A stretch of 64,000 nt of DNA from assembly GCF_002846575.1 (NCBI RefSeq), contig NZ_PJND01000008.1, positions 434,001 to 498,000 on the forward strand. The letters are read 5' to 3'. The DNA comes from Flavobacterium lindanitolerans. Its GTDB lineage: Bacteria; Bacteroidota; Bacteroidia; Flavobacteriales; Flavobacteriaceae. This document shows positions 1 through 64,000 of the stretch, one piece after another. The position numbers and the translations under genes were made by a program. Position 1 is the stretch's first letter. Every line of letters starts with the position of its first letter. The notes below the pieces were generated by a model. It saw only the letters and a list, made by a program, of their open reading frames with translations, made no database searches and was not told where the DNA came from.

Positions 1-48
1 CAAATTGTTCACGATTTTGCCATTACCCCACTGCGTACCGAAAGCTGA
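1..48 (+). CDS. possible 3' end of an upstream gene (partial)
   Basis: The first 16 codons of frame 1 are open and end in TGA at 46-48 (last residues ITPLRTES). A small TTTTCC/GGAAAA hairpin at 56-71 follows, as expected after a gene end. Fifteen residues are too few to assign a family, and an open stretch this short could be chance. Confidence 0.2.
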   Translation, partial: QIVHDFAITPLRTES

Positions 49-173
49 TTTTTCTTTTTCCTATCCGGAAAAGCAAAGAAATGGCTGTATTTTTTACTAT
101 TTTTTTAGAAATAATTAACATTTGTTTAAGTAGTGGATTTATAATTTTATTTGTCCCTTAATTTGCACCAAGA

Positions 174-623
174 ATGAAAAACCTAAACGAAAAAATGCAC
201 ATTATTCTTGTGGATGATGATGCGGAAGACCGTATGATTTTCGAAGAGGCATTCTCTCAGTTGAATTCCGGGAATCAACTCCTGATGTTCCAGAATGGCC
301 TCGAGGTATTAAATTACCTGAATGAAAACGAAACTGTCCCGGACATTATTTTTCTGGACCTGAACATGCCCATTATGGGTGGTCTGGAAACATTACGGGA
401 AATCAGGAAGAATGACCGCTACAGACAATTGTCTGTTGTAATCTATTCGACTTCATCCGCAGAAAAAGATATTGAAGATACATTGATTGCCGGTGCCAAT
501 GTCTATATTACAAAACCCAATAATTTTGAAACCCTAAGAGATACAATTGCCAAGGTAATTCATGTCAACTGGCAATTTCTTTCTTCGGGTCTGGACCGCG
601 ATACATTTGTATTTGTTACCTGA
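174..623 (+). CDS. single-domain response regulator (CheY-like receiver)
   Basis: A 149-residue protein made only of a receiver domain, so it probably acts by protein-protein contact in a phosphorelay and not by DNA binding. Visible receiver residues are the acidic pocket DDD at 14-16, the phospho-acceptor Asp62 in IIFLDLNMP, the switch Ser/Thr near 92-94 (YSTSS) and Lys114 in ITKP. The short aromatic tail (DTFVFV) is typical of flavobacterial stand-alone receivers, which commonly serve phytochrome-like or PAS histidine kinases. No kinase is adjacent in the window. A partner could lie upstream of position 1. A second ATG at 195 (codon 8) sits just before the domain and is an alternative start. 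Confidence 0.9.
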   Translation: MKNLNEKMHIILVDDDAEDRMIFEEAFSQLNSGNQLLMFQNGLEVLNYLNENETVPDIIFLDLNMPIMGGLETLREIRKNDRYRQLSVVIYSTSSAEKDIEDTLIAGANVYITKPNNFETLRDTIAKVIHVNWQFLSSGLDRDTFVFVT

Positions 624-836
624 TAGTAGTGCAAAATGAAGTAAACCTCTTCTAAATGGTAAATATACATTTACAAAAGACACACTATGAAAACTATTGA
701 CAACCATTAAAAACAGCGCATTGAAATACAAAAGAATCAGATAATAAAATAGCATATAATCTAAAATCATTATATTTACCGCATCACTTTAATTCTCTTC
801 ATAAAATGAAGTTACTGTAAAAAGTGACCTTTATTA

Positions 837-1895
837 ATGACGAGTAAAATTATAGGTGTGGGAAACTATATACCTTCCCAGACCATTACCAATCTATTTT
901 TTGACAAGCATCACTTTTTAGACCAGGCGGGAGATGCCTTAAAACAAGACAATGCAACCATTGCCAGTAAACTGAAAGAAATTACCGGTATTGAGGAAAG
1001 ACGTTATGCGCATCCTAATCAGGTCGCTTCTGATTTAGGCTTTTTGGCCGCCCAATCTGCCATAGAAGATTCAGGAATCGACCCGGAAACACTTGATTAC
1101 ATTATTTTCGCGCATAATTTTGGCGATGTCCGTACAGGAACAATCCAATCTGATATGGTTCCAAGCCTTGCATCGCGTGTCAAGCATCTTTTAAAAATCA
1201 AAAATAATTTTTGTGTAGCCTATGATGTCTTGTTTGGCTGTCCGGGCTGGATTGAAGGCATGATACAGGCGCATGCCTTTATCAAATCGGGAATAGCCAA
1301 AAGATGCCTTGTTATTGGAGCGGAAACCCTTACGCGTGTAGTCGATGCGCATGATAGGGATAGTATGATTTATGCTGATGGTGCCGGTGCCGCTATTCTT
1401 GAAACCAGCAATGACGAATCGGGAATAAAATCACATCTCTCCGGTTCTTTTACCCTTAATGAGAAAGATTACCTGTATTTTGGAAAATCGTATAATAATG
1501 AAAACTGTCCCAATATACGGTATCTGAAGATGGATGGTAGGAAAATTTATGAATTTGCCCTTTTGAATGTTCCCGGTGCCATGCAAAAATGCCTGGATGA
1601 CAGCGGTTATTCTATTAATGACCTCTCTAAAATAATAATCCATCAGGCCAATGAAAAAATGGACGAAGCAATCGTAAACCGTTTTTATAAAATTTACAAA
1701 ACTCCGGTGCCCGAAAATATAATGCCCATGGTAATACACAAGCTTGGAAATAGCAGCGTGGCTACAATTCCGTCACTGTTAACCATGATTTTAAAAAACG
1801 AGCTGCCACAGCATTCAATCAAAGAAAACGATATTGTTCTTTTTGCTTCTGTAGGAGCCGGAATGAACATCAATGCTTTTGTGTACCGTTTTTAA
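837..1895 (+). CDS. 3-oxoacyl-ACP synthase III (FabH-like thiolase-fold KAS III)
   Basis: A 352-residue thiolase-fold condensing enzyme. The KAS III catalytic triad is visible: Cys135 in LFGCPGW, His269 in IIHQAN and Asn305 in HKLGNSS. FabH-type enzymes condense an acyl-CoA starter with malonyl-ACP to begin fatty-acid synthesis, but many Bacteroidota carry extra paralogues for branched-chain, flexirubin or other secondary lipid pathways. The CPGW context differs from the usual CSGF of housekeeping FabH and there are no fatty-acid genes next door (housekeeping fabH usually sits beside rpmF/plsX), so a specialised paralogue is likely. Monocistronic; a strong bidirectional terminator follows. 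Confidence 0.88.
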   Translation: MTSKIIGVGNYIPSQTITNLFFDKHHFLDQAGDALKQDNATIASKLKEITGIEERRYAHPNQVASDLGFLAAQSAIEDSGIDPETLDYIIFAHNFGDVRTGTIQSDMVPSLASRVKHLLKIKNNFCVAYDVLFGCPGWIEGMIQAHAFIKSGIAKRCLVIGAETLTRVVDAHDRDSMIYADGAGAAILETSNDESGIKSHLSGSFTLNEKDYLYFGKSYNNENCPNIRYLKMDGRKIYEFALLNVPGAMQKCLDDSGYSINDLSKIIIHQANEKMDEAIVNRFYKIYKTPVPENIMPMVIHKLGNSSVATIPSLLTMILKNELPQHSIKENDIVLFASVGAGMNINAFVYRF

Positions 1896-1902
1896 AAATA
1901 AA

Positions 1903-1932
1903 AAGGTGTATAAATTAAATTTTATACACCTT
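1903..1932. terminator. bidirectional intrinsic terminator
   Basis: Perfect 12-bp stem AAGGTGTATAAA / TTTATACACCTT with a 6-nt loop, flanked by A- and T-rich sequence. It lies between the converging KAS III gene and the cold-shock gene. Confidence 0.85.
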
Positions 1933-1953
1933 CTTACAAACAAATACAGGTAA

Positions 1954-2145
1954 TTATCTTCTTTTGACATTTACGGCCATCAAACCTTTTTGACCTTTTT
2001 CAATATCAAAAACAACCTTGTCGTTCTCATTAATTTTATCCAATAATCCGGTACTGTGGACAAAAATATCCTCGTTGCTTCCGTCTTGTGAAATGAATCC
2101 AAATCCCTTAGATTCATTAAAAAATTTTACTGTGCCTTCTTGCAT
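1954..2145 (-). CDS. cold-shock protein (CspA family)
   Basis: A 63-residue single cold-shock domain. RNP1 (SKGFGFIS, residues 13-20) and RNP2 (DIFVHST, about 26-32) are intact, which predicts a five-stranded OB fold that binds single-stranded RNA/DNA. It follows the larger cold-shock gene at 2161-2595 with only 15 nt between them, so the two are probably cotranscribed. The length matches the usual 63-70 residues. Confidence 0.95.
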   Translation of the reverse strand: MQEGTVKFFNESKGFGFISQDGSNEDIFVHSTGLLDKINENDKVVFDIEKGQKGLMAVNVKRR

Positions 2146-2160
2146 CTCTTTTTTTATTTG

Positions 2161-2595
2161 TTATTTATTGCTTTTTATATCTGTTGCCTGATATCCTTTT
2201 GGTGTTTTTTCTTTTTTATAATGTACTACATCATGTTTTTTAACAGCTTCATTTAATTGTCCGTAATGGAAAAAAATATTTTCATTGCTGTTTTCTTCTG
2301 TAATAAAACCGTAGCCTTTCTCGCTCATATAGGAAACTATGCCCGAAAAAATTGTGTCTTCCGTAATCATTTCCGCCTTTTTAGATTGCCTGGCTTTAGC
2401 AGCATCCTCTTCCCTGTTCTGAGCGTGGGGTGGCAATGAAGTGAAATTTCCATTGATATCGACATAAACAATCATATCATCAAGCTCTTTCCCTTTATTG
2501 TTATTTGTTTTTCGTTCTTCTCTTCTGGAAATTTTATCCTGCTGCTTCTTTTGTTTTTTTTTATTGTTTTCTTTTTTAAAAAACGAATCTGCCAT
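2161..2595 (-). CDS. cold-shock domain protein with basic N-terminal tail
   Basis: 144 residues. The first ~45 are extremely Lys/Arg/Gln-rich (KKENNKKKQKKQQDK), then a linker, then a divergent cold-shock domain at ~78-140 with RNP1-like KGYGFITEE and RNP2-like NIFFHYG. The basic tail is likely an additional nucleic-acid contact. It heads a two-gene unit with the CspA-type gene immediately downstream. The start at 2595 is supported because it leaves the whole basic tail in frame; an upstream frame-shifted reading has no homology. Confidence 0.88.
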   Translation of the reverse strand: MADSFFKKENNKKKQKKQQDKISRREERKTNNNKGKELDDMIVYVDINGNFTSLPPHAQNREEDAAKARQSKKAEMITEDTIFSGIVSYMSEKGYGFITEENSNENIFFHYGQLNEAVKKHDVVHYKKEKTPKGYQATDIKSNK

Positions 2596-2763
2596 ATTGG
2601 GTACTTTTTATTTAAATGGAAATGAGGATTTACTTTTAGGATGGAATTATCATTCCCATATAGTTCATTGCATGAACATAGGCTAATCATATCCGTTGGT
2701 TAAAAGCCTAACCATCCTTGAATCGTTTACAAACGAATAATGACCAAAATGAAATACTGATTT

Positions 2764-3039
2764 CTAATAGTGTTTTTTTCTGGAACGCGTATCGTTTTCT
2801 TTTGGCATTGCTTCTTTTACTGCCATTGTACGTGAGTCAAACTCAGAATCGTTCAGATTGTCTACAGCATTCTGCGCTTCGTCCTGTTCAGGCATTTCAA
2901 CAAAGGCAAAGCCTCTGGAATTTCCGGAAAATTTGTCTGTAATGATTTTAACTGAAGTTACTTCTCCATAGGAAGCAAATAAGTCGAACAATTGTTCTTC
3001 TGAAGTCTTAAAACTCAGATTGCCAACAAAAATATTCAT
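2764..3039 (-). CDS. RNA-binding protein with one RRM domain
   Basis: 91 residues, almost all of it an RRM: RNP2 is IFVGNL (residues 3-8) and RNP1 is RGFAFVEM (about 42-49), followed by a short basic tail (SRKKHY). Bacterial glycine-poor RRM proteins of this size (Rbp type) bind U-rich RNA and are often cold-regulated. It stands next to two cold-shock genes on the same strand, forming an RNA-chaperone group. A canonical promoter lies upstream and gives a ~115-nt 5' leader, a length also seen for cold-shock mRNAs. Confidence 0.93.
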   Translation of the reverse strand: MNIFVGNLSFKTSEEQLFDLFASYGEVTSVKIITDKFSGNSRGFAFVEMPEQDEAQNAVDNLNDSEFDSRTMAVKEAMPKENDTRSRKKHY

Positions 3040-3389
3040 AAGTAAATAATTTTAAGATTAAAAAATGGCACCTGAGAAAGCAAAAACTGAGAGAGAGAAA
3101 AAGAGTGTTTTAAACTATTCCAGAGAAGGCAACAGAAACCTGTTATATAATATCGCAACAAATATAGTCAATGATAATTGATAATCAAATAAATATATTT
3201 TTTTATTTTAAAAATAAAAAGCTATTGAAATCAATTCAAGAAATTTCCGGCTTTTATTCGGAACATTATTTATAAAAAACTTCCTCTGTAACTTTCAATA
3301 AACAAGGAAAAATATCATATTATTATTCTTACTTTATCAAAAACCGCTTCGCATGATTTTAATCCTTATTTTTACAAAAAAATAAGAAG
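3040..3389. other. 350-bp divergent intergenic region
   Basis: Between the divergent RRM gene and the TPR kinase. Apart from the minus-strand promoter above it contains only AT-rich sequence. I see no further gene, hairpin or repeat. Confidence 0.6.
3159..3188 (-). promoter_or_regulatory. Bacteroidota-type promoter for the RRM gene
   Basis: On the minus strand TTG (3188-3186), a 19-nt spacer and TATATTTG (3166-3159) match the TTG-N19-TAnnTTTG consensus exactly. Transcription would start near 3153. Confidence 0.7.
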
Positions 3390-5297
3390 ATGCCCAAATT
3401 ATTCCCCTCAAAAAATATTTTGTTTTTGGCTCTGTTTTTACTCTGCATTTCCTATTCCCATTCCCAAACTCAGGAAATACAGAAACTTCAAAAGAGTCTG
3501 CCACATGTAAAGGACAGTATTTCATATGTCAATAAAATCAACCGTATTGGTATGCTGATGCATATGAAAAATCCGGACAGCAGTTTGATTTATGCAATGA
3601 ATGCCCGTACTGTTGCCGGAAGAATCCGGTATAAAAAGGGAGCCGTTGATGCGGAAAATGTAATTGGAATCTCATTAGCCTTAAAGGGGCTTAGCAATGA
3701 GGCCTTAAAAATATTCGGCCAGGTTCTTGCCGATTATGAAAAAATGGGCGATAAACAAAATACGGTGCAACTCTACATGAATTTTGCGAGCCTACAGATG
3801 CAAATCGGAAACCAGCTTCGGGCCGTAGAATATAACAGGCAGGCTTTGAAAATAGGAAAAAGCATTCCGACAGACAGCATCATGAGCAGGGTATATGCCA
3901 ATTATTGTATGGCAAATCCACAGCTTTCTGAAGACAGTGTTCAGTATTATCTGGAACGCTCCAATAAAATTGGTGAAAAAGTAAATGACCAGTCGCTTCT
4001 TATAGGCAACAAGCAAATTCTTGGTATTTTTTATATGATTCGGGGCGCCAGAGATAAAGCCTTACCGTTATTGGAAAGTTCGCTTCAGGAGGCGAAAGCA
4101 GCCAAACTTGAGCGATTACAGCTTCAGGGGCTCAACGCCATGGCTGAATTTAATGCTAACAACCCGGAATTAGCCCTGAAATATATGGAGGAGCAGATGA
4201 CCATAATAGAATCTAACGGTTATGACGAATTAAAAGCCCCGGTCTTATTTTCGATGCTGCGGTTCGCAAAAATGAGCGGGAATATTGAAAAAGAGCGGGA
4301 ATTAAGCGAAAAGATGATTGCCGCACAATTAAAGCGGCAAGCCAGTCTGGAAAAATTCATTGGAGATTATGTGCATTACTACCAAATCCAGGAAAATAAC
4401 AAGGATTTGGAGCGGTCACAAAAAGCATCACGACAGACTATCATAATATTGACCGTCTTTTCAATAGTGTGCGGTATTTTGCTATTGCTATTATTCCGGG
4501 CGTATAAAAAAATCCGAAATGATTCTAAAAAGAAAGCCGCATTATATGAAATCATCGAAAAAAAGAATGCTTCCTTATCTGAAGCCGATGCCATGAAATC
4601 TAACCTGGTTTCTATTCTTGCACATGACTTCCGTTCGCCTCTTATTTCAACCCTCTATATGGTTAGACTCTTAGAGCGTAATACGGAACTTACCGAATCT
4701 GAAAAGGAATCTTTTTATCTGACAATCAGTAATGATATTTCCGGAACGCTGGAAAATTTTGATGCTACCCTGCAATGGATTAAACGCCAACTTGGAGAGT
4801 TCAGAATTAATTTTGAAACGGTGGATATTCGTTCGTTACTTGACGAAGCCATTAGCGGCTACAATGCGCAGCTCAATGAAAAAGGAATTACGGTTATCAA
4901 TAATGTGCCGGAAGGTATTTTGGCCACATCAGACAAGGAAATGCTTCAATTTGTAAATCGAAACCTGCTTTCCAATGCCTTAAAATTTTCTCCTAAAGGT
5001 AAAACTATCGCTGTAGATGCATTTAAAAATGGGTCCGAAATTGTTATCTCCGTCAAAGATGAAGGGCCGGGATTATCACATAATCAAATCGAAAAACTGT
5101 TTTCTATAAGCAGTAAGGGTGGCTCAATGCATGAAGGTGCCGGCATAGCACTTTCGTTTAGTAAGGATTTTATAGTAAAACTAGGTGGAAGGATTTGGGC
5201 GGAAAATCGTAATACTGCCGGTAGCATCTTTAGTTATGCTGTTCCATCCAATCCCATTATTGATAAGGAAAGTATACAGTCAAAAATTGTGGCTTAA
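3390..5297 (+). CDS. TPR-containing sensor histidine kinase
   Basis: 635 residues: signal peptide (1-25, ending SYSHSQ), tetratricopeptide-type helices through ~340, one membrane segment at ~349-369 (IIILTVFSIVCGILLLLLF), coiled linker, HisKA with His412 in LAHDFRSPL, and HATPase_c with N-box NLLSNALKFS, G1 DEGPGLS and G2 GAGIALSFSKDF. The TPRs are predicted periplasmic and the kinase core cytoplasmic. No response regulator is fused or immediately adjacent, so it is an orphan kinase. The stand-alone receiver at 174-623 is the nearest candidate partner. Its 3' end abuts a long inverted repeat. Confidence 0.9.
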   Translation: MPKLFPSKNILFLALFLLCISYSHSQTQEIQKLQKSLPHVKDSISYVNKINRIGMLMHMKNPDSSLIYAMNARTVAGRIRYKKGAVDAENVIGISLALKGLSNEALKIFGQVLADYEKMGDKQNTVQLYMNFASLQMQIGNQLRAVEYNRQALKIGKSIPTDSIMSRVYANYCMANPQLSEDSVQYYLERSNKIGEKVNDQSLLIGNKQILGIFYMIRGARDKALPLLESSLQEAKAAKLERLQLQGLNAMAEFNANNPELALKYMEEQMTIIESNGYDELKAPVLFSMLRFAKMSGNIEKERELSEKMIAAQLKRQASLEKFIGDYVHYYQIQENNKDLERSQKASRQTIIILTVFSIVCGILLLLLFRAYKKIRNDSKKKAALYEIIEKKNASLSEADAMKSNLVSILAHDFRSPLISTLYMVRLLERNTELTESEKESFYLTISNDISGTLENFDATLQWIKRQLGEFRINFETVDIRSLLDEAISGYNAQLNEKGITVINNVPEGILATSDKEMLQFVNRNLLSNALKFSPKGKTIAVDAFKNGSEIVISVKDEGPGLSHNQIEKLFSISSKGGSMHEGAGIALSFSKDFIVKLGGRIWAENRNTAGSIFSYAVPSNPIIDKESIQSKIVA

Positions 5298-5298
5298 T

Positions 5299-5375
5299 TA
5301 TACCAGTTTGGGACAGGCAAAAAATAAAATTACTCCCACAATTTATTAATTTACCTGTCGCAGTAAACTGGTATA
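5299..5375. ncRNA. long hairpin (19-22 nt arms, 36-nt loop), candidate terminator or small RNA
   Basis: Left arm 5299-5317 (TATACCAGTTTGGGACAGG) pairs imperfectly with 5354-5375 (begins CCTGTC, ends AAACTGGTATA); the outer 11 bp and an inner CCTGTC/GACAGG are perfect. It begins directly after the kinase stop codon, so it could be that gene's terminator. It also lies about 25 nt downstream of the minus-strand start predicted for the triple-repeat promoter at 5405-5493, so it could be a small RNA transcribed on the minus strand. Confidence 0.5.
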
Positions 5376-5404
5376 GGGTGCGTATTCCCCCATCTTTAAT
5401 AGTC

Positions 5405-5493
5405 CAAAGGTTTGAATTCTTTTGCGAAACCTAAAGCAAGAAGTAACAAAAGGTCATATTTGGGAGTAAGTGGTTGAATTGGGGAGTAAGTGG
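5405..5493 (-). promoter_or_regulatory. triple 20-bp direct-repeat promoter, site 1
   Basis: Read on the minus strand: CCACTTACT (from 5493), CCACTTACT (from 5473) and a weaker CCTTTTGTTACTT (from 5453), exactly 20 nt apart. ACCTTTG then starts 42 nt after the last CC (5411-5405), the same spacing as at sites 2 and 3. Regularly spaced direct repeats fit a LytTR-type activator site. It may act on the minus strand (toward the 5299-5375 hairpin), on the plus-strand kinase gene starting at 5568, or both. A weak plus promoter, TTG (5516-5518) then TATTTTAG (5541-5548), lies just downstream. Confidence 0.6.
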
Positions 5494-5567
5494 TAAATTG
5501 CTTTCAAAAAACATATTGTTATTTATTTCCGTAAAATAACTATTTTAGTTGTGTAATTTATTTTTTC

Positions 5568-8500
5568 ATGCATTTCCGCATATCTATACTCTTTTTGTTA
5601 TTTAGCGTTCAACTATTTGGACAGGATTATGCATTGAAAGAAGCACAAATTCGCGACGGATACAATACTTACCTGCTTTCAAGTTCTGCCTTTGTTGACA
5701 AAGACCGTTTTGTTTGGTATGCCACCAATCGCGATGGGGATTTTTACAGATTTGACGGAAAAAACAAGCTCAGGTACCAGTTTTATAAAAATGAAAACAG
5801 TTATGGGGATAGTTTCTATATCTGTAATAATGCCTGGATACAAGACCACAAGAATAACATTTGGGCAGCCGAACTGGATAAAGCTTATATCATTACTCCT
5901 GATAAACTTCTGGTAGAACGCATCCAATATCCTTCGGAAAAATTAAGTTCCAAGTCATTTATTGCAAAAGACGAAGTTAATAACCTCTGGATTAGCAATG
6001 GTTCACGGTTCCTGATTAAAATTACACCTGACCGTCAGGTTATCCGGGTTACGCATCCCCTACTGAATGATAAAAATGAAATTGAAATAATTAAGGTTTT
6101 AGACAACGGGAGAATCATCGCAAAATCAGGATACAACATTTTTTATGTTGACACCAAAGGAATACATTTCTCTGCTAATATCCATACCATTGACAAAGCT
6201 ATCAATTCTGAATTTGCTATTTTTGAGAACGGTAAAATTGTGGCCGAAAACAGCAGTGGTTATTATAAATACAACAATAGTTCCTACAAGTATGTCTATT
6301 TAAAGGAACTGAACATACAGCTATTTAATTATCCTTACGAAGAAAATTGTTTGTTAGGCAATTGTAACTGGAGCAATAGCACTTTGATTGCCGATTCAAA
6401 ATTTCTTGTAACGGATAACTCCTCCCTTTTCATCAATCAAATTGACAAGAAAACTAATCAGATTACTACCACAGACACCCTACATTTTAAAAAACAAATT
6501 TCTATCGCCAATAACAAACTCCATTCTAACTTTATATGGATATCAGCTTATGACGAACTTTATAAACTACTTATAATACCAAATAATTTTAAAAGAATTT
6601 TACAATCTGATGACAAGCAGTATAGCACGAGGGGTATTGTTTCAGATTCAAAAAACAACCTCTATATAGGCACATACGAAGGTCTTTACAAACAGGAAAA
6701 TAATAAAAAACCAGTACCATTTTTAGTCAAAGGAGAAAAAAACGGAGCTTATGACATTCTGATTTTAGAGAAAAATGATTCTATTTTATGGGGGTCGCAA
6801 GAATACAGCAGTCTCAAAAAAATAAATCTGACTACCCACACCAAAAAAGAGATAGGTCTTCCCAAAGGTTTCAAAATCGAATACATGAAAGAAAAATCTC
6901 CGGATGAATTGTGGATGGGTTCTAACAAAGGAATGTATGTTTTCAGTAAAAAAACAGAAACAATCAGTCCTTTTAATGAAAATGGATATTTTTTAGGTAC
7001 TGTTCCGGTATTGGGTTTTATTGAAGCAAAAGATGGAAAAAAATGGTTCGCTACCCGGCAGGGACTTTTCCTAAAGGAGAAAGGAAAAGATTTTATAAAC
7101 TATCAGAAACTGAATCCCACCTTTAATTTCAAAGACCTGCTCACACTACACGAAGACGATCGGGGCAATCTATGGATGAGTACCGGCGCAAAAGGAATTA
7201 TTTTCTTAGACCCAAAAACAAACCGCTTTAAAAATTTGACACAGTCTGACGGACTTTCAAACAACACGGTTTGCGGAATATTGGAAAGTAAGGAAGCCAT
7301 GTGGTTTTCTACCTACTACGGACTTACCCGATTTGACAAAAAAGAAGGTTTTTTTGCCTTATATTATAAAGAAGACGGACTGTCCGACAATGAATTTAAT
7401 GTCAGGTCTAGCTATAAAAAAGATGAGAATACATTTTATTTCGGAGGTCTGAATGGCATTATCGAATTCAATCCAGCCAACATAAAACTCAGGGGAAAAC
7501 ATCCGCATACCATTTTTTTGTACAGTTCTACCTATTTTTCCAATGAAAGAAATAAAAATGTAACCGATTATTTAAGCCTCCATAAAAAAACAATCAGCCT
7601 TCCTTATAATAAAAATTATTTTTCGGCAGTATTCTCTATTAATGAATTGTTTTACATTGAAAAAAACACCTATCTCTATAAAATAGAAGGACTTAGGAAT
7701 GAGTGGATAGATGCCGGAACATCCGGTCTTGTTGAGCTTCCCAGCCTCCCTCCCGGAGATTATGTATTACGGGTCAAAGGAAAAGACGCTAAAGGCATTG
7801 AGACTCTAAACGAAATAAAGATTAACCTCCATGTAGAACAGATTTTTTATAAAACACCATTTTTTATTATCTTGATAGCACTATTAGTGATTGGTTCAAT
7901 CATCTATTTCTTTTTCAGGCGTAACCGAAGACAAAAAAGAATTTTTGAAAGAGAAAAAGAAATTAAAGAACTAAAATCCAGTGCCCTTAGGGCCCAAATG
8001 AACCCTCATTTTGTCTTTAATATTTTGAATAATATGCAAAGCGTCCTGATTTTAAAGGGAGAAGCCGAAGCAAACAAATATTTTGGTGCTTTTTCTAAAC
8101 TTTTCAGGCAAACACTCGACATTTCAAGGCAGGAACTCATCACGCTCAAAAGTGAAATTGAATACCTCAACAATTATTTACTACTCAACAATCTGCAGCT
8201 CAACGATGAGTTAGAGTATTCTGTAAATGTTCAAAACAGCGTTGGGGATACCAGTACTATTTTTCTACCAGGCATGCTAATCCAACCTTTTGTAGAAAAT
8301 GCCATACTGCATGGGCTTTCCCCAAAACAGGACAAAAAGCTAACCATCGATTTTTCTATGGAAGAAGGCTATTTGGTGGTTATTGTTGAAGACAACGGAA
8401 TTGGCAGAACTATGGCTACAGAAAATACCCTGCACAAAAAAGAGGCACACAAATCATGGGCTACCACAATAGTTAATGAGCGAATCAACATTATGAATTA

Positions 8501-8609
8501 TCGTCATAATACTACTAAAGCTGTTATTCTTAAAATAGATGATTTAGAGAAAAACGGAAATCCTTGCGGTACCCGTGTAACCTTAAAATTACAACAGCCT
8601 ATGGAGTGA
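5568..8609 (+). CDS. two-component propeller sensor kinase, LytS/His_kinase type
   Basis: 1013 residues. Signal peptide 1-18 (LFLLFSVQLFGQ), then a long periplasmic region with Reg_prop/beta-propeller repeats (several copies of the xGLSNNTV / DRGNLWM / GLTRFD kind, ~30-650), a Y_Y_Y domain (~660-755), a membrane helix (~764-785, IILIALLVIGSIIYFFF), then a His_kinase (PF06580-like) segment with the phospho-acceptor His814 in MNPHFVFN, and HATPase_c with VEDNGIG. This architecture normally signals to LytTR regulators, and exactly such a gene follows 83 nt downstream. Many relatives sense extracellular polymers, but nothing here identifies the ligand. A triple-repeat regulatory site lies 75 bp upstream, which suggests autoregulation. 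Confidence 0.93.
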   Translation: MHFRISILFLLFSVQLFGQDYALKEAQIRDGYNTYLLSSSAFVDKDRFVWYATNRDGDFYRFDGKNKLRYQFYKNENSYGDSFYICNNAWIQDHKNNIWAAELDKAYIITPDKLLVERIQYPSEKLSSKSFIAKDEVNNLWISNGSRFLIKITPDRQVIRVTHPLLNDKNEIEIIKVLDNGRIIAKSGYNIFYVDTKGIHFSANIHTIDKAINSEFAIFENGKIVAENSSGYYKYNNSSYKYVYLKELNIQLFNYPYEENCLLGNCNWSNSTLIADSKFLVTDNSSLFINQIDKKTNQITTTDTLHFKKQISIANNKLHSNFIWISAYDELYKLLIIPNNFKRILQSDDKQYSTRGIVSDSKNNLYIGTYEGLYKQENNKKPVPFLVKGEKNGAYDILILEKNDSILWGSQEYSSLKKINLTTHTKKEIGLPKGFKIEYMKEKSPDELWMGSNKGMYVFSKKTETISPFNENGYFLGTVPVLGFIEAKDGKKWFATRQGLFLKEKGKDFINYQKLNPTFNFKDLLTLHEDDRGNLWMSTGAKGIIFLDPKTNRFKNLTQSDGLSNNTVCGILESKEAMWFSTYYGLTRFDKKEGFFALYYKEDGLSDNEFNVRSSYKKDENTFYFGGLNGIIEFNPANIKLRGKHPHTIFLYSSTYFSNERNKNVTDYLSLHKKTISLPYNKNYFSAVFSINELFYIEKNTYLYKIEGLRNEWIDAGTSGLVELPSLPPGDYVLRVKGKDAKGIETLNEIKINLHVEQIFYKTPFFIILIALLVIGSIIYFFFRRNRRQKRIFEREKEIKELKSSALRAQMNPHFVFNILNNMQSVLILKGEAEANKYFGAFSKLFRQTLDISRQELITLKSEIEYLNNYLLLNNLQLNDELEYSVNVQNSVGDTSTIFLPGMLIQPFVENAILHGLSPKQDKKLTIDFSMEEGYLVVIVEDNGIGRTMATENTLHKKEAHKSWATTIVNERINIMNYRHNTTKAVILKIDDLEKNGNPCGTRVTLKLQQPME

Positions 8610-8692
8610 TTCTTAATTTTTGCTTAATTATTCAATTTTACTGAAAAATTTGCAAAATATTCTTAACTTTAATCTCCTCCAATTTTAAACAT

Positions 8693-9457
8693 ATGCAAGC
8701 CCATAAAGCCCTGATAATTGACGATGAAGTCAACAATATTGCCTTATTAAAACATTTCGTCACCAAATACTGTCCGAGTATAGAAGTCGTTGGCGAAGCC
8801 CTGACCATATCAGAAGGCATTTCCGAAATCAGGGAGAAAGAACCGGATATTCTTTTTTTGGATATAAAATTAAACGAAGGCAATTCCTTTGAAATCCTGG
8901 ACCAACTGGATAATCTTAAAGCGCAGGTAATTTTCGTTACTTCTTATGACGAGTATGCCCTTAAAGCTTTTAAATATAATGCTGTGGATTATATTCTAAA
9001 ACCCATCATTATAGAAGATGTGATTTTGGCCGTAAACAAAGCTGTAAAGAACATCGAGCAGCAAGACTTTTTTGATTTTGGAAAACTTACATCCTTGCCT
9101 AACGAAACCACATCTTTTTCTGAAAACAAAGAATATATAGCCATTCCTTCTCTGGATAAGGTTGATATGGTCAAAAGCAGCCAGATTACCTATATTGAGG
9201 CAGATAATAAATATACTGTTTTCCATACCATAGAGGGTAAAAAATATACCTCCAGCAAAAATCTTTTAAGTTTTGAGGAAACACTGGACAAGGCCCGCTT
9301 TTTCAGAATACACCATTCTTTCATACTCAATATTGAGCATCTTGTTACGATTATCAAAAAAGACGGAAGCTATTGCGAAATGTCGGATGGTACATTATTG
9401 CCTATTGCCAGACGTAAGCTGGAAGATTTCCATCGGTTTCTCAAAATCAAAAACTAG
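8693..9457 (+). CDS. LytTR-family response regulator
   Basis: 254 residues: receiver at 1-118 with acidic pair Asp10/Asp11, phospho-acceptor Asp57 (LFLDIKL), Thr/Ser near 83-84 and Lys103 (YILKPI); then a LytTR DNA-binding domain at ~146-250 (ITYIEADNKYTVFHT, FFRIHHSFILN). LytTR domains insert beta-strand loops into the major groove of two or more direct repeats about two helical turns apart. It is the cognate partner of the propeller kinase just upstream (83-nt gap, same strand) and the best candidate to bind the 20-bp-spaced repeats found at 5405-5493, 9797-9845 and 32869-32914. Confidence 0.95.
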   Translation: MQAHKALIIDDEVNNIALLKHFVTKYCPSIEVVGEALTISEGISEIREKEPDILFLDIKLNEGNSFEILDQLDNLKAQVIFVTSYDEYALKAFKYNAVDYILKPIIIEDVILAVNKAVKNIEQQDFFDFGKLTSLPNETTSFSENKEYIAIPSLDKVDMVKSSQITYIEADNKYTVFHTIEGKKYTSSKNLLSFEETLDKARFFRIHHSFILNIEHLVTIIKKDGSYCEMSDGTLLPIARRKLEDFHRFLKIKN

Positions 9458-9567
9458 ACTTTCTTTTCTTATTTTTCTTTGACGAGAGTTGATTTTAATT
9501 GATTATCGGAAACTCTACACCAATAAGATTCTTATTTAGGTAAGGTAGGTTTTATAACTTGTCCTGT

Positions 9568-9733
9568 TTTGCGGCTCTTTGCCAATGTATGAAATAATGG
9601 CTCGCAAAGGCGCAGAGCCGCAAAGTAATTAAGCCTTATCAAAGAAAAAATTATGAAAGTAACCCTTTCGGGTTTTCTTTCATTTTATATAGATTCTTTA
9701 AATCTTTCTAATCATTTTAATCTGTGGCTAAAT
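9568..9733 (-). repeat. composite dispersed repeat, copy A
   Basis: Two linked parts, read on the minus strand: (i) AGCCACAGATTAAAATGATT (ending near 9733) running to ATAAAATGAAAG, and (ii) an inverted repeat CTTTGCGGCTCTGCGCC ... GCAAAGAGCCGCAAA (9568-9625). The same two parts in the same order occur at 10554-10714 and 63606-63723. A small AACCC/GGGTT hairpin at 9655-9682 lies between the parts. Flavobacterial intergenic repeat of unknown function. Confidence 0.7.
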
Positions 9734-9796
9734 TCACTATTCTTTGATTTGCTATAAACTACCCGATAGTAATCCATTTTTAAATAATCCGGAAAA

Positions 9797-9885
9797 CCAC
9801 TTATTCCCATATTCTTCCAGTTATTCGCAATAACAACCAGTTATTACTTTGCGATTGGCTTTATTCTTATTATCTGCAATCTTTG
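9797..9885 (+). promoter_or_regulatory. triple 20-bp direct-repeat promoter, site 2
   Basis: CCACTTATT (9797), CCAGTTATT (9817) and CCAGTTATT (9837) are spaced exactly 20 bp apart. ATCTTTG at 9879-9885 starts 42 nt after the last CC, matching sites 1 and 3, and is part of AATCTTTG, a 7/8 match to TAnnTTTG. A TTG at 9855-9857 gives a 20-nt spacer. Predicted start is near 9891 on the plus strand, directly ahead of the four hairpins at 9943-10404. The best candidate activator is the LytTR regulator encoded 340 bp upstream. Confidence 0.68.
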
Positions 9886-9942
9886 TATAGGCAAACTTCA
9901 AGAAATGAGATTTTGCCAAAGGCAATAGCATATTCTATGTTC

Positions 9943-10030
9943 GTAGCTATAGTGTCTCTCACCAACAACGTTCTTATAAAAGTTTAGTTTAGATAAAAAT
10001 CGAAAAACTAGAGAGACACTATAACTATGC
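9943..10030 (+). ncRNA. long hairpin H1 of a four-hairpin array
   Basis: Left arm 9945-9961 (TAGCTATAGTGTCTCTC) and right arm 10012-10028 (GAGAGACACTATAACTA) pair at 16 of 17 positions around a 50-nt AT-rich loop that itself contains an AGTTT/AAACT pairing. No open reading frame of note covers it. It is the first structured element after the site 2 promoter. Confidence 0.6.
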
Positions 10031-10079
10031 TGCCTAAAAATAAAAAGCAAGTATTTATTTGAGATAAAACAACATGCTA

Positions 10080-10168
10080 TAAGAAAGCGGACTCCAAATT
10101 TTTCATAATGGATTATTTTGATAAAAACGCAACAATTAGGAATAAATAAAAAAAGCCGCTTTCTTTTT
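10080..10168 (+). ncRNA. long hairpin H2
   Basis: Perfect 10-bp arms AAGAAAGCGG (10082-10091) and CCGCTTTCTT (10157-10166) around a 65-nt loop. The right arm runs into a T-rich tract, so in the plus direction it could also terminate transcription. Its stem sequence is unrelated to H1, H3 and H4. Confidence 0.58.
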
Positions 10169-10205
10169 TATCAATCGACAATAAATACACAACTTATAAA
10201 ATAAA

Positions 10206-10307
10206 CAAGTGCCTCTTATAACATTCTCAATCCTCAGATATGTTACTATGAATTGTAGATTTGGGCTTCTAATTATTCATAATATCTAGTTAAAGAGGCA
10301 CTTTGTA
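10206..10307 (+). ncRNA. long hairpin H3
   Basis: Perfect 11-bp arms AAGTGCCTCTT (10208-10218) and AAGAGGCACTT (10294-10304), extended inward by TAAC/GTTA after one bulge. Further inside, AGATAT pairs with ATATCT and ATGAAT with ATTCAT, so nearly the whole ~100 nt folds into one rod. This is the best-structured of the four. Confidence 0.6.
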
Positions 10308-10312
10308 TTAAA

Positions 10313-10404
10313 CAGGAGGTTTCCTTACCACTTTCACAAAAAATCATCATAGTTGTGTGAAAAAATACATCGTTATACAAGCATGCATTCGGTGACCTCC
10401 TTTA
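10313..10404 (+). ncRNA. long hairpin H4
   Basis: Outer arms AGGAGGT (10315-10321) and ACCTCCT (10396-10402), with inner ACC/GGT pairing and a second internal stem TTTCACA / TGTGAAA in the loop. The right arm contains ACCTCCTTT, identical to the conserved 3' end (anti-Shine-Dalgarno) of bacterial 16S rRNA. It is only 5 nt from H3. Confidence 0.52.
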
Positions 10405-10553
10405 TAATCTTTCATCAAAAGCAAAAAACTTCACATTGATTGCATAACCGTATTTATGAAATAGGCATTAATGTAAAATTCTCCGGAATAAGTAATTTAA
10501 ATGATTATTGAACCTTTACACTAGAATAGATTTCAATAGGTTTATACTTTTTG

Positions 10554-10714
10554 TTTTGCGGCAGTGCGCCTTTGCGAACGATTCTTTTTAACGCAAAGCC
10601 GCAGAGCCGCAAAGTTTATTAAGAGAGTAGATTGAAGAGCTAACTTTCATCTAAAATAGATTTCATAAATCGTGTAATTTTATTTTAATTCGTGATAATC
10701 TGTGACTAAAATTC
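10554..10714 (-). repeat. composite dispersed repeat, copy B
   Basis: Inverted repeat at 10554-10614 (TTTTGCGGC ... CGCAAAGCCGCAGAGCCGC) followed, toward higher coordinates, by the CACAGATTA-type segment ending near 10714, in the same arrangement as copy A. The remainder of 10405-10844 holds a weak ACATT/AATGT hairpin (10434-10475) and nothing else I recognise. Confidence 0.65.
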
Positions 10715-10844
10715 ATAACAGAAAGTGGACCGGTCAAATCAGATTTTATTATTATAATATTGCAAGCAGCAAAAACCAAGGACTTTCTTATTATGGTTAC
10801 TTGCTATTGAAACGAACATTCAAAACCGTTTTTTTGAGAATAAA

Positions 10845-11744
10845 TCAATCCAGATATACCCCATCATAAACCACAGACAAAACCTTAAATGTCGGGACAT
10901 ATACATAACCGAGATCATTCCAACGGGTAATATTAAGCCAGATGCCATGAGGACCGGCAGATAAATTAAAGACTCCGGAAATTTTAAACTGCAACGAGGA
11001 TTGTAGATAATGTTGCTGTACAATCTGGAAGAAATTTGTGGCTACTCCGTCAATAATTATTTCACAACGGAAATAAGGACTTTTATAATAGCTAGGAAAT
11101 AAAACATCGCCAGCCAATCCTACAGCAATATTTAAAATTACGGGGCTGGCAACAGGCATGGTAAACATTGTCTGGCTTTCGGGAATAAGTGTAGGATTGC
11201 TGTCAGACAGTGTAAATGCTGATATATTAGAGCTTTCTCTCGCCATTCCGTACGCATAGTCCAACGCCTTTTTAACAGTCACAGATTCTGTTTTTCCATC
11301 CATAATTGCTAATAATTCCCAGGTACTGCCCGTGACTGTACCCCTACTGACTAATTTTGCATAATAACCCGGCGGCACCGTTACTGAAGACATATTGGCT
11401 GTTCCATATATAGTTTCCTGTGCCGGAGCAATAACGGTTAGCATGTAATTGCTGGTATTCTTTATACTGTAAACACGTCCTTTTAAAGAACCCGAGCCGG
11501 CCGGAGGCAGATGGACCGTGCCGTCTGTACTCCCGTTATAGGCCGTATAATAATCTGTAAAGCCCAGGACAGCATTTGCGTTTATAATTTTATAATCGCC
11601 CGCAACAGAGCCGTTAACTGTCAAGCGGCTGCTGGGGTTTTTGGTGTTTATTCCGGTATTTATTGTCATGTTTTGGGCAAAACTTCCGGTTGCCGAAGCA
11701 AAGAAAAACAGTAGTATGAAATATTTCGTATAGTGTAACATCAT
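10845..11744 (-). CDS. secreted fibre-associated paralogue P1
   Basis: 299 residues, not assignable to a named family. Signal peptide 1-23 (ends GSFAQ). It then has the motif TGINTKNPSSRLTVNGS (residues ~29-46), which resembles the VGIGTxxPxxxLxVNG motif found ahead of knobs and chaperone domains in phage-tail-fibre-like Bacteroidota proteins. A conserved block follows (DYYxAYNG, GRVYSIKNTSN, VTVPPGYYAKLVSRG, STWELL, to ~145), then a variable segment (~150-215), then a conserved C-terminal block with YFRCEIIIDG, FFQIVQQ, LQFKISGV and LSAGPHGIWLNITRW. Last gene of the P3-P2-P1 unit (38 nt after P2). Closest to P4. No T9SS sorting domain is present. Confidence 0.75.
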   Translation of the reverse strand: MMLHYTKYFILLFFFASATGSFAQNMTINTGINTKNPSSRLTVNGSVAGDYKIINANAVLGFTDYYTAYNGSTDGTVHLPPAGSGSLKGRVYSIKNTSNYMLTVIAPAQETIYGTANMSSVTVPPGYYAKLVSRGTVTGSTWELLAIMDGKTESVTVKKALDYAYGMARESSNISAFTLSDSNPTLIPESQTMFTMPVASPVILNIAVGLAGDVLFPSYYKSPYFRCEIIIDGVATNFFQIVQQHYLQSSLQFKISGVFNLSAGPHGIWLNITRWNDLGYVYVPTFKVLSVVYDGVYLD

Positions 11745-11782
11745 AATTTTTTTTTAAATCAGGGGCTAAAAAAGAGATTAAT

Positions 11783-12712
11783 TTATGTCCGGGTTATGCT
11801 GTCAACACTTAGCAAGACCGATAAAACTCCTAACGCATGATTATTCGCAGACCCAAAACTATTCCAGGTAGAGATTTTGGCATGAATAGTATGCCAAAAT
11901 CCTCCTGTAGCTGAAGGCACGAAATTGTATTTACCGGACAAGTTAAACTGCATGCCCTTACTATTCTCCTGCACAACCTGGAAAATGCCTGTGGGCATAT
12001 CGTTTATAAAAAGTTCGCAACGATAATAAGAAATAACAGAACCCGGTGGCAAAACCGATGTACTGGAATCTACAAGAGCAAGCCCTACTGTAAAGTTTAG
12101 AAATAAAGCTCTGGGTTGTTTATCCACGAAAAACGAACCTCTGCTACCCGGAATTTCAACATCTACACTGCTTGAAGGCCCAATAGTAAATAGCGATTGA
12201 TAACTGCTATTCTTTGGCACTCCTATTGCAACATTTAACAGTCGGGTCATTTTTGAAGACAATTTAGTAGGCACCAACATAGAAAGCTCCCAGGTAGTTC
12301 CGGTGGTAGTGCCCTTGCTAATCAATTCAGCATAATAGCCGGGAGGCACCACTATATAATCTACATCGCCTGTAGCGTCAATCTTCTCCAAACTCGGTGC
12401 TTCAGAAAAAACGAAAAGTTCACCCTGGGCGCTTATATTCTTAATTCCGTAAATGCGTCCTTTAAAATTGCCCGGCCCGCTAATGGCCTTAGGGAGTAGT
12501 ATTGTACCTCTACCAATTCCATTAAAGGCAATATAAAAATCGGAATCATCTAATGTAACATCGTCACTAACTATCTTATAATCGCCTGCAAAAGAACCGT
12601 TAACAGTCAAGCGGCTGCCCGGATTTTTGGTGTTTATTCCGGTGTTTATCGCGCTGTTTTGAGACATCACGCCCGTGCTGTACAGCAACAGGATTAAAAA
12701 AAGCTGTTTCAT
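11783..12712 (-). CDS. secreted fibre-associated paralogue P2
   Basis: 309 residues from the chosen ATG at 12712, which begins a clean signal peptide (KQLFLILLLYSTGVMSQ) matching P3, P5 and P6. An in-frame ATG 7 codons upstream (12733) is 9 nt past the P3 stop and is less likely. The TGINTKNPGSRLTVNGS motif, GRIYGIKNISA, VPPGYYAELISKG, TTGTTWELS and the YRCELFIND / IFQVVQENSKGMQFNLSG C-terminal block place it with its seven neighbours. The variable middle contains SRGSFFVDKQPRALFLN. Closest to P5; member of the 3-gene block duplicated as P6-P5-P4. Confidence 0.75.
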   Translation of the reverse strand: MKQLFLILLLYSTGVMSQNSAINTGINTKNPGSRLTVNGSFAGDYKIVSDDVTLDDSDFYIAFNGIGRGTILLPKAISGPGNFKGRIYGIKNISAQGELFVFSEAPSLEKIDATGDVDYIVVPPGYYAELISKGTTTGTTWELSMLVPTKLSSKMTRLLNVAIGVPKNSSYQSLFTIGPSSSVDVEIPGSRGSFFVDKQPRALFLNFTVGLALVDSSTSVLPPGSVISYYRCELFINDMPTGIFQVVQENSKGMQFNLSGKYNFVPSATGGFWHTIHAKISTWNSFGSANNHALGVLSVLLSVDSITRT

Positions 12713-12739
12713 AATAAAATCTTTTTGGCTCATAGTTCT

Positions 12740-13645
12740 TTAATTTATATATACGGCACTTAACAAAAGTGACAAAACTCCGAATGTATTGGTTCCCGAC
12801 GAAACTCCTCCTCCAGACCTCCACAAAGAAAGTTTGGCATGGATAGTATGCTGTCCTGCAGGCAAATCGCGTACGCCAGACATGCTGAACTGTAATTGTG
12901 ATCCTATATAATTTTGCTGTACAATCTGGAAAATACCCGTAGCCACATTATCTATATACAGTTCGCAACGGTAATAAGGCATCATAATAATCTGTCCAAA
13001 TACCATAGATTCTAAATCGTCAATTCCTAACACAAAGTCTAAAAATACTGTTTTGGGTTCAGACAAAGTAAACGAATTACTGCTACCGGGAATTACAATG
13101 TCTAAAATACTGGGATTGCCTCTTACTATAGTAAATCTATCCTGAGAAGAGCTAACTGAATTCCTTGCTACAGAACTTGCAACATCTACCAGTTTGGTCA
13201 CTTCAAAAGATGACACTGCGGGCACCCGCATAGAGAGTTCCCAGGTAGTGCCGGTGGTAGTACCCTTGCTAATGAATTCAGCATAATAGCCGGGGGGCAG
13301 CAGTATACTGCTTACATCTGTTACCGCATCTATTTTTTCCAAATTCTGTGCAGCAACCGTAAGATCCCGATTGCTGGTTGTATTCTTAATTCTGTAAATA
13401 CGCCCTTTGAAGTTGCCAGGACCGCTAATAGCCACGGGCAGTTGAATTATGCCGTTGGTATTTCCATTATAGGCAATATAAAAATCAGAATCATTAAGGA
13501 TAACATTTCCGGTCACTATTTTATAGTCACCGGCAAAAGAACCGTTAACAGCCAAACTGCTGCCCGGGTTTTTGGTGAATATACCAGTGTTTTGTGACAT
13601 CATGCCTGTGCTGTAAAGCAACAGGATTAAAAAAATCTGTTTCAT
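12740..13645 (-). CDS. secreted fibre-associated paralogue P3
   Basis: 301 residues, first gene of the P3-P2-P1 unit. The signal peptide KQIFLILLLYSTGMMSQ is followed directly by TGIFTKNPGSSLAVNGSFAG, slightly different from the INTK form in most paralogues. It shares the middle block (GRIYRIKNTTS, LLPPGYYAEFISKG, TTGTTWELSMRVP) and the C-terminal block (YRCELYIDNVATGIFQIVQ, LPAGQHTIHAKLSLW) with P6 at near-identity. The region between (~150-215) has diverged (SSQDRFTIVRGNPSILDI). Preceded by a leader with a TAGATTTG -7 box and a palindrome that recurs ahead of P6 and P8. Confidence 0.77.
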   Translation of the reverse strand: MKQIFLILLLYSTGMMSQNTGIFTKNPGSSLAVNGSFAGDYKIVTGNVILNDSDFYIAYNGNTNGIIQLPVAISGPGNFKGRIYRIKNTTSNRDLTVAAQNLEKIDAVTDVSSILLPPGYYAEFISKGTTTGTTWELSMRVPAVSSFEVTKLVDVASSVARNSVSSSQDRFTIVRGNPSILDIVIPGSSNSFTLSEPKTVFLDFVLGIDDLESMVFGQIIMMPYYRCELYIDNVATGIFQIVQQNYIGSQLQFSMSGVRDLPAGQHTIHAKLSLWRSGGGVSSGTNTFGVLSLLLSAVYIN

Positions 13646-13790
13646 AAAAAATCTTTATGGCTTATAACTAAAATTTGCAGTCAATTTATGACTGCTTTGT
13701 ATCTGGATTGTTATGATATCATTACTATGGACACAAATCTATCCAATAATAATGAGAAATTTTGAAGACCGGTTTAAAATCCCGAATTCC
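13646..13790 (-). promoter_or_regulatory. leader/promoter of the P3-P2-P1 unit
   Basis: Minus-strand -7 box TAGATTTG (13741-13734) is an exact TAnnTTTG match, giving an ~80-nt leader to P3. About 40 bp upstream lies ACCGGTTTAAAATCCCG (13769-13785), a degraded copy of the GCCGG/CCGGC palindrome seen ahead of P6 and P8. The first ~90 nt of this leader are nearly identical to that of P6. The rest of the gap to 13922 shows nothing distinct. Confidence 0.55.
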
Positions 13791-13922
13791 AAAAACTTTT
13801 TTTACTTTTTCTCCCTAAACAAGATTCCCACTAATTGCTTTAAACTTTTATTCATTATTCCGGCACCTTAATTTCTTTATCTTTACTAACCGCAAAGCAT
13901 CTATTAAAACATAGGCTATTAA

Positions 13923-14825
13923 TCAATCCAGATATACCCCATCATAAACAACAGACAAAACCATAAGACGTTGATTACCTGTATGACCGTCATCATTCCA
14001 ACGGGTAATATTGACCCAGATGCCATGAGGACCGGCAGATAAATTAAGTACCCCGGAAATATTAAACCGTAACGAGGAACCTACATATTGTTGCTGTGCA
14101 ATCTGGAAAAGATATGAGACCACTACTCCGTCAATAACTAAATCACAACGGTAATAAGGACTTTTTGAAAACACTCTCGGATAAGTATAATCAGCGAGCC
14201 CTATAGCAACATTTAAGAATACAGGCTTGGCAACAGGCATTGTAAACATTGTCTGGCTTTCCGGAAGAAACATAGGATTGTTATCTGCCACAGTAAACCC
14301 TGTCGGAGATATCGGATAGCCACCTATATCCATTCCAAAAGAATAGTCCAACGCTTTTTTAACAGTCACAGATGTCGCTTTACCATCCATAATTGCTAAT
14401 AATTCCCAGGTACTGCCCGTGACTGTACCCCTACTGATTAATTTTGCATAATAACCCGGCGGCACCGTTACTGAAGACATATTGGCTGTTCCAGATATAG
14501 TTTCCTGTGCCGGGGCAATAACGGTTAGCATGTAATTGCTGGTATTCTTTATAGCATAAACACGTCCTTTTAAAGAGCCCCATCCGGCCGGAGGAAGATG
14601 GAGCATAGCGTCAGCATTCCCGTTATAGGCCGCATAATAATCTGTATAGCCCAAGACAGCATTTCCGGTTATAATTTTATAATCGCCCGCAACAGAGCCG
14701 TTAACTGTCAAACGGCTGCCCGGATTTTTGGTGTTTATTCCGGTATTTATTGCGGTGTTCTGGGCAAAACTTCCGGTTGCTGTAAACAAAAAAAGCAGTA
14801 TGAAATATTTTGTAAATTGTAACAT
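13923..14825 (-). CDS. secreted fibre-associated paralogue P4
   Basis: 300 residues. Signal peptide 1-22 (ends GSFAQ), TGINTKNPGSRLTVNGSVAG motif, then blocks almost identical to P1 (DYYAAYNG, GRVYAIKNTSN, TISGTANMSSVTVPPGYYA, STWELLAIMDGK) and the C-terminal block YYRCDLVIDG ... LSAGPHGIWVNITRW. The difference from P1 is concentrated at residues ~155-230 (SFGMDIGGYPISPTGFTVA). Last gene of P6-P5-P4, 40 nt after P5. The P1/P4 pair are copies made by duplication of a ~3.05-kb block. Confidence 0.77.
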   Translation of the reverse strand: MLQFTKYFILLFLFTATGSFAQNTAINTGINTKNPGSRLTVNGSVAGDYKIITGNAVLGYTDYYAAYNGNADAMLHLPPAGWGSLKGRVYAIKNTSNYMLTVIAPAQETISGTANMSSVTVPPGYYAKLISRGTVTGSTWELLAIMDGKATSVTVKKALDYSFGMDIGGYPISPTGFTVADNNPMFLPESQTMFTMPVAKPVFLNVAIGLADYTYPRVFSKSPYYRCDLVIDGVVVSYLFQIAQQQYVGSSLRFNISGVLNLSAGPHGIWVNITRWNDDGHTGNQRLMVLSVVYDGVYLD

Positions 14826-14864
14826 CGTAGAATTTTTTTTAAAATCAGGTGCTAAAAAAAGAGA

Positions 14865-15761
14865 TTAATTCATCCTGACGGCATTTAGCAAAAGCGACAA
14901 AATTCCATATGTCATATTCCGCGGCTGCCCAAAGTCATGCCAGGAAGAGAGTCTGGCCTCAACAGTGTGTGTGCCTGCCGGCAAATCATATGCGCCAGAC
15001 ATGCTAAACTGAATACTCTTACTATGCTCCTGCACAACCTGAAAAATGCCTGTGGGTGTATTATTTATGAACAGTTCACAACGGTAAAAATGATAATAAT
15101 CACCCGGAGAGAAAAAATTTATAAGACCAAGCCCTACTGAAAAGTTCAAAAATACAGTTTGGGGCTCATACGCGTAAAGCGAACCTCTGCTACCCGGAAT
15201 TACAACATCTGTAACGTTTGGAGGACTTAAAGTAAATCTTGATTGTGGACTGCTATTCTTTGGCATTGCACTTGTAATGTTTAACAGATTCCTCACTGTT
15301 GAATTCTGTACAATAGGCACCAACATAGAAAGTTCCCAGGTAGTTCCCGTAGTAGTACCCTTGCTAATCAATTCGGCATAATAGCCATAAGGTACCTCTA
15401 TAAAATCTACATCGCCTGCGGCGTCAATCTTCTCCAAATTCGATGCGTCAGGAAGAATCGTAAGACCAGTCTGGCTGCTTACATTCTTAATTCCGTAAAT
15501 GCGTCCTTTAAAATTGCCCGGTCCGCTAATGGCCTTTGGGAGTCGCATTGTACCTTTACTATATGTACTATAGGCAATATAAAAATTGGAATCATCCAAA
15601 ACAGTATTTTGGTCTGTAACTATTTTATAATCGCCTGCAAAAGAACCGTTAACAGTCAAGCGGCTGCCCGGATTTTTGGTGTTTATTCCGGTGTTTATCG
15701 CGGTGTTTTGAGGCATCATGCCCGTGCTGTACAGCAACAGGATTAAAAAAAGCTGTTTCAT
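14865..15761 (-). CDS. secreted fibre-associated paralogue P5
   Basis: 298 residues from the ATG at 15761; the in-frame upstream ATG at 15782 would add MSQKDFI as in P2 and is less likely. Counterpart of P2 in the duplicated block: same signal peptide, TGINTKNPGSRLTVNGS, GRIYGIKNVSS, VPYGYYAELISKG, TTGTTWELSMLVP and a C-terminal block YRCELFINNTPTGIFQVVQEHSKSIQFSMSG. It diverges from P2 at ~150-210 (NITSAMPKNSSPQSRFTLS) and at the extreme C terminus. Role unknown; presumably exported with its neighbours. Confidence 0.77.
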   Translation of the reverse strand: MKQLFLILLLYSTGMMPQNTAINTGINTKNPGSRLTVNGSFAGDYKIVTDQNTVLDDSNFYIAYSTYSKGTMRLPKAISGPGNFKGRIYGIKNVSSQTGLTILPDASNLEKIDAAGDVDFIEVPYGYYAELISKGTTTGTTWELSMLVPIVQNSTVRNLLNITSAMPKNSSPQSRFTLSPPNVTDVVIPGSRGSLYAYEPQTVFLNFSVGLGLINFFSPGDYYHFYRCELFINNTPTGIFQVVQEHSKSIQFSMSGAYDLPAGTHTVEARLSSWHDFGQPRNMTYGILSLLLNAVRMN

Positions 15762-15788
15762 AATAAAATCTTTTTGGCTCATAGTTCT

Positions 15789-16685
15789 TTAATTTATATA
15801 TACGGCACTTAACAAAAGTGACATAACACCAAATTGGGTGGTAAAAGCATAAGTTCCACCTACTAACCATAAAGAAAATTTGGCATGGATAGTATGCTGT
15901 CCTGCAGGCAAATCGCGAACACCAGACAGGCCAAACTGCAACTGGGAACCCTCTCCATCTAGTGGTACAATCTGGAAAAGCCCCGTAGCCACATTGTCTA
16001 TATACAGTTCGCAACGATAAAAAACCACTAGCATCTGTACCGGTTGAAGAGTTGCTATATTATCGATTCCTGCTGTAAAGTTCAGAAATACTGATTGGGG
16101 TTCAGACAAGGTAAACGAAGTACTGCTATGGGGAATTATAGCATCTCTAATAGGCTGCAGATTTTCGTTTTTTATTGTAAACCTATAAGTGGTACTCGAA
16201 TTCCTTGGTACAGAATATGCAACATCTACCGCTTTGGTCATTGATAAAGTTCGCACTACGGGCACCCGCATAGAGAGTTCCCAGGTAGTGCCGGTGGTAG
16301 TACCCTTGCTAATGAATTCAGCATAATAGCCGGGAGGCACCACTATACTGTACACATCTGTTACCGCATCTATTTTTTCCAAATTCTGTGCAGCAACCGT
16401 AAGATTCCAATTGTCGGTTGTATTCTTAATCCTGTAAATACGTCCTTTGAAGTTGCCCGGCCCGCTAATGGCCATGGGCAGTTGAATTATGCCGTTGGTA
16501 TTTCCATTATAGGCAATATAAAAATCGGAATCATTAAGGATAACATTGCCGGTCACTATTTTATAGTCGCCTGCAAAAGAACCGTTAACAGCCAAACTGC
16601 TACCCGGGTTTTTGGTGAATATCCCAGTGTTTTGTGACATCATGCCTGTGCTGTAAAGCAACAGGATTAAAAAAATCTGCTTCAT
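15789..16685 (-). CDS. secreted fibre-associated paralogue P6
   Basis: 298 residues, first gene of P6-P5-P4 and counterpart of P3. N-terminal ~145 residues nearly identical to P3 (TGIFTKNPGSSLAVNGSF, GRIYRIKNTTD, VPPGYYAEFISKG). The segment from ~150 to ~230 is different (SVPRNSSTTYRFTIKNENLQ), then similarity returns at YRCELYIDNVATGLFQIV and GVRDLPAGQHTIHAKFSLW. This mosaic of conserved flanks around a diverged core is the clearest evidence in the window for diversification of this family. Confidence 0.77.
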   Translation of the reverse strand: MKQIFLILLLYSTGMMSQNTGIFTKNPGSSLAVNGSFAGDYKIVTGNVILNDSDFYIAYNGNTNGIIQLPMAISGPGNFKGRIYRIKNTTDNWNLTVAAQNLEKIDAVTDVYSIVVPPGYYAEFISKGTTTGTTWELSMRVPVVRTLSMTKAVDVAYSVPRNSSTTYRFTIKNENLQPIRDAIIPHSSTSFTLSEPQSVFLNFTAGIDNIATLQPVQMLVVFYRCELYIDNVATGLFQIVPLDGEGSQLQFGLSGVRDLPAGQHTIHAKFSLWLVGGTYAFTTQFGVMSLLLSAVYIN

Positions 16686-16830
16686 AAAAAATCTTTATGG
16701 CTTATAACTAAAATTTGCAGTCAATTTATGACTGCTCTGTATCTGGATTATTATAATATCATTACTATTGGTATAAATCTGTCCAATAATAATGAGAAAT
16801 GTTTGAAGGCCGGTTTAAAATCCCGGCTCC
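16686..16830 (-). promoter_or_regulatory. leader/promoter of the P6-P5-P4 unit
   Basis: Nearly identical to the P3 leader over the first ~90 nt. The -7 position reads CAGATTTA (16781-16774), two mismatches from TAnnTTTG, so this copy may be weaker. The palindrome GCCGG-N9-CCGGC is intact at 16810-16828, about 40 bp upstream of the -7 box. Remaining sequence to 16958 is AT-rich with no recognisable feature. Confidence 0.5.
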
Positions 16831-16958
16831 CAAAATTTGTTTTTTTATTTATTCTGTATAAGAATATTTACTCTAATTGCTTTTAAATGTTCTTTTTTGC
16901 TTATTATTTCTTTGTTTTTACTAACCTGTCTATATTTATAAATTTACTGTTTTCCAAA

Positions 16959-17831
16959 TCAATCCAAATATACCGCATCAAAAACAACAGACAGCGTTCC
17001 GAAGTTTTGATCACGGGTATAACCATCATTGTACCAACGCATGACAGCAGCATGGATAGTATGCGGACCAGCAGATAAATTACGAACACCCGAAATATTA
17101 AACTGTAACTGATACCCTATCTGCGATTCCTTTACAATCTGAAAAAGACCTGTGGGCATACCATCAATAAATAATTCGCAACGGAGATAAGGTTTTCTCG
17201 GATTATCAGTAGTGTAATCATCTATTCCTAACGCAAAACTTAAAAATATGGGCTTGGCAACAGGCATGGTAAACGTACTGCTGCTATTGGAAACAACGGC
17301 AAAACCGTTGTCGTTCACACTGAACCTTGTTGCCGCAACGTTTCCTTGCGGTATTGCATAAGAATTTCCGGACACCTGTACTATAGCATCTGTGTTGCCT
17401 TTAGCAAGCAGCAGTAACTCCCAGGTACTGCCCGTAGTAGTTCCCTTGCTGATTAATTTTGCGCAATAACCCGGTGGTATAATTACAGAAGATATATCGG
17501 CTATTCCGTCTATCATTTCTGTTCCATTTGCTACAACGGTAAGTGCAAAATTACTTGTATTTTTTATACTGTAAATACGTCCTTTGTAATTGCCTGAAAG
17601 AGCCGAGGGAAGTGAAATAGTACCGTTAGCACTTCCATTATAAGCGATATAATAATCAAGAACATCCATGTTATAGTCTCCCGTCACAATTTTATAATTA
17701 GTAGCAAAAGAACCATTTACAGTTAAGTTACTACCAGAATCTTTGGTATTTATCCCTGTAGTCTGAGCTCCGCTTTTGGTTGTCATAGCAAATGCAAACA
17801 GCATAAAATATCTTGTAAATTTTAGCATCAT
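16959..17831 (-). CDS. secreted fibre-associated paralogue P7
   Basis: 290 residues. Signal peptide 1-22 (MLFAFAMTTKSGAQ), TTGINTKDSGSNLTVNGSFA motif, GRIYSIKNTSN, VIIPPGYCAKLISKG (Cys where others have Tyr), TTGSTWELL, variable middle (QVSGNSYAIPQGNVAATRFS), C-terminal block LRCELFIDGMPTGLFQIVKE and LSAGPHTIHAAVMRWYNDG. More diverged from the duplicated blocks than they are from each other, so it predates that duplication. Second gene of P8-P7 (34 nt after P8). Confidence 0.75.
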   Translation of the reverse strand: MMLKFTRYFMLFAFAMTTKSGAQTTGINTKDSGSNLTVNGSFATNYKIVTGDYNMDVLDYYIAYNGSANGTISLPSALSGNYKGRIYSIKNTSNFALTVVANGTEMIDGIADISSVIIPPGYCAKLISKGTTTGSTWELLLLAKGNTDAIVQVSGNSYAIPQGNVAATRFSVNDNGFAVVSNSSSTFTMPVAKPIFLSFALGIDDYTTDNPRKPYLRCELFIDGMPTGLFQIVKESQIGYQLQFNISGVRNLSAGPHTIHAAVMRWYNDGYTRDQNFGTLSVVFDAVYLD

Positions 17832-17865
17832 TAACAGTTTTTATAAAAATCTTTGTGCATAAAAA

Positions 17866-18750
17866 TTAATCCATGTAGACTGCATCTACTACTAGTGACA
17901 AAATCCCAAAACTTTGATTTGTTGAAGAAGAAACCCCATTATTATGCCATCTGGTTATTCTGGTATCAATAGTATGTGTGCCTGCCGACAAACTTCGAAC
18001 ACCTGACATATTAAATTGAAGCTGATAACCAGTACCAATCTGTTGTACAATTTGAAAAAGACCTGTAGGCGTACCATCTATATACAGTTCGCAACGGAAG
18101 TAAGGAGGAGTAGTACTCGTCGCCGCTAGTTCATCCAGCCCAAGCGTAAGATTTAAAAATACAGGTCTGGCAACAGGCAAGGTAAATGAGCTACTACTGC
18201 CTGGGATTATGGTATAAGCCGAATTATTCACACTAAATGCTGATGCTGCAATGGCACCCTGAGGTGTTGCAACTGAAATATTTACCAGTTGATTCATTGT
18301 GGAAGCTATAGTAACATAGGCCAGCATAGAAAGTTCCCACGTACTGCCGGTTGTAGTACCCTTGCTTATCAATTCTACATAATAACCTGGAGGTACAATT
18401 ACAGACGATATATCTGTAAGCCCATCTATCTTCTCTGTCCCACTCGGAACGATGGTAAGTTGTGAATTACTCGTGTTTTTGATTCCATAAATACGCCCTT
18501 TATAATTGCCTGAACCATTAATGAGCGCAGGAAGTGTAATTTCACCTGAACTATTTCCGTTATAAGCAACATAATAATCGGAAATACCTAAGGTCGTATT
18601 TTGTGTCACAATTTTATAATCAGCTGCAAAGGATCCGTTAACTGTCAATATACTACCCGGGTTTTTAGTATTGATACCGGTATTTTGGGACATCATAGTA
18701 TTACTGCATAACAACAGACTGAAAAATAGAAAACTAAAAAACTGTTTCAT
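17866..18750 (-). CDS. secreted fibre-associated paralogue P8
   Basis: 294 residues, nearest paralogue to the giant fibre gene. Signal peptide 1-21 (SLLLCSNTMMSQ), TGINTKNPGSILTVNGSFAA motif, GRIYGIKNTSNS, VIVPPGYYVELISKG, TTGSTWELSMLA, C-terminal FRCELYIDGTPTGLFQIVQQ and SLSAGTHTIDTRITRWHNNG. The variable middle is Ser/Ala/Val-rich (SVATPQGAIAASAFSVNNSA). Heads the P8-P7 unit with its own TAAATTTG -7 box. Confidence 0.76.
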   Translation of the reverse strand: MKQFFSFLFFSLLLCSNTMMSQNTGINTKNPGSILTVNGSFAADYKIVTQNTTLGISDYYVAYNGNSSGEITLPALINGSGNYKGRIYGIKNTSNSQLTIVPSGTEKIDGLTDISSVIVPPGYYVELISKGTTTGSTWELSMLAYVTIASTMNQLVNISVATPQGAIAASAFSVNNSAYTIIPGSSSSFTLPVARPVFLNLTLGLDELAATSTTPPYFRCELYIDGTPTGLFQIVQQIGTGYQLQFNMSGVRSLSAGTHTIDTRITRWHNNGVSSSTNQSFGILSLVVDAVYMD

Positions 18751-18892
18751 AATAAAAATTTTATGGCTTATATAAGCAATGATAATTTTCTATTTGTATT
18801 ACTAATGAATATTCATTAGTTCTATACAAATTTATCTCTATAGTAATAAGCAGGTTTTGGAGCCGGTTTGAAATGCCAGCTCCTAACACCTG
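18751..18892 (-). promoter_or_regulatory. terminator-like hairpin of the fibre gene plus promoter of P8-P7
   Basis: Directly after the fibre stop codon, CAGGT..GGAGC (18851-18863) pairs with GCTCC..ACCTG (18879-18892) around a GCCGGTTT core, the same element found ahead of P6 and P3. The -7 box TAAATTTG (18834-18827) is an exact consensus match. Between it and P8 lies a perfect 20-nt palindrome with arms ACTAATGAAT/ATTCATTAGT (18801-18820). Confidence 0.55.
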
Positions 18893-18898
18893 TTATCT

Positions 18899-21800
18899 TT
18901 ACTTATTCTGACTAAGCACTATTTTCTCTAATTGTTTTAAACGTTCGTCCATACTCTTTGTAGCTTCTTTCAACTGGTTTATTTCTTTATCTTTAGCTTC
19001 CAGTTGTTTTTGCTGCTCAATAGTATGCAGGTATAATTCTTCTACTTTTTCCAGGATTTGTATTGAAAGTTCAGACATATTAAAAATGTATTCGCCTTTA
19101 TCATTTTGACGTAAGTCTTTGATGCTTGTAATACCAGGCAAATGTTTGTTTTCATTGATAAATGCTTCTACTTCTTTTATAGATTTGAAAGTATAGTCTT
19201 TTTTCAGTTCGGATGCACCGTTGAAATAGTCTTCAAATACATAGTCAGCATAAGTAGAATTGGCTGTTTCTATTGAACCGTTAACAGCAAGCAGCACATT
19301 TGCATTGGTAGTACCTAACATATTCTGGGTACCTATACCTACCTTTCCTGTACTGGAAACATGCACTCTGGAAGTACCATTGGTGATAAGTTCAACAGGT
19401 GTGGCCGAACCATTTGCCGTACCTACCAAAAGTCCTGTAGAAGTACCGCTTGATGTAAGTTGGGCACGGGAATTCAAATCCTGGTATAAATCTACCATAC
19501 TACTTCCTGATGACACTCTAAAATTTGACCTTCCTGTTGTAGTAGCATTTGTTATGTAAGCTCCATTAGAGTAGTTAAATATGGTTTCTCTGGTTTCTGG
19601 TGAAGCTACCGGCAAACTTGTCGACCTGAATCTAAGAAATTTACCATTCATATTTACTGTTCTATCGCCTGCCAAACTACCGTCAGCCGTATAAATGTTA
19701 TCCAGAGTGTTTTTGTTTACCCACGTTGGAACACCTGTTGCATCAGTAGTCAGAACCTGGTTGTTACCCGCATTGGCTATTTTGGCTACGGTTACTGCAT
19801 CATCAGCTATTTTGGCTGTAGTTATGGAATTGTTTGCAATGCTTAATGCGGCATCTGCCAGAACGGAGTTTGCCAAAGTGTTGGCACTGTTCACCTGAAT
19901 AATACCGTCTGTAGACAGTGTCTTGCCTAAGCCTGTTGCTGTCGTGTTCACCGAAAGCGTACCGTCTGCAGCTACTAATAAGCCTGTTCCCGGTTTTACA
20001 GCTCCTGTTGCGGAAGCCGTTGCAGGGCTTACGTTTACCGTATAGGCCGTATTGTTGCCACTTGTTGCAGAAGTTACCGTGGTTGCCGTTCCTGCTACTA
20101 CAGAACTTGTCTTCTGGTTATTCTGAAGGGCCGTCGTGTTTACAGACAATGTTCCGTCTGCCGCGATGTTAATTGTCGGTGCCGTACCTGCTTCTTTTAC
20201 AACTCCTAGGTTAGCACCGTTGGCTGTCGGTACGTTTACGGTATAAACAGGATTGTTAGGGTTGGTTGTATTGGTGGCTACCGTAACATTCGTACCTGCC
20301 GCTACTGTTGACGTCTTGTCATTGGCAGCAACTACCGGAGCAAGATTCAGTGCCACACTGGACACTCCATTTACCGTTGTAGTCAAATTTGAACCTGACA
20401 AGGTAGTGATAACGGCATTCACAGCAGCTGCCGAAGCCACTACCCCATTTACTGTTGATGTCAACGTATTGGTACCGTTATTAACCAAAGTGTTTGTGGT
20501 AGCAGGAACCAGGGCTGACTGGTTTACCCAGGTTGGTGCGCCTGTTCCATCTGTAGTCAAAACCTGATTGTTACCCGCATTGGCTATCTTGGCTACAGTT
20601 ACTGCATCATCAGCTATTTTGCCTGTAGTTATGGAATTGTTCGCAATACTTAATGCTGCATCTGCCAGAACAGAGTTCGCCAAAGTGTTGGCACTGTTCA
20701 CCTGAATAATACCGTCAGTGGTTAGTGTCTTGCCTAAACCTGTTGCTGTCGTATTCACAGAAAGCGTACCATCTGGAGCAATAGTCACTGTAGGATTACT
20801 TGCTGCTTGTTTTACAACTCCCAGGGTAGTACCAGCCGTTGGTACATTAACCTTATAATCCGTAGTATTGCCGCTTACTGTTGAAGCTACCGTAGTATTG
20901 GTCCCATTGCTTAATGTTGTCAACTTTTGGTTTGACTGAATATTTCCTGCCGTTACATCTACATTATATGCCGTGTTGTTTCCGGTTACAGAAGATGTTA
21001 CCGTTGCCAGTCCGCTTCCTGTAACCGAAGTTGTCTTTTGACTTGACTGTACAGACGAAGGGTTTATTTCAACAGTATAGGCTGTATTGTTACCGCTGGT
21101 TGCCGAAGTTACTGTGGTAGTTGTACCGCTTACTACAGAACTTGTCTTTTGGTTATTCTGAAGTGCAGTGGTATTTACCGACAATGTTCCGTCGGCCGCG
21201 ATGTTTATTGTCGGAGCCGTATTCGCTTCTTTTACAACACCCAAGGAAGTACCGTTGGCTGTTGGTACGTTTACAATATAGTTTGTAGTATTACCTGAAA
21301 CAGAATTGGTTACCGTAGTATTGGTTCCAGCCGCTACGGTTGCCGTTTTGTCGTTGGCAGCAATTACCGGAGCCAAATTCAATGCCGAGCCAGACACACC
21401 GTTTACCGTAGTAGTTAAGTTTGAGCCTGATAAAGTAGTAGCGACTGTATTTACTGCCGGAGCTGTTGCCACTACCCCGTTTACTGTTGATGTCAAAGTA
21501 TTGGTACCGTTATTAACCAAAGTGTTTGTGGTAGCAGTGACCAATGTTGATTGGTCAATCCAAGATGGCGTGCCTGAACTATTTGTTACCAAGACCTTGT
21601 TATTACCTCCGGAAGCCAGTTTAGTAACTGCTACATTTGCAGCAGCAGCGATATCAGCATTCACAATAGTACCGTCCAATATCTTGGCGCTCGTTACCGC
21701 TCCATCCTTAATGTTGGCAGTTACGGTAGTCAAGGTAGCACCACTACCATTAGTAATATCCAAGTCTGAAGATGTAAAGTTCTTACCTGCACCAGGATCC

Positions 21801-24800
21801 GTTGGCGTACCTGTTCCACTTAGGTTGACAGACAGCTCTCCATTAGAGTTAATTTTTATCGTTGGGTTGGTAACAGCCGCCTCTTTTACAACTCCTAAAG
21901 CAGTACCGTTAGCAGTTGGCACATTAACAGTATAAATAGGATTGTTAGGATTGGCATTATTGGTAGTTATTGAAGTGTTTGTACCTGCTGCTACTGTTGC
22001 CGTCTTATCGGATGCATTAGGAATAGTGTTAATATCAACATCAATTTTACCTGTGACGGTGTTTAATTTTAAACCCGCACCTGCTAAAGCCGTTGGACTT
22101 ACATCTACCTGATAATTAGTTGTATTTGCAATTGGTGTAGTAGTTACCAAAGTGGTATATGTTCCACTACTTACTGTAGTATTTTTTTGATTACCTGGAA
22201 TCAATACTGATTGATCTGTCCATACTGGAGTTCCAGATGCATTAGTTGTCAGTACCTGATTGTTTCCTGCATTGGCTATTTTGCCAGTTGTAATTGTACT
22301 GTTAGCAATATCTGCATTAACAATAGTACCGTCCAATATTTTGGCACTGGTTACCGCGCCATCCTTAATGTTAGCCGTTACGGTCGTTAATGTAGCACCA
22401 TTACCATTGGTAATGTCAAGGTCTGTGGATGAAAAGTTCTTACCTACACCCGGATCTGTTGGCGTACCCGTTCCGCTTAGGTTAACTGACAGTTCTCCAT
22501 TAGAGTTAATTTTTATGGTAGGATTAGAAGATGCTTCCTTTACAACCCCTAAATTACTGGCTGTGGCGGTTGGCACACTAACCTTATAATCAGTAGTATT
22601 TCCGGTTACTGTTGAAGCTACCGTAGTATTGGTACCATTACTTACTGTTGTCAACTTTTGGTTTGACTGAATATTTGCTGCCGTCACATCTACATTATAT
22701 GCCGTGTTGTTTCCGGTTACAGAAGATGTTACCGTTGCCAGGCCGCTTCCTGTAACTGAAGTCGTCTTTTGACTTGACTGTACAGACGAAGGATTTATTT
22801 CAACAGTATAGGCTGTATTGTTACCGCTGGTTGTCGAAGTTACCGTTGTGGTTGTTCCATTTACTACCGAACTGGTCTTATCATTGGCAGCAATTACGGG
22901 AGTAAGATTCAATGCCGTGCCAGACACACCGTTTACCGTTGTAGTCAGGTTTGAACCTGATAAAGTAGTGGCAACAGTATTCACTGCAGGCGCTGTAGCC
23001 ACTACCCCGTTTACTGTTGATGTTAATGTATTAGTACCGTTATTGGCCAAAGTGTTTGTAGTCGCTGGCACCAAAGCAGACTGGTTAACCCAGATTGGTG
23101 CACCTGTTGCATCAGTAGTCAGAACCTGATTATTACCCGCATTCGCTATCTTGGCTACAGTTACTGCATCATCAGCTATTTTGGCTGTAGTTATGGAATT
23201 GTTTGCAATGCTTAATGCCGCATCTGCCAGAACAGAGTTCGCCAAAGAGCTGGCACTGTTCACCTGAATAATACCGTCAGTGGTCAGTGTTTTTCCTAAA
23301 CCTGTTGCTGTCGTATTTACAGAAAGCGTACCGTCTGCAGCTACTGATAAGCCTGTTCCCGGTTTTACGGCTCCTGTTGCGGAAGCCGTTGCAGGACTTA
23401 CGTTTACCGTATAGGCCGTATTGTTGCCACTTGTTGCAGAAGTTACTGTGGTCGCCGTTCCTGCTACTACAGAACTTGTCTTCTGGTTTGACTGAACATT
23501 TGCTGCCGATACATCTACATTATAAGCCGTGTTGTTTCCACTTACAGAAGATGTTACCGTAGCCAAGCCGCTACCCGTAACCGAAGCCGTCTTTTGGTTG
23601 GACTGTACAGCCGAAGGATTTATTTCAACAGTATAGGCCGTATTGTTGCCGCTTGTTGCTGAAGTTACTGTTGTGGTCGTGCCGCTTACTACCGAACTGG
23701 TCTTGTCATTGGCAGCCACTACCGGAGCCAGATTCAATGCCGTACTACCCACACCGTTTACCGTTGTGGTCAAGTTTGAACCGGATAAGGTGGTAGTAAC
23801 GCTATTCACTGCCGCTGCCGTAGCCACTGCTCCGTTTACGGTTGATGTGAGTGTGTTGGTACCGTTATTAACCAAAGTGTTTGTGGTGGCAGGTACCAAA
23901 GCAGACTGGTTCACCCAGGTTGGTGCGCCTGTTCCATCTGTAGTCAGAACCTGGTTGTTACCCGCGTTGGCTATCTTGGCTGTAGTTATGGAATTGTTCG
24001 CAATGCTTAATACCGCATCTGCCAGAACGGAGTTTGCCAAAGTGTTGGCACTGTTCACCTGAATAATACCGTCTGTAGACAGTGTCTTACCTAAGCCTGT
24101 TGCAGTCGTGTTCACCGAAAGCGTACCGTCTGCAGCTACTGATAAGCCTGTTCCCGGTTTTACAGCTCCTGTTGCGGAAGCCGTTGCAGGGTTTACGTTT
24201 ACCGTATAGGCCGTATTGTTGCCACTTGTTGCAGAAGTTACCGTGGTCGCCGTTCCTGCCACTACAGAACTTGTCTTTTGGTTGTTCTGAAGTGCTGTCG
24301 TGTTTACAGACAATGCTCCGTCTGCCGCGATGTTAATTGTTGGTGCCGTACTTGCTTCTTTTACAACACCTAAGGCAGTACCATTGGCTGTCGGTACATT
24401 TACGGTATAAACAGGATTATTAGGATTGGCATTATTGACAGCAACCGTAGTATTTGTACCTGCAGCTACTGTTGCCGTTTTATCAGTTGCATTAGGAATG
24501 GTATTAACATTTACAGTCAATGTTCCATCAGCAGCTACGTCTAACCCGGCTCCTGCTTTTACCGCTCCGGTTGTTGTTGTGGTTGCAGGATTAACATTTA
24601 CTTTATAGTCTGTTGTATTTCCAGCTGATGTGGAAGCAACAGTTGTATTTGTACCATTACTTAATGTCACAATCTTTTGGTTTGCCTGAACGATGTCTTG
24701 TATGCTGATGGTATGGGAAGTACCCGTATTGTCAACATAGGTAAAGCTGGCTCCGTTATAGTAAACGTTACCGCCCACCGAAGTGTTCGTAAGGTTCGTA

Positions 24801-27800
24801 ATCAGCTGGTTCAGCACACTTGTATTGCTGATAATGTCATTGAAGTTGCTCACAACATCTGCAGGAACGTCAATAGTGACCTGCGTACCTGCCTCGTTCG
24901 TATAGGTATAGGTACCATCATTGTTATTCACTAATGTGGTTATCGTTTCGTTGCCCGTAACCAGTTGTGCCATGTCAAGCGTGGTCGTGTTGCCGTTCTC
25001 GTCCTTGTAGGTCAGCTTCTTGGTAGCCGAGTCATAGCCAAGGATTGTAAGCGTTTCATTAGCATCGATGATGTTCTTGATAATAGTGCTTACGGAACTG
25101 TTGTTCATGATGTCCTGAAAGTTTTGGATGACATCTGCAGGAATGTCGATGGTCGTTACGGTGCCATTTTCTGACGTATAAGTGTAGGTTCCGTTGTTAT
25201 TGTCTACCAGCGTTGTTAAAGTCTCGTTACCTGCAACAAGCTGTCCTAAATCAAGCATGGTAGTATTACCGTTCTCATCCTTATAGGTCAGTTTTTTAGT
25301 TGCCGAGTCATAACCCAACACCGTTAGCGTCTCGTTCGCATCGATGATGTTCTTGATAATAGTACTTACGGAGTTATCGTTCATGATATCCTGGAAGTTC
25401 TGGATAACATCCGCAGGAACGTCGATGGTCGTTACAGTACCGTCTTCTGACGTATACGTATACGTACCGTTGTTGTTGTCTACCAATGTGGTTACCGTTT
25501 CGTTGCCCGTAACCAGTTGTGCCATGTCAAGCGTGGTCGTGTTGCCGTTCTCATCCTTGTAGGTCAGTTTCTTGGTAGCCGAGTCATAGCCAAGGATTGT
25601 AAGCGTCTCGTTCGCATCGATGATGTTCTTGATAATAGTACTTACGGAGTTATCGTTCATGATATCCTGGAAGTTCTGGATAACATCCGCAGGAACGTCG
25701 ATGGTCGTTACAGTACCGTCTTCTGACGTATACGTATACGTACCGTTGTTGTTGTCTACCAATGTGGTTACCGTTTCGTTGCCCGTAACCAGTTGTGCCA
25801 TGTCAAGCGTGGTCGTGTTGCCGTTCTCATCCTTGTAGGTCAGTTTCTTGGTAGCCGAGTCATAGCCAAGGATTGTAAGCGTCTCGTTCGCATCGATGAT
25901 GTTCTTGATAATAGTGCTTACGGAATTGTCGTTCATGATGTCCTGGAAGTTCTGGATAACATCCGCAGGAACATCGATGGTCGTTACGGTGCCATTTTCT
26001 GACGTATAAGTGTAGGTCCCGTTGTTGTTGTCTACCAGCGTTGTTAAAGTCTCGTTACCTGCAACAAGCTGTCCTAAATCAAGCATGGTAGTATTACCGT
26101 TCTCATCCTTATAGGTCAGCTTCTTGGTAGCCGGGTCATAGCCCAATACCGTCAACGTTTCGTTGGCATCGATGATGTTCTTCACAATCGTGCTTACCGA
26201 ATTGTCGTTCATAATGTCCTGGAAGTTCTGGATCACATCCGCAGGAACATCGATGGTCGTTACGGTGCCATTTTCTGACGTATAAGTGTAGGTTCCGTTG
26301 TTGTTGTCTACCAGCGTTGTTAAAGTCTCGTTACCTGCAACAAGCTGTCCTAAATCAAGCATGGTAGTATTACCGTTCTCATCCTTATAGGTCAGCTTCT
26401 TGGTAGCCGGGTCATAGCCCAATACCGTCAACGTTTCGTTGGCATCGATGATGTTCTTCACAATCGTACTTACCGAATTGTCGTTCATGATGTCCTGGAA
26501 GTTCTGGATCACATCCGCAGGAACGTCGATGGTCGTTACGGTGCCATTTTCTGACGTATACGTATACGTACCGTTATTGTTGTCTACCAATGTGGTTACC
26601 GTTTCGTTACCAGTAACCAGTTGTGCCATGTCAAGCGTGGTCGTGTTACCGTTCTCGTCCTTGTAGGTCAGCTTCTTGGTAGCCGAGTCATAGCCAAGGA
26701 TTGTAAGCGTTTCATTAGCATCGATGATGTTCTTCACAATCGTGCTTACCGAATTGTCGTTCATGATGTCCTGGAAGTTCTGGATGACATCCGCAGGAAC
26801 GTCGATGGTCGTTACGGTGCCATTTTCTGACGTATACGTATACGTACCGTTGTTATTGTCTACCAATGTAGTTACCGTTTCGTTGCCCGTAACCAGTTGC
26901 GACATGTCAAGTATTGTGGTCCGTCCGTCCTCATCCTTATAAGTCAGCTTCTTGGTAGCCGGGTCATAGCCCAATACCGTCAGCGTTTCGTTGGCATCGA
27001 TGATGTTCTTCACAATCGTGCTTACCGAATTGTCGTTCATGATGTCCTGGAAGTTCTGGATGACATCTGCAGGAACGTCGATGGTCGTTACCGTACCGTC
27101 TTCTGACGTATACGTATACGTACCGTTGTTGTTGTCTACCAATGTGGTTACCGTTTCGTTGCCACGAACAATGTCCTGGATGTTGATGGTATGGGAAGTA
27201 CCTGTATTGTCAACATAGGTAAAGCTGGCTCCGTCATAGTAAACGTTTCCGCCTACCGAGGTGTTCGTCAGATTCGTAATCAGCTGGTTCAGCACACTTG
27301 TATTGGTGATAATGTCATTGAAGTTGCTCACAACATCTGCAGGAACGTCAATAGTGACCTGCGTACCCGCTTCGTTCGTATAGGTATAGGTACCATCATT
27401 GTTATTCACTAATGTTGTTACAGTTTCGTTGCCACGAACGATGTCCTGGATGTTGATGGTATGGGAAGTTCCCGTATTGTCAACATAGGTAAAGCTGTTT
27501 CCGTCATAGTAAACGTTTCCGCCTACCGAGGTGTTCGTCAGATTCGTTATCAGCTGGTTAAGCACGCTGCTGTTGCTGATGATGTTCTGGAAATTGCTGA
27601 TGACATCTGCCGGCACATTGATAGTGACCTGAGTGCCTGCTTCGTTAGTATAGGTATAGGTACCATCATTGTTATTGACAAGTGTTGTTATCTTTTGCAA
27701 ATCCGACAAAGCTATCCTCACATTATTTCCATCACTATCTGTCAGAATCAAATCCTGACCGTTTTGGGTCAGGCTGACATTGGTCGTGTTGGTATCATCG

Positions 27801-28120
27801 CCATTGCTAATCATTTTAATCCATTTGTTCTCATACCAATAGTAGAATCCCGGTGTAACACCTAAAGGAGCGGTTCCGGTTTCTGCCGTGTTAAAAACCA
27901 ATAAGCTATTGGGCAGGGTTCCCGTATTGACGATCGGGTTCATACTGCTGGTACTCTGAAGTGCCACCCTTGGTATAAGAATACCTCTTTTCTCTGGTTG
28001 CCCGTCAACAGTTACTTCTAACTGTGATGAGTTATTAGGGGTTCTGGTTCCTATTCCTACCTGGGAATAAGCTGCAGAGGCTCCTAATATCGCAATGGCG
28101 GTGAGTAATAATTTCTTCAT
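18899..28120 (-). CDS. giant repeat-rich surface fibre/adhesin (3073 residues)
   Basis: Signal peptide 1-19 (ends SAAYSQ), then VGIGTRTPNNSSQLEV and a GFYYWYENKWIKM block, the usual N terminus of Bacteroidota fibre-like proteins. Residues ~140-320 are two 90-residue repeats; ~320-1055 are eight 92-residue repeats (GTYTYTSENGTVTTIDVPAD ... LGYDPATKKLTYKDENG). Residues ~1150-2800 are Thr/Asn/Val/Ala-rich imperfect repeats with phage-fibre-like NNSITTAKIADDAV and NNQVLTTDGTGAPTW units. The end (2807-3073) has KVGIGTQNM ... LLAVNGSI, then FINENKHLPGITS and a C-terminal coiled coil (EELYLHTIEQQKQLEAKDKE), resembling tail-fibre C termini. No T9SS sorting domain is visible. It lies between the PorP/SprF-OmpA operon and eight paralogues sharing its VNGS-type motif. 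I infer a cell-surface filament. Confidence 0.88.
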   Translation of the reverse strand: MKKLLLTAIAILGASAAYSQVGIGTRTPNNSSQLEVTVDGQPEKRGILIPRVALQSTSSMNPIVNTGTLPNSLLVFNTAETGTAPLGVTPGFYYWYENKWIKMISNGDDTNTTNVSLTQNGQDLILTDSDGNNVRIALSDLQKITTLVNNNDGTYTYTNEAGTQVTINVPADVISNFQNIISNSSVLNQLITNLTNTSVGGNVYYDGNSFTYVDNTGTSHTINIQDIVRGNETVTTLVNNNDGTYTYTNEAGTQVTIDVPADVVSNFNDIITNTSVLNQLITNLTNTSVGGNVYYDGASFTYVDNTGTSHTINIQDIVRGNETVTTLVDNNNGTYTYTSEDGTVTTIDVPADVIQNFQDIMNDNSVSTIVKNIIDANETLTVLGYDPATKKLTYKDEDGRTTILDMSQLVTGNETVTTLVDNNNGTYTYTSENGTVTTIDVPADVIQNFQDIMNDNSVSTIVKNIIDANETLTILGYDSATKKLTYKDENGNTTTLDMAQLVTGNETVTTLVDNNNGTYTYTSENGTVTTIDVPADVIQNFQDIMNDNSVSTIVKNIIDANETLTVLGYDPATKKLTYKDENGNTTMLDLGQLVAGNETLTTLVDNNNGTYTYTSENGTVTTIDVPADVIQNFQDIMNDNSVSTIVKNIIDANETLTVLGYDPATKKLTYKDENGNTTMLDLGQLVAGNETLTTLVDNNNGTYTYTSENGTVTTIDVPADVIQNFQDIMNDNSVSTIIKNIIDANETLTILGYDSATKKLTYKDENGNTTTLDMAQLVTGNETVTTLVDNNNGTYTYTSEDGTVTTIDVPADVIQNFQDIMNDNSVSTIIKNIIDANETLTILGYDSATKKLTYKDENGNTTTLDMAQLVTGNETVTTLVDNNNGTYTYTSEDGTVTTIDVPADVIQNFQDIMNDNSVSTIIKNIIDANETLTVLGYDSATKKLTYKDENGNTTMLDLGQLVAGNETLTTLVDNNNGTYTYTSENGTVTTIDIPADVIQNFQDIMNNSSVSTIIKNIIDANETLTILGYDSATKKLTYKDENGNTTTLDMAQLVTGNETITTLVNNNDGTYTYTNEAGTQVTIDVPADVVSNFNDIISNTSVLNQLITNLTNTSVGGNVYYNGASFTYVDNTGTSHTISIQDIVQANQKIVTLSNGTNTTVASTSAGNTTDYKVNVNPATTTTTGAVKAGAGLDVAADGTLTVNVNTIPNATDKTATVAAGTNTTVAVNNANPNNPVYTVNVPTANGTALGVVKEASTAPTINIAADGALSVNTTALQNNQKTSSVVAGTATTVTSATSGNNTAYTVNVNPATASATGAVKPGTGLSVAADGTLSVNTTATGLGKTLSTDGIIQVNSANTLANSVLADAVLSIANNSITTAKIANAGNNQVLTTDGTGAPTWVNQSALVPATTNTLVNNGTNTLTSTVNGAVATAAAVNSVTTTLSGSNLTTTVNGVGSTALNLAPVVAANDKTSSVVSGTTTTVTSATSGNNTAYTVEINPSAVQSNQKTASVTGSGLATVTSSVSGNNTAYNVDVSAANVQSNQKTSSVVAGTATTVTSATSGNNTAYTVNVSPATASATGAVKPGTGLSVAADGTLSVNTTATGLGKTLTTDGIIQVNSASSLANSVLADAALSIANNSITTAKIADDAVTVAKIANAGNNQVLTTDATGAPIWVNQSALVPATTNTLANNGTNTLTSTVNGVVATAPAVNTVATTLSGSNLTTTVNGVSGTALNLTPVIAANDKTSSVVNGTTTTVTSTTSGNNTAYTVEINPSSVQSSQKTTSVTGSGLATVTSSVTGNNTAYNVDVTAANIQSNQKLTTVSNGTNTTVASTVTGNTTDYKVSVPTATASNLGVVKEASSNPTIKINSNGELSVNLSGTGTPTDPGVGKNFSSTDLDITNGNGATLTTVTANIKDGAVTSAKILDGTIVNADIANSTITTGKIANAGNNQVLTTNASGTPVWTDQSVLIPGNQKNTTVSSGTYTTLVTTTPIANTTNYQVDVSPTALAGAGLKLNTVTGKIDVDINTIPNASDKTATVAAGTNTSITTNNANPNNPIYTVNVPTANGTALGVVKEAAVTNPTIKINSNGELSVNLSGTGTPTDPGAGKNFTSSDLDITNGSGATLTTVTANIKDGAVTSAKILDGTIVNADIAAAANVAVTKLASGGNNKVLVTNSSGTPSWIDQSTLVTATTNTLVNNGTNTLTSTVNGVVATAPAVNTVATTLSGSNLTTTVNGVSGSALNLAPVIAANDKTATVAAGTNTTVTNSVSGNTTNYIVNVPTANGTSLGVVKEANTAPTINIAADGTLSVNTTALQNNQKTSSVVSGTTTTVTSATSGNNTAYTVEINPSSVQSSQKTTSVTGSGLATVTSSVTGNNTAYNVDVTAGNIQSNQKLTTLSNGTNTTVASTVSGNTTDYKVNVPTAGTTLGVVKQAASNPTVTIAPDGTLSVNTTATGLGKTLTTDGIIQVNSANTLANSVLADAALSIANNSITTGKIADDAVTVAKIANAGNNQVLTTDGTGAPTWVNQSALVPATTNTLVNNGTNTLTSTVNGVVASAAAVNAVITTLSGSNLTTTVNGVSSVALNLAPVVAANDKTSTVAAGTNVTVATNTTNPNNPVYTVNVPTANGANLGVVKEAGTAPTINIAADGTLSVNTTALQNNQKTSSVVAGTATTVTSATSGNNTAYTVNVSPATASATGAVKPGTGLLVAADGTLSVNTTATGLGKTLSTDGIIQVNSANTLANSVLADAALSIANNSITTAKIADDAVTVAKIANAGNNQVLTTDATGVPTWVNKNTLDNIYTADGSLAGDRTVNMNGKFLRFRSTSLPVASPETRETIFNYSNGAYITNATTTGRSNFRVSSGSSMVDLYQDLNSRAQLTSSGTSTGLLVGTANGSATPVELITNGTSRVHVSSTGKVGIGTQNMLGTTNANVLLAVNGSIETANSTYADYVFEDYFNGASELKKDYTFKSIKEVEAFINENKHLPGITSIKDLRQNDKGEYIFNMSELSIQILEKVEELYLHTIEQQKQLEAKDKEINQLKEATKSMDERLKQLEKIVLSQNK
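24956..27163 (-). repeat. eight tandem 276-bp coding repeats in the fibre gene
   Basis: Eight consecutive 276-bp (92-codon) units, each spanning TTLVDNNNGTYTYT to LDMAQLVTGNE. The span is exactly 8 x 276 bp. Two unit subtypes alternate (LDMAQLVTGNETV and LDLGQLVAGNETL), some neighbouring units are nearly identical at DNA level, and the first unit is the most divergent (DGRTTILDMSQL). Length change by recombination is expected. Related 90-codon units flank the array (27164-27700 and ~24690-24955). Confidence 0.9.
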
Positions 28121-28208
28121 GATCGTAGTTTTAGTTTATTCTTAGTGCCGGCCTTAATATCTCCGTAAAACACGGCCAAAGGCTTTTAGTTTTTAAAATG
28201 TTTATTTA

Positions 28209-30155
28209 TTATTTGATTTTTAGGATAACAAACTCGCTTCTCCTGTTTATTTCATGTTCCCTATCTGTACATTCCACACCATCAGAACATCCATTTCTTA
28301 ACTGTGTTTCACCGTAACCTTTAGCCGAAAGTCTGCTGGAATCTATTCCGTGGTCTATCATATACCGCTTAACAGCATCGGCTCTTCTTTGGGAAAGCTT
28401 CAGGTTGTATTCACGTGTGCCTCTACTATCTGTATGGCATCGTATTGCTACCGTCATTGCCGGATACTGCCTCATGACGTCTATTATCTTCTCCAGGTCA
28501 AGAGCTGCATCAGGTCGTATGCTTGCTTCGTCAAAATCAAAATAAATATCCCTGATACCAAAGGCATCTGCAATATTTCCTTTTTCCCTGATTTCAGTAA
28601 TTCGTTTTTGAAGAGCGATATCTACCTCTACAAAACCATTTGAACCATCTGACTCAACACTCTTTTCGTCTGTCAGGTAGTCTTTCTTTTCTGCACGTAT
28701 ATGATATCGTTTGCCCTTTTGCAGTTTTGTCTTAAAAATGTAATTACCCTTGCGGTCTGTGACTGCTTCTTCCAATAATTTAAACTTGTCATCAAAAAGG
28801 CCAAGTTTTACATTTTCCAAGCCTTTATCGTTTATCGAATCGCTTACATGTCCTTCCACAAACTGTTCATTTTCCAATTTCCTGTTTTCTTTCAATCTGT
28901 AGATATCGTCATATCCCATTCCTCCATTTCGGTTGGAAGAGAAGAAACCACCTTGTGATTTGGTATCAATCATAAAGGCAAAATCATCCTGACCTCCATT
29001 AACAGGAGTACCCACATTCTGGGGTTTCTCAAATCCGTTTTCGCCCATCTTACTTCTGAAAATATCCAGTCCTCCCAATCCGGGATGCCCGTCTGAAGCG
29101 AAATACAATTCATTTTCGTCAGATATAAATGGAAAAGTTTCTTTACCTTCCGTATTGATTTCTTTTCCCAGGTTTTCAGGTTTGCTGAATGTACCGTCAG
29201 CATTTATGCTTACCTTATAGATATCTGACTGTCCTATAGAGCCCGGTCTGTCTGAAGCAAAATAAAGCGTCTTGTCATCCGGGCTAAGTGCCGGATGCGC
29301 CGTGTTAAATTCATCGTTATTGAATGGTAACTCGGTAACGTCTCTCCATTTTTCATCTTCAAAAGTTGCCTTGTATATTTTTAGTACAATCCTCCTGTCT
29401 TTACTTCTTCCATTTTTTCCGTTATTGTAGTTATTGCGGGTAAAATATATGGTCTTCCCGTCTTGCGTAAAAGCCGGTGTAGCCTCATGGAAACCGCTAC
29501 TGATTTCATTTGCAAATCTTTCCGGAGCTTCCAGAGTACCGTCACTTCTTACCTTTGAAGCATACAGATTCGTAAACGGAAGTTCTGTCCACCTGTCTAT
29601 CCTTTTTGCGGCGCCTTTTTCTTCTCTTGAAGAAGCAAAGATGAGAGAGCCTTTATAAAAGGCTGTACCGTAATCCTGTCCTTCAGAATTGATTCCTGCG
29701 CTTTCAATACTATATCGTCCGGAGTTATCCAGAATAGCAGACAGATAATCCTTGTCTCCTTCATACAATCTTCCTCTGGCATCAATGGCATTCTTTTTTG
29801 AAAATCTGTCCATCATCTGTGCCGATTTTTCATAATCGCCAATAGACTTCAGCGTCTGGGAATACCTATAAAAATATTCAGGCTCGGGTTCTTCAACTAA
29901 AGCAAACAGTTCCGTATACCATTTGTTGGCTTTTTGAAATTCAGCATTGAAATAGTAGGCGTTGGCCAGTTTTTTGAGCAGGTCTGGTGAACTGTATCCT
30001 TTTGCGACTATGTTTTCATAAACAGTAATGGCATCGATATAGGCAAAGTCATCATAGAGCTTATCCGCTTTTGCCACCTTTCTTTGCTGGGCTACAGCAG
30101 AAAGTGTAAAAAAAACAGACAGCCATATGGTCATTACGAGGGTAATTTTTTTCAT
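28209..30155 (-). CDS. OmpA-family outer-membrane protein with TPR and PD40 repeats
   Basis: 648 residues. Signal peptide 1-22 (ends SAVAQQ), TPR-like helices ~25-140, WD40-like PD40 beta-propeller ~160-425 (HPALSPDDKTLYFASDRPG, PFISDENELYFASDG), a carboxypeptidase-regulatory-like domain ~430-515, and a C-terminal OmpA peptidoglycan-binding domain ~530-645 (IYFDFDEASI, LSQRRADAVKRYM). It anchors to peptidoglycan. The organisation TPR-PD40-CarbReg-OmpA next to a PorP/SprF gene is a recurring pair in Flavobacteriia, and such pairs serve export or attachment of large surface proteins. Third gene of the operon, 14 nt after porP/sprF and 88 nt before the fibre. Confidence 0.92.
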   Translation of the reverse strand: MKKITLVMTIWLSVFFTLSAVAQQRKVAKADKLYDDFAYIDAITVYENIVAKGYSSPDLLKKLANAYYFNAEFQKANKWYTELFALVEEPEPEYFYRYSQTLKSIGDYEKSAQMMDRFSKKNAIDARGRLYEGDKDYLSAILDNSGRYSIESAGINSEGQDYGTAFYKGSLIFASSREEKGAAKRIDRWTELPFTNLYASKVRSDGTLEAPERFANEISSGFHEATPAFTQDGKTIYFTRNNYNNGKNGRSKDRRIVLKIYKATFEDEKWRDVTELPFNNDEFNTAHPALSPDDKTLYFASDRPGSIGQSDIYKVSINADGTFSKPENLGKEINTEGKETFPFISDENELYFASDGHPGLGGLDIFRSKMGENGFEKPQNVGTPVNGGQDDFAFMIDTKSQGGFFSSNRNGGMGYDDIYRLKENRKLENEQFVEGHVSDSINDKGLENVKLGLFDDKFKLLEEAVTDRKGNYIFKTKLQKGKRYHIRAEKKDYLTDEKSVESDGSNGFVEVDIALQKRITEIREKGNIADAFGIRDIYFDFDEASIRPDAALDLEKIIDVMRQYPAMTVAIRCHTDSRGTREYNLKLSQRRADAVKRYMIDHGIDSSRLSAKGYGETQLRNGCSDGVECTDREHEINRRSEFVILKIK

Positions 30156-30169
30156 AAATATCCAGGAGT

Positions 30170-31090
30170 TTAGAAGAATCGAGGCGTCATTACCTTGTCA
30201 TATTTTTTAAACAATTCAAATCGTAGAAATATCTCGTGAGAACCTGAATTATAGGTCGCCAGTTTGGTAGTTTCTGCATCATAGGCATAGCCGGCAAAAA
30301 AACCGTCGGTCATTTGAAATCCAACCATAGCACTCACAGCCGCACTCCATCTGTAGGCTACTCCGGCCGTTATTTTTTCGTTGAAAAGGAAATTGGCCGA
30401 AAAATCTGCCTGAAGCGGTGCCCCTTCAGCTATTTTAAAAAGAACGGATGGTTTAAATTTCAAATCCGGATTTAATTCAAAGACATGTCCTCCCATCAGG
30501 TAGAAATGCATATTTTGTCTTGCGGTGGAATAATTTCCATTATCCTGATAATGTTTGGTTTCAAGGAAAGCAGGCACAGAAAGCCCTACATAAGTATCTT
30601 TCGAATACAAAAAGGCACCTGCCCCAATATTTGGAGTAAAGGAATCTTCTATATTACTTTGAAATCTGGGGTCGTTAGGGTCATAGATATCCAGTTTGGT
30701 ATAGTCAACGTTTAACAGGTTGGCCGTTGTTTTCAATCCGAAGGCCAAATTGAACTCTTCCGAAAGCCTAATCATATAGGAAAAATCGACCGAAATATTA
30801 TTCTCACTGGATGGTCCTATTTTATCGTTCACAAAAGAGAGCCCAAGCCCAACATTGCTATTACTTATAGGAGAATGTAAGGCGAATGCGCCGGTTTTTG
30901 GTGCCCCTTTCAAGCCTATCCATTGTGCGCGATAGAGCCCAAAAATGCTCAACACATCTCTGGAACCTGCATAGGCAGGATTGATGTTCGCCGTATTGTA
31001 CATATACTGGGTATACTGCGAATCCTGCTGGGCAAACCCTACTGCTCCTACAAGAAGAGCCAGCAAGGCAAGCTTATAACTGGTTTTCAT
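30170..31090 (-). CDS. PorP/SprF-family type IX secretion membrane protein
   Basis: 306 residues. Signal peptide 1-20 (ends VGFAQQ), then the hallmark QDSQYTQYMYN and NPAYAGSRD motifs and alternating beta-strands to a C-terminal FLRFELFKKY, predicting an outer-membrane barrel. SprF is needed in F. johnsoniae for surface delivery of the giant adhesin SprB, and PorP-type proteins accompany T9SS cargo with type B domains. Here it follows a CHU_C protein (18 nt) and precedes OmpA and a 3073-residue fibre, a layout that recalls sprB-sprF. Confidence 0.94.
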   Translation of the reverse strand: MKTSYKLALLALLVGAVGFAQQDSQYTQYMYNTANINPAYAGSRDVLSIFGLYRAQWIGLKGAPKTGAFALHSPISNSNVGLGLSFVNDKIGPSSENNISVDFSYMIRLSEEFNLAFGLKTTANLLNVDYTKLDIYDPNDPRFQSNIEDSFTPNIGAGAFLYSKDTYVGLSVPAFLETKHYQDNGNYSTARQNMHFYLMGGHVFELNPDLKFKPSVLFKIAEGAPLQADFSANFLFNEKITAGVAYRWSAAVSAMVGFQMTDGFFAGYAYDAETTKLATYNSGSHEIFLRFELFKKYDKVMTPRFF

Positions 31091-31108
31091 GTTCTGTTTG
31101 TTTTCTGA

Positions 31109-32392
31109 TTAGTTATCGTTCAGATATAGGTAACCTGCCTTTTCAATATTTCTTTTGTTTCCGGATGGCGAAGAAAATTCATAGGTAAGCACATAGAAAT
31201 AAGTACCGGAAGGCAATTTGCTGTCTGGTTGTATGGTTGCTCTTCCATGCGAAATGCCATTGAATACATTCCCATCAGAATCGTAATTTGTAGTTTCAAA
31301 GACTTTCACGCCCCAACGGTTGTAGATACTCACCCTGTTGTTTGGGTAGTGCGTGATGCCGTCAATAAAAAAGTAGTCGTTTTTGCCATCACCGTTTGGA
31401 GTAACCCCGTTGTAGATTACGATATTTCCTTCCGGTTCTACTCTTCTTTTTACTTTGGCAAGTGTAAATACGCCAAATCCCGAAGTTGTGAAAAAAGACG
31501 TCACGGTTCCTGTGCCTCCATTGCCTCTATCGACAATTCCGCCTTCATCAACCCAAAGGTTCTGCTCTTCATTCCAGCGGACAATAGTCACTTTTTCTTC
31601 CTCTACGCCAGAGCCTTCAAGACCACGCCAGATAAATTCAGGAGTTGTCAATTCGTTCCAGGTAAGAGAAAGCATAATTTCGGTCTCCCCGTCTAATCTG
31701 TCAATTGTCCAGTATTCGGTATTGTCGATTACCTCTACATTTCCTGCCTTGCTGGCGTGTGGATATAAGGCATTGGAGTTTTCGAGAAAGTATTTCCCTA
31801 TAAATGCGTCGGTAGGTGCATTTGGAGATGTAGGTGCTATTTTGGCTGGTCTGTGGTATCCTCCATTCCCTATTGGAAACCAGAATTCCTCATCACCGTT
31901 TTTTTGTACGTATCCGTCAATATGACTGTCATTGTCGGTATTGGAATGGGTTGCCTTGTTTTCATAAACAGCCAGACCATCACCTTCACCTTTCACAATA
32001 CCGTTTAGTAAATCAGAATTGCCTGATATACTTATTGTTCCCGAAAGCCTGAAAGGAGGTTGTGGTGAACTGTTGTTGAAAAGTACATCATAAAATTTAA
32101 AGTAGTCGCTTGGTGCATTTCCGGAAATAGACTGCAGCCTGTTACCCTCAAACAAGGTATAGCCACGTTGTCCTGACGTGAAACTTACTTTTCCGTCGTT
32201 GTTAAAATTTCGGAAGACATGGAACTCTCCGTCATTTGTAAAGGTTGCTGTTGGGGTATTGTCAAAATCCAGATAGGTAGAAAGTGTGGTTCCCGGCAAT
32301 ACTGACATTTCTCCTGTATTTGCCATCTGTGCCTGCATGCTCCCCCCAAAGAGCAGTACTAAAAATAAATTCCCGATTATTGTTGTTCTCAT
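31109..32392 (-). CDS. secreted protein with gliding-motility CHU_C (T9SS type B) domain
   Basis: 427 residues. Signal peptide 1-21 (ends GSMQA), a beta-rich central region (~25-320) with no recognised catalytic motif, and a C-terminal CHU_C / type B sorting domain at ~335-427 ([39 protein letters not shown]). Type B cargo depends on a PorP/SprF partner for attachment, and that gene is next in the operon. It is the first gene of the minus-strand unit running to the fibre and has a long (~430-nt) predicted leader. Confidence 0.92.
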
Positions 32393-32430
32393 ATTATCCT
32401 CTGGTATCCCTTATCCTTACTTACTTTTTT

Positions 32431-32580
32431 GCCGCGCCCAGCGGGATCCGTACGAAGAACTTTACCCCTAAAACTCTTACGGCTTTCCCGCTTCCGCAGC
32501 CTGAAAAAGCGCCCGGCAGTGCTGCCTCTACCACAATACAGCACTCATGCAGGACGAGCGTCCTATAAGAGCATGTTGGG
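32431..32580 (-). promoter_or_regulatory. GC-rich foldable leader element ahead of the T9SS operon
   Basis: 150 bp with 87 G/C (58 %), in otherwise AT-rich DNA, ending 38 nt before the CHU_C start codon. Four complementary arm pairs can be read: CATGC/GCATG (32546-32550, 32571-32575) enclosing AGGAC/GTCCT (32551-32555, 32560-32564), AGTGCTG/CAGCACT (32518-32524, 32539-32545), and AGCGGGA/TCCCGCT (32440-32446, 32486-32492). It looks like a structured RNA leader (riboswitch-like or protein-responsive). It matches no class I can name; an extragenic repeat is the alternative. Confidence 0.5.
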
Positions 32581-32825
32581 CCTTCTTTTTATCATGTATT
32601 TTTTACAATCTACATTACTGATAACATTTAATCCTTAAAAAATAAATACTAACCTGAGAACAGTTTTCATGGATAAAACTATCCAATGATGAAAAACACA
32701 CACAAGTAAGAACCCATTCTCTTCAGAATATTTTTAAGTAGGGATTTATATAATCCTAAAGGATTTGTAGAAAGCTGGGGCATAGCTTTATGATTACAGA
32801 GATTAAATAACTCTCAATCACAGTA

Positions 32826-32914
32826 CAAAGATGTGACGGTTACTTAGAAGGTTATAGCAAAAAGTAACAACTGGCAGTATACAAGCGTAACTGGCAACAT
32901 ACAAGAATAACTGG
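32826..32914 (-). promoter_or_regulatory. triple 20-bp direct-repeat promoter, site 3
   Basis: Read on the minus strand: CCAGTTATT (from 32914), CCAGTTACG (from 32894) and CCAGTTGTTACTTTTTGC (from 32874), spaced exactly 20 nt. ATCTTTG (32832-32826) starts 42 nt after the last CC, as at sites 1 and 2. Predicted start is near 32820, giving a ~430-nt leader to the T9SS operon that includes TGATT/AATCA, AAAGCT/AGCTTT and TGGATA/TATCCA hairpins and the GC-rich element. It lies in the divergent region, so an effect on the plus-strand phosphatase is also possible. Confidence 0.65.
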
Positions 32915-33024
32915 TTAGACCTATTGTAAGAATTTATAGGAAATGGTCTTTCTCCTTAATCGTTTCTTAAAACAAGCCTGAAAAAAAGCCGTCATTCTTT
33001 AACCCTAACTTAATCTTTTTCTAA

Positions 33025-33054
33025 TTGCTGAAAATTTTAGCAAACCTATTTTTG
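33025..33054 (+). promoter_or_regulatory. Bacteroidota-type promoter for the phosphatase gene
   Basis: TTG (33025-33027), 19-nt spacer, TATTTTTG (33047-33054): an exact TTG-N19-TAnnTTTG match 25 bp before the ATG at 33079. Confidence 0.75.
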
Positions 33055-33078
33055 TGCCAACAAACAACATAACACATC

Positions 33079-35814
33079 ATGAAAAAATTCTATCTCTTAT
33101 TACTGCTCTTTGCAGGATGGATGGCTGAAGCTCAATCTCTCTATCCCTACCTGCAAGCTCCTACTACCAATTCCATTTATGTCAACTGGAAAACAGAAAG
33201 CAATCCGGAATCTATAGTAGAATACGGAAGTGCGCCAAATGCGCTCACCCTCTCTGTTACCGGAACCAACAGCATATTTACAGACACCGGATATCCGGCC
33301 AATTACTATTACCACAGTGTAAAAATATCAGGGCTTAACCCAAACACTAAGTATTATTACCGCGTCAGAACCGGAACCAGCACTTCACAGACTATGTCAT
33401 TCAAAACGCTACCGCTTCCCGGTCAAGCCGCTACATCTGACGGCCACCTGCGTTTTTTGGTTTTGGGAGACAACCAGATGCGAAACGTTCCGCGATTTGA
33501 CACGCTTGTTGCCCAGGCCAAAAGAAAAATTGCAGAAAAATGGGGAATCACGGCAGACCCGTGCGATAATATTGCATTGACAGTAATGGTGGGTGACCAG
33601 GTAGATGTGGGTACTTTAGACCATTATGAAAACGTACATTTCAAAAAGAATAAGGCTTTATCCGGCTACCTTCCTATTCAGACTTTGGTAGGAAACCATG
33701 AAACTTACGGTACATTAGCCATGCAGGCCTATTATGACCATTATGTACTTGATGAAATGTCGTATAGAGGTATTTCATCCGGAACAGAGAATTATTATGC
33801 CAATCAGGTAGGAAATGTTCTTTTCATAGCTATGGATACAGAACATACCGGAATCCAACAGTTAAACTGGCTTACACAGGTGGTGCAGGCTGCTGATGCT
33901 GACCCGACTGTTGACTGGATAGTTTCTTTAGGACACAGACCTTATCAGGCAGAACAGTATGTGGGCGATATTTCTCCATGGATCCGAAATTCCGCTATGC
34001 CGGTTTTGGTAACTTCTGCAAAGCACATCTTGCATATTGGAGCCCACCACCACTTATATCACAGAGGCCAATTGAAAAATACGCCAACCTACCAGATTAT
34101 TTCCGGAGGTGTGGCCTGGGACCAATATTGGGGCATGGCGGCAGAAAAAGATTTTGACGACGTACAGAAAACGATTTCCAACTGGATGTACCAAATTATA
34201 GATGTTGACGTCAATAACGATACTTTTGACGTGGAGTCCTACTCTATTGGTAGCGCCTATACCTGGAAAAACAATGAACTTATGGATGAATTCCACCGTT
34301 ATAAAGGATTGGATTCACCACAACAACCAACAATATTGAACGATTTTAATGGTGGTGATGTAGAGTTACCTCTTGAAATTTCAAGTTCTGCCTATACTAC
34401 TACTTCCGGCCAGTTGTTAAACTCGACAGAGTTCCTGATTGGAAAAACAGCCGATTTTGAAATCATTGAAAAAGACATTTACAGAGATTATGAAAACCTG
34501 TATGGCCCTTTAAACGGTCAGGTTGACGTATCGAAAGATATCAACGCGGGCATCGATATTACAAAAGTGACTCTGGCAGCAAATGAAATTCCTAACGGAC
34601 AGTATTTTGTAAAAGTACGCCACAGAGACAGGAATTTAAACTGGTCTCCATGGAGTGCCGTAAAGTCATTTAATGTAACCAACAGCGGTTTTGCCAATAC
34701 GCAAATTCAGTTAGACACTATTGCCTACAGACCTAACACCCCAATAAGTGTTTCTTTTACTGATGGTCCGGGTAACCAAAGAGATTGGATTGCTTTATAT
34801 AAGGTTGGCCAGACACCGGGAAGCGCCAGTCCTTCACAATTGTGGACTTATGTAAACGGTCAGCGAAGCGGAACCGTTACTTTTAATGGTTTGACACAGC
34901 CGGGAAGGTATTATGCAACGTTTTTAGAAAATGACGGCTATACAGAATTGGCCGGTAGAAAAGAATTTTATGTAGGCCCATTGGTAACACTTTCTTCTAA
35001 TGCCCAAACCTACGCTTCAGGGAGTCCGGTTACACTATCTTTTGCCAACGGACCCCGGCTTACCAATGACTGGATTGGAATTTATAAAGTAGGCCAAACT
35101 CCAGGCGGACCTGCTTCTACACAATGGCGCTATGTTACTACGGCTTCCGGAAACTTTACCTTCAACAATTTGGCCGATGGTTATTATTTTGCCGAATATT
35201 TCCTTCAGGACGGCTATAACAGTGTTGGAAACAAAGTATTTTTCCAGGTTGGAAACCAGATTACGCAACTAAGCATCAACAAGACCATCTACAACCTCAA
35301 TGAAAATATTATTGCAACCTGGACAAATGCTCCGGGTATTGTTAAGGATTGGTTGGGAATCTATCATGCCGGAGACGACCCAAATGTAGACGAACTGGTA
35401 AGTTTTACCTATTTTGAGGGACTTTCTGAAGGGACAAAAGTTATACAGGACGACAAGCTGCCTACAGAAGCCGGAGATTATTTCATCGTAATGTTTACAA
35501 ACGATTCTTATAATGAAGTATCCAACCGAATTTCTTTTGTGGTTGAAGAAGCATTGGGAACGGGTGAGTTTTCTTCTCAAAACGGGGTAAAAGTATATCC
35601 TAACCCGGTTAAGGAAGGCGAAAAGACCTATATCAAATCAAAATATCCAATCGACCAAATCGATATGTTTGATATGACCGGAAATCTGTTCTATTCTTCA
35701 AAAAACATTAATGATTACAATTATTCGATTATCAACCAAAGTTTGCCTTCGGGAACTTACATATTAAAAATTCACTCTAATAAAGTGTATACTGTAAAGG
35801 TTGTGGTAAACTAA
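33079..35814 (+). CDS. T9SS-secreted purple-acid-phosphatase-like metallophosphoesterase
   Basis: 911 residues. Signal peptide 1-18 (ends MAEAQS), purple acid phosphatase N-terminal FnIII-like domain ~20-112 (SGLNPNTKYYYRVRTG), calcineurin-type metallophosphoesterase ~125-340 with metal-site motifs LGDNQ, VGDQVD, GNHE, LGHRPY and GAHHHLYHRG, then three similar ~85-residue beta domains (DWIALYKVGQTPG, DWIGIYKVGQTPG, DWLGIYHAGD) and a type A T9SS sorting domain at ~838-911 (VYPNPVKEGEKTYI ... LPSGTYILKI). It probably releases phosphate from extracellular phosphomonoesters, and the C-terminal domain targets it to the surface. Monocistronic, with a terminator downstream. Confidence 0.93.
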   Translation: MKKFYLLLLLFAGWMAEAQSLYPYLQAPTTNSIYVNWKTESNPESIVEYGSAPNALTLSVTGTNSIFTDTGYPANYYYHSVKISGLNPNTKYYYRVRTGTSTSQTMSFKTLPLPGQAATSDGHLRFLVLGDNQMRNVPRFDTLVAQAKRKIAEKWGITADPCDNIALTVMVGDQVDVGTLDHYENVHFKKNKALSGYLPIQTLVGNHETYGTLAMQAYYDHYVLDEMSYRGISSGTENYYANQVGNVLFIAMDTEHTGIQQLNWLTQVVQAADADPTVDWIVSLGHRPYQAEQYVGDISPWIRNSAMPVLVTSAKHILHIGAHHHLYHRGQLKNTPTYQIISGGVAWDQYWGMAAEKDFDDVQKTISNWMYQIIDVDVNNDTFDVESYSIGSAYTWKNNELMDEFHRYKGLDSPQQPTILNDFNGGDVELPLEISSSAYTTTSGQLLNSTEFLIGKTADFEIIEKDIYRDYENLYGPLNGQVDVSKDINAGIDITKVTLAANEIPNGQYFVKVRHRDRNLNWSPWSAVKSFNVTNSGFANTQIQLDTIAYRPNTPISVSFTDGPGNQRDWIALYKVGQTPGSASPSQLWTYVNGQRSGTVTFNGLTQPGRYYATFLENDGYTELAGRKEFYVGPLVTLSSNAQTYASGSPVTLSFANGPRLTNDWIGIYKVGQTPGGPASTQWRYVTTASGNFTFNNLADGYYFAEYFLQDGYNSVGNKVFFQVGNQITQLSINKTIYNLNENIIATWTNAPGIVKDWLGIYHAGDDPNVDELVSFTYFEGLSEGTKVIQDDKLPTEAGDYFIVMFTNDSYNEVSNRISFVVEEALGTGEFSSQNGVKVYPNPVKEGEKTYIKSKYPIDQIDMFDMTGNLFYSSKNINDYNYSIINQSLPSGTYILKIHSNKVYTVKVVVN

Positions 35815-35837
35815 TCAAAACACAAAAATCTATAACA

Positions 35838-35860
35838 AAAGCCTCCAGATGGAGGCTTTT
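35838..35860 (+). terminator. intrinsic terminator
   Basis: AAAGCCTCC-agat-GGAGGCTTTT stem-loop with T-run, 24 nt after the phosphatase stop codon. Confidence 0.85.
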
Positions 35861-35933
35861 GTATTTACATTTAGGATTCTCTTAAGGTCATCCGACAAAA
35901 AGTTTTTGTAAATTCAATCCAATAAAAGTGACT

Positions 35934-36980
35934 ATGAGAGATATTGCCAACCGTTTTCCTGAAAATCCGTTACTAAGCCCTAAAGACCTGTTGGCCAGCA
36001 ACAGCCAGTTTCAGGTAATCTGCCTGCTCAATCCGGGTGTTTTTATTTATGAAAATAAAATCTGGCTCATTGTGAGGGTTGCCGAAAATATCAGCCAAAA
36101 AGAAGGTTCTGTTTTCTTCCCTGTCGTGGATGAATCCGGAGAAATTGAAATTCTTGAAATACTGCTGGACGACCCACATCTTATTGCTAATGATGCCAGG
36201 GTAATCAATTATAAAGGAAATGACTATTTAACCACCCTTTCTCATCTTAGGCTCTTGTGCAGTGATGACGGTATCCGTTTTAAGGAACCTGAAGGTTATC
36301 CAATCTTATCGGGAATAGGATATCAGGAAAAATTTGGTGTTGAAGATTGCAGGGTCAGCAAAATAGACAATATTTACTACCTGACCTATACTGCCGTTTC
36401 AAACAATGGCGTTGGTGTTGGTTTGCGGACTACAATCAATTGGAAAGATTTTGAACAGAAAGGAATGATTTTTCCACCCCATAATAAAGACTGTGCTATT
36501 TTTGAAGAACGCATCAATGGCAAATATTACGCCCTGCACCGTCCTAGCAGTAAGGAAATTGGAGGTAATTACATCTGGATAGCCGAATCGCCAGACGGAC
36601 TGCATTGGGGAAATCACCAATGTATTCTCAAAACCAGAGAAAATCATTGGGATAGCGCCAGAGTTGGTGCCGGTGCTGCTCCAATTAAGACAGAACGCGG
36701 ATGGCTGGAAATCTATCATGGCGCCAATGCCGAAAACTTCTATTGTCTGGGTGCTTTCCTAATGGAACTGGGCAATCCTTCAAAAGTAATATCCCGAACT
36801 GTCGAACCCATAATGGTTCCAACAGAAACTTATGAAACCAATGGCTTTTTTGGTGGCGTAGTTTTTACGAACGGCCATATTATTGAAGGAGACAGGCTGA
36901 CCATTTATTATGGTGCTGCCGATGAATTTGTTTGTGGAGCCCATTTTTCAATCCGGGAAATTTTATCTTTGTTGGAATAA
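35934..36980 (+). CDS. GH130-family glycoside phosphorylase/hydrolase
   Basis: 348 residues from the ATG at 35934; a GTG two codons upstream (35928) is possible. Five-bladed beta-propeller features of GH130 are visible: RFPENPLLSPKDL and LNPGVF near the N terminus, EDCRV with candidate catalytic Asp140 (numbering from the GTG; EDPR in many members), and a late YYGAADEFV. GH130 enzymes phosphorolyse or hydrolyse beta-mannosides. No signal peptide, so probably cytoplasmic. The polysaccharide-deacetylase-like gene begins 16 nt after its stop, so the two are likely cotranscribed. Substrate cannot be read from sequence. Confidence 0.85.
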   Translation: MRDIANRFPENPLLSPKDLLASNSQFQVICLLNPGVFIYENKIWLIVRVAENISQKEGSVFFPVVDESGEIEILEILLDDPHLIANDARVINYKGNDYLTTLSHLRLLCSDDGIRFKEPEGYPILSGIGYQEKFGVEDCRVSKIDNIYYLTYTAVSNNGVGVGLRTTINWKDFEQKGMIFPPHNKDCAIFEERINGKYYALHRPSSKEIGGNYIWIAESPDGLHWGNHQCILKTRENHWDSARVGAGAAPIKTERGWLEIYHGANAENFYCLGAFLMELGNPSKVISRTVEPIMVPTETYETNGFFGGVVFTNGHIIEGDRLTIYYGAADEFVCGAHFSIREILSLLE

Positions 36981-36996
36981 GTACTATCTCCAAACA

Positions 36997-37935
36997 ATGA
37001 CAATTACCCAAAAACACACCTTCATCCTGCTGTTTTTCCTGTTACATACAGGATTATATGCCCAAAAAGAAATTGCAATTACCATAGACGACCCCAACAC
37101 GACGGTTACTCCAAAATTAGAATGGCAGGAACGAAATAATGCCCTTTTGAAAACACTTAAAAAGCATCACATCAAAGCAGCATTGTTTGTGTGCGGCATG
37201 CGCGTAGCCGATTCCAACGGCAGAGATTTATTAAAGCAATGGGACGACCAGGGTCATATGATTTGCAACCATTCCTATTCGCATCTGTATTTTAATTCCA
37301 AATCCAATTCCTTTAAAAAGTTCAGCGCAGATTTTAACAAGGGCGACAGCATAATCAAACCGTACCGGAATTATGCCAAATACTTCAGATTTCCATACCT
37401 GAAAGAAGGCAATACGGTTGAAAAAAGAGATTCGATGAGAGTATTCATGTCGCAAACTAATTACAAAAATGGAGCGGTTACGATTGATGCTTCGGACTGG
37501 TATATTGATGCGGAAATAGCCAAAGCATTAAAAGAAAATCCTGATGCCGACCTCACTCCCTACAAAAACTACTATATCCAACACATCCTTGACCGCGCCG
37601 CTTATTATGATGCTCTGGCTGTTCAACTGTTCAACAGACCGGTTAAGCACACACTCCTGCTACACCATTCTTTGCTAAATGCTTTGTTTCTTGACGATTT
37701 ATTAACGGCTCTCAAAAAGAAAGGATGGAAATTAATTGATGCTCAAATGGCTTTCAAAGACCGCGTTTTTGAAAAAACTCCGGATATTGTTCCTTGTGGA
37801 GAAAGCATTATCTGGCAATGTGCTAAAACAACAGCAACCCTTTCCCAATCATTGCGTTATCCGGGCGAAGATGCCGAATATGAAAAGATTCCGCTGGAAG
37901 AAGCTGTAAAAGCCTATAAAAACAGTCGGAATTAA
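36997..37935 (+). CDS. polysaccharide deacetylase family protein (NodB-like)
   Basis: 312 residues from the ATG at 36997, chosen because it begins a signal peptide (LLFFLLHTGLYAQ) and avoids overlap with the GH130 gene; the frame is open from 36910. NodB-like motifs: AITIDDP (motif 1, Asp-Asp), HSYSHLYF (motif 2, metal-binding His pair in the CNHSYSH context), RFPYLKEG (motif 3), and HTLLLHHS near the end (motif 5). Predicted exported metal-dependent de-N-acetylase acting on a glycan, perhaps the same one targeted by the GH130 enzyme. Confidence 0.87.
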   Translation: MTITQKHTFILLFFLLHTGLYAQKEIAITIDDPNTTVTPKLEWQERNNALLKTLKKHHIKAALFVCGMRVADSNGRDLLKQWDDQGHMICNHSYSHLYFNSKSNSFKKFSADFNKGDSIIKPYRNYAKYFRFPYLKEGNTVEKRDSMRVFMSQTNYKNGAVTIDASDWYIDAEIAKALKENPDADLTPYKNYYIQHILDRAAYYDALAVQLFNRPVKHTLLLHHSLLNALFLDDLLTALKKKGWKLIDAQMAFKDRVFEKTPDIVPCGESIIWQCAKTTATLSQSLRYPGEDAEYEKIPLEEAVKAYKNSRN

Positions 37936-37943
37936 AAATAAAA

Positions 37944-37967
37944 AAAGCTCCTGATATCAGGAGCTTT
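37944..37967. terminator. bidirectional intrinsic terminator
   Basis: Perfect palindrome with 12-nt arms AAAGCTCCTGAT / ATCAGGAGCTTT between converging genes, with A-rich sequence on the left serving the minus strand. Confidence 0.8.
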
Positions 37968-38001
37968 CCGGGCACGTTTATTGCAGACCAGGCAAAGAGT
38001 C

Positions 38002-38202
38002 TTAGGCTTTCGCCTTAGGCGCTTCTTCTTTTTTTACTTTAGCCACTTCAGCCTTTTTGGTTTTTGCTTCGGCTTTCTTCATTTCTTTATTTGTTGCTTT
38101 TGCTTCAACTTTTACTTCTGCTTTTGCAGGTGCTTTTTGTTGTGCATTTACCATAGCGCTGGTTCCTAGAACTAATGCGGCTAACATCATTAATTTTTTC
38201 AT
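38002..38202 (-). CDS. small exported Lys/Ala-rich protein
   Basis: 66 residues: signal peptide 1-20 (ALVLGTSAMVNA), then ~45 residues composed almost entirely of K, A, E and V (KAEVKVEAKATNKEMKKAEA). Such low-complexity, highly charged periplasmic peptides are common in Flavobacterium. Function unknown. It is downstream of the kinase gene at 38319 but separated by 116 nt and has its own start context. Confidence 0.7.
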   Translation of the reverse strand: MKKLMMLAALVLGTSAMVNAQQKAPAKAEVKVEAKATNKEMKKAEAKTKKAEVAKVKKEEAPKAKA

Positions 38203-38318
38203 GATTTCTATTTTTTAATTAAACAAGAATTATGTTTGTTTCTTAATTATAGGTCAAAGTTAGATTCGTTAAATGAAGATAAGATGAAGATTTTACCGTT
38301 AGCGATTAATTTAACATT

Positions 38319-39644
38319 TTATTTTTTCACTTCCTGAAAAATCAGACTGAAAGTTGTTCCCACATTCAGTTCTGAGCTTACCTTTATTGCTATTTTATGC
38401 AGATTGGCAATGCTTGAAACGATTGACAGCCCCAGCCCCTGCCCTTCATCTTCCAGATTTATTTTCATAAACCGATTAAAAATCTGTGACAATTGTGTTT
38501 CGGTCATTCCTTTACCCGTATCTGAAATGGAAATACTGTAAAGTCCTTCTTCAAAAGAATCTGAAACGGAAACACTACCGCCATTGGGCGTAAACTTGAT
38601 GGCATTGAAAACAATATTATAAATCAATATGTGCATCAGCGTTTTATTCCCTTCAAAAACAAAATGTTCTTTTACTGTATTACTCACCCGAAGCTGCTTC
38701 ATTTCAATACGGTCTTCAAGGTCTGCCAAGAGTTCAGAAATCAAACTCTGGAAATCGATAGGTTCAAAATTGGAATATTGGTGATTTTCTATTCTTGAAA
38801 TGAGCAAAAGATTGTTAATAATACGTTTCAACGTGTCCAGATTCCGGAGCGAAACAACAATCTTATCGACACCTTCATCATTGATAGATTCGTTGTTGAG
38901 CAGGTTTTCCAGCCTGTTCTGCAAAACCGACACTGGTGTCAGCAATTCGTGGGAAACGTTGGCAATAAACTGCTTTTCCTTTTTAAATTGTTCCTGTATG
39001 CGGTCCATCATCTGGTTCAATCCATCATCCAGAACAATAAAATCAGATGTAGTCGTATGCACTTTAGAAAGGTCAAACAATTCCGGTTCATTAATAAGGT
39101 TAATCTTTGTGTCAATTATTTTCTGGAAAGGTTTTAGCAGATAATCAATAAATATGGATTGGGCAAAATGAGACACAATGAGCGTTGCCGTAAGCAACAA
39201 TAAAATAACCAGATGAAACTTATCCAACAATTCGTTTACCTCGCTAAGCCGCTCTCCTATTTCAAGCACATAGTTGGTGTTTTTATAAGTGAAATGATGG
39301 TAAAGTACTCGGTATTCATTCGATTCATTTTCTACAATCCGGGTTTCGTCAACAAAATAATCTTTTGAGCGCACCGCGTTGTTGGAACGGTATAACTGGA
39401 GAAATTCGCTGTGAAGATTGGAGAAACTAATATAAAGCTCCGTACTGTCATTCCGTTCTATAAAAGCATTGATTTCGGAAGTATTGAGATTTTTGACAAA
39501 CTTATCCCGTTTTTCAACCATCGAATTTTCAATCTTCTTATAGGCCACCTTTTTAATTACAAAAGACAGCGTAAACCACATGATGATTAATAGCAACAGG
39601 CGGATTACGGCACTGAATATCGAGATTTTATTTTTGAGCTTCAT
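38319..39644 (-). CDS. sensor histidine kinase (OmpR-partner type)
   Basis: 441 residues: membrane helix ~10-30, periplasmic sensor ~32-142, second helix ~143-165, then HisKA with His232 in NVSHELLTP, and HATPase_c with N-box YNIVFNAIKFTPNGG, G1 SDTGKGM and G2 GQGLGLSIV. It is the last gene of a PepSY-protein/response-regulator/kinase run and starts 2 nt after the regulator stop, so the two are translationally coupled. Arrangement resembles envelope-stress systems, but the stimulus is unknown. Confidence 0.94.
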   Translation of the reverse strand: MKLKNKISIFSAVIRLLLLIIMWFTLSFVIKKVAYKKIENSMVEKRDKFVKNLNTSEINAFIERNDSTELYISFSNLHSEFLQLYRSNNAVRSKDYFVDETRIVENESNEYRVLYHHFTYKNTNYVLEIGERLSEVNELLDKFHLVILLLLTATLIVSHFAQSIFIDYLLKPFQKIIDTKINLINEPELFDLSKVHTTTSDFIVLDDGLNQMMDRIQEQFKKEKQFIANVSHELLTPVSVLQNRLENLLNNESINDEGVDKIVVSLRNLDTLKRIINNLLLISRIENHQYSNFEPIDFQSLISELLADLEDRIEMKQLRVSNTVKEHFVFEGNKTLMHILIYNIVFNAIKFTPNGGSVSVSDSFEEGLYSISISDTGKGMTETQLSQIFNRFMKINLEDEGQGLGLSIVSSIANLHKIAIKVSSELNVGTTFSLIFQEVKK

Positions 39645-39646
39645 GT

Positions 39647-40321
39647 TTAGCTTATAATTCTATAGCCTACATTGCGTACGGTTTCAAACCATTCGATAGA
39701 AGCGTGTTTGTCGAGTTTCTTGCGCAGGTTCCGTACGTGAACATCTATAAAATTAGAATCGGAACTAACTTCCAGCACATCGCCCCATACATGTTCTGTA
39801 AGCTGCAGCCGCGTAATGACACGGTTTTTATTCAGTACCAGATATTGAAAAATATCAAATTCTTTTTTGGTCAGTGCCACGGCATTTTCCTGATAACTTA
39901 CCTTATAATCCTGCAGCCTGATTTTGAATCCGTGGATATCGAGTTCATTAACCGTAAATCCGTGGATTCTACGAATTACGGCATACAATCGGGCACCCAA
40001 TTCCGTCAGGGCAAAAGGTTTGGTCAGGTAATCGTCTGCGCCCAAATCAAGACCGTTAATTTTGTCGTCTAGCTCACCACGGGCGGTAATTACAATAACT
40101 GCCATTTTTGATTTGGCTTTCCGTACACTTTTCAGCACGTCAAACCCGCTACCGTCAGGCAGTCCCAAATCAAGCAACAGTGCATCATATTGGTTTACCG
40201 AAACCTCTTCCAGAGCTTCTTCGCAAGTAGCCACCCATTTGCAGACATAACCACTCTTGTCAAGATAGTCAATTAACTCTACTGCTAATTCTTTGGTATC
40301 TTCTACAATCAGGACATTCAT
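39647..40321 (-). CDS. OmpR/PhoB-family response regulator
   Basis: 224 residues: receiver with acidic Glu7-Asp8, phospho-acceptor Asp51 (LLLDLGLP), Thr79 and Lys101 (DDYLTKPF); winged-helix DNA-binding domain ~125-222 (LTKKEFDIFQYL, VDVHVRNLRKKL, VRNVGYRI). Cognate partner of the kinase immediately downstream. Expected to bind direct repeats upstream of its targets. The PepSY-like gene 39 nt upstream may be in the same transcript. Confidence 0.95.
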   Translation of the reverse strand: MNVLIVEDTKELAVELIDYLDKSGYVCKWVATCEEALEEVSVNQYDALLLDLGLPDGSGFDVLKSVRKAKSKMAVIVITARGELDDKINGLDLGADDYLTKPFALTELGARLYAVIRRIHGFTVNELDIHGFKIRLQDYKVSYQENAVALTKKEFDIFQYLVLNKNRVITRLQLTEHVWGDVLEVSSDSNFIDVHVRNLRKKLDKHASIEWFETVRNVGYRIIS

Positions 40322-40360
40322 AATTTACTTTATAATCATTTTGCAGACTATTCTTAAACA

Positions 40361-40828
40361 TTAGCGGTCTTTCTCCACCATTTGCAGAAAATCGCCGGCG
40401 TCACTAAAAACGGCATCATAAAATTTTGAGTCGCTGGTAAGTCCCACTTCATAAGTATAGTAATTCGGTGTTTTTCGTATTCTTGCGGCTTCAACAATTT
40501 TATAGGTCGGATAATTTTTTTTAAGGTAAGATTGGATAGTTTGTGGCAACTTGTTCGGTTTGACCGCATGCTCCAACACCTGTAGTTCGCCTCTCAGATT
40601 ATAATAGGCTGAAACCCTGGTGCCCTGAACGGTAAAATCTGCTACATACAGTTCTTCATTGCCATCATCACCGTCAAACTCGCTTCTCCATACGGCATTT
40701 GTTTTCGGAAATTCTTTTTCAAAAGCAAAACGTGCTTCGTCAGGCGGTGAATAAGGTTCTTTTTTGTCGGTTTGTCCATAAAAACTGGCCGTAATGAGCA
40801 ATAAGGCTGCTAAAAAAGTATTTTTCAT
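40361..40828 (-). CDS. exported PepSY-like (DUF2874-type) protein
   Basis: 155 residues: signal peptide 1-18 (LLITASFYGQ), then two PepSY-like repeats (EARFAFEKEFPKTNAVWRSE, and TIQSYLKKNYPTYKIVEAAR). The family is structurally related to beta-lactamase-inhibitor-like folds; cellular role mostly unknown. Its place as first gene before an OmpR regulator and kinase suggests it is a periplasmic accessory or target of that system, by analogy with CpxP. A second family member is at 56246-56674. Confidence 0.82.
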   Translation of the reverse strand: MKNTFLAALLLITASFYGQTDKKEPYSPPDEARFAFEKEFPKTNAVWRSEFDGDDGNEELYVADFTVQGTRVSAYYNLRGELQVLEHAVKPNKLPQTIQSYLKKNYPTYKIVEAARIRKTPNYYTYEVGLTSDSKFYDAVFSDAGDFLQMVEKDR

Positions 40829-41223
40829 AATGCATAGGTTTTAAATTATACAAAAGAGACTCCATAACGAATTTACCATTTTTTATCTGATTTTTGGTTT
40901 TGTATGGTAAGAATCATAAACAAATATAGCTTGTAAAAATGAAGAGAAAATGAAGATAATTTTGGATTTGTGATTTATGAATGCTGACTTAGGATTTTGG
41001 ATTTTTGATTTTAGCCACAGATTTTAATGATTACACAGATTTAAGGTATTTATATAATCTCTCAGTAAAAGAAAAACATTTACCCATTACCAATCAACTA
41101 AAAACTATCGCCTATCAACTATACATTATCAACTATAATAACTCAATTGGCCGCATTAAAAAAATTGTAAATTAGCCTTAGAAAAATTAAACCATTAAGA
41201 GCTACTTTAATAAAATAATAACA
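40829..41223. other. 395-bp intergenic region with repeat phrases
   Basis: Contains the left copy of the 60-bp direct repeat (41001-41060) and, after it, ATCAACTAAAAACTATC-type phrases at ~41090-41135 that recur after the right copy. No gene. Confidence 0.6.
41001..41060 (+). repeat. left 60-bp direct repeat flanking the AT-rich cassette
   Basis: Identical over 60 bp to 42829-42888. It contains AGCCACAGATTTTAATGATT and is related to part (i) of the composite dispersed repeats. Confidence 0.85.
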
Positions 41224-41850
41224 ATGGGCATATTCAAAAAAATATTTGGCAGACAGAGTAAAGAAATTATTCAAAACACAACGCAAATAAAAAAAACTGA
41301 CGGTTCTTTTGGTGATACAATTTTAAGATTTCAGAACTCTATTCAAAAATCTATTGAGTGGGATGACTTAAAGAATGTTGAATTTGCAATGTGGCTTCCT
41401 TGTAACGAAGACAAAACATTTGCATCATCACCAATTACTGAAAAATGGACAACTGTATATTCATTGACAAAAGACTATTGGTCCTATATTACGGCAGACC
41501 TATTGAAAACTTTAGAACTTACAGATGAGAAAACTTTCAGATTGGGACTTCCTGACAATTTTGAAGCATTTGCTTTTTTGACAAATGATAATGAACAAAT
41601 TATTCTGTCATTATCCAAAGAAAAAGGAATCAGACTACATTTTGCAGAAACAACACCATTTAAATACAAGGCAGCATTTTTAGACAATTTTATATCTTAT
41701 TGCATTGCGTGGAAAGAGTTAATAGAATTCAATAATGGGCCAAAAGATGAAAACTTAGGATTTGAAGAATGGTGGTTATTTACACTAAAAACATCTATAG
41801 CTGTAGAAGAACAAGAACCTTTGACAGGAGTAGGAAAAATTGTGATTTAA
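41224..41850 (+). CDS. hypothetical protein in an AT-rich cassette
   Basis: 208 residues, not recognised. Starts MGIFKKIFGRQSK, has no signal peptide or membrane segment, and looks like a soluble alpha/beta protein with several Trp residues (EWWLFTLKTS near the end). Codon use is strikingly A/T-biased compared with the flanking OmpR-system and DoxX genes. Together with the next gene it is flanked by 60-bp direct repeats, which suggests acquisition or excision as a unit. Could be an immunity-like or stand-alone domain protein, but there is no motif to prove it. Confidence 0.65.
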   Translation: MGIFKKIFGRQSKEIIQNTTQIKKTDGSFGDTILRFQNSIQKSIEWDDLKNVEFAMWLPCNEDKTFASSPITEKWTTVYSLTKDYWSYITADLLKTLELTDEKTFRLGLPDNFEAFAFLTNDNEQIILSLSKEKGIRLHFAETTPFKYKAAFLDNFISYCIAWKELIEFNNGPKDENLGFEEWWLFTLKTSIAVEEQEPLTGVGKIVI

Positions 41851-41996
41851 TATCGTAAAAACAGCCGCTAACAAAGGTTTGGCAATATGGTGGCTGAAGA
41901 GTTTCTATAAACAATATGACAAGGTTCAACAGCAGGATCCGATTAAACTTTTGTATTAAAAATCCGCTACCAAAACGATAGCGGCTATTATAATTA

Positions 41997-42743
41997 ATGC
42001 CACCAACAGACAAACAAGAACGAATGAAACCAACCTTTAGATGTGGGACAAGAAAAGCGATTGATGAGTTATCAGAAGAACTAAATATTCCGCATAATTC
42101 TTCTATGCAGGACTGGTCTTATACAGAAGGAAATCCTGATGACATTGAAAAGTACATTTCACATTACTACCTGACAACAGATGACGACAAGAAATTTGTT
42201 TTAATGGAAATTATAATTCAGGCAACAGAAGACCAAAATACTGAGGAACTTTTTATAAAGTATTGCGAAACAATTAAACCAATTTTAGAAGCCAACTTCA
42301 AGCTTCACGAATTTACTATTCATTACTGGGCTTGCTTTGACAACGAAAATATTGATGACTGTTGGAAAATCGCAACTCTAATGCGACAATTATGGACAGA
42401 CAAATCCAAACTAAAATTACTTTTCGTTTGCACGGTAAACAGAATGAGAAGTGCAACTGCACACAAAATATATGAAGACGATAAACGTTTTGAAGTAAAA
42501 TCAGCAGGCACAGATAAATCAGCAAATACTGTAATTTCCGATGAAATATTAAGTTGGGCAGACAGTATTATTGTTATGGAAAAACATCATAGAAATTTCA
42601 TAAGACAAAAGTTTCCCGAAATTTATAAAAATAAAAAAATTGTATGTTTATACATTCCGGACGACTATGATTATATGCAGGCAGAACTAATTGACATACT
42701 AAAGAATAAAGTGGAAGATGTTTACAGACGAAGACTTATTTGA
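41997..42743 (+). CDS. fusion of an unknown domain to a low-molecular-weight phosphatase-like domain
   Basis: 248 residues (alternative start at Met10, 42024). Residues 1-135 are an acidic, helical region with no recognised family. Residues ~139-248 resemble small protein-tyrosine-phosphatase-like proteins: the P-loop C-X5-R is Cys145-TVNRM-Arg151 followed by SATAH, SAGTDKSA follows, and the candidate general acid is Asp222/Asp223 in IPDDYDY. Stand-alone members of this family are ~110 residues, so the N-terminal half is an addition. Strongly AT-rich; shares its cassette with the hypothetical gene 146 nt upstream. Substrate unknown. Confidence 0.75.
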   Translation: MPPTDKQERMKPTFRCGTRKAIDELSEELNIPHNSSMQDWSYTEGNPDDIEKYISHYYLTTDDDKKFVLMEIIIQATEDQNTEELFIKYCETIKPILEANFKLHEFTIHYWACFDNENIDDCWKIATLMRQLWTDKSKLKLLFVCTVNRMRSATAHKIYEDDKRFEVKSAGTDKSANTVISDEILSWADSIIVMEKHHRNFIRQKFPEIYKNKKIVCLYIPDDYDYMQAELIDILKNKVEDVYRRRLI

Positions 42744-42828
42744 CACCAAATTTACAGTCTGAAATACACCTTTTGCCAGATACCGAACTGTTACAAGATT
42801 AATACTACACATTAATTTGTGATTTTAG

Positions 42829-42888
42829 ATTTTTGATTTTAGCCACAGATTTTAATGATTACACAGATTTAAGGTATTTATATAATCT
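42829..42888 (+). repeat. right 60-bp direct repeat flanking the AT-rich cassette
   Basis: Perfect copy of 41001-41060, 1828 bp away in the same orientation. The following ATCAACTAAAAACTATCC phrases are also shared. The rest of 42744-43185 is repetitive GATTTT/CTATCT-type sequence without genes. Confidence 0.85.
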
Positions 42889-43185
42889 TTCTTAAAAGAA
42901 AAATTGTGTAACCTCCACAAATCAACTAAAAACTATCCACTATACTCTATCAACTATCCACGACCTGATAATAGTAAAAAGGCTACCCAACAAAATGGTT
43001 GCTTCATACCTCAATATTTCGCAGGAAACCTTGAGCCGACTGAAATCAAAAGTGTAACTACCAAACACTACTCCGGATTGATTTTAGATTTGGGATTTTT
43101 GATTTTAGATTTCTATATCTAATCTCTAATTTCTACCATCTGCTATCTGCTATCTGCAACCCGATTTCTGATTTATAAAGTCCGT

Positions 43186-43590
43186 TTAAGCCTCTTTTTT
43201 CTCATCCCGCAATGCATCAATACTATAAGGCCCGGCACCAAAATAGGCTAACATAAGTGCCGCTCCAATAATCGACATGTTTTTCATAAATGTCATCAGA
43301 ACCAGCTGGTGTAGCATAGGGTCACTGACAGTCCAGAAATCGTGCATGATAAAAGTAACCGGAACCAGAAAAATAATAATCAGCCAGGCACCCCATTTGG
43401 CCATAAAACCAAATAAAATACTAAGTCCTGCCGCCATTTCCAGTACGCCAACCAATGGAATCAGTATATACGACAGCGGAATTCCTTTAGCGGCTGCCTC
43501 ATACACAAACGTATCTGAAAACTTAGCAATGGAAGAATACATAAAGATGATGCTGAAAAGAAACCTGCCAATCAAAGGGATATATTTCAT
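43186..43590 (-). CDS. DoxX-family membrane protein
   Basis: 134 residues with four predicted membrane helices (FLFSIIFMYSSIA, LIPLVGVLEMAAGLSILFG, WLIIIFLVPVTFI, SIIGAALMLAYF). The GxGPYSID C-terminal motif (GAGPYSIDALRDE) and central MHDFW are typical of DoxX/DoxD-like proteins, which are linked to redox or quinone-related functions. Divergent from the AraC gene (160 bp), which is the likely regulator. Confidence 0.9.
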   Translation of the reverse strand: MKYIPLIGRFLFSIIFMYSSIAKFSDTFVYEAAAKGIPLSYILIPLVGVLEMAAGLSILFGFMAKWGAWLIIIFLVPVTFIMHDFWTVSDPMLHQLVLMTFMKNMSIIGAALMLAYFGAGPYSIDALRDEKKEA

Positions 43591-43750
43591 GATATTTAAA
43601 ATTTAATGAGCTGTAAATAGCTGTATTAAATTTACGGCTAAGTCAACAATAACACTTCGTGCCATTCCATCCGAAATTGGTCTGAAACCCGCCTTTTTTC
43701 CTACAACAGTCTAATACTGAGTTGACCGCAAAAAAGAACTCTCGCATAAA

Positions 43751-44683
43751 ATGACTAACTTTACGACACTAAAGACGATTGATTTGGAAAAAACAGGCAT
43801 CCGAAAGCTCTCAATCAGCGATATTCTGGAAATATTAGGTGATGTCCCGCAATCCGAAGGGCTCCATGTTTATATGGGAAAAGGTGCCATTACAACCATT
43901 CCGTTTCCTTATCCGTATCGCTCTGATAATTTTTCGGTGATGCTCATCCTTTCCGGAACGATGAAACTCCAACTGGACCTTATCTCCCATACTGCCAATC
44001 CAAATGACCTGATTATTATTTCGCCAAGAACCATCAACCATATCCTTGAAATTGGTGGGAATCTTGAACTGATTGCCGTTAGCTTTACGTTAGATTTTGC
44101 CCGGCAATCCAATCGGAATAAAAATGAAATCGATGCCTTTGAGTTCTTTGCTTCAAAAGCCATCCCTAAGCTTACCTTTAGTGAGGAGGAATGCCGGAAT
44201 TTTATTTTTCTGGCCCGTTTACTTATGCAGGAAAACATTGAAAAGAACCATGAGCCCTATAGCGATGAAGTGCTTCACCATACCTTTAGCCTGCTTATGT
44301 ATATAGTAGCTTCACGCTATAAAAAAGAAAACTCCGGACTAAAACCGGAACTGTCCCGTCAGGAAGAACTCACCTTAAAATTTCTCAAATTGCTTGACAC
44401 CCATTTCAAACAGCAGCGCAGCGTGCAGTTCTATGCCGATTCGCTCTGTGTTACGAGCGGACATCTTACCAAAATTCTAAAAGAAGTTTCCGGAAAAACA
44501 GCCGGAGAACTGATAGAAGAAGCCCTCCTTTTGGAAGCGCGCATACTGCTGTCTGACCCTATGCTGACCATTGCCCAAATAGCAGACGAACTCCGGTTTA
44601 GCGACCAATCTTCCTTTGGAAAATCTTTTAAGAAAAACATAGGGCTTTCGCCCACAGAATACCGTAGAAAAAACAGCCGGTAG
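43751..44683 (+). CDS. AraC-family transcriptional regulator
   Basis: 310 residues: cupin-like N-terminal sensor (~25-185) and two helix-turn-helix motifs at ~210-308 (VQFYADSLCVTSGHLTKILK, and TIAQIADELRFSDQSSFGKS followed by GLSPTEYRR). Probably controls the divergently transcribed doxX-like gene. No co-inducer can be inferred. Confidence 0.94.
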   Translation: MTNFTTLKTIDLEKTGIRKLSISDILEILGDVPQSEGLHVYMGKGAITTIPFPYPYRSDNFSVMLILSGTMKLQLDLISHTANPNDLIIISPRTINHILEIGGNLELIAVSFTLDFARQSNRNKNEIDAFEFFASKAIPKLTFSEEECRNFIFLARLLMQENIEKNHEPYSDEVLHHTFSLLMYIVASRYKKENSGLKPELSRQEELTLKFLKLLDTHFKQQRSVQFYADSLCVTSGHLTKILKEVSGKTAGELIEEALLLEARILLSDPMLTIAQIADELRFSDQSSFGKSFKKNIGLSPTEYRRKNSR

Positions 44684-44689
44684 AGGCTT

Positions 44690-44735
44690 TGCAACTTTAC
44701 AACTTTACGACTTTACAACTTTACGACTTTATATA
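44690..44735 (+). repeat. low-complexity ACTTTACRACTTTA phrase repeat
   Basis: Five tandem-like copies of CAACTTTA/CGACTTTA directly after the AraC stop codon. Similar phrase repeats occur at 50329-50400 and, on the other strand, 56095-56140. Confidence 0.6.
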
Positions 44736-44823
44736 CAAAGTAATTCGCCCCTTTGGTACAAACTTCCTGACAGTGATTAAATATTTATATCTTTGAAATC
44801 CTTATTATTATCAAAAAACTGCC

Positions 44824-46431
44824 ATGCGCTACAACCGGCTGCTTCTATTTTTGCTTTTATTTTTGCTATGCTTAAACAGCATGGCGCAGCCTTCGTCACA
44901 AAATACATTAATCCAGAAAGGTTGGGATGCGCTTGTAAAAGACCATGACGACGAAGCTTTCCGGTATTTTTTCCTATCCTATGAAAAAGCAAAAAAAGAC
45001 AGGAATGAAACAGATATGGCAGAATCACTGCTCTATCTCGGCATCTGCTCTTTTGGTTCCAGCTATGAAAAAGGACTTGACTACGCTTTCCAGTCGCTCA
45101 ATATTTACAACCGGTTGGAAAAAACCAATCCCGATGTGGGACAAATTGGCCGCAGCAAATGCCTGCAGCTTATCAGTACCATTTATTCACGACAGAAAAA
45201 ATATGCACAGGCCAAACCCATCAGCCGCGAAGTAATCAGCATTCTCGAAAGCCGTGAAGACAAAAGCGGTACTCTGGGTCTTGCCTATTCCAGTCTGGGT
45301 TCTTTATACGAACAGCAACAGCTCAAAGATTCAGCCTATTATTTTTACAAGCTGGCCTTAAAAGACTTTGAAAAATCAGGCAATCAGGCCTATCTGCCCA
45401 ATGCCTATATCAACATAGGCGAAAGCGAAATGGGACGCCACAACGACCAAAATGGTCTGGACTACTTTCAAAAAGCACTGGAGATAGCCAATACCACAGA
45501 AAATAAACAGGCTCAGGCTTCAGCACTTCTGGCCATTGGCAGATGGCACCTCAATCACAAACACAAAACAGAAGCTTTGTTTTATTTCCAAAAGGCACAT
45601 GTGATATCGGAGGCACTTTCCGACAAGCTTTTTGAAATCATGACCGTCGAAGCACTCATCGAGCTAAACGAAAAGGAAAAGAATTACTTCGAAATGTCCA
45701 GGCTTCAAAAACGCCTTATTTTCCTGAAAGACCAACTCCATTCCTTAGAAAGGGAAAAAATAGTCAAGAGCCTTGAAATGCAATTTGAAGTGGCTGAAAA
45801 AAACAGAAAACTTGCCCTGGTTTCAAAGGAAAAAGAAGTGGCAAGACTTACCAATTATCTGTTGGCCATTTGCATTATTGTACTCCTGACAGCTTTAGTA
45901 ACAGGATATTTATACCTTAAAAGCAGAAACAAGCGCGACAGGAATCTGCTCAAAACCAAAGAAGCTCTTCTGGAAGCCAAAGAAAAACAGCGCGAACTGG
46001 AAGAGATACGTTTCCAGAACGACCTGGACCATAAAGAAAGCCAATTGAGCGCCATCACCCTACAGATGCTGCAAAAGAACGAATTGTTAAGCGATATCAA
46101 ATCGGCTATAGAACAGCAGCCTCAATCCGAACAGCAACTCATCAAGATGGTCAACCGCCATTTTGAGCAAAACAACAATTGGGATGATTTCAACCTCTAT
46201 TTTGAAAGCATCAATAAAAACTTCTACACACGCCTCAAACAACTGTATCCGGAAATCAGCGCCAACGATTTAAAAATATGTGCGCTTATCAAGCTGAATC
46301 TTTCCATCAAGGAAATGGCTTCCATACTAAATATTTCTCCGGACAGTGTCAAAACTGCCCGTTACCGACTGCGTAAAAAATTACAGCTTGCGGCAGACGA
46401 AAACCTTACCAACTTTATACTTTCGGTCTAA
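44824..46431 (+). CDS. TPR membrane protein with LuxR-type HTH
   Basis: 535 residues: signal peptide 1-21 (FLLCLNSMAQ), TPR repeats ~25-330, membrane helix ~341-363 (LAICIIVLLTALVTGYLYL), coiled coil ~370-425, and a GerE-like HTH at ~470-530 (NDLKICALIKLNLSIKEMAS, SPDSVKTARYRLRKKL). This is a flavobacterial one-component regulator architecture: periplasmic TPR sensing, cytoplasmic DNA binding. The redox-type operon begins 200 bp downstream on the same strand and is a plausible target. Confidence 0.9.
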   Translation: MRYNRLLLFLLLFLLCLNSMAQPSSQNTLIQKGWDALVKDHDDEAFRYFFLSYEKAKKDRNETDMAESLLYLGICSFGSSYEKGLDYAFQSLNIYNRLEKTNPDVGQIGRSKCLQLISTIYSRQKKYAQAKPISREVISILESREDKSGTLGLAYSSLGSLYEQQQLKDSAYYFYKLALKDFEKSGNQAYLPNAYINIGESEMGRHNDQNGLDYFQKALEIANTTENKQAQASALLAIGRWHLNHKHKTEALFYFQKAHVISEALSDKLFEIMTVEALIELNEKEKNYFEMSRLQKRLIFLKDQLHSLEREKIVKSLEMQFEVAEKNRKLALVSKEKEVARLTNYLLAICIIVLLTALVTGYLYLKSRNKRDRNLLKTKEALLEAKEKQRELEEIRFQNDLDHKESQLSAITLQMLQKNELLSDIKSAIEQQPQSEQQLIKMVNRHFEQNNNWDDFNLYFESINKNFYTRLKQLYPEISANDLKICALIKLNLSIKEMASILNISPDSVKTARYRLRKKLQLAADENLTNFILSV

Positions 46432-46632
46432 AACAAGACTCTTGTCTACTAACTTTCTACCGCATTATACGGGCTTGTCTACCTTTTGTCTACCTGATTT
46501 TTTCGGGGCTTACCAACGTATCCACTAATTTTGGATAAAAGTTTTTAGTTGTTTAAGAAACTCCCGGGAATAGATTCCGTGTTTCCAAAAATCTTCTTCC
46601 GGGAACTTAAAAAAACAAAAAATAGCCCAATC

Positions 46633-47025
46633 ATGAACAGAAAAAAATGTATATGGTTTATAGGTATAATCCTGCTGATTATCTGCGGAGCTTATCTCTA
46701 TAACGGTGTCCTGTATAAAGAAGCCCGTAACATTGCGGAAGAAAAACCGGCATTCCGGCTTTCTTCTTTGCAATTGCTCAGTAACTACAAAGCAAATATG
46801 TCCGTATCGGATTCAAGCTACCTGAACAAAACACTTGAAATCAGCGGAAAAGTGACCCAGATTTCCGATTCATTATTAACCCTTGATTCCGGCATATCCT
46901 GCAGTTTTGCCAAAAACTTAGCTCCAGATATTCACGGCAAGGAAATAACCCTGAAAGGAAGATGTATTGGTTTTGATGAACTGATGGAAGAAGTAAAACT
47001 AGACCAATGTATCCTAATACAATAA
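46633..47025 (+). CDS. membrane-anchored OB-fold protein (tRNA_anti-like)
   Basis: 130 residues from the ATG at 46633, chosen because it begins a clean anchor helix (CIWFIGIILLIICGAYLY); the frame is open from 46549. The rest is an OB-fold-like beta domain (LNKTLEISGKVTQISDSLLT, HGKEITLKGRCIGFDEL). First gene of a six-gene run. Overlaps the predicted earliest start of the next gene but not its likely start at 47034. Function unknown. Confidence 0.75.
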   Translation: MNRKKCIWFIGIILLIICGAYLYNGVLYKEARNIAEEKPAFRLSSLQLLSNYKANMSVSDSSYLNKTLEISGKVTQISDSLLTLDSGISCSFAKNLAPDIHGKEITLKGRCIGFDELMEEVKLDQCILIQ

Positions 47026-47033
47026 TTGTATCC

Positions 47034-47882
47034 ATGAGAAATATAATCTTACCGTTGGCCTGTTTGTTATTGCTTGGCGGTTCTGCCTGTGCCCAGGAAG
47101 ACCTGCTGTCGCAACTGGATTCAACCCAGGTACAGGATACTTATGCCACAGCCGCATTTAAAGGATTGCAGGTCATTACGTTGCAATCGACCAAAATGCC
47201 CGCTAAGAAAGAATTTTATTTTGTCGTATCACACCGGTTTGGAACCGTAAAAGGTGGTATTTCCGAGTTTTTCGGGTTTGATGATGCCACAACCAAAATT
47301 GGCGGTATTTACGGGCTGACGGACTGGCTTGCCGTTAGCGGTTCAAGACATACGCTTTCAAAAGTATATGAAACATCCGTAAAATATAGATTGGCCAGAC
47401 AAAGTGACCTGTTTCCGTTTGAAATTGTGGGTTACAATACACTGGATATCAACAGCCTGCTAAAAAAGGACGATTACCCCAAAATTGAATTTTCAGACAG
47501 GCTGACTTATATCACCCAGCTGATTGTTTCCCGAAAAATATCGGAAAGGCTCTCTCTGGAACTCGTACCATCATACATACACAAAAACCTGTACAATCCT
47601 GAAATAGAAAACGATAACCAATTTGCATTGGGTTATGGCGGCAGGATGAAAATTAGTAAAAGGCTCTCTGTTAATCTGGAATATGCTTATAATTTTAACA
47701 AGCCTGATTTTTACAAAAACCCGCTTTCTGTTGGACTTGATGTAGAAACCGGAGGTCATATCTTCCAATTACTTTTTACCAATTCCCAATCGATGACAGA
47801 AAGCGGTTATTTAACGAGTGCTACCGGAGATTGGGGCAAAGGTGATTTTTTCTTCGGATTTAATCTATACCGTGTTTTTTAA
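47034..47882 (+). CDS. DUF5777-type outer-membrane beta-barrel protein
   Basis: 282 residues from the ATG at 47034, which begins the signal peptide (LPLACLLLLGGSACAQE); an in-frame ATG at 47007 overlaps the previous gene. Alternating beta-strands throughout (FYFVVSHRFGTV, LAVSGSRHTLSKVYE) and a terminal aromatic strand ending YRVF predict an outer-membrane barrel. Family members commonly lie beside c-type haem proteins and YceI-like proteins, as here, so a role in an extracytoplasmic redox process is suggested. Confidence 0.82.
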   Translation: MRNIILPLACLLLLGGSACAQEDLLSQLDSTQVQDTYATAAFKGLQVITLQSTKMPAKKEFYFVVSHRFGTVKGGISEFFGFDDATTKIGGIYGLTDWLAVSGSRHTLSKVYETSVKYRLARQSDLFPFEIVGYNTLDINSLLKKDDYPKIEFSDRLTYITQLIVSRKISERLSLELVPSYIHKNLYNPEIENDNQFALGYGGRMKISKRLSVNLEYAYNFNKPDFYKNPLSVGLDVETGGHIFQLLFTNSQSMTESGYLTSATGDWGKGDFFFGFNLYRVF

Positions 47883-47892
47883 TTGAACAGAC

Positions 47893-48246
47893 ATGAAAAA
47901 GATATATTTATTATTGGCCCTGACGCTGTTTTTTGCTTGTGATTCCAATACTTATGAAGATTTGGAAAAACCAACTACTGTTGACGGACCGGTCACTTAT
48001 CAGAATACCGTTAAAGCGATTGTAGACGCCAATTGTATACGATGCCATTCGCCCGGAGGTGTTTCCTCTTTCCGTCCGCTCACAACCTATCAGGAAGTCA
48101 AGGATGCAGTGCAGAATACCAACCTGCTGGACAGGATACAAAGACAGAACGGGGAAACAGGACAGATGCCGCAAACCGGAAGAATGCCACAAGATAAAAT
48201 CAACCTGATTCTGCAATGGAGAGCCGATGGCCTACCGGAAAACTAA
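47893..48246 (+). CDS. small c-type haem lipoprotein
   Basis: 117 residues: lipoprotein signal with lipobox LFFAC (Cys16), haem-binding CIRCH at about residues 51-55 (DANCIRCHSPGG), and two downstream Met-Pro sites (GQMPQTG, GRMPQDK), one of which could provide the axial Met. Similar to the monohaem domains used in Bacteroidota extracytoplasmic electron transfer. Starts 10 nt after the barrel gene. Confidence 0.88.
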   Translation: MKKIYLLLALTLFFACDSNTYEDLEKPTTVDGPVTYQNTVKAIVDANCIRCHSPGGVSSFRPLTTYQEVKDAVQNTNLLDRIQRQNGETGQMPQTGRMPQDKINLILQWRADGLPEN

Positions 48247-48256
48247 ACTGAAAAAT

Positions 48257-48814
48257 ATGAAAATACTAAAAAACAAATTACCGATACTGCTATTGTTTCT
48301 GTTAGGAACCTTCTCTGCACAGGCGCAGAAATATATCACCAAAAACGGAAACGTAAAATTTGAAGCTTCCGTTCCTTCATTTGAAGAGGTTGCGGCAGAA
48401 AGCAAAAGCACCTCTGCCGTTTTAGAAACTTCTACAGGAGACTTTGCCGCACTGACACTAATGAAAGGATTTCGTTTTAAAGTAGCCCTGATGGAGGAAC
48501 ATTTTAATGAAAATTATGTGGAATCTGACAAATATCCTAAAGCAACGTTTAAAGGCAAAATAGAAGATTTTGATGCCTCACAGATTACTACCACAGAAAA
48601 GACAGTGACCATTACAGGTGACCTTACCCTGCACGGAAAAACCAAAAAGGTATCAAGCACGGCAAAAATCTCAAAATCCGGAACCGGTTTTAAAATAACC
48701 GGCAACTTTATCGTAAAGCCTGAAGATTTTGGGATTGAAATTCCAAAGATTGTCAGCAAAAAAGTAGCCGATAAGGTTACTGTAGATTATAATTTCTTAC
48801 TCAATAAGCAATAA
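48257..48814 (+). CDS. YceI-family periplasmic lipid-binding protein
   Basis: 185 residues from the ATG at 48257, which begins the signal peptide (LLLFLLGTFSAQAQ); the frame is open from 48227. YceI lipocalin-like signature: NYVESDKYPKATFKGKI and TITGDLTLHGKTK. Members bind isoprenoid/quinone-like lipids in an extended beta-barrel, which fits a redox neighbourhood. 10 nt after the haem protein and 2 nt before the next gene, so cotranscribed. Confidence 0.93.
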   Translation: MKILKNKLPILLLFLLGTFSAQAQKYITKNGNVKFEASVPSFEEVAAESKSTSAVLETSTGDFAALTLMKGFRFKVALMEEHFNENYVESDKYPKATFKGKIEDFDASQITTTEKTVTITGDLTLHGKTKKVSSTAKISKSGTGFKITGNFIVKPEDFGIEIPKIVSKKVADKVTVDYNFLLNKQ

Positions 48815-48816
48815 AA

Positions 48817-49341
48817 ATGAAAAAACTTTTATCACTCCTGTTTCTCGTTACTGTTTCTGCCATTGCGCAAAACAAGGGCCCAAAAGATGTTTTCGATACT
48901 GCCCGTTATGGCACTGTTGAAGAAATAAAGGCATTGGCTGCCAAAAATCCGGATACAATCAATAAAGTCAATGCGATGGGATTTACACCATTGATTCTTG
49001 CCTGTTACAGGGGCAATCTGACCGTGGCAGAATACCTGACCGAAAACGTAAACAATATTAATTACAGCAGTTCCAGCGGTACAGCACTGGCCGCGGTTGC
49101 CGTAAAAGGAAATATCAAACTGGCAGAAGCCCTGCTGAAAAAAAAGGCCGACCCGAATATTGCCGATGCCGCCGGAATGACACCGCTGCTTTATGCTATA
49201 CAATTCAAGAATAAGGAACTTATTGAATTGTTACTGCGTTACAAGGCAGATAAGACACAAAAAGACAAACAGGGCAAGGCGCCTTTTGAATATGCCGTAG
49301 ATACCAGAAATCAAGAAATCATTAACCTATTTAAAAACTAA
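48817..49341 (+). CDS. exported ankyrin-repeat protein
   Basis: 174 residues: signal peptide 1-17 (LLFLVTVSAIAQ) and four to five ankyrin repeats (GFTPLILACYRGNLTVAEYL, SGTALAAVAVKGNIKLAEAL, GMTPLLYAIQFKNKELIELL). Periplasmic ankyrin proteins act as interaction scaffolds; some accompany catalases or haem proteins. Third to last step of the redox-type operon. Confidence 0.9.
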   Translation: MKKLLSLLFLVTVSAIAQNKGPKDVFDTARYGTVEEIKALAAKNPDTINKVNAMGFTPLILACYRGNLTVAEYLTENVNNINYSSSSGTALAAVAVKGNIKLAEALLKKKADPNIADAAGMTPLLYAIQFKNKELIELLLRYKADKTQKDKQGKAPFEYAVDTRNQEIINLFKN

Positions 49342-49347
49342 GAAAAT

Positions 49348-50118
49348 ATGAAAAAAACACTACTCACAGTAACTCTTGGACTTTTAGCGCTTGTGGCGCA
49401 AGCCCAGACAAAAACCACCGGAACGGTAAACCTGCTTGCCGGAATGACGGCAAAACTGGACCTGAACAGCACCAACTCTACTGCTACCCTAACGCTAACC
49501 GGACCATCAGACCGCTGGTTTGCGCTGCAATTCGGTTCATTTAGTAACGGACAAGGAATGGAAGCCGGACAAGATGTGGTATACTATAACGGAACCACGC
49601 TGATAGATGCCGTACATAATGGTGTTGGTACGCCACCAACTGCTGACACAAATAATTGGACAGTAACGTCAAACACGGTTGCTTCCGGAACCAGAACTAT
49701 AGTAGCTACGAGAGCTTTTGACACAGCCAGTTCAAGCGATTATACTTTTGTTTATGCTAATACTTCTATTGATTTTGCTTTTGCAAGAATGAGCTCTGCC
49801 AGTTTTTCTTTAGCATATCACGGAGCCAACAGAGGCTACCAGATTGATGTTCCTTTGGCTCCTGCTTTGGGTGTTGACGATATTGAAGCTGCAAAAAAGT
49901 TTGCTATTTATCCGAATCCTTCCAGCAGTCAGTTTTCAATAAGAACAGATGAAGACATCAGGTCTGTTGTGATTTATGATGCGACCGGAAAACTAGCAGC
50001 CCGCTTTTCCAACCGCAAAGAAATGCTTGACATCTCTTCATTGCAATCCGGATTGTATTTTGTAGAAATTGAAACAACTAATAATGAAACTTCTATTGAA
50101 AAACTTATGAAAAAGTAA
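49348..50118 (+). CDS. T9SS cargo with DOMON-like domain
   Basis: 256 residues: signal peptide 1-19 (ends ALVAQAQ), a DOMON/DoH-like beta-sandwich ~22-170 (GPSDRWFALQFGSF, MEAGQDVVYYN, RTIVATRAFDT, IDFAFARM, SLAYHGANRGY with a candidate haem-ligand His), and a type A T9SS sorting domain at ~185-256 (FAIYPNPSSSQFSI, LQSGLYFVEIET). DOMON domains often bind haem or sugar. As the last gene of an operon with a c-type haem lipoprotein, YceI and an outer-membrane barrel, it may be the surface-exposed end of an electron-transfer or haem-related module. Confidence 0.82.
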   Translation: MKKTLLTVTLGLLALVAQAQTKTTGTVNLLAGMTAKLDLNSTNSTATLTLTGPSDRWFALQFGSFSNGQGMEAGQDVVYYNGTTLIDAVHNGVGTPPTADTNNWTVTSNTVASGTRTIVATRAFDTASSSDYTFVYANTSIDFAFARMSSASFSLAYHGANRGYQIDVPLAPALGVDDIEAAKKFAIYPNPSSSQFSIRTDEDIRSVVIYDATGKLAARFSNRKEMLDISSLQSGLYFVEIETTNNETSIEKLMKK

Positions 50119-50178
50119 AATTGCTGTTTGCTTGGTTTCATTAGGTGAAAGGGCAGTCGTAAGGCTGCTCTTTTTTAT

Positions 50179-50404
50179 TTTAGATTTTTGGATTTAGGAT
50201 TTTTAGATTTTTGATTTATGATTTATGATTTAGGGTTTGGATTTTTGATTTGGGATTTTGGCCACGTCTAAAGACTCACAAATCCAGAAAGTTTACTTTC
50301 ACCTTAGTTCCCGGAACCTTAACCCTTCTCACTTTCAACTTTCATCTTTCGACTTTCATCTTTCGACTTTCGACTTTCAACTTTCCACTATCAACTATCC
50401 ACTA
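50179..50404 (+). repeat. low-complexity phrase-repeat region
   Basis: Two repetitive parts without genes: degenerate GATTTTTGGATTTAGG phrases (~50179-50262) and CTTTCAACTTTCATCTTTCGA phrases (~50329-50400) ending in CTATCAACTATCCAC. The first resembles sequence at ~40960-41012 and 43079-43125. Confidence 0.6.
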
Positions 50405-50414
50405 TCACCTTTCC

Positions 50415-51734
50415 TTATTTTTTCATCAAAAACTTCGCAACAGCATGATAAGCCGGAATAGAATAAGCGTCATTGGCGCTATTTGCGGCAACAGGATGGG
50501 AAGCAAAACGCACAATAACCATGTCTGCCTTGGGGTCAACATAAATCACCTGGCCATGTACACCTCGGGCGCAGAACGCACCATGTTCGTTATGCGTAAT
50601 CCACCACATATTTTTGTAGCTCCATCCTTTCAGTAGCGGATAACCCGCTTTGGCAAAGGCATTTTTGTTGCCTCCCTTTTTGATGTCTTCAATGGCTACC
50701 TTCGGGATAATCTGATATCCGTTTGCAAAACCGTTATCCAGAATGAGTTGGCCAAAACGTACCATATCTCTTAATCCCAGATTAAAGCCTCCACCGGCAA
50801 AAGGCGTTCCTGTAGCATCAACAGACAGGTAGGCGTCCTGCTCAACACCCAGTCGTTTCCATATCCTTTCAGACAATACCGTTGCCACATCTTTCTTTGT
50901 GGCGCGGGCAATAATCCAGCCCAGTACATCAGAATTTACCGTCTTATAGCCAAAAGCCTTGCCATGCGTACCTTTTTTCTTAACCAATGGCAGGTATTCA
51001 TAATAGCTCTTTGGTCCTTTGTAATCCTTTGGTTTGGGCAGCGGATTTCCCGCAGCCGAAAACTGCCATATCTCCGCATTCGGGTCTGCATAATCTTCAC
51101 TAAACTGTAGGGCAGTTGTCATATCCATAACCTGCCGAACCGTGGCATCTCCAAACGCTGATTTTTTAAGTTCCGGAATATAGTCGGTCACTTTTTTCCT
51201 TTCATCAATAATTCCTTCTTTTGCGAGCAGTATGCCCAGAGTCCCCGTAAATGATTTTGTTACAGACATAGCGGCATGCTGTCCTTCAGGTGTCAGGGCT
51301 CCAAAATATTTTTCGTATACTATTTTTCCGTGATGCAATATGATAACCCCATCTGCATAGGTCTTTTGCAGGCTCTCTTCCCAGGTCATCGGTTCTTTTT
51401 CTCCCAATGGAATAAAAGTGACGCCTCCAATATCTTCGCGAAGTGCTTCCTGTAGCGGATTTGAAGGTCCTAAACCACGGGAAACGTTAGTTGTAGGCAT
51501 AAATTGTCGCATATGTGCCACACTCCACCGCAAGCCCGGAAATTCAAAGAAACTGCCATCTTCAAAACGCAGTATGCGATTTTCCGGCGGCGGCGAACCA
51601 ACCATCCATCCCATTTTTACAGGGTCACTTTCTGCAGCAGTCGGGTAAACGGTTTTTTCCTGTGCTTTGGAGGAAGTACCATACAGCAGGCAGGAACAAA
51701 AAAATAATCGGGAATAAAAATAAAGCTGTTTCAT
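50415..51734 (-). CDS. serine hydrolase (class C beta-lactamase-like)
   Basis: 439 residues from the ATG at 51734, which begins the signal peptide (FFCSCLLYGTSSKAQ); an upstream in-frame ATG at 51800 gives a poor leader. Penicillin-binding-type fold with SxxK at Ser157-Val-Thr-Lys160 (AAMSVTKSFTG), YxN-like YKTVN, and a C-terminal HGQVIYVDP in place of KTG. Such proteins are usually esterases or peptidases acting on D-amino-acid or ester substrates, not necessarily on beta-lactams. Monocistronic. Confidence 0.9.
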   Translation of the reverse strand: MKQLYFYSRLFFCSCLLYGTSSKAQEKTVYPTAAESDPVKMGWMVGSPPPENRILRFEDGSFFEFPGLRWSVAHMRQFMPTTNVSRGLGPSNPLQEALREDIGGVTFIPLGEKEPMTWEESLQKTYADGVIILHHGKIVYEKYFGALTPEGQHAAMSVTKSFTGTLGILLAKEGIIDERKKVTDYIPELKKSAFGDATVRQVMDMTTALQFSEDYADPNAEIWQFSAAGNPLPKPKDYKGPKSYYEYLPLVKKKGTHGKAFGYKTVNSDVLGWIIARATKKDVATVLSERIWKRLGVEQDAYLSVDATGTPFAGGGFNLGLRDMVRFGQLILDNGFANGYQIIPKVAIEDIKKGGNKNAFAKAGYPLLKGWSYKNMWWITHNEHGAFCARGVHGQVIYVDPKADMVIVRFASHPVAANSANDAYSIPAYHAVAKFLMKK

Positions 51735-52069
51735 AGGTAAAGATTTAGGTTGGTTGATTAAGCTAAAGGAAAAATTACAGTGAACACGTTTATAAATCAC
51801 TGTAATTCAACCTAAAGTTACAATATATATTCTAAAACGGTCGAATATTTTTAAGGATTTTCTGTATAAAAAATACACCTCCCTACCTGTTTCTTTATCT
51901 TAAGGTGAATTGTATTTCGAAAAAAACTGTTATTTTTTAGTTGTTTTCTTTTAGAAATATAAGATAAAATTTGCATTTTTGTCTTAGGCATGTTGTGTCA
52001 TGCCACTTCCCCCGCCAGATTAAATAACGACGTATCTTTTAGATGCAACTATCATAATACCTACGACCC
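51735..52069. other. 335-bp divergent intergenic region
   Basis: AT-rich. On the plus strand TTG (51941-51943) and TAAAATTTG (51965-51973) form an imperfect promoter for the peptidase gene at 52070. I see no other feature. Confidence 0.45.
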
Positions 52070-53902
52070 ATGAAAGTATTCCGATTGGCCTTTTTATTTT
52101 TGTTGATTTCCAACAGTTCTTTGTTTGCTCAGGTTCCCGTAACCGACCTTGATTTTGCCATACTCCGTTGTGAGAAGGCTTTTGAATCCGGAACGGAAGA
52201 GGATATCAAAACCAATTTTCCATTACCGGAACAGCAGGAATTGCTGCTTAGCCTTGACAAAAGCAAAACGAAAATTGTACGCAAGGCAGGTCCGTCAAAA
52301 ATACTTGAAAGCGATAAGAAAAGTGCTTTGGTATTGCTAACGGGTACTTTACTTTTTGGCAATTCAGGAAACGAAACCCTTTACTCAGGACACTACTCCG
52401 GCATATACCGTTTTAAATACAGTGGCGGAAAATGGACCATTGCAGAAAAACTGCCAATTGACCGCAAGAATCTCCTGATGGGACATATCATAAACGCTGC
52501 TATTGACCCTGGCAGCAGCAGTTTGACTGTGAGTGACAGTATGAAAATCCTGACTCAGGAATCTTACGGATTTACGGTAGTGTTGAACCATAAGGCTAAG
52601 ATAACAACGCTACAGGTGGATGGTAAGGATGCCGATTATGTGTTTAACGGTGGTATTCTTTGGGTGCGTACCAAAACCAATGCCGAGCAGCAGTTGGCAC
52701 TTTCCTATACGCTTGCGGTTGACAAGTCTGAGAAGGATAAAAATTCCGGTTATTTTGATGATACTTACGGACATGTGAGAAACCAGTTTTTCTGGCATCC
52801 GTTTTTTAGTTTTTCAAGTCCAAACGACCGTGCTAATTTTTCGGTTCGTGTAACCATCCCATCAGCATACCAACTGGCTACCAGCCTGCCACAGGAAGAA
52901 ACCGTTTCAGAAAACCAGAGAATTGTTAAGGCGCAGTCTGCCGGTCCAACATTTGCATTGGGGCTTTACTATGACAAGAAATGGAAAACATATCGTTATA
53001 AAAAGAATGATTACCAGTTGGAAGTTTTCTGTGATGCGGATTTCAAACCCAATCCGGATATACTCCATAAGAATTTCCTGGAAGCCTATGATTTGCTGGC
53101 TGAAAAATTCGGAAGTCCGAGAGGACAATATCTTGCCATTGTACAGGACCGCTCGAATGCCTCAAATGGTTGGCTTAACCGAAGCAATGATATGATTGTA
53201 GCTGCCAAACAGGGTAGTGATTTTTTAAGAGACAAACCGTCACCCCGCGCTCCGTTTGCTCATGAGGTAGCCCATGCGTGGACCACGCCTATTGGTCCTG
53301 CTACCAATTTCCTTTCGGAAGGTTGGGCGTCTTATGCAGAACGTTATTTTCTTGAAAAGCAATATGGAGAAGCTATTTTTAAAGACTACCTTACAAGCTA
53401 TAAGAATATTTATTTCTCGGAAGGTTTTGATACCAAAGTTTCTTTATGGGACGATGTTTCCAATGATGGTGTTTCCTATTACAAAGGTGTTTGGGTGTTT
53501 TATATGCTTGAACAATTGCTGGGGAAAGAGGATTTTGAAAATGGACTGAAAGCTTTTATGCAGTCCGGAGAGCCTATGACGATACCATTTTTTATGGATA
53601 AGCTTACCAAAACGACCGGCAAAAAAGTACAGCCTTTTTTAGAGCCGTGGCTTAAAAGCAAGCAGGTTCCTCATGTGCGTGCTGTTTTGAAAGATAATGC
53701 CCTTGTGATTAGCCAGGAAGGTGATGTATTGCCTTTTTTACTGGAAGTAGAATTTACTTTGGGCGATGGAACAAAAACGTTGAGTTCTTTCCCTATCAAG
53801 GATAAGCAGCATCGTTTCAAGCTTTCCGGTGCTAAGTTTGCCGGTGCTAAAGCGATAAAATTAGACCCAAGCGGCAAACTGCTAATCAAAATTCTGGAAT
53901 AA
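52070..53902 (+). CDS. exported HExxH metallopeptidase (gluzincin-like)
   Basis: 610 residues: signal peptide 1-20 (LISNSSLFAQ), an N-terminal beta-rich domain to ~370, and a peptidase domain with HEVAH at 398-402 and the third ligand Glu417 in FLSEGWASYAE. The spacing from the second His to Glu is 14 residues, shorter than the 18 of classical M1 aminopeptidases, so this is an M1/M61-like relative and not a standard member. A C-terminal helical plus beta region (~450-610) completes it. Predicted periplasmic or surface protease. Monocistronic. Confidence 0.82.
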   Translation: MKVFRLAFLFLLISNSSLFAQVPVTDLDFAILRCEKAFESGTEEDIKTNFPLPEQQELLLSLDKSKTKIVRKAGPSKILESDKKSALVLLTGTLLFGNSGNETLYSGHYSGIYRFKYSGGKWTIAEKLPIDRKNLLMGHIINAAIDPGSSSLTVSDSMKILTQESYGFTVVLNHKAKITTLQVDGKDADYVFNGGILWVRTKTNAEQQLALSYTLAVDKSEKDKNSGYFDDTYGHVRNQFFWHPFFSFSSPNDRANFSVRVTIPSAYQLATSLPQEETVSENQRIVKAQSAGPTFALGLYYDKKWKTYRYKKNDYQLEVFCDADFKPNPDILHKNFLEAYDLLAEKFGSPRGQYLAIVQDRSNASNGWLNRSNDMIVAAKQGSDFLRDKPSPRAPFAHEVAHAWTTPIGPATNFLSEGWASYAERYFLEKQYGEAIFKDYLTSYKNIYFSEGFDTKVSLWDDVSNDGVSYYKGVWVFYMLEQLLGKEDFENGLKAFMQSGEPMTIPFFMDKLTKTTGKKVQPFLEPWLKSKQVPHVRAVLKDNALVISQEGDVLPFLLEVEFTLGDGTKTLSSFPIKDKQHRFKLSGAKFAGAKAIKLDPSGKLLIKILE

Positions 53903-53907
53903 TTGCC

Positions 53908-54123
53908 TTATCGTTCATAGCCGCAGCGCGTCTTCCCTGCTTTTTGGGCTTCCCTGAGGGTTATCTTCTCTATTTTGTAGGTGCAGTTCTGCAAACCTTC
54001 ACAGCTTTCCGTATAGTGAAATCGTTTCCCGTTCGGGCTGTTGCAGATGTATACTTCTTTCCTTTTTGAGGTTGTTGCCTGAATAAACAGGATACTTAAC
54101 AATACCAATAGAGATGATTTCAT
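53908..54123 (-). CDS. small exported cysteine-containing protein
   Basis: 71 residues: short signal peptide (LVLLSILFIQATTS), then YICNSPNGKRFHYTESCEGL and TLREAQKAGKTRCGYE with four Cys. Small Bacteroidota proteins with the same YIC..GK.YH....C.GL ... A...G...CG pattern are frequent, and the pattern recalls a Zn- or disulfide-stabilised knuckle. Function unknown. It converges on the peptidase gene with a 5-nt gap. Confidence 0.75.
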   Translation of the reverse strand: MKSSLLVLLSILFIQATTSKRKEVYICNSPNGKRFHYTESCEGLQNCTYKIEKITLREAQKAGKTRCGYER

Positions 54124-54295
54124 TTTACTGTTTTATTGGATGACAAGACAGTAAAAATAAATAATTTTATTTATTATAAATGTTTTTGTTTGTTAAAAAT
54201 ATTGAAGTGCTAAGTCATTAAGAAAAAAAGGGCCAGGGTCAAGAGTTATTTAAACCTTAGTCCTTTTCTCCTTAGAAACTTTTTACCTTATCAAC

Positions 54296-54694
54296 TTATT
54301 TCCCTTGAAAATGATTTCTAATTAAAGGAATTTGTACCAACATTGCTAATAGTAAGGCTACTGCTGCATACATAGTTGTTTTAGAAGAATCCAACTGGTT
54401 TGCCATGTTTTGGAGTTTGTTAGCGTAGGCCATGTCAAAATCAATATTGAATATTTGTTGTTCTGAGCCATCTGTGAAATAAGCATAACCAAACAATCCA
54501 ATAATAATGGTAATCAATACAATCCAAAAAGTTTTTGGCAGTAAGGGTTTATAGGCTGGAATGGTCTTTTCCGGAGCCATAGCAACCTGTGCCATCACAC
54601 GGGATGTAAAATCAAAGGATGGCGTTTCCAGCGGCAGGCTTTTCATTGCCTTGTCTGCCAGTTTTTCCAATTCGTTATTTTCGTTCTCTTTCAT
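54296..54694 (-). CDS. membrane protein, probable anti-sigma factor
   Basis: 132 residues with a cytoplasmic N-terminal helix region (1-55) and two predicted membrane segments (~67-88, FWIVLITIIIGLFGYAYF; ~110-128, MYAAVALLLAMLVQI). Overlaps the ECF sigma gene by 20 nt on the same strand, the usual arrangement for a sigma/anti-sigma pair. No zinc-finger anti-sigma motif is seen. Confidence 0.75.
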   Translation of the reverse strand: MKENENNELEKLADKAMKSLPLETPSFDFTSRVMAQVAMAPEKTIPAYKPLLPKTFWIVLITIIIGLFGYAYFTDGSEQQIFNIDFDMAYANKLQNMANQLDSSKTTMYAAVALLLAMLVQIPLIRNHFQGK

Positions 54695-55265
54695 ATTCGC
54701 TAATAATTTCAGGTTCGAGTCTGGCTCTTACTATTTCGCCTAGCTTCTTCCTGCAACGGAAGAGTTTTATTTTTACATTATTCGCTTTAATGCCTATTAT
54801 CTTGGCTATTTCTTCAAGCGATTGTTCTTCAAAATAATACAGGGTCAGCAAAAAGGCATCTTCGCCCGGTAATTGCTGCAAACACTCCTGTATAGCACGG
54901 TGGCGTTCTTCCCCGTCCATGGCATCCAGTACATTTTCTGCTGCTGCCAGTTGGCGTGAGCCATAATTATCTATATCAACTGTTAAAGGTACCGTTTTAT
55001 GTTTCTTAATCCTATCCAGACAGGTATTATAGGCTACCCTATAAATCCATGTTGAAAATTTTGATTCCCCTTTAAATTTTTCCATTGACCGGAATACTTT
55101 TACAAAAGTGTCCTGCGCTGCTTCTTCAGCCTCTTCGGTATTTTTAATCATCCGTAGGGCTAAGGTATAAACCAGGGTTTTATAGCGTTCCACCAAATGC
55201 GTAAATGCCTGGGTGTCGCCTTTCATAATCCGGTCAATATAAAACTGGTCGTTAGGTAGTGCCAT
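54675..55265 (-). CDS. ECF-type RNA polymerase sigma factor
   Basis: 196 residues: sigma region 2 (~20-90, EEAEEAAQDTFVKVFRSMEK, STWIYRVAYNTCLDRIKK) and region 4 (~130-185, LPGEDAFLLTLYYFEEQSLE, AKIIGIKANNVKIKLFRCRK). Heads a two-gene unit with its probable anti-sigma factor. An 8-bp tandem repeat lies ~86 bp upstream. Confidence 0.94.
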   Translation of the reverse strand: MALPNDQFYIDRIMKGDTQAFTHLVERYKTLVYTLALRMIKNTEEAEEAAQDTFVKVFRSMEKFKGESKFSTWIYRVAYNTCLDRIKKHKTVPLTVDIDNYGSRQLAAAENVLDAMDGEERHRAIQECLQQLPGEDAFLLTLYYFEEQSLEEIAKIIGIKANNVKIKLFRCRKKLGEIVRARLEPEIISEYERERK

Positions 55266-55350
55266 ATAGATGTAAGACGATACAAACTGCTGATGGGTTA
55301 CAGCTAAAATAAAATTTTTATTGGTTAGTGGAAAATTTGTTGTGAAGTTT

Positions 55351-55401
55351 GGTGCTAAGGTGCTAAGGTGCTAAGGTGCTAAGGTGCTAAGGTGCTAAGG
55401 T
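55351..55401. repeat. 8-bp tandem repeat (GGTGCTAA) x 6.4
   Basis: 51 bp of perfect GGTGCTAA repeats, 86 bp upstream of the sigma-factor start codon and 122 bp upstream of the divergent gene at 55524. Prone to slipped-strand length change. Confidence 0.9.
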
Positions 55402-55523
55402 AGAAAGTTGAAGTAAGTATAATTAGGCATAATAATATTTTTTTTCAAAAAGTTGTAACCTAAATCCGAAAGCTGTCGTCATAAGGTACAGATACAATCA
55501 ATAACATTTAAAAATCATCAATC

Positions 55524-55862
55524 ATGGAACGAATTATTATACCTGTTTGCTTATTTGCTACAATTTTTGGAGTTTTCTATATCTATTTGAGTACCCGCAA
55601 CCGCGAACGTCTTGCTCTGATAGAAAAGGGCGCTGATGCCAGCCTTTTTAAGAGCAGTCCGCAAAATGTACCGGTTTGGAAATTGCTACTTCTGAATCTT
55701 TCACTGTTACTTATAGGCATAGGGATCGGACTTCTTATTATTTCTATTCTACATGCATACACTTTGCTTGACAGCGAGGCTGCCAATACGGCTATAGTGT
55801 TTATCATGGCCGGAATAAGCCTGTTCACAGGTTTTACACTTTCCAAAAAATTGGAAAAATAA
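55524..55862 (+). CDS. small membrane protein (DUF6249-like)
   Basis: 112 residues: N-terminal helix (~5-22, VCLFATIFGVFYIYL), NRERLALIEKGADASLF, then two helices (~52-75, ~88-106). The ERLALIEKG motif after a first helix is typical of DUF6249-type proteins that accompany ECF sigma/anti-sigma loci in Bacteroidota. It lies divergent to the sigma gene here and may be part of its regulon. Confidence 0.75.
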   Translation: MERIIIPVCLFATIFGVFYIYLSTRNRERLALIEKGADASLFKSSPQNVPVWKLLLLNLSLLLIGIGIGLLIISILHAYTLLDSEAANTAIVFIMAGISLFTGFTLSKKLEK

Positions 55863-55882
55863 TTTTTAGGTTTGATTATATT

Positions 55883-55912
55883 AAAAAACGCAGGACTATC
55901 CTGCGTTTTTTT
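55883..55912 (+). terminator. intrinsic terminator
   Basis: CGCAGGA-cta-TCCTGCG stem with A-run before and T-run after, downstream of 55524-55862. The same stem recurs at 56198-56227. Confidence 0.88.
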
Positions 55913-56140
55913 GGTTGATTGATTGGCTGGTTGGTTAACTAAAAGGTTTTTCTTTTGCAATTTTCAACTGCCTAAGAAATAAGCCCAGTCAGCGAAAAGC
56001 ATCTTAAATTTATAGCCAGGAAACATATTATACTGTCACCCAAACCTACTAATAACTATTTTTGTTTTATTACGGATTTCCATAAAGTAGAGAAAAAAAG
56101 TCGAAAGTCGAAAAGTCAAAAAGTCGAAAGTTGGAAAGCT

Positions 56141-56190
56141 GGAAAGTTTTGGAAAGTTTTGGAAAGTTTTGGAAAGTTTTGGAAAGTTTT
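56141..56190. repeat. 10-bp tandem repeat (GGAAAGTTTT) x 5
   Basis: Five exact copies, preceded by GTCGAAAAGTC-type phrases (56095-56135). Intergenic, just downstream of the PepSY-like gene's terminator on the minus strand. Confidence 0.9.
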
Positions 56191-56197
56191 GGAAAAT

Positions 56198-56227
56198 AAA
56201 AAAACGCAGGAATATCCTGCGTTTTTT
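56198..56227 (-). terminator. intrinsic terminator
   Basis: CGCAGGA-ata-TCCTGCG stem flanked by A and T runs, 19 nt after the PepSY-like stop codon. Same stem sequence as the terminator at 55883-55912. Confidence 0.85.
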
Positions 56228-56245
56228 ATTTTCTTCAATAGACAA

Positions 56246-56674
56246 TTAATCCTTTTTCAGGAATTTTCCATCTTTTGTAAATTCCAAATCAATGCCATTG
56301 GTCAGGTCTACATCTACATCTTTATGGCCATAATCAATATGGGTGATTTTTTCGTTTGGATAATTCGCTGCTACATAATCCCTGATTGATGCAGGAATAA
56401 AGGCTGTGGGTATCGGATTTTTGCCTCCATCGACTTCACGATAGGAACCGTCTTTCCAGAATTCTACTTCTGTACCGTCCTGCAACTTGACTTCATAGCC
56501 TTTTTCACCATGTTCTGCATCTTTTTTGGCTTTTTCAATGCCTGTATGACTAAAATGTTCCTTAAGAAATTCCTGTGCCGGTTTTGGCAATTCACCTGGG
56601 GCTATTTTCTTTTGGGCCAATGCCGGTATTGCCAATCCAAGCAATAGTACGGCTAAAGCAATTTTTGTTTTCAT
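56246..56674 (-). CDS. exported PepSY-like protein
   Basis: 142 residues: signal peptide 1-20 (LLLGLAIPALAQ), then PepSY-like repeats (PAQEFLKEHFSHTGIEKAKK, ... IPASIRDYVAANYPNEKITH) with the alternating EVEFWKDGSYREVD and IDLEFTKDGKFLKKD beta-hairpins typical of the DUF2874 group. Function unknown. It is not next to a two-component system, unlike the family member at 40361-40828. Monocistronic. Confidence 0.85.
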   Translation of the reverse strand: MKTKIALAVLLLGLAIPALAQKKIAPGELPKPAQEFLKEHFSHTGIEKAKKDAEHGEKGYEVKLQDGTEVEFWKDGSYREVDGGKNPIPTAFIPASIRDYVAANYPNEKITHIDYGHKDVDVDLTNGIDLEFTKDGKFLKKD

Positions 56675-56914
56675 AATTCATTTTTTTAGGTTATGTTCTC
56701 ACTAAGTTAACATAACTTCAATGGCTTTCCTATTTTTTTAAGAAAGGTTTAGTTTTTTGTTAGGAATTTACAAAATAAGACCGCTAAAAACACAATACAT
56801 TAAATATCAATTAGTTAAAATATAACTTTTCAATCTCAAAGCAGGTTCACCTTTATAAAGATGAACCTTTTTGCCTTCAGGAGTCCTAATTTTGGATCAA
56901 AAAAAACAATTGCT

Positions 56915-59245
56915 ATGAAAAAATGTTACTTACTGCTGGCCCTGATGGGCTGGCAAGCGAACTCGTATTCGCAAACGTTAAACCAATCGGCTAACTGGCC
57001 CAATACTGCCTGGACAATTACAGGGAATTACAATGAGGATTCCGAAGCTTTTGAATCTGACCCCAGAATTGCATCAAGCTTTGCCTATAATGACCGTTTT
57101 TCCGGTAATCCGCATGAGGACAATATTGCGGCCGAATCGCCTGTAATTAATCTGAGTGCTGCTTTTGCAAACGGCGAAACCTTATTGGAGCTTACAATGC
57201 CCTATGGCTATCGTTATAAAGCCAACGATGCCTTACGACTGGAATATTGGGATGCTGCCATTTCTGCCTGGATTCCGTGGGGAGAAAATATTCCCGGCAA
57301 TGCAAATACGTCTTTTGCTGTCAGTAATTTTTGTTCGCTTCCTAAAACCCTTTATATTTCGGAAATGCTGAACATTTCGGGTTTTACAACGGCACAGCTC
57401 ACAGGATTCCGTTATCGGTTGTTTTATGATGATGACCCGGCCGGAGCTGCCTGGAACTATGGTTTTTGCTTTGACTCGCCAACATTACGTTCGTGGTCGT
57501 GTGCGGCTCCAACCCGGCTTACCGCTACCGGAGTAGGTTCCAGCCCGATAACGTGGGACAATGTTCCGGGCATTGCAGGCTATGAATATGTTTTGAATAC
57601 GACAAGTGCCGACCCGACAGGTGCGGGAACACCTACGTTGTCGAATATTTTTCTGCCTTCCAATTTGTCTTTACCGCCAAGCACCAAGCATTTTTTCCAT
57701 GTTAGGAGCGTCTGCACCACTTCACAAAGTCCGTGGCGAACCGTTTCGTTTACAACTAGTCCTGTCAATGACAATTGTACGGCGGCAATTGCCCTGACAG
57801 TCAACCCGACGGCCGTTTGTACGGTAAAAACAGCCGGCACACTTGAATCGGCTACAGATTCTGACGAACCTCATGTGGGTTCAGGCCGTCCTGATGACGA
57901 TGTGTGGTATACGTTTGTTGCCACAGCAACTTCGCACCGCATCGAATTGACGAATATTACCGGAAACGGCTCGGAAATAATCGTGCATGAAGTACTGGAA
58001 GGTACCTGTGGCGGCGGACTGATTAGCGTGCACCTCAGTGACCCTGACCTCAACCCTACTTCAAGTACTCCGCGTGCGCTGACTATAGGCAATACTTACT
58101 ATATCCGCGTATTTACGTATGCTTCTGATGCCAACACCCAAACTGATTTTGACATCTGTATTACTACTCCACCGCCACCTCCTGCCAATGACAACTGTTC
58201 AGGTGCCTATACGCTTACTGTTAATCCGACTGCTACCTGTACGGCTGTTACGGCCGGAAGTCTTGTTTCGGCTACAGATTCCAATGAAGGAAATCCTGAA
58301 ATTGGAACACCAAACGATGATGTGTGGTTTAAGTTTACAGCTACACAAACAGCGCATCGTGTTACTTTACGCAACGTAAGCGGCATGCCAAGAGATTTGG
58401 TAGTAGAAATTTTGCAAGGCAATTGCGGCAACCTGACAAGTATGAAAATCAGCACTTCTTATGCCAATACCGTTTTTGGCCTCACGATTGGCAATACCTA
58501 TTATGTAAGGGTGTTTAGCGAATCGCCTGATACCGGTGCTACTACCACATTTAATGTTTGCCTGAGCATTCCTCCTACAGGCGCCATTTGTGAAAAACCA
58601 ATTGTAGTTTCGGGATTGCCTTACACCACTACTGATAACACTATCAATTATGGCGATGATTATGATTTCCCACAAGGAGGAGAATCAGGCTGCGAAGGAA
58701 CCAACAACCATTATCTCGGTGGCGATGAAACCGTTTATGCCTATACGCCTGCTGCGAATCAGACCATCAATATCCGGATTCCGGGCGCTCCGGGCTGGAC
58801 GGCTATTTTAGTTTATACGGATTGTAATGCTATTGGTACCGGGGCCATAGCCTGTGCCAACGGGGATTTTGAAATTGGTGACAGGGAAATTAATGAACTT
58901 GCCGTGACAGCGGGAACTACCTATTATATTTTACTGTCAACACAACCGGCACCCCAGAGTTTTGCCTATACGCTGAATATTACGGAAGAATCTTTGGGAA
59001 CGAAACCTTTTGACGATAGCAGCTTTAGGGCATATCCTAATCCTGTAAAAAACATACTGAATCTTTCGTATAAAGAAGAAATGACAGCTATCAAAGCATT
59101 TAATATTTTAGGTCAGCAGGTGCTTTCTAAAAACATCAATGCAACCGAAAGCGAGGTTGATATGTCTGCCTTGCACAGTGGTACTTATCTGGTAAAGGCC
59201 TATGCCGGCGAAGAAGTCAGGACATTCAAGGTAATCAAACAGTAA
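56915..59245 (+). CDS. large T9SS-secreted protein with FnIII and PPC-like domains
   Basis: 776 residues from the ATG at 56915, chosen because it begins a signal peptide (YLLLALMGWQANSYSQ); the frame is open from 56861. A jelly-roll-like N-terminal domain (~20-195) is followed by a FnIII-like domain (~200-285, TWDNVPGIAGYEYVLN), two homologous PPC-like beta domains (~290-425 and ~430-555, each beginning NDNC and with VWY/VWFKFTA and GNTYYIRVF/GNTYYVRVF), a third diverged one (~560-690), and a type A T9SS domain at ~705-776 (FRAYPNPVKNILNL, SALHSGTYLVKAY). No catalytic site is recognised, so it is likely an adhesin or binding protein. Confidence 0.88.
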   Translation: MKKCYLLLALMGWQANSYSQTLNQSANWPNTAWTITGNYNEDSEAFESDPRIASSFAYNDRFSGNPHEDNIAAESPVINLSAAFANGETLLELTMPYGYRYKANDALRLEYWDAAISAWIPWGENIPGNANTSFAVSNFCSLPKTLYISEMLNISGFTTAQLTGFRYRLFYDDDPAGAAWNYGFCFDSPTLRSWSCAAPTRLTATGVGSSPITWDNVPGIAGYEYVLNTTSADPTGAGTPTLSNIFLPSNLSLPPSTKHFFHVRSVCTTSQSPWRTVSFTTSPVNDNCTAAIALTVNPTAVCTVKTAGTLESATDSDEPHVGSGRPDDDVWYTFVATATSHRIELTNITGNGSEIIVHEVLEGTCGGGLISVHLSDPDLNPTSSTPRALTIGNTYYIRVFTYASDANTQTDFDICITTPPPPPANDNCSGAYTLTVNPTATCTAVTAGSLVSATDSNEGNPEIGTPNDDVWFKFTATQTAHRVTLRNVSGMPRDLVVEILQGNCGNLTSMKISTSYANTVFGLTIGNTYYVRVFSESPDTGATTTFNVCLSIPPTGAICEKPIVVSGLPYTTTDNTINYGDDYDFPQGGESGCEGTNNHYLGGDETVYAYTPAANQTINIRIPGAPGWTAILVYTDCNAIGTGAIACANGDFEIGDREINELAVTAGTTYYILLSTQPAPQSFAYTLNITEESLGTKPFDDSSFRAYPNPVKNILNLSYKEEMTAIKAFNILGQQVLSKNINATESEVDMSALHSGTYLVKAYAGEEVRTFKVIKQ

Positions 59246-59265
59246 CAATCCCGAAAAAACATAAA

Positions 59266-59289
59266 AAAGCCGCCCAATGGGGCGGCTTT
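59266..59289. terminator. bidirectional intrinsic terminator
   Basis: AAAGCCGCC / GGCGGCTTT stem between the converging T9SS cargo gene and the M16 peptidase gene. Confidence 0.85.
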
Positions 59290-59312
59290 CTGTATTTAGG
59301 AATGTATCAGGA

Positions 59313-62141
59313 TTATTTTTCAGGATTAAGAACTCCTATGAAGCTGTTCTTTCCGTCAAAGAATTTGTTGGCTGCCGCCTTCATATCCTGAACTGTAATC
59401 TTATTAAGTTCTTTTTCAAAATTCAGGAATCGCTCAACGCTATCTCCTGAGAATTGAAGCTGTTGCAATTTGCCAATCCAATACTGGTTTGTTTTGATTT
59501 CTTCTCTTCTTCTTTCGATAATAGCAATTTTTACTTTTTCTAAATCTTTCTGTTCCGGACCATCCTTTTTAAGCTTGGCAATTTCTGCTTCTGTCTGTTT
59601 CAGGATTGGTTCAACACTTTCCGGCCCGGTTGGCAATTGTGTCTGGATGCTATAGTTGGAATAAGGCTCTTTGTCCATCGAACCCTGGAAACCACCGCTA
59701 TAGATTGAACCCATTTCTTCACGAAGCTTTTCGATAACGCGAATAGTAAGAATGTCTCCAATCATGTTGGCTTTCAGCGCCATGTCTTCACTATATGGCA
59801 TTTCTCCAAAATATTGCGCCACCACAAGACTCTGAGGTTCTGTTCCTTTATTGAACATGAATTTGTTGTTTCCTGGTTTCAATCTCAAGCCATTATCCAC
59901 AAATTTAGGTTCTTTTCCGCTTGTTGGCAGGGAAGCCAAATATTGCTCCAATAAAGGTTTTAATGTATTTTCATCTATATTTCCAACGAAGAAGAAGTGG
60001 TAACCATCTGCTTTTCCAAATTCATTCTTGTAGATTTCAACAGCACGCTGCGGATTTATGGATTTAATTTGCGCCTCAGTTGGAATTACCATTGGTCGAA
60101 GCGGATTGTTGTTGTACATTACATTTACAAGCGTGTCCACAAAAGCTGCCTGTGGGTTGGATTTGATAAATTTAAGCTGCATCTGCATCTTGCTAACATA
60201 TCCGTTAAACAGGCTTGGGTCAAGACGAGGTTCTGTCAGTTCCAGATAGTTCAATTGTAAAAGACTTTCGATATTCTTGATATCAGACCTTCCTCCTATT
60301 TCATTGGTAGTTTCACCCATAGATTGTCTTACAGAAATATTCTTTCCTGTCAATGATTTGTTCAGGTCTGTTGGCGTAAACTTGCCATAACCCATAGTTT
60401 CAATTACAGAAGTCAGCATAGATACTGTCGCCTTATCTTCAACTCCATACGCATTTGTACCTCCTTTTTTAACACCTGTGAAAAGGATTTCGTCACTCTT
60501 GAATGTAGTTGGTTTTACGGTAACTTTAACTCCGTTACTCAAAGTGTAGGTAGTCGCTTCTAATTTGGCGTCTTTTTCCACTTTAGTAATTTTCCCTTTT
60601 GCAGGCATTTTATCCAAAAGAGTAGTACTTATGGCAACTTCTGCTTTTTTCTCTGCTTTTTGGGTAAACGATTTTTGTATAGCTGCCAATAAGGTAGCGT
60701 CATTGTTTATAAGCGCATCTTTTGTTTCAGAACTTAGCACATAAGCAAAGAATTTCTCCTTGTCTTCTTTTGAAAACAGTTTTTTGAATGCAGCTGTTAC
60801 TTCTTCAGGCGTAATGCCCGGAAGCAGGGTTTTGTATAGTTCCAGTTCTTTTTCGATACCAGGAGCCGCCTGACCTATGAAAAAGTTTTCTTCATATTCG
60901 CCTAAATAGGCTACTGAATTAGTCGTATTGCGTTCGTTATACTGTTTTTCAGCATAGCTTAGCAAACTCTTTTTAACCAATTCCAACTCGTCTTTCGTAA
61001 AACCGTATTCTTCAATGCTAAGCAATTCTTTTACCGCAGCATTAAGAGCCGTAGTCAAATCAGCCACCGGTATTACCGTTAAGCTTAATGCCTGATAGTT
61101 TCTGATGTAGGTTGAATTGCTTGTCTGTGCAGCTGAAAATGGAGGTGTTGCTTCTGAAGCAAGGTCACGGTAACGACGGTTGATAGCGCTAAATGCTAAT
61201 TGTTCAACCAATGTATTTCTGTAATCGCCTACTGTTTTGTCTGCTTCTGTTTTTCTTGGAGAGAAATTAAGAGACAATCTTGTTGTAGTCTGCTCAGGGT
61301 CTGTAAGGAACATAACTTCCTGTTTAGTATATGGACCTGCACCGTGTTCTACACGCTGTCTTGGGCTGCCTGGATTCACAAGTGAACTGAAATATTTTTT
61401 CACCAAAGCTTCACCTTGTGCCGTAGTCACATCTCCCACTACTACTACAGCCATCAAATCCGGACGGTACCAGTCTTTGTAGAATCTTCTCAAAACATCC
61501 GGCTTGAATGTTTTTAGTAATTCTTCTTTCCCTATTGGAAGTCTTTCGCTGTATTTAGAATTCAAAAGCGGCGGAAGGAATTTTTTTCTTAGTCTGCTAA
61601 TCGCACCCAGATTTGCTCTTGCTTCTTCAAGTACAACTTTTCTTTCCTCGTCAATATCCTTGTCTGTCATCAAAGCACCCTGAGCCCAGTCTTGCAGGAT
61701 TTGGAAAGCCGTTTCCAGATTTTTAGGATTGTCTGTAGGAATTGGCAGCATGTAAACCGTTGTATCAAATCCGGTTTCTGCATTCAGGTCGGCACCAAAT
61801 TGTACACCCATTGATTGCAGATTATCCACCAGTTTGTTTTTTGGAAAGTTTTTGGTTCCGTTAAACAACATGTGCTCTGTAAAGTGAGCCAATCCCTGTT
61901 GGTCATCGTCCTCCATAATAGAACCTGTATTTACAAGCAGACGAAGTTCTACCTTTTTCTCAGGCTTGCTGTTGGGACGGATGTAATATTTCATTCCGTT
62001 TTTCAAAACCCCTGTAGTTGTTTTGGGGTCTGTAACCAGCTTCTCGCTAAGATTCTGCGCGGTTGCACTTTCTACAGCCATGAGACAAACTGCCCCATAG
62101 AAACCAGCCGATAAGATGATTTTAAATAATTTGTTTGTCAT
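59313..62141 (-). CDS. M16-family zinc metallopeptidase (pitrilysin-like)
   Basis: 942 residues: signal peptide 1-29 (ends SATAQN), and two M16 halves. The first carries the inverted zinc motif HxxEH, His86-FT-Glu89-His90 (GLAHFTEHMLFNGT), with the third ligand in the DIDEERKVVLEEARAN segment (~162-177). The second half (~515-942) is an inactive clamshell partner. Periplasmic/outer-membrane-associated peptidases of this type degrade oligopeptides. Length is normal for double-domain members. Monocistronic. Confidence 0.94.
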   Translation of the reverse strand: MTNKLFKIILSAGFYGAVCLMAVESATAQNLSEKLVTDPKTTTGVLKNGMKYYIRPNSKPEKKVELRLLVNTGSIMEDDDQQGLAHFTEHMLFNGTKNFPKNKLVDNLQSMGVQFGADLNAETGFDTTVYMLPIPTDNPKNLETAFQILQDWAQGALMTDKDIDEERKVVLEEARANLGAISRLRKKFLPPLLNSKYSERLPIGKEELLKTFKPDVLRRFYKDWYRPDLMAVVVVGDVTTAQGEALVKKYFSSLVNPGSPRQRVEHGAGPYTKQEVMFLTDPEQTTTRLSLNFSPRKTEADKTVGDYRNTLVEQLAFSAINRRYRDLASEATPPFSAAQTSNSTYIRNYQALSLTVIPVADLTTALNAAVKELLSIEEYGFTKDELELVKKSLLSYAEKQYNERNTTNSVAYLGEYEENFFIGQAAPGIEKELELYKTLLPGITPEEVTAAFKKLFSKEDKEKFFAYVLSSETKDALINNDATLLAAIQKSFTQKAEKKAEVAISTTLLDKMPAKGKITKVEKDAKLEATTYTLSNGVKVTVKPTTFKSDEILFTGVKKGGTNAYGVEDKATVSMLTSVIETMGYGKFTPTDLNKSLTGKNISVRQSMGETTNEIGGRSDIKNIESLLQLNYLELTEPRLDPSLFNGYVSKMQMQLKFIKSNPQAAFVDTLVNVMYNNNPLRPMVIPTEAQIKSINPQRAVEIYKNEFGKADGYHFFFVGNIDENTLKPLLEQYLASLPTSGKEPKFVDNGLRLKPGNNKFMFNKGTEPQSLVVAQYFGEMPYSEDMALKANMIGDILTIRVIEKLREEMGSIYSGGFQGSMDKEPYSNYSIQTQLPTGPESVEPILKQTEAEIAKLKKDGPEQKDLEKVKIAIIERRREEIKTNQYWIGKLQQLQFSGDSVERFLNFEKELNKITVQDMKAAANKFFDGKNSFIGVLNPEK

Positions 62142-62556
62142 TTTCGGTTATAGTTTTAAGCTTAATAGTTTACCAATAACATACCTCTATGCTATTACAA
62201 TTACACATTTGTCATACTTTGTTATTTTTTGTTACAAATTTTATAATGTGTGTTGTGTCAAATTATTTAAAAAATTGTTATGTCTTTGTTTGTGGGGATT
62301 TTTGGGAGAAAAAATTCCTTTAGTTAGTCAGAAATTAGCGCGACATTTCTTTCTTAATCAAGAAATTCACCCCTAACAGATTATACTTATGGTTTCCTAA
62401 AAACATAAAATTTATATTGCAACAATAATGATATCTTATAAAAATTGCCCCGCAAGTTCCCCACATTAATTCCTTGGCTTTGGGTCAAGATAGAAATTAA
62501 TAAGGTGCCTGCGGGGCGGTAAAAATCAACAGTCAACTCTAATGGGTTGAATACCG
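62142..62556. other. 415-bp intergenic region
   Basis: AT-rich upstream half with several TTTG stretches that may hold the M16 promoter (minus-strand AAAATTTG near 62240). The remaining half holds the hairpin at 62447-62517. No gene. Confidence 0.5.
62447..62517 (-). terminator. long nested hairpin, probable terminator or small RNA
   Basis: Outer stem GCCCCGCA/TGCGGGGC (62447-62454, 62510-62517), middle stem ATTAATT/AATTAAT and inner CTTG/CAAG nest in order. On the minus strand it is followed by ATTTTTATAA, so it can terminate the gene at 62557. The large size and nested stems also fit a small structured RNA. Confidence 0.5.
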
Positions 62557-63240
62557 TTATCTTTTGTTATAATTGGAATATTCTGAAAGTGTCTGGACCG
62601 GTGTTGCCTGTCCTAAGAACTTAGCCATCATATCCAGATTTTCGGTGGTAGTGAAATAACGCTTTGCCTGTTCGTTCCAGCTATATTTTATAGTAAGATC
62701 AAACTTTTCAGCATTCAGCATTTTGATTTTCAAAGGTTTTTCGTTGATAGCCTGTACCTGTTCTACTTTTTTGGTTTTAAGATTGATGGTCATATACATA
62801 CGGCAGTCTTTCATGAAAGCAGCATCTTTATCAGAAGGATTTGGATTCTGTTTGTAGCTTATAACCAATTGGCCCGGCGTTTCTTTTTCAATTCTGTAGG
62901 TCGCATCATCTGTTTGGGCTGCCGGCTGCTCTTTTTTCTGATTCTTACGAAAAGAATTGGTATCAGAACGCGAAGCCGATTTACCGTCTACAGTAAGTAC
63001 TGTCCATTGTTCTTCTTTTGGCAATGACGGGTCAAACTGTGCCCTGATTACTTTTTGGCTGGCTGAAGTTATTGTGGTCTGTTGAAGCTCATAAGCATAA
63101 TTCTTAGGAAGCTGCAGATTTTCCGGATTAAGAACACCTGTATCAATATTATGTTTTGCAAAGGCATCCAACACTGCATTTTTTTGGGCTGAAACACCTA
63201 TTGTCGATAATACCATAAAAAGAGCTAATAGCAATTTCAT
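62557..63240 (-). CDS. exported protein of unknown function
   Basis: 227 residues from the ATG at 63240, which begins a clean signal peptide (LLLALFMVLSTIGVSAQ). An in-frame ATG at 63312 adds 24 charged residues and is possible but less likely. Contains VLDAFAKHNIDTGVLNPENL, KEEQWTVLTVDGKSAS and KFDLTIKYSWNEQAKRYFTT, with no catalytic motif I can name. Similar sequences occur as single-copy periplasmic proteins in Flavobacteriia. Confidence 0.8.
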   Translation of the reverse strand: MKLLLALFMVLSTIGVSAQKNAVLDAFAKHNIDTGVLNPENLQLPKNYAYELQQTTITSASQKVIRAQFDPSLPKEEQWTVLTVDGKSASRSDTNSFRKNQKKEQPAAQTDDATYRIEKETPGQLVISYKQNPNPSDKDAAFMKDCRMYMTINLKTKKVEQVQAINEKPLKIKMLNAEKFDLTIKYSWNEQAKRYFTTTENLDMMAKFLGQATPVQTLSEYSNYNKR

Positions 63241-63312
63241 TCCATTTTGCACTCCCGATTTTGTTTCTTCATGAGCCATTCCTATTCTGCCCATTGCATT
63301 ACTTTTTTTCAT

Positions 63313-63768
63313 AATTCTTCTGTTTTATTATTTTGATGGGGCAAAATTAGGAGCGGCGTTTGGCCCTTTGGAAGGTTTACTGAGCGAAACGTCCAAATTA
63401 AAAGGTGAAATGTCTGTAGGGTAAAGTGAAATGATTTGAGATTACTATCTGGAAACAGTTGTAATTGTAGTCTGTTAAAAAAGCTGATTTTGACGGCTTA
63501 TTTCAATTATATTTTTTTAGCACGCGGATTATCACGGATTAAAATAATTACGTGGATTTAAGAAGTTTTTTAAACTTAGTGTCTCAGAAACTTAGTACCT
63601 CTTTTTTAGCCACAGATTAAATCAATTACACAGATTTACGAGTCTGTATAAAATGAAAGTGAACTTTGCGGCTCTGCGCCTTTGCGAGCAACTATTTCAA
63701 GCAAAGACGCAGAGCCCCAAAGCAAAAAACATAAACTTATTGGAATCTATTTTGATGTAATAAAGCTT
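63313..63768. other. 456-bp intergenic region
   Basis: Holds composite dispersed repeat copy C (63606-63723), preceded by a GCGGATTATCACGGATTAAA-type phrase at ~63525-63555. No gene or RNA recognised. Confidence 0.6.
63606..63723 (+). repeat. composite dispersed repeat, copy C
   Basis: Part (i): AGCCACAGATTAAATCAATT ... TATAAAATGAAAG (63606-63658). Part (ii): CTTTGCGGCTCTGCGCC ... GCAAAGACGCAGAGCCCC (63664-63723). Same order as copies A and B but with the two parts closest together. Confidence 0.75.
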
Positions 63769-64000
63769 CTAATAATCCAGCCATTCCTTAAACAAAGGTG
63801 CTTTTGTACGGCTTACGATAACTTCTTCCGGAGCGTTTTTGATTTTAAGCTTTAGCTTACCATTAAAATAATTCTGCACCTGTTCAATAGAATTAGCCTG
63901 TACGATATACTGGCGGTTGACCCTGAAAAAATTTCTGGGTTCCAATTCCTGTTCCAAAGCTTCCAAAGTTTGTGGCACTACTACCTTTTCATTAGTAAAA
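63769..64000 (-). CDS. LytTR-family response regulator, C-terminal end (partial)
   Basis: About 77 codons remain, reading into the window edge without a start codon; the frame continues upstream (TNEKVVVPQTLEALEQ) to position 64000. The visible part is the second half of a LytTR domain: FFRVNRQYIVQANSIEQVQ and EEVIVSRTKAPLFKEWL. A receiver domain is expected outside the window. It is a second LytTR candidate for the tandem-repeat sites. Confidence 0.9.
   Translation of the reverse strand, partial: FTNEKVVVPQTLEALEQELEPRNFFRVNRQYIVQANSIEQVQNYFNGKLKLKIKNAPEEVIVSRTKAPLFKEWLDY

Follow-up and report, generated by a model that had tools for sequence, protein, structure and literature searches.

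Described LytTR operators and the Flavobacterium sites

The operators of LytTR regulators consist of elements of 9–11 nt separated by 11–13 nt (PMC4847170), and AgrA and YpdB occupy two direct repeats of about 9–11 bp, with 11–13 bp between them, upstream of the core promoter, the promoter-proximal repeats of AgrA being centred near -60 (PMC4227749, PMC4847170). Three sites in a 64,000-nt stretch of the Flavobacterium lindanitolerans genome (here called the window) show a similar arrangement, as the operator of this clade is built of 9-bp CCASTTAYN elements with 11 or 12 bp between them, which lies within the LytTR range. Unlike the AgrA and YpdB operators, the Flavobacterium sites have three repeats with a sequence of their own, the last one extended (TACTT), and the promoter is of the Bacteroidota TTTG kind. 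Two-repeat operators are standard for LytTR regulators, and triple-repeat operators have already been described for RcoM1 and CoxC, whose LytTR domain binds three direct repeats with 12–13 bp spacers (PMC11347149). The likeness to these lies in the three evenly spaced direct repeats, found here in 21 of 22 close-clade sites. On the other hand, RcoM1 and CoxC are CO sensors, CoxC carrying an MHYT domain, and the repeat sequence of RcoM1 is TTCNNGCA (PMC11347149), whereas in the present locus the gene for a receiver-LytTR protein adjoins that of a kinase. The gas-sensing domain of RcoM and CoxC has no counterpart in the product of 8693–9457, which carries a receiver domain instead.

HdrRM and BrsRM are, to our knowledge, LytTR systems without a kinase. 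As at the Flavobacterium locus, their repeats lie upstream of the -35 region and the regulator and its sites are encoded together, but their repeat pairs precede the regulator's own operon whereas the Flavobacterium sites flank it (PMC6193735). The sigma-A promoter box of Flavobacterium is TAnnTTTG (PMC9723704), and the first-pass annotation had assigned the boxes of the three window sites to this -7 element. TTTG is indeed common to both, but TA is missing at all three sites (AATCTTTG, AACCTTTG and CATCTTTG), so that the -7 element is matched only in part and TAnnTTTG was abandoned as a definition of the box. The operator may thus represent a geometry of its own within known LytTR operators, and the RNAs encoded downstream of it are possibly new; a limited search of the open-access literature returned no description of the CCASTTAY motif or of these RNAs.

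Repeat sites in the window and in the genome

CCASTTAY occurs three times at a 20-bp period at all three window loci, each of them intergenic relative to ORFs of at least 100 aa, and ATCTTTG or ACCTTTG begins 42 nt past the last CC. Site 1 (9797..9849, plus strand; repeats at 9797, 9817 and 9837, the last extended to CCAGTTATTACTT) lies 3' of the regulator gene and is directed away from it; its box ATCTTTG is at 9879..9885, and transcription is predicted to start near 9890 if the box is placed from -12 to -5 (PMC9723704). Site 2 (5441..5493, minus strand; first CC at 5493, 5473 and 5453, the third repeat being degenerate, CCTTTTGTTACTT) lies 75 bp before the histidine kinase gene, is likewise directed away from that gene, and has the box ACCTTTG at 5405..5411. 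Site 3 (32862..32914, minus strand; repeats at 32914, 32894 and 32874) has the box ATCTTTG at 32826..32832. The coordinates, period and distances given in the first-pass annotation are therefore correct, and since CTTTG begins 44 nt past the last CC at 3/3 sites, the identical 42-nt distance is exact; its wording of the sequence, TTRTTACTTYTTGC, fits both minus-strand sites but not the plus-strand site, which reads TTATTACTTTGCG instead.

The combined pattern CCASTTAYK-N11-CCASTTAYK-N11-CCNNTTRTTACTT, with up to three mismatches allowed, matched the window three times (5493-, 9797+ and 32914-), each time with 0 mismatches, and a mean of 0.00 times in 100 dinucleotide shuffles of it. The repeat pair alone, at the same tolerance, is much weaker (9 matches in the window against 4.04 expected). 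Across the genome (3,722,747 bases in 15 contigs), a nearly identical pattern lacking the K position (up to three mismatches) found only the three window sites, and the reversed-pattern control of the rigid triple-repeat search found none. As a motif definition, rigid 20-20 spacing was nevertheless dropped: it gave 0/99 in other genomes, but it misses sites with 20 + 21 spacing, and the two close relatives of the window's genome were absent from that draw.

Patterns of two repeats, or of one repeat plus box, revealed at least six sites in the window's genome (G000), in which repeats one and two score 7 or 8 of 8 when they may stand either 20 or 21 bp apart; control matches there numbered 1 in one looser search and 2 in another. 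The genome-wide set of sites is thus larger than the three of the window. The further sites precede a two-module RNA1 copy followed by an Ig-domain protein gene (C7:419205), a gene for a repeat-rich 529-aa protein (C9:43753) and a 100-aa ORF (C7:1624609). A weak extra candidate with 2 mismatches was seen at C7:106151 (L124).

With these looser patterns six sites were retained in G000, six in G150 and ten in G373, the last two genomes being the close relatives (some candidates were left out), and the sites recur near the closest LytTR relatives in both despite drifted surrounding DNA. Each of the three window sites is kept in G150, where the third shows just two repeats, and G000 C9 and G150 C35 have the same site and, by eye, a similar gene. 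The distal repeat, 40–43 bp upstream of the last, did not form part of the patterns used to find the sites, and 3 of the 22 sites were known beforehand from the finding; it is present at 21/22 sites in G000, G150 and G373, at 0/7 in a further genome, G014, whose sites have two repeats at most, and at 21/29 overall, with nine control windows scoring 0–2 of 29 sites each. This count leaves out G373 C1:1510276 and C2:199517, G150 C34:208062, G000 C7:106151, G014 C111, C258 and C96, and every two-repeat-plus-box match in other genomes. Every spacing in the 21 three-repeat sites is 20 or 21. Among the 22 close-clade sites CTTTG stands exactly at 44 in 14 and TTTG in 15, numbers that are inflated because CTTTG was part of search patterns, which therefore pick such sites preferentially; the other 7 have no TTTG there.

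RNA1 behind site 1

Site 1 is followed by a candidate structured RNA, RNA1, a 500-nt stretch with four hairpin modules and no good ORF. No plus-strand ORF longer than 34 aa overlaps 9886–10440, so that a coding RNA1 was rejected, and no ORF of at least 100 aa follows on the same strand until 20253. The modules, all on the plus strand, are A (UAUAGUGUCUCUC/GAGAGACACUAUA; 9947..10023), B (AAGAAAGCGG/CCGCUUUCUU; 10078..10169), C (AAGUGCCUC/GAGGCACUU; 10204..10305) and D (AGGAGGU/ACCUCCU; 10310..10403). Seven copies were found in three genomes (two in G000, two in G150 and three in G373), the second copies in G000 (C7:419205) and G150 having modules A and B only. When arms are swapped between copies, own arms pair better than swapped ones in all four stems, the permutations as good as the real pairing (the real one counted) being 11/5040 for A, 2/5040 for B, 1/120 for C and 4/120 for D, in a test that takes the copies as unrelated and is the sole one for B, C and D. 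The pair count covers stem A only, where 95.6% of cells pair and 5/13 pairs are changed on both sides, and 0/500 shuffles equalled both values; additional pair types are no more numerous than is usual (108/500 shuffles have as many). The module A model also gives nine weak sense-strand matches to B and C modules (E 0.0045–0.36), the remaining matches away from A being two on reverse-strand B and one that falls in no module; the modules are therefore alike. The loop word UUUUGAU is present in 7/7 B modules, UUCAU in 17/24 modules, counted without a background expectation, and the combination UUCAU ... GGUUUAGUU is, by eye, common to several modules. Similar REP-like elements containing GCAGAGCCGCAAAG were seen by eye on either side of site 1 and RNA1 (about 9560–9625 and 10553–10615). 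Further along, eight consecutive minus-strand ORFs of 290–316 aa occupy 10845–18750; the four scanned (10845, 11783, 12740 and 17866) had no Pfam family match.

A longer array of about five hairpins, without CCASTTAY repeats, is matched by the RNA1 module model (R2) in G000 C9 (L172:3570-4120), G150 C35 (L173:3608-4141) and G373 C4 (L174:3778-4360), with E 4e-5 to 0.004. In G000 this array forms the 5' leader of the gene for a GEVED-domain protein, and the product encoded after the G373 array appears, on inspection by eye, to be the same. The G373 RNA1 copy behind the LytTR gene (L039) is likewise followed by a GEVED, T9SS-tailed protein of 1697 aa, with a terminator-like inverted repeat in between. 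The modules thus look like surface-protein leaders, several of which appear to have come under the LytTR operator, and the RNA1 of the window looks like such a leader standing alone. Upstream of the longer arrays, a block TATCA..AAATTCTCATTCATA and a CAATCTTTG box, common by eye to the three loci, are perhaps the operator of another regulator.

It is possible, though on balance improbable, that RNA1 and its relatives are attenuators, that is, tandem terminator-like hairpins before surface-protein genes that an antitermination signal opens. Several RNA1 hairpins do end in U-rich runs, and the G000 C7 copy stands before an Ig-domain protein, the G373 L039 copy before the GEVED/T9SS-tailed protein and the G000 C9 array before a GEVED protein. 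Loops of roughly 40–95 nt are, however, long for terminators, and the RNA1 of the window has no same-strand ORF of at least 100 aa before 20253. A simple terminator scan of the plus strand (9700–10850) found none, which counts little because it was limited to loops of 3–8. The modules could also be elements of the DNA, whether REP-like palindromes or a piece of a mobile element, that lie by chance behind promoters, which would fit their recurrence at several loci and the similar-looking repeats around RNA1; this is improbable, as all seven copies have the modules they contain in one orientation and one order with respect to the promoter, sense-strand loop words are kept (UUUUGAU in 7/7 B modules) and strong R2 matches (E below 1e-8) in 398 genomes comprise only those seven copies.

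RNA3, RNA2 and the spread of the RNAs

Site 3 lies 430 bp upstream of a minus-strand gene run, with a 430-nt structured leader between. The conserved core of this leader, RNA3 (32431..32598, minus strand), precedes the gene starting at 32392 and comprises 168 nt with the conserved loops UUGUGGUAGA and GUUUUAGGGGUAAARUU, common to G000, G150 and G373. In a pairing test on these three sequences, which leans towards the window copy because the structure was taken from it, 90% of cells pair (only 78% in the first helix) and 7/57 pairs are changed on both sides, with 0/500 shuffles as high on either. All on the minus strand, the genes behind site 3 encode a CHU_C/T9SS type B sorting-domain protein (31109..32392), PorP/SprF (30170..31090), an OmpA/PD40 protein (28209..30155) and a 3073-aa protein (18899..28120), which has no convincing domain and is perhaps a secreted adhesin, judging from its neighbours. 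Their spacing suggests a single PorP/SprF-type operon. RNA3 precedes a CHU_C gene in both G000 and G373, and in G373 the genes that follow resemble those of the window in size and order; in G150 the stretch read has nothing behind RNA3 but an ORF of 134 aa with no match in Pfam. RNA2, a short hairpin stretch (5280..5402, minus strand), runs towards the 3' end of gene 3390–5297; across the part that aligns with G150, site included, the two sequences agree to 86%, with the arms GACAGG/CCUGUC in both G000 and G150 and outer arms partly changed in G150.

Among 398 genomes of the genus, the RNA3 model (R1) matches G000, G150 and G373 at E<=0.01 with Infernal's stricter filters, and R2 matches 18 at E<=0.1; strong matches of either model were found in no genome other than these three. 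A wide spread of the RNAs was rejected: of the 15 R2-matched genomes other than these three, the three best (L148–L150), which were the ones inspected, showed no array, the other 12 matches being weak. Rfam 15 gave 0 matches in the window at gathering score, the one threshold applied to RNA2, and only a tRNA on the loci of four relatives; an Rfam identity for RNA1 and RNA3 was likewise discarded, every match at E<=10 in 9797–10850 and 32380–32920 being far below gathering score. CsrB and RsmZ are RNA sponges of repeated hairpins driven by a two-component regulator, and RNA1 may be likened to them in outline only. RNA1, RNA2 and RNA3 are presumably made as RNAs, and their most likely role is that of long folded leaders, or of leaders no longer attached to a gene, by which the expression of large T9SS surface proteins would be tuned. 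A more doubtful extension is that, in this small clade of Flavobacterium, the LytTR two-component system controls a novel type of modular non-coding RNA, formed of two to about five covarying-stem hairpins with loop words in common and leading large T9SS surface-protein genes, in which the free-standing RNA1 might bind an RNA-binding protein common to all the leaders and thereby link them.

The LytTR regulator and its link to the repeats

The presumed binder of the repeats is the LytTR response regulator (Response_reg + LytTR) encoded at 8693..9457 on the plus strand (PF04397, E 1.7e-16), and its presumed partner is the histidine kinase (His_kinase, Y_Y_Y, Reg_prop) at 5568..8609 on the same strand. 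The nearest named relative found for the regulator is that of Flavobacterium microcysteis (89% identical), the closest in G373 has 65% identity, and in a search of solved structures the best matches cover the receiver and one, 3d6w, the LytTR part. A site lies downstream of the LytTR gene, on its strand, in the window, G150, G373, G429 C16 and G226, and before a LytTR gene in G269 and, by eye, in G014; no forward site was found before the regulator operon of the window, which the sites flank.

With 3 mismatches allowed, the two-repeat-plus-box pattern occurs in 18 of the 398 genus genomes, against 3 for the reversed control. Beyond the close three, 10 of the 15 matched genomes also hold a LytTR homologue at E<=1e-40 and the other five hold none at that threshold. 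In 9/10 genomes with both, motif and LytTR gene are within 10 kb (213 to 9121 bp; P about 5e-20, using one listed LytTR match per genome for the distance and all of them for chance), and in the tenth, G435, they are on different contigs. In an order-level search 7/276 genomes matched at <=3 mismatches, and the control in 2; the matches outside the genus were only G549 and G558, one each with 3 mismatches, and G520, G540 and G597 were new matches of the same genus.

G429 and G226, with LytTR identities of 52–59%, do not have the two-repeat-plus-box pattern; a looser scan and reading by eye revealed CGTTAATC-type repeats 20–21 bp apart, mostly ending in CCGTTAACTACTTT, with TTTG-like boxes near 45. 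Repeats, spacing and the TACTT extension are thus kept in relatives at this identity, the position is kept in 2/3 loci, and the letters are changed. Among other places, the LytTR domain differs by IHHS in the CCASTTAY group and IHKS in the CGTTAA group, in a loop which we take to be the one that touches DNA. In G429 (L041:11781-17620) and G226 (L043:11927-12549) the operator behind the LytTR gene precedes a small ORF of 118–128 aa, which had no Pfam match in G429, where it was scanned, and which is followed there by a TonB-dependent receptor gene.

That another regulator, a LytTR paralogue or a member of a different family, binds the repeats, the sites being merely near this LytTR gene, is about as improbable as the DNA-element reading of the modules. 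G000 does encode three or more LytTR regulators at E<=1e-40 (6 of its 51 candidates having been scored), but the sites adjoin the closest relatives of 8693–9457 in five genomes, are no more than 10 kb from a LytTR homologue in 9/10 more distant ones, and vary in their letters with the regulator clade. A fortuitous AT-rich upstream element without a specific binder is very improbable, since the shuffle and genome searches, the distal repeat, the variant operators and the LytTR linkage are all contrary to it. The first-pass proposal that the repeats are the operator of the regulator at 8693–9457 is therefore supported at the level of sequence: shuffles and genome search exclude chance, the distal repeat is kept at 21/22 sites, the motif tracks the regulator across species with letters that change with its clade, the protein has receiver and LytTR domains, and the repeat geometry fits LytTR operators.

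Proposed mode of action

It is very probable that the three sites are operator-promoters of this LytTR regulator, which would be phosphorylated by the kinase and activate a regulon of at least six promoters. The kinase (5568–8609) would phosphorylate the regulator, molecules of which may then bind side by side to the three direct repeats, lined up along a single helical face. Measured from the predicted start, the repeats would be centred at about -89, -69 and -49, just upstream of the RNA polymerase site, a position that points to activation rather than repression. The promoters so activated would have a weak -7 box (TTTG without TA), and a missing TA may be expected of an activator-dependent promoter. 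Three of the promoters would lie in the window, before RNA1, RNA2 and RNA3, the last as leader of the PorP/SprF-type operon.

These results yield an operator code that can be tested for one group of LytTR regulators in Flavobacterium, together with a natural specificity pair, CCASTTAYT versus CCGTTAACT, that can be compared with the protein differences. They also expose structured RNA candidates upstream of genes for large secreted surface proteins, on whose post-transcriptional control we know of little work. Additionally, three operator sites of G373 (L080, L081 and L082) have TATTG at the box position and stand before long, repetitive-looking leaders, two of which lead similar 202-aa proteins.
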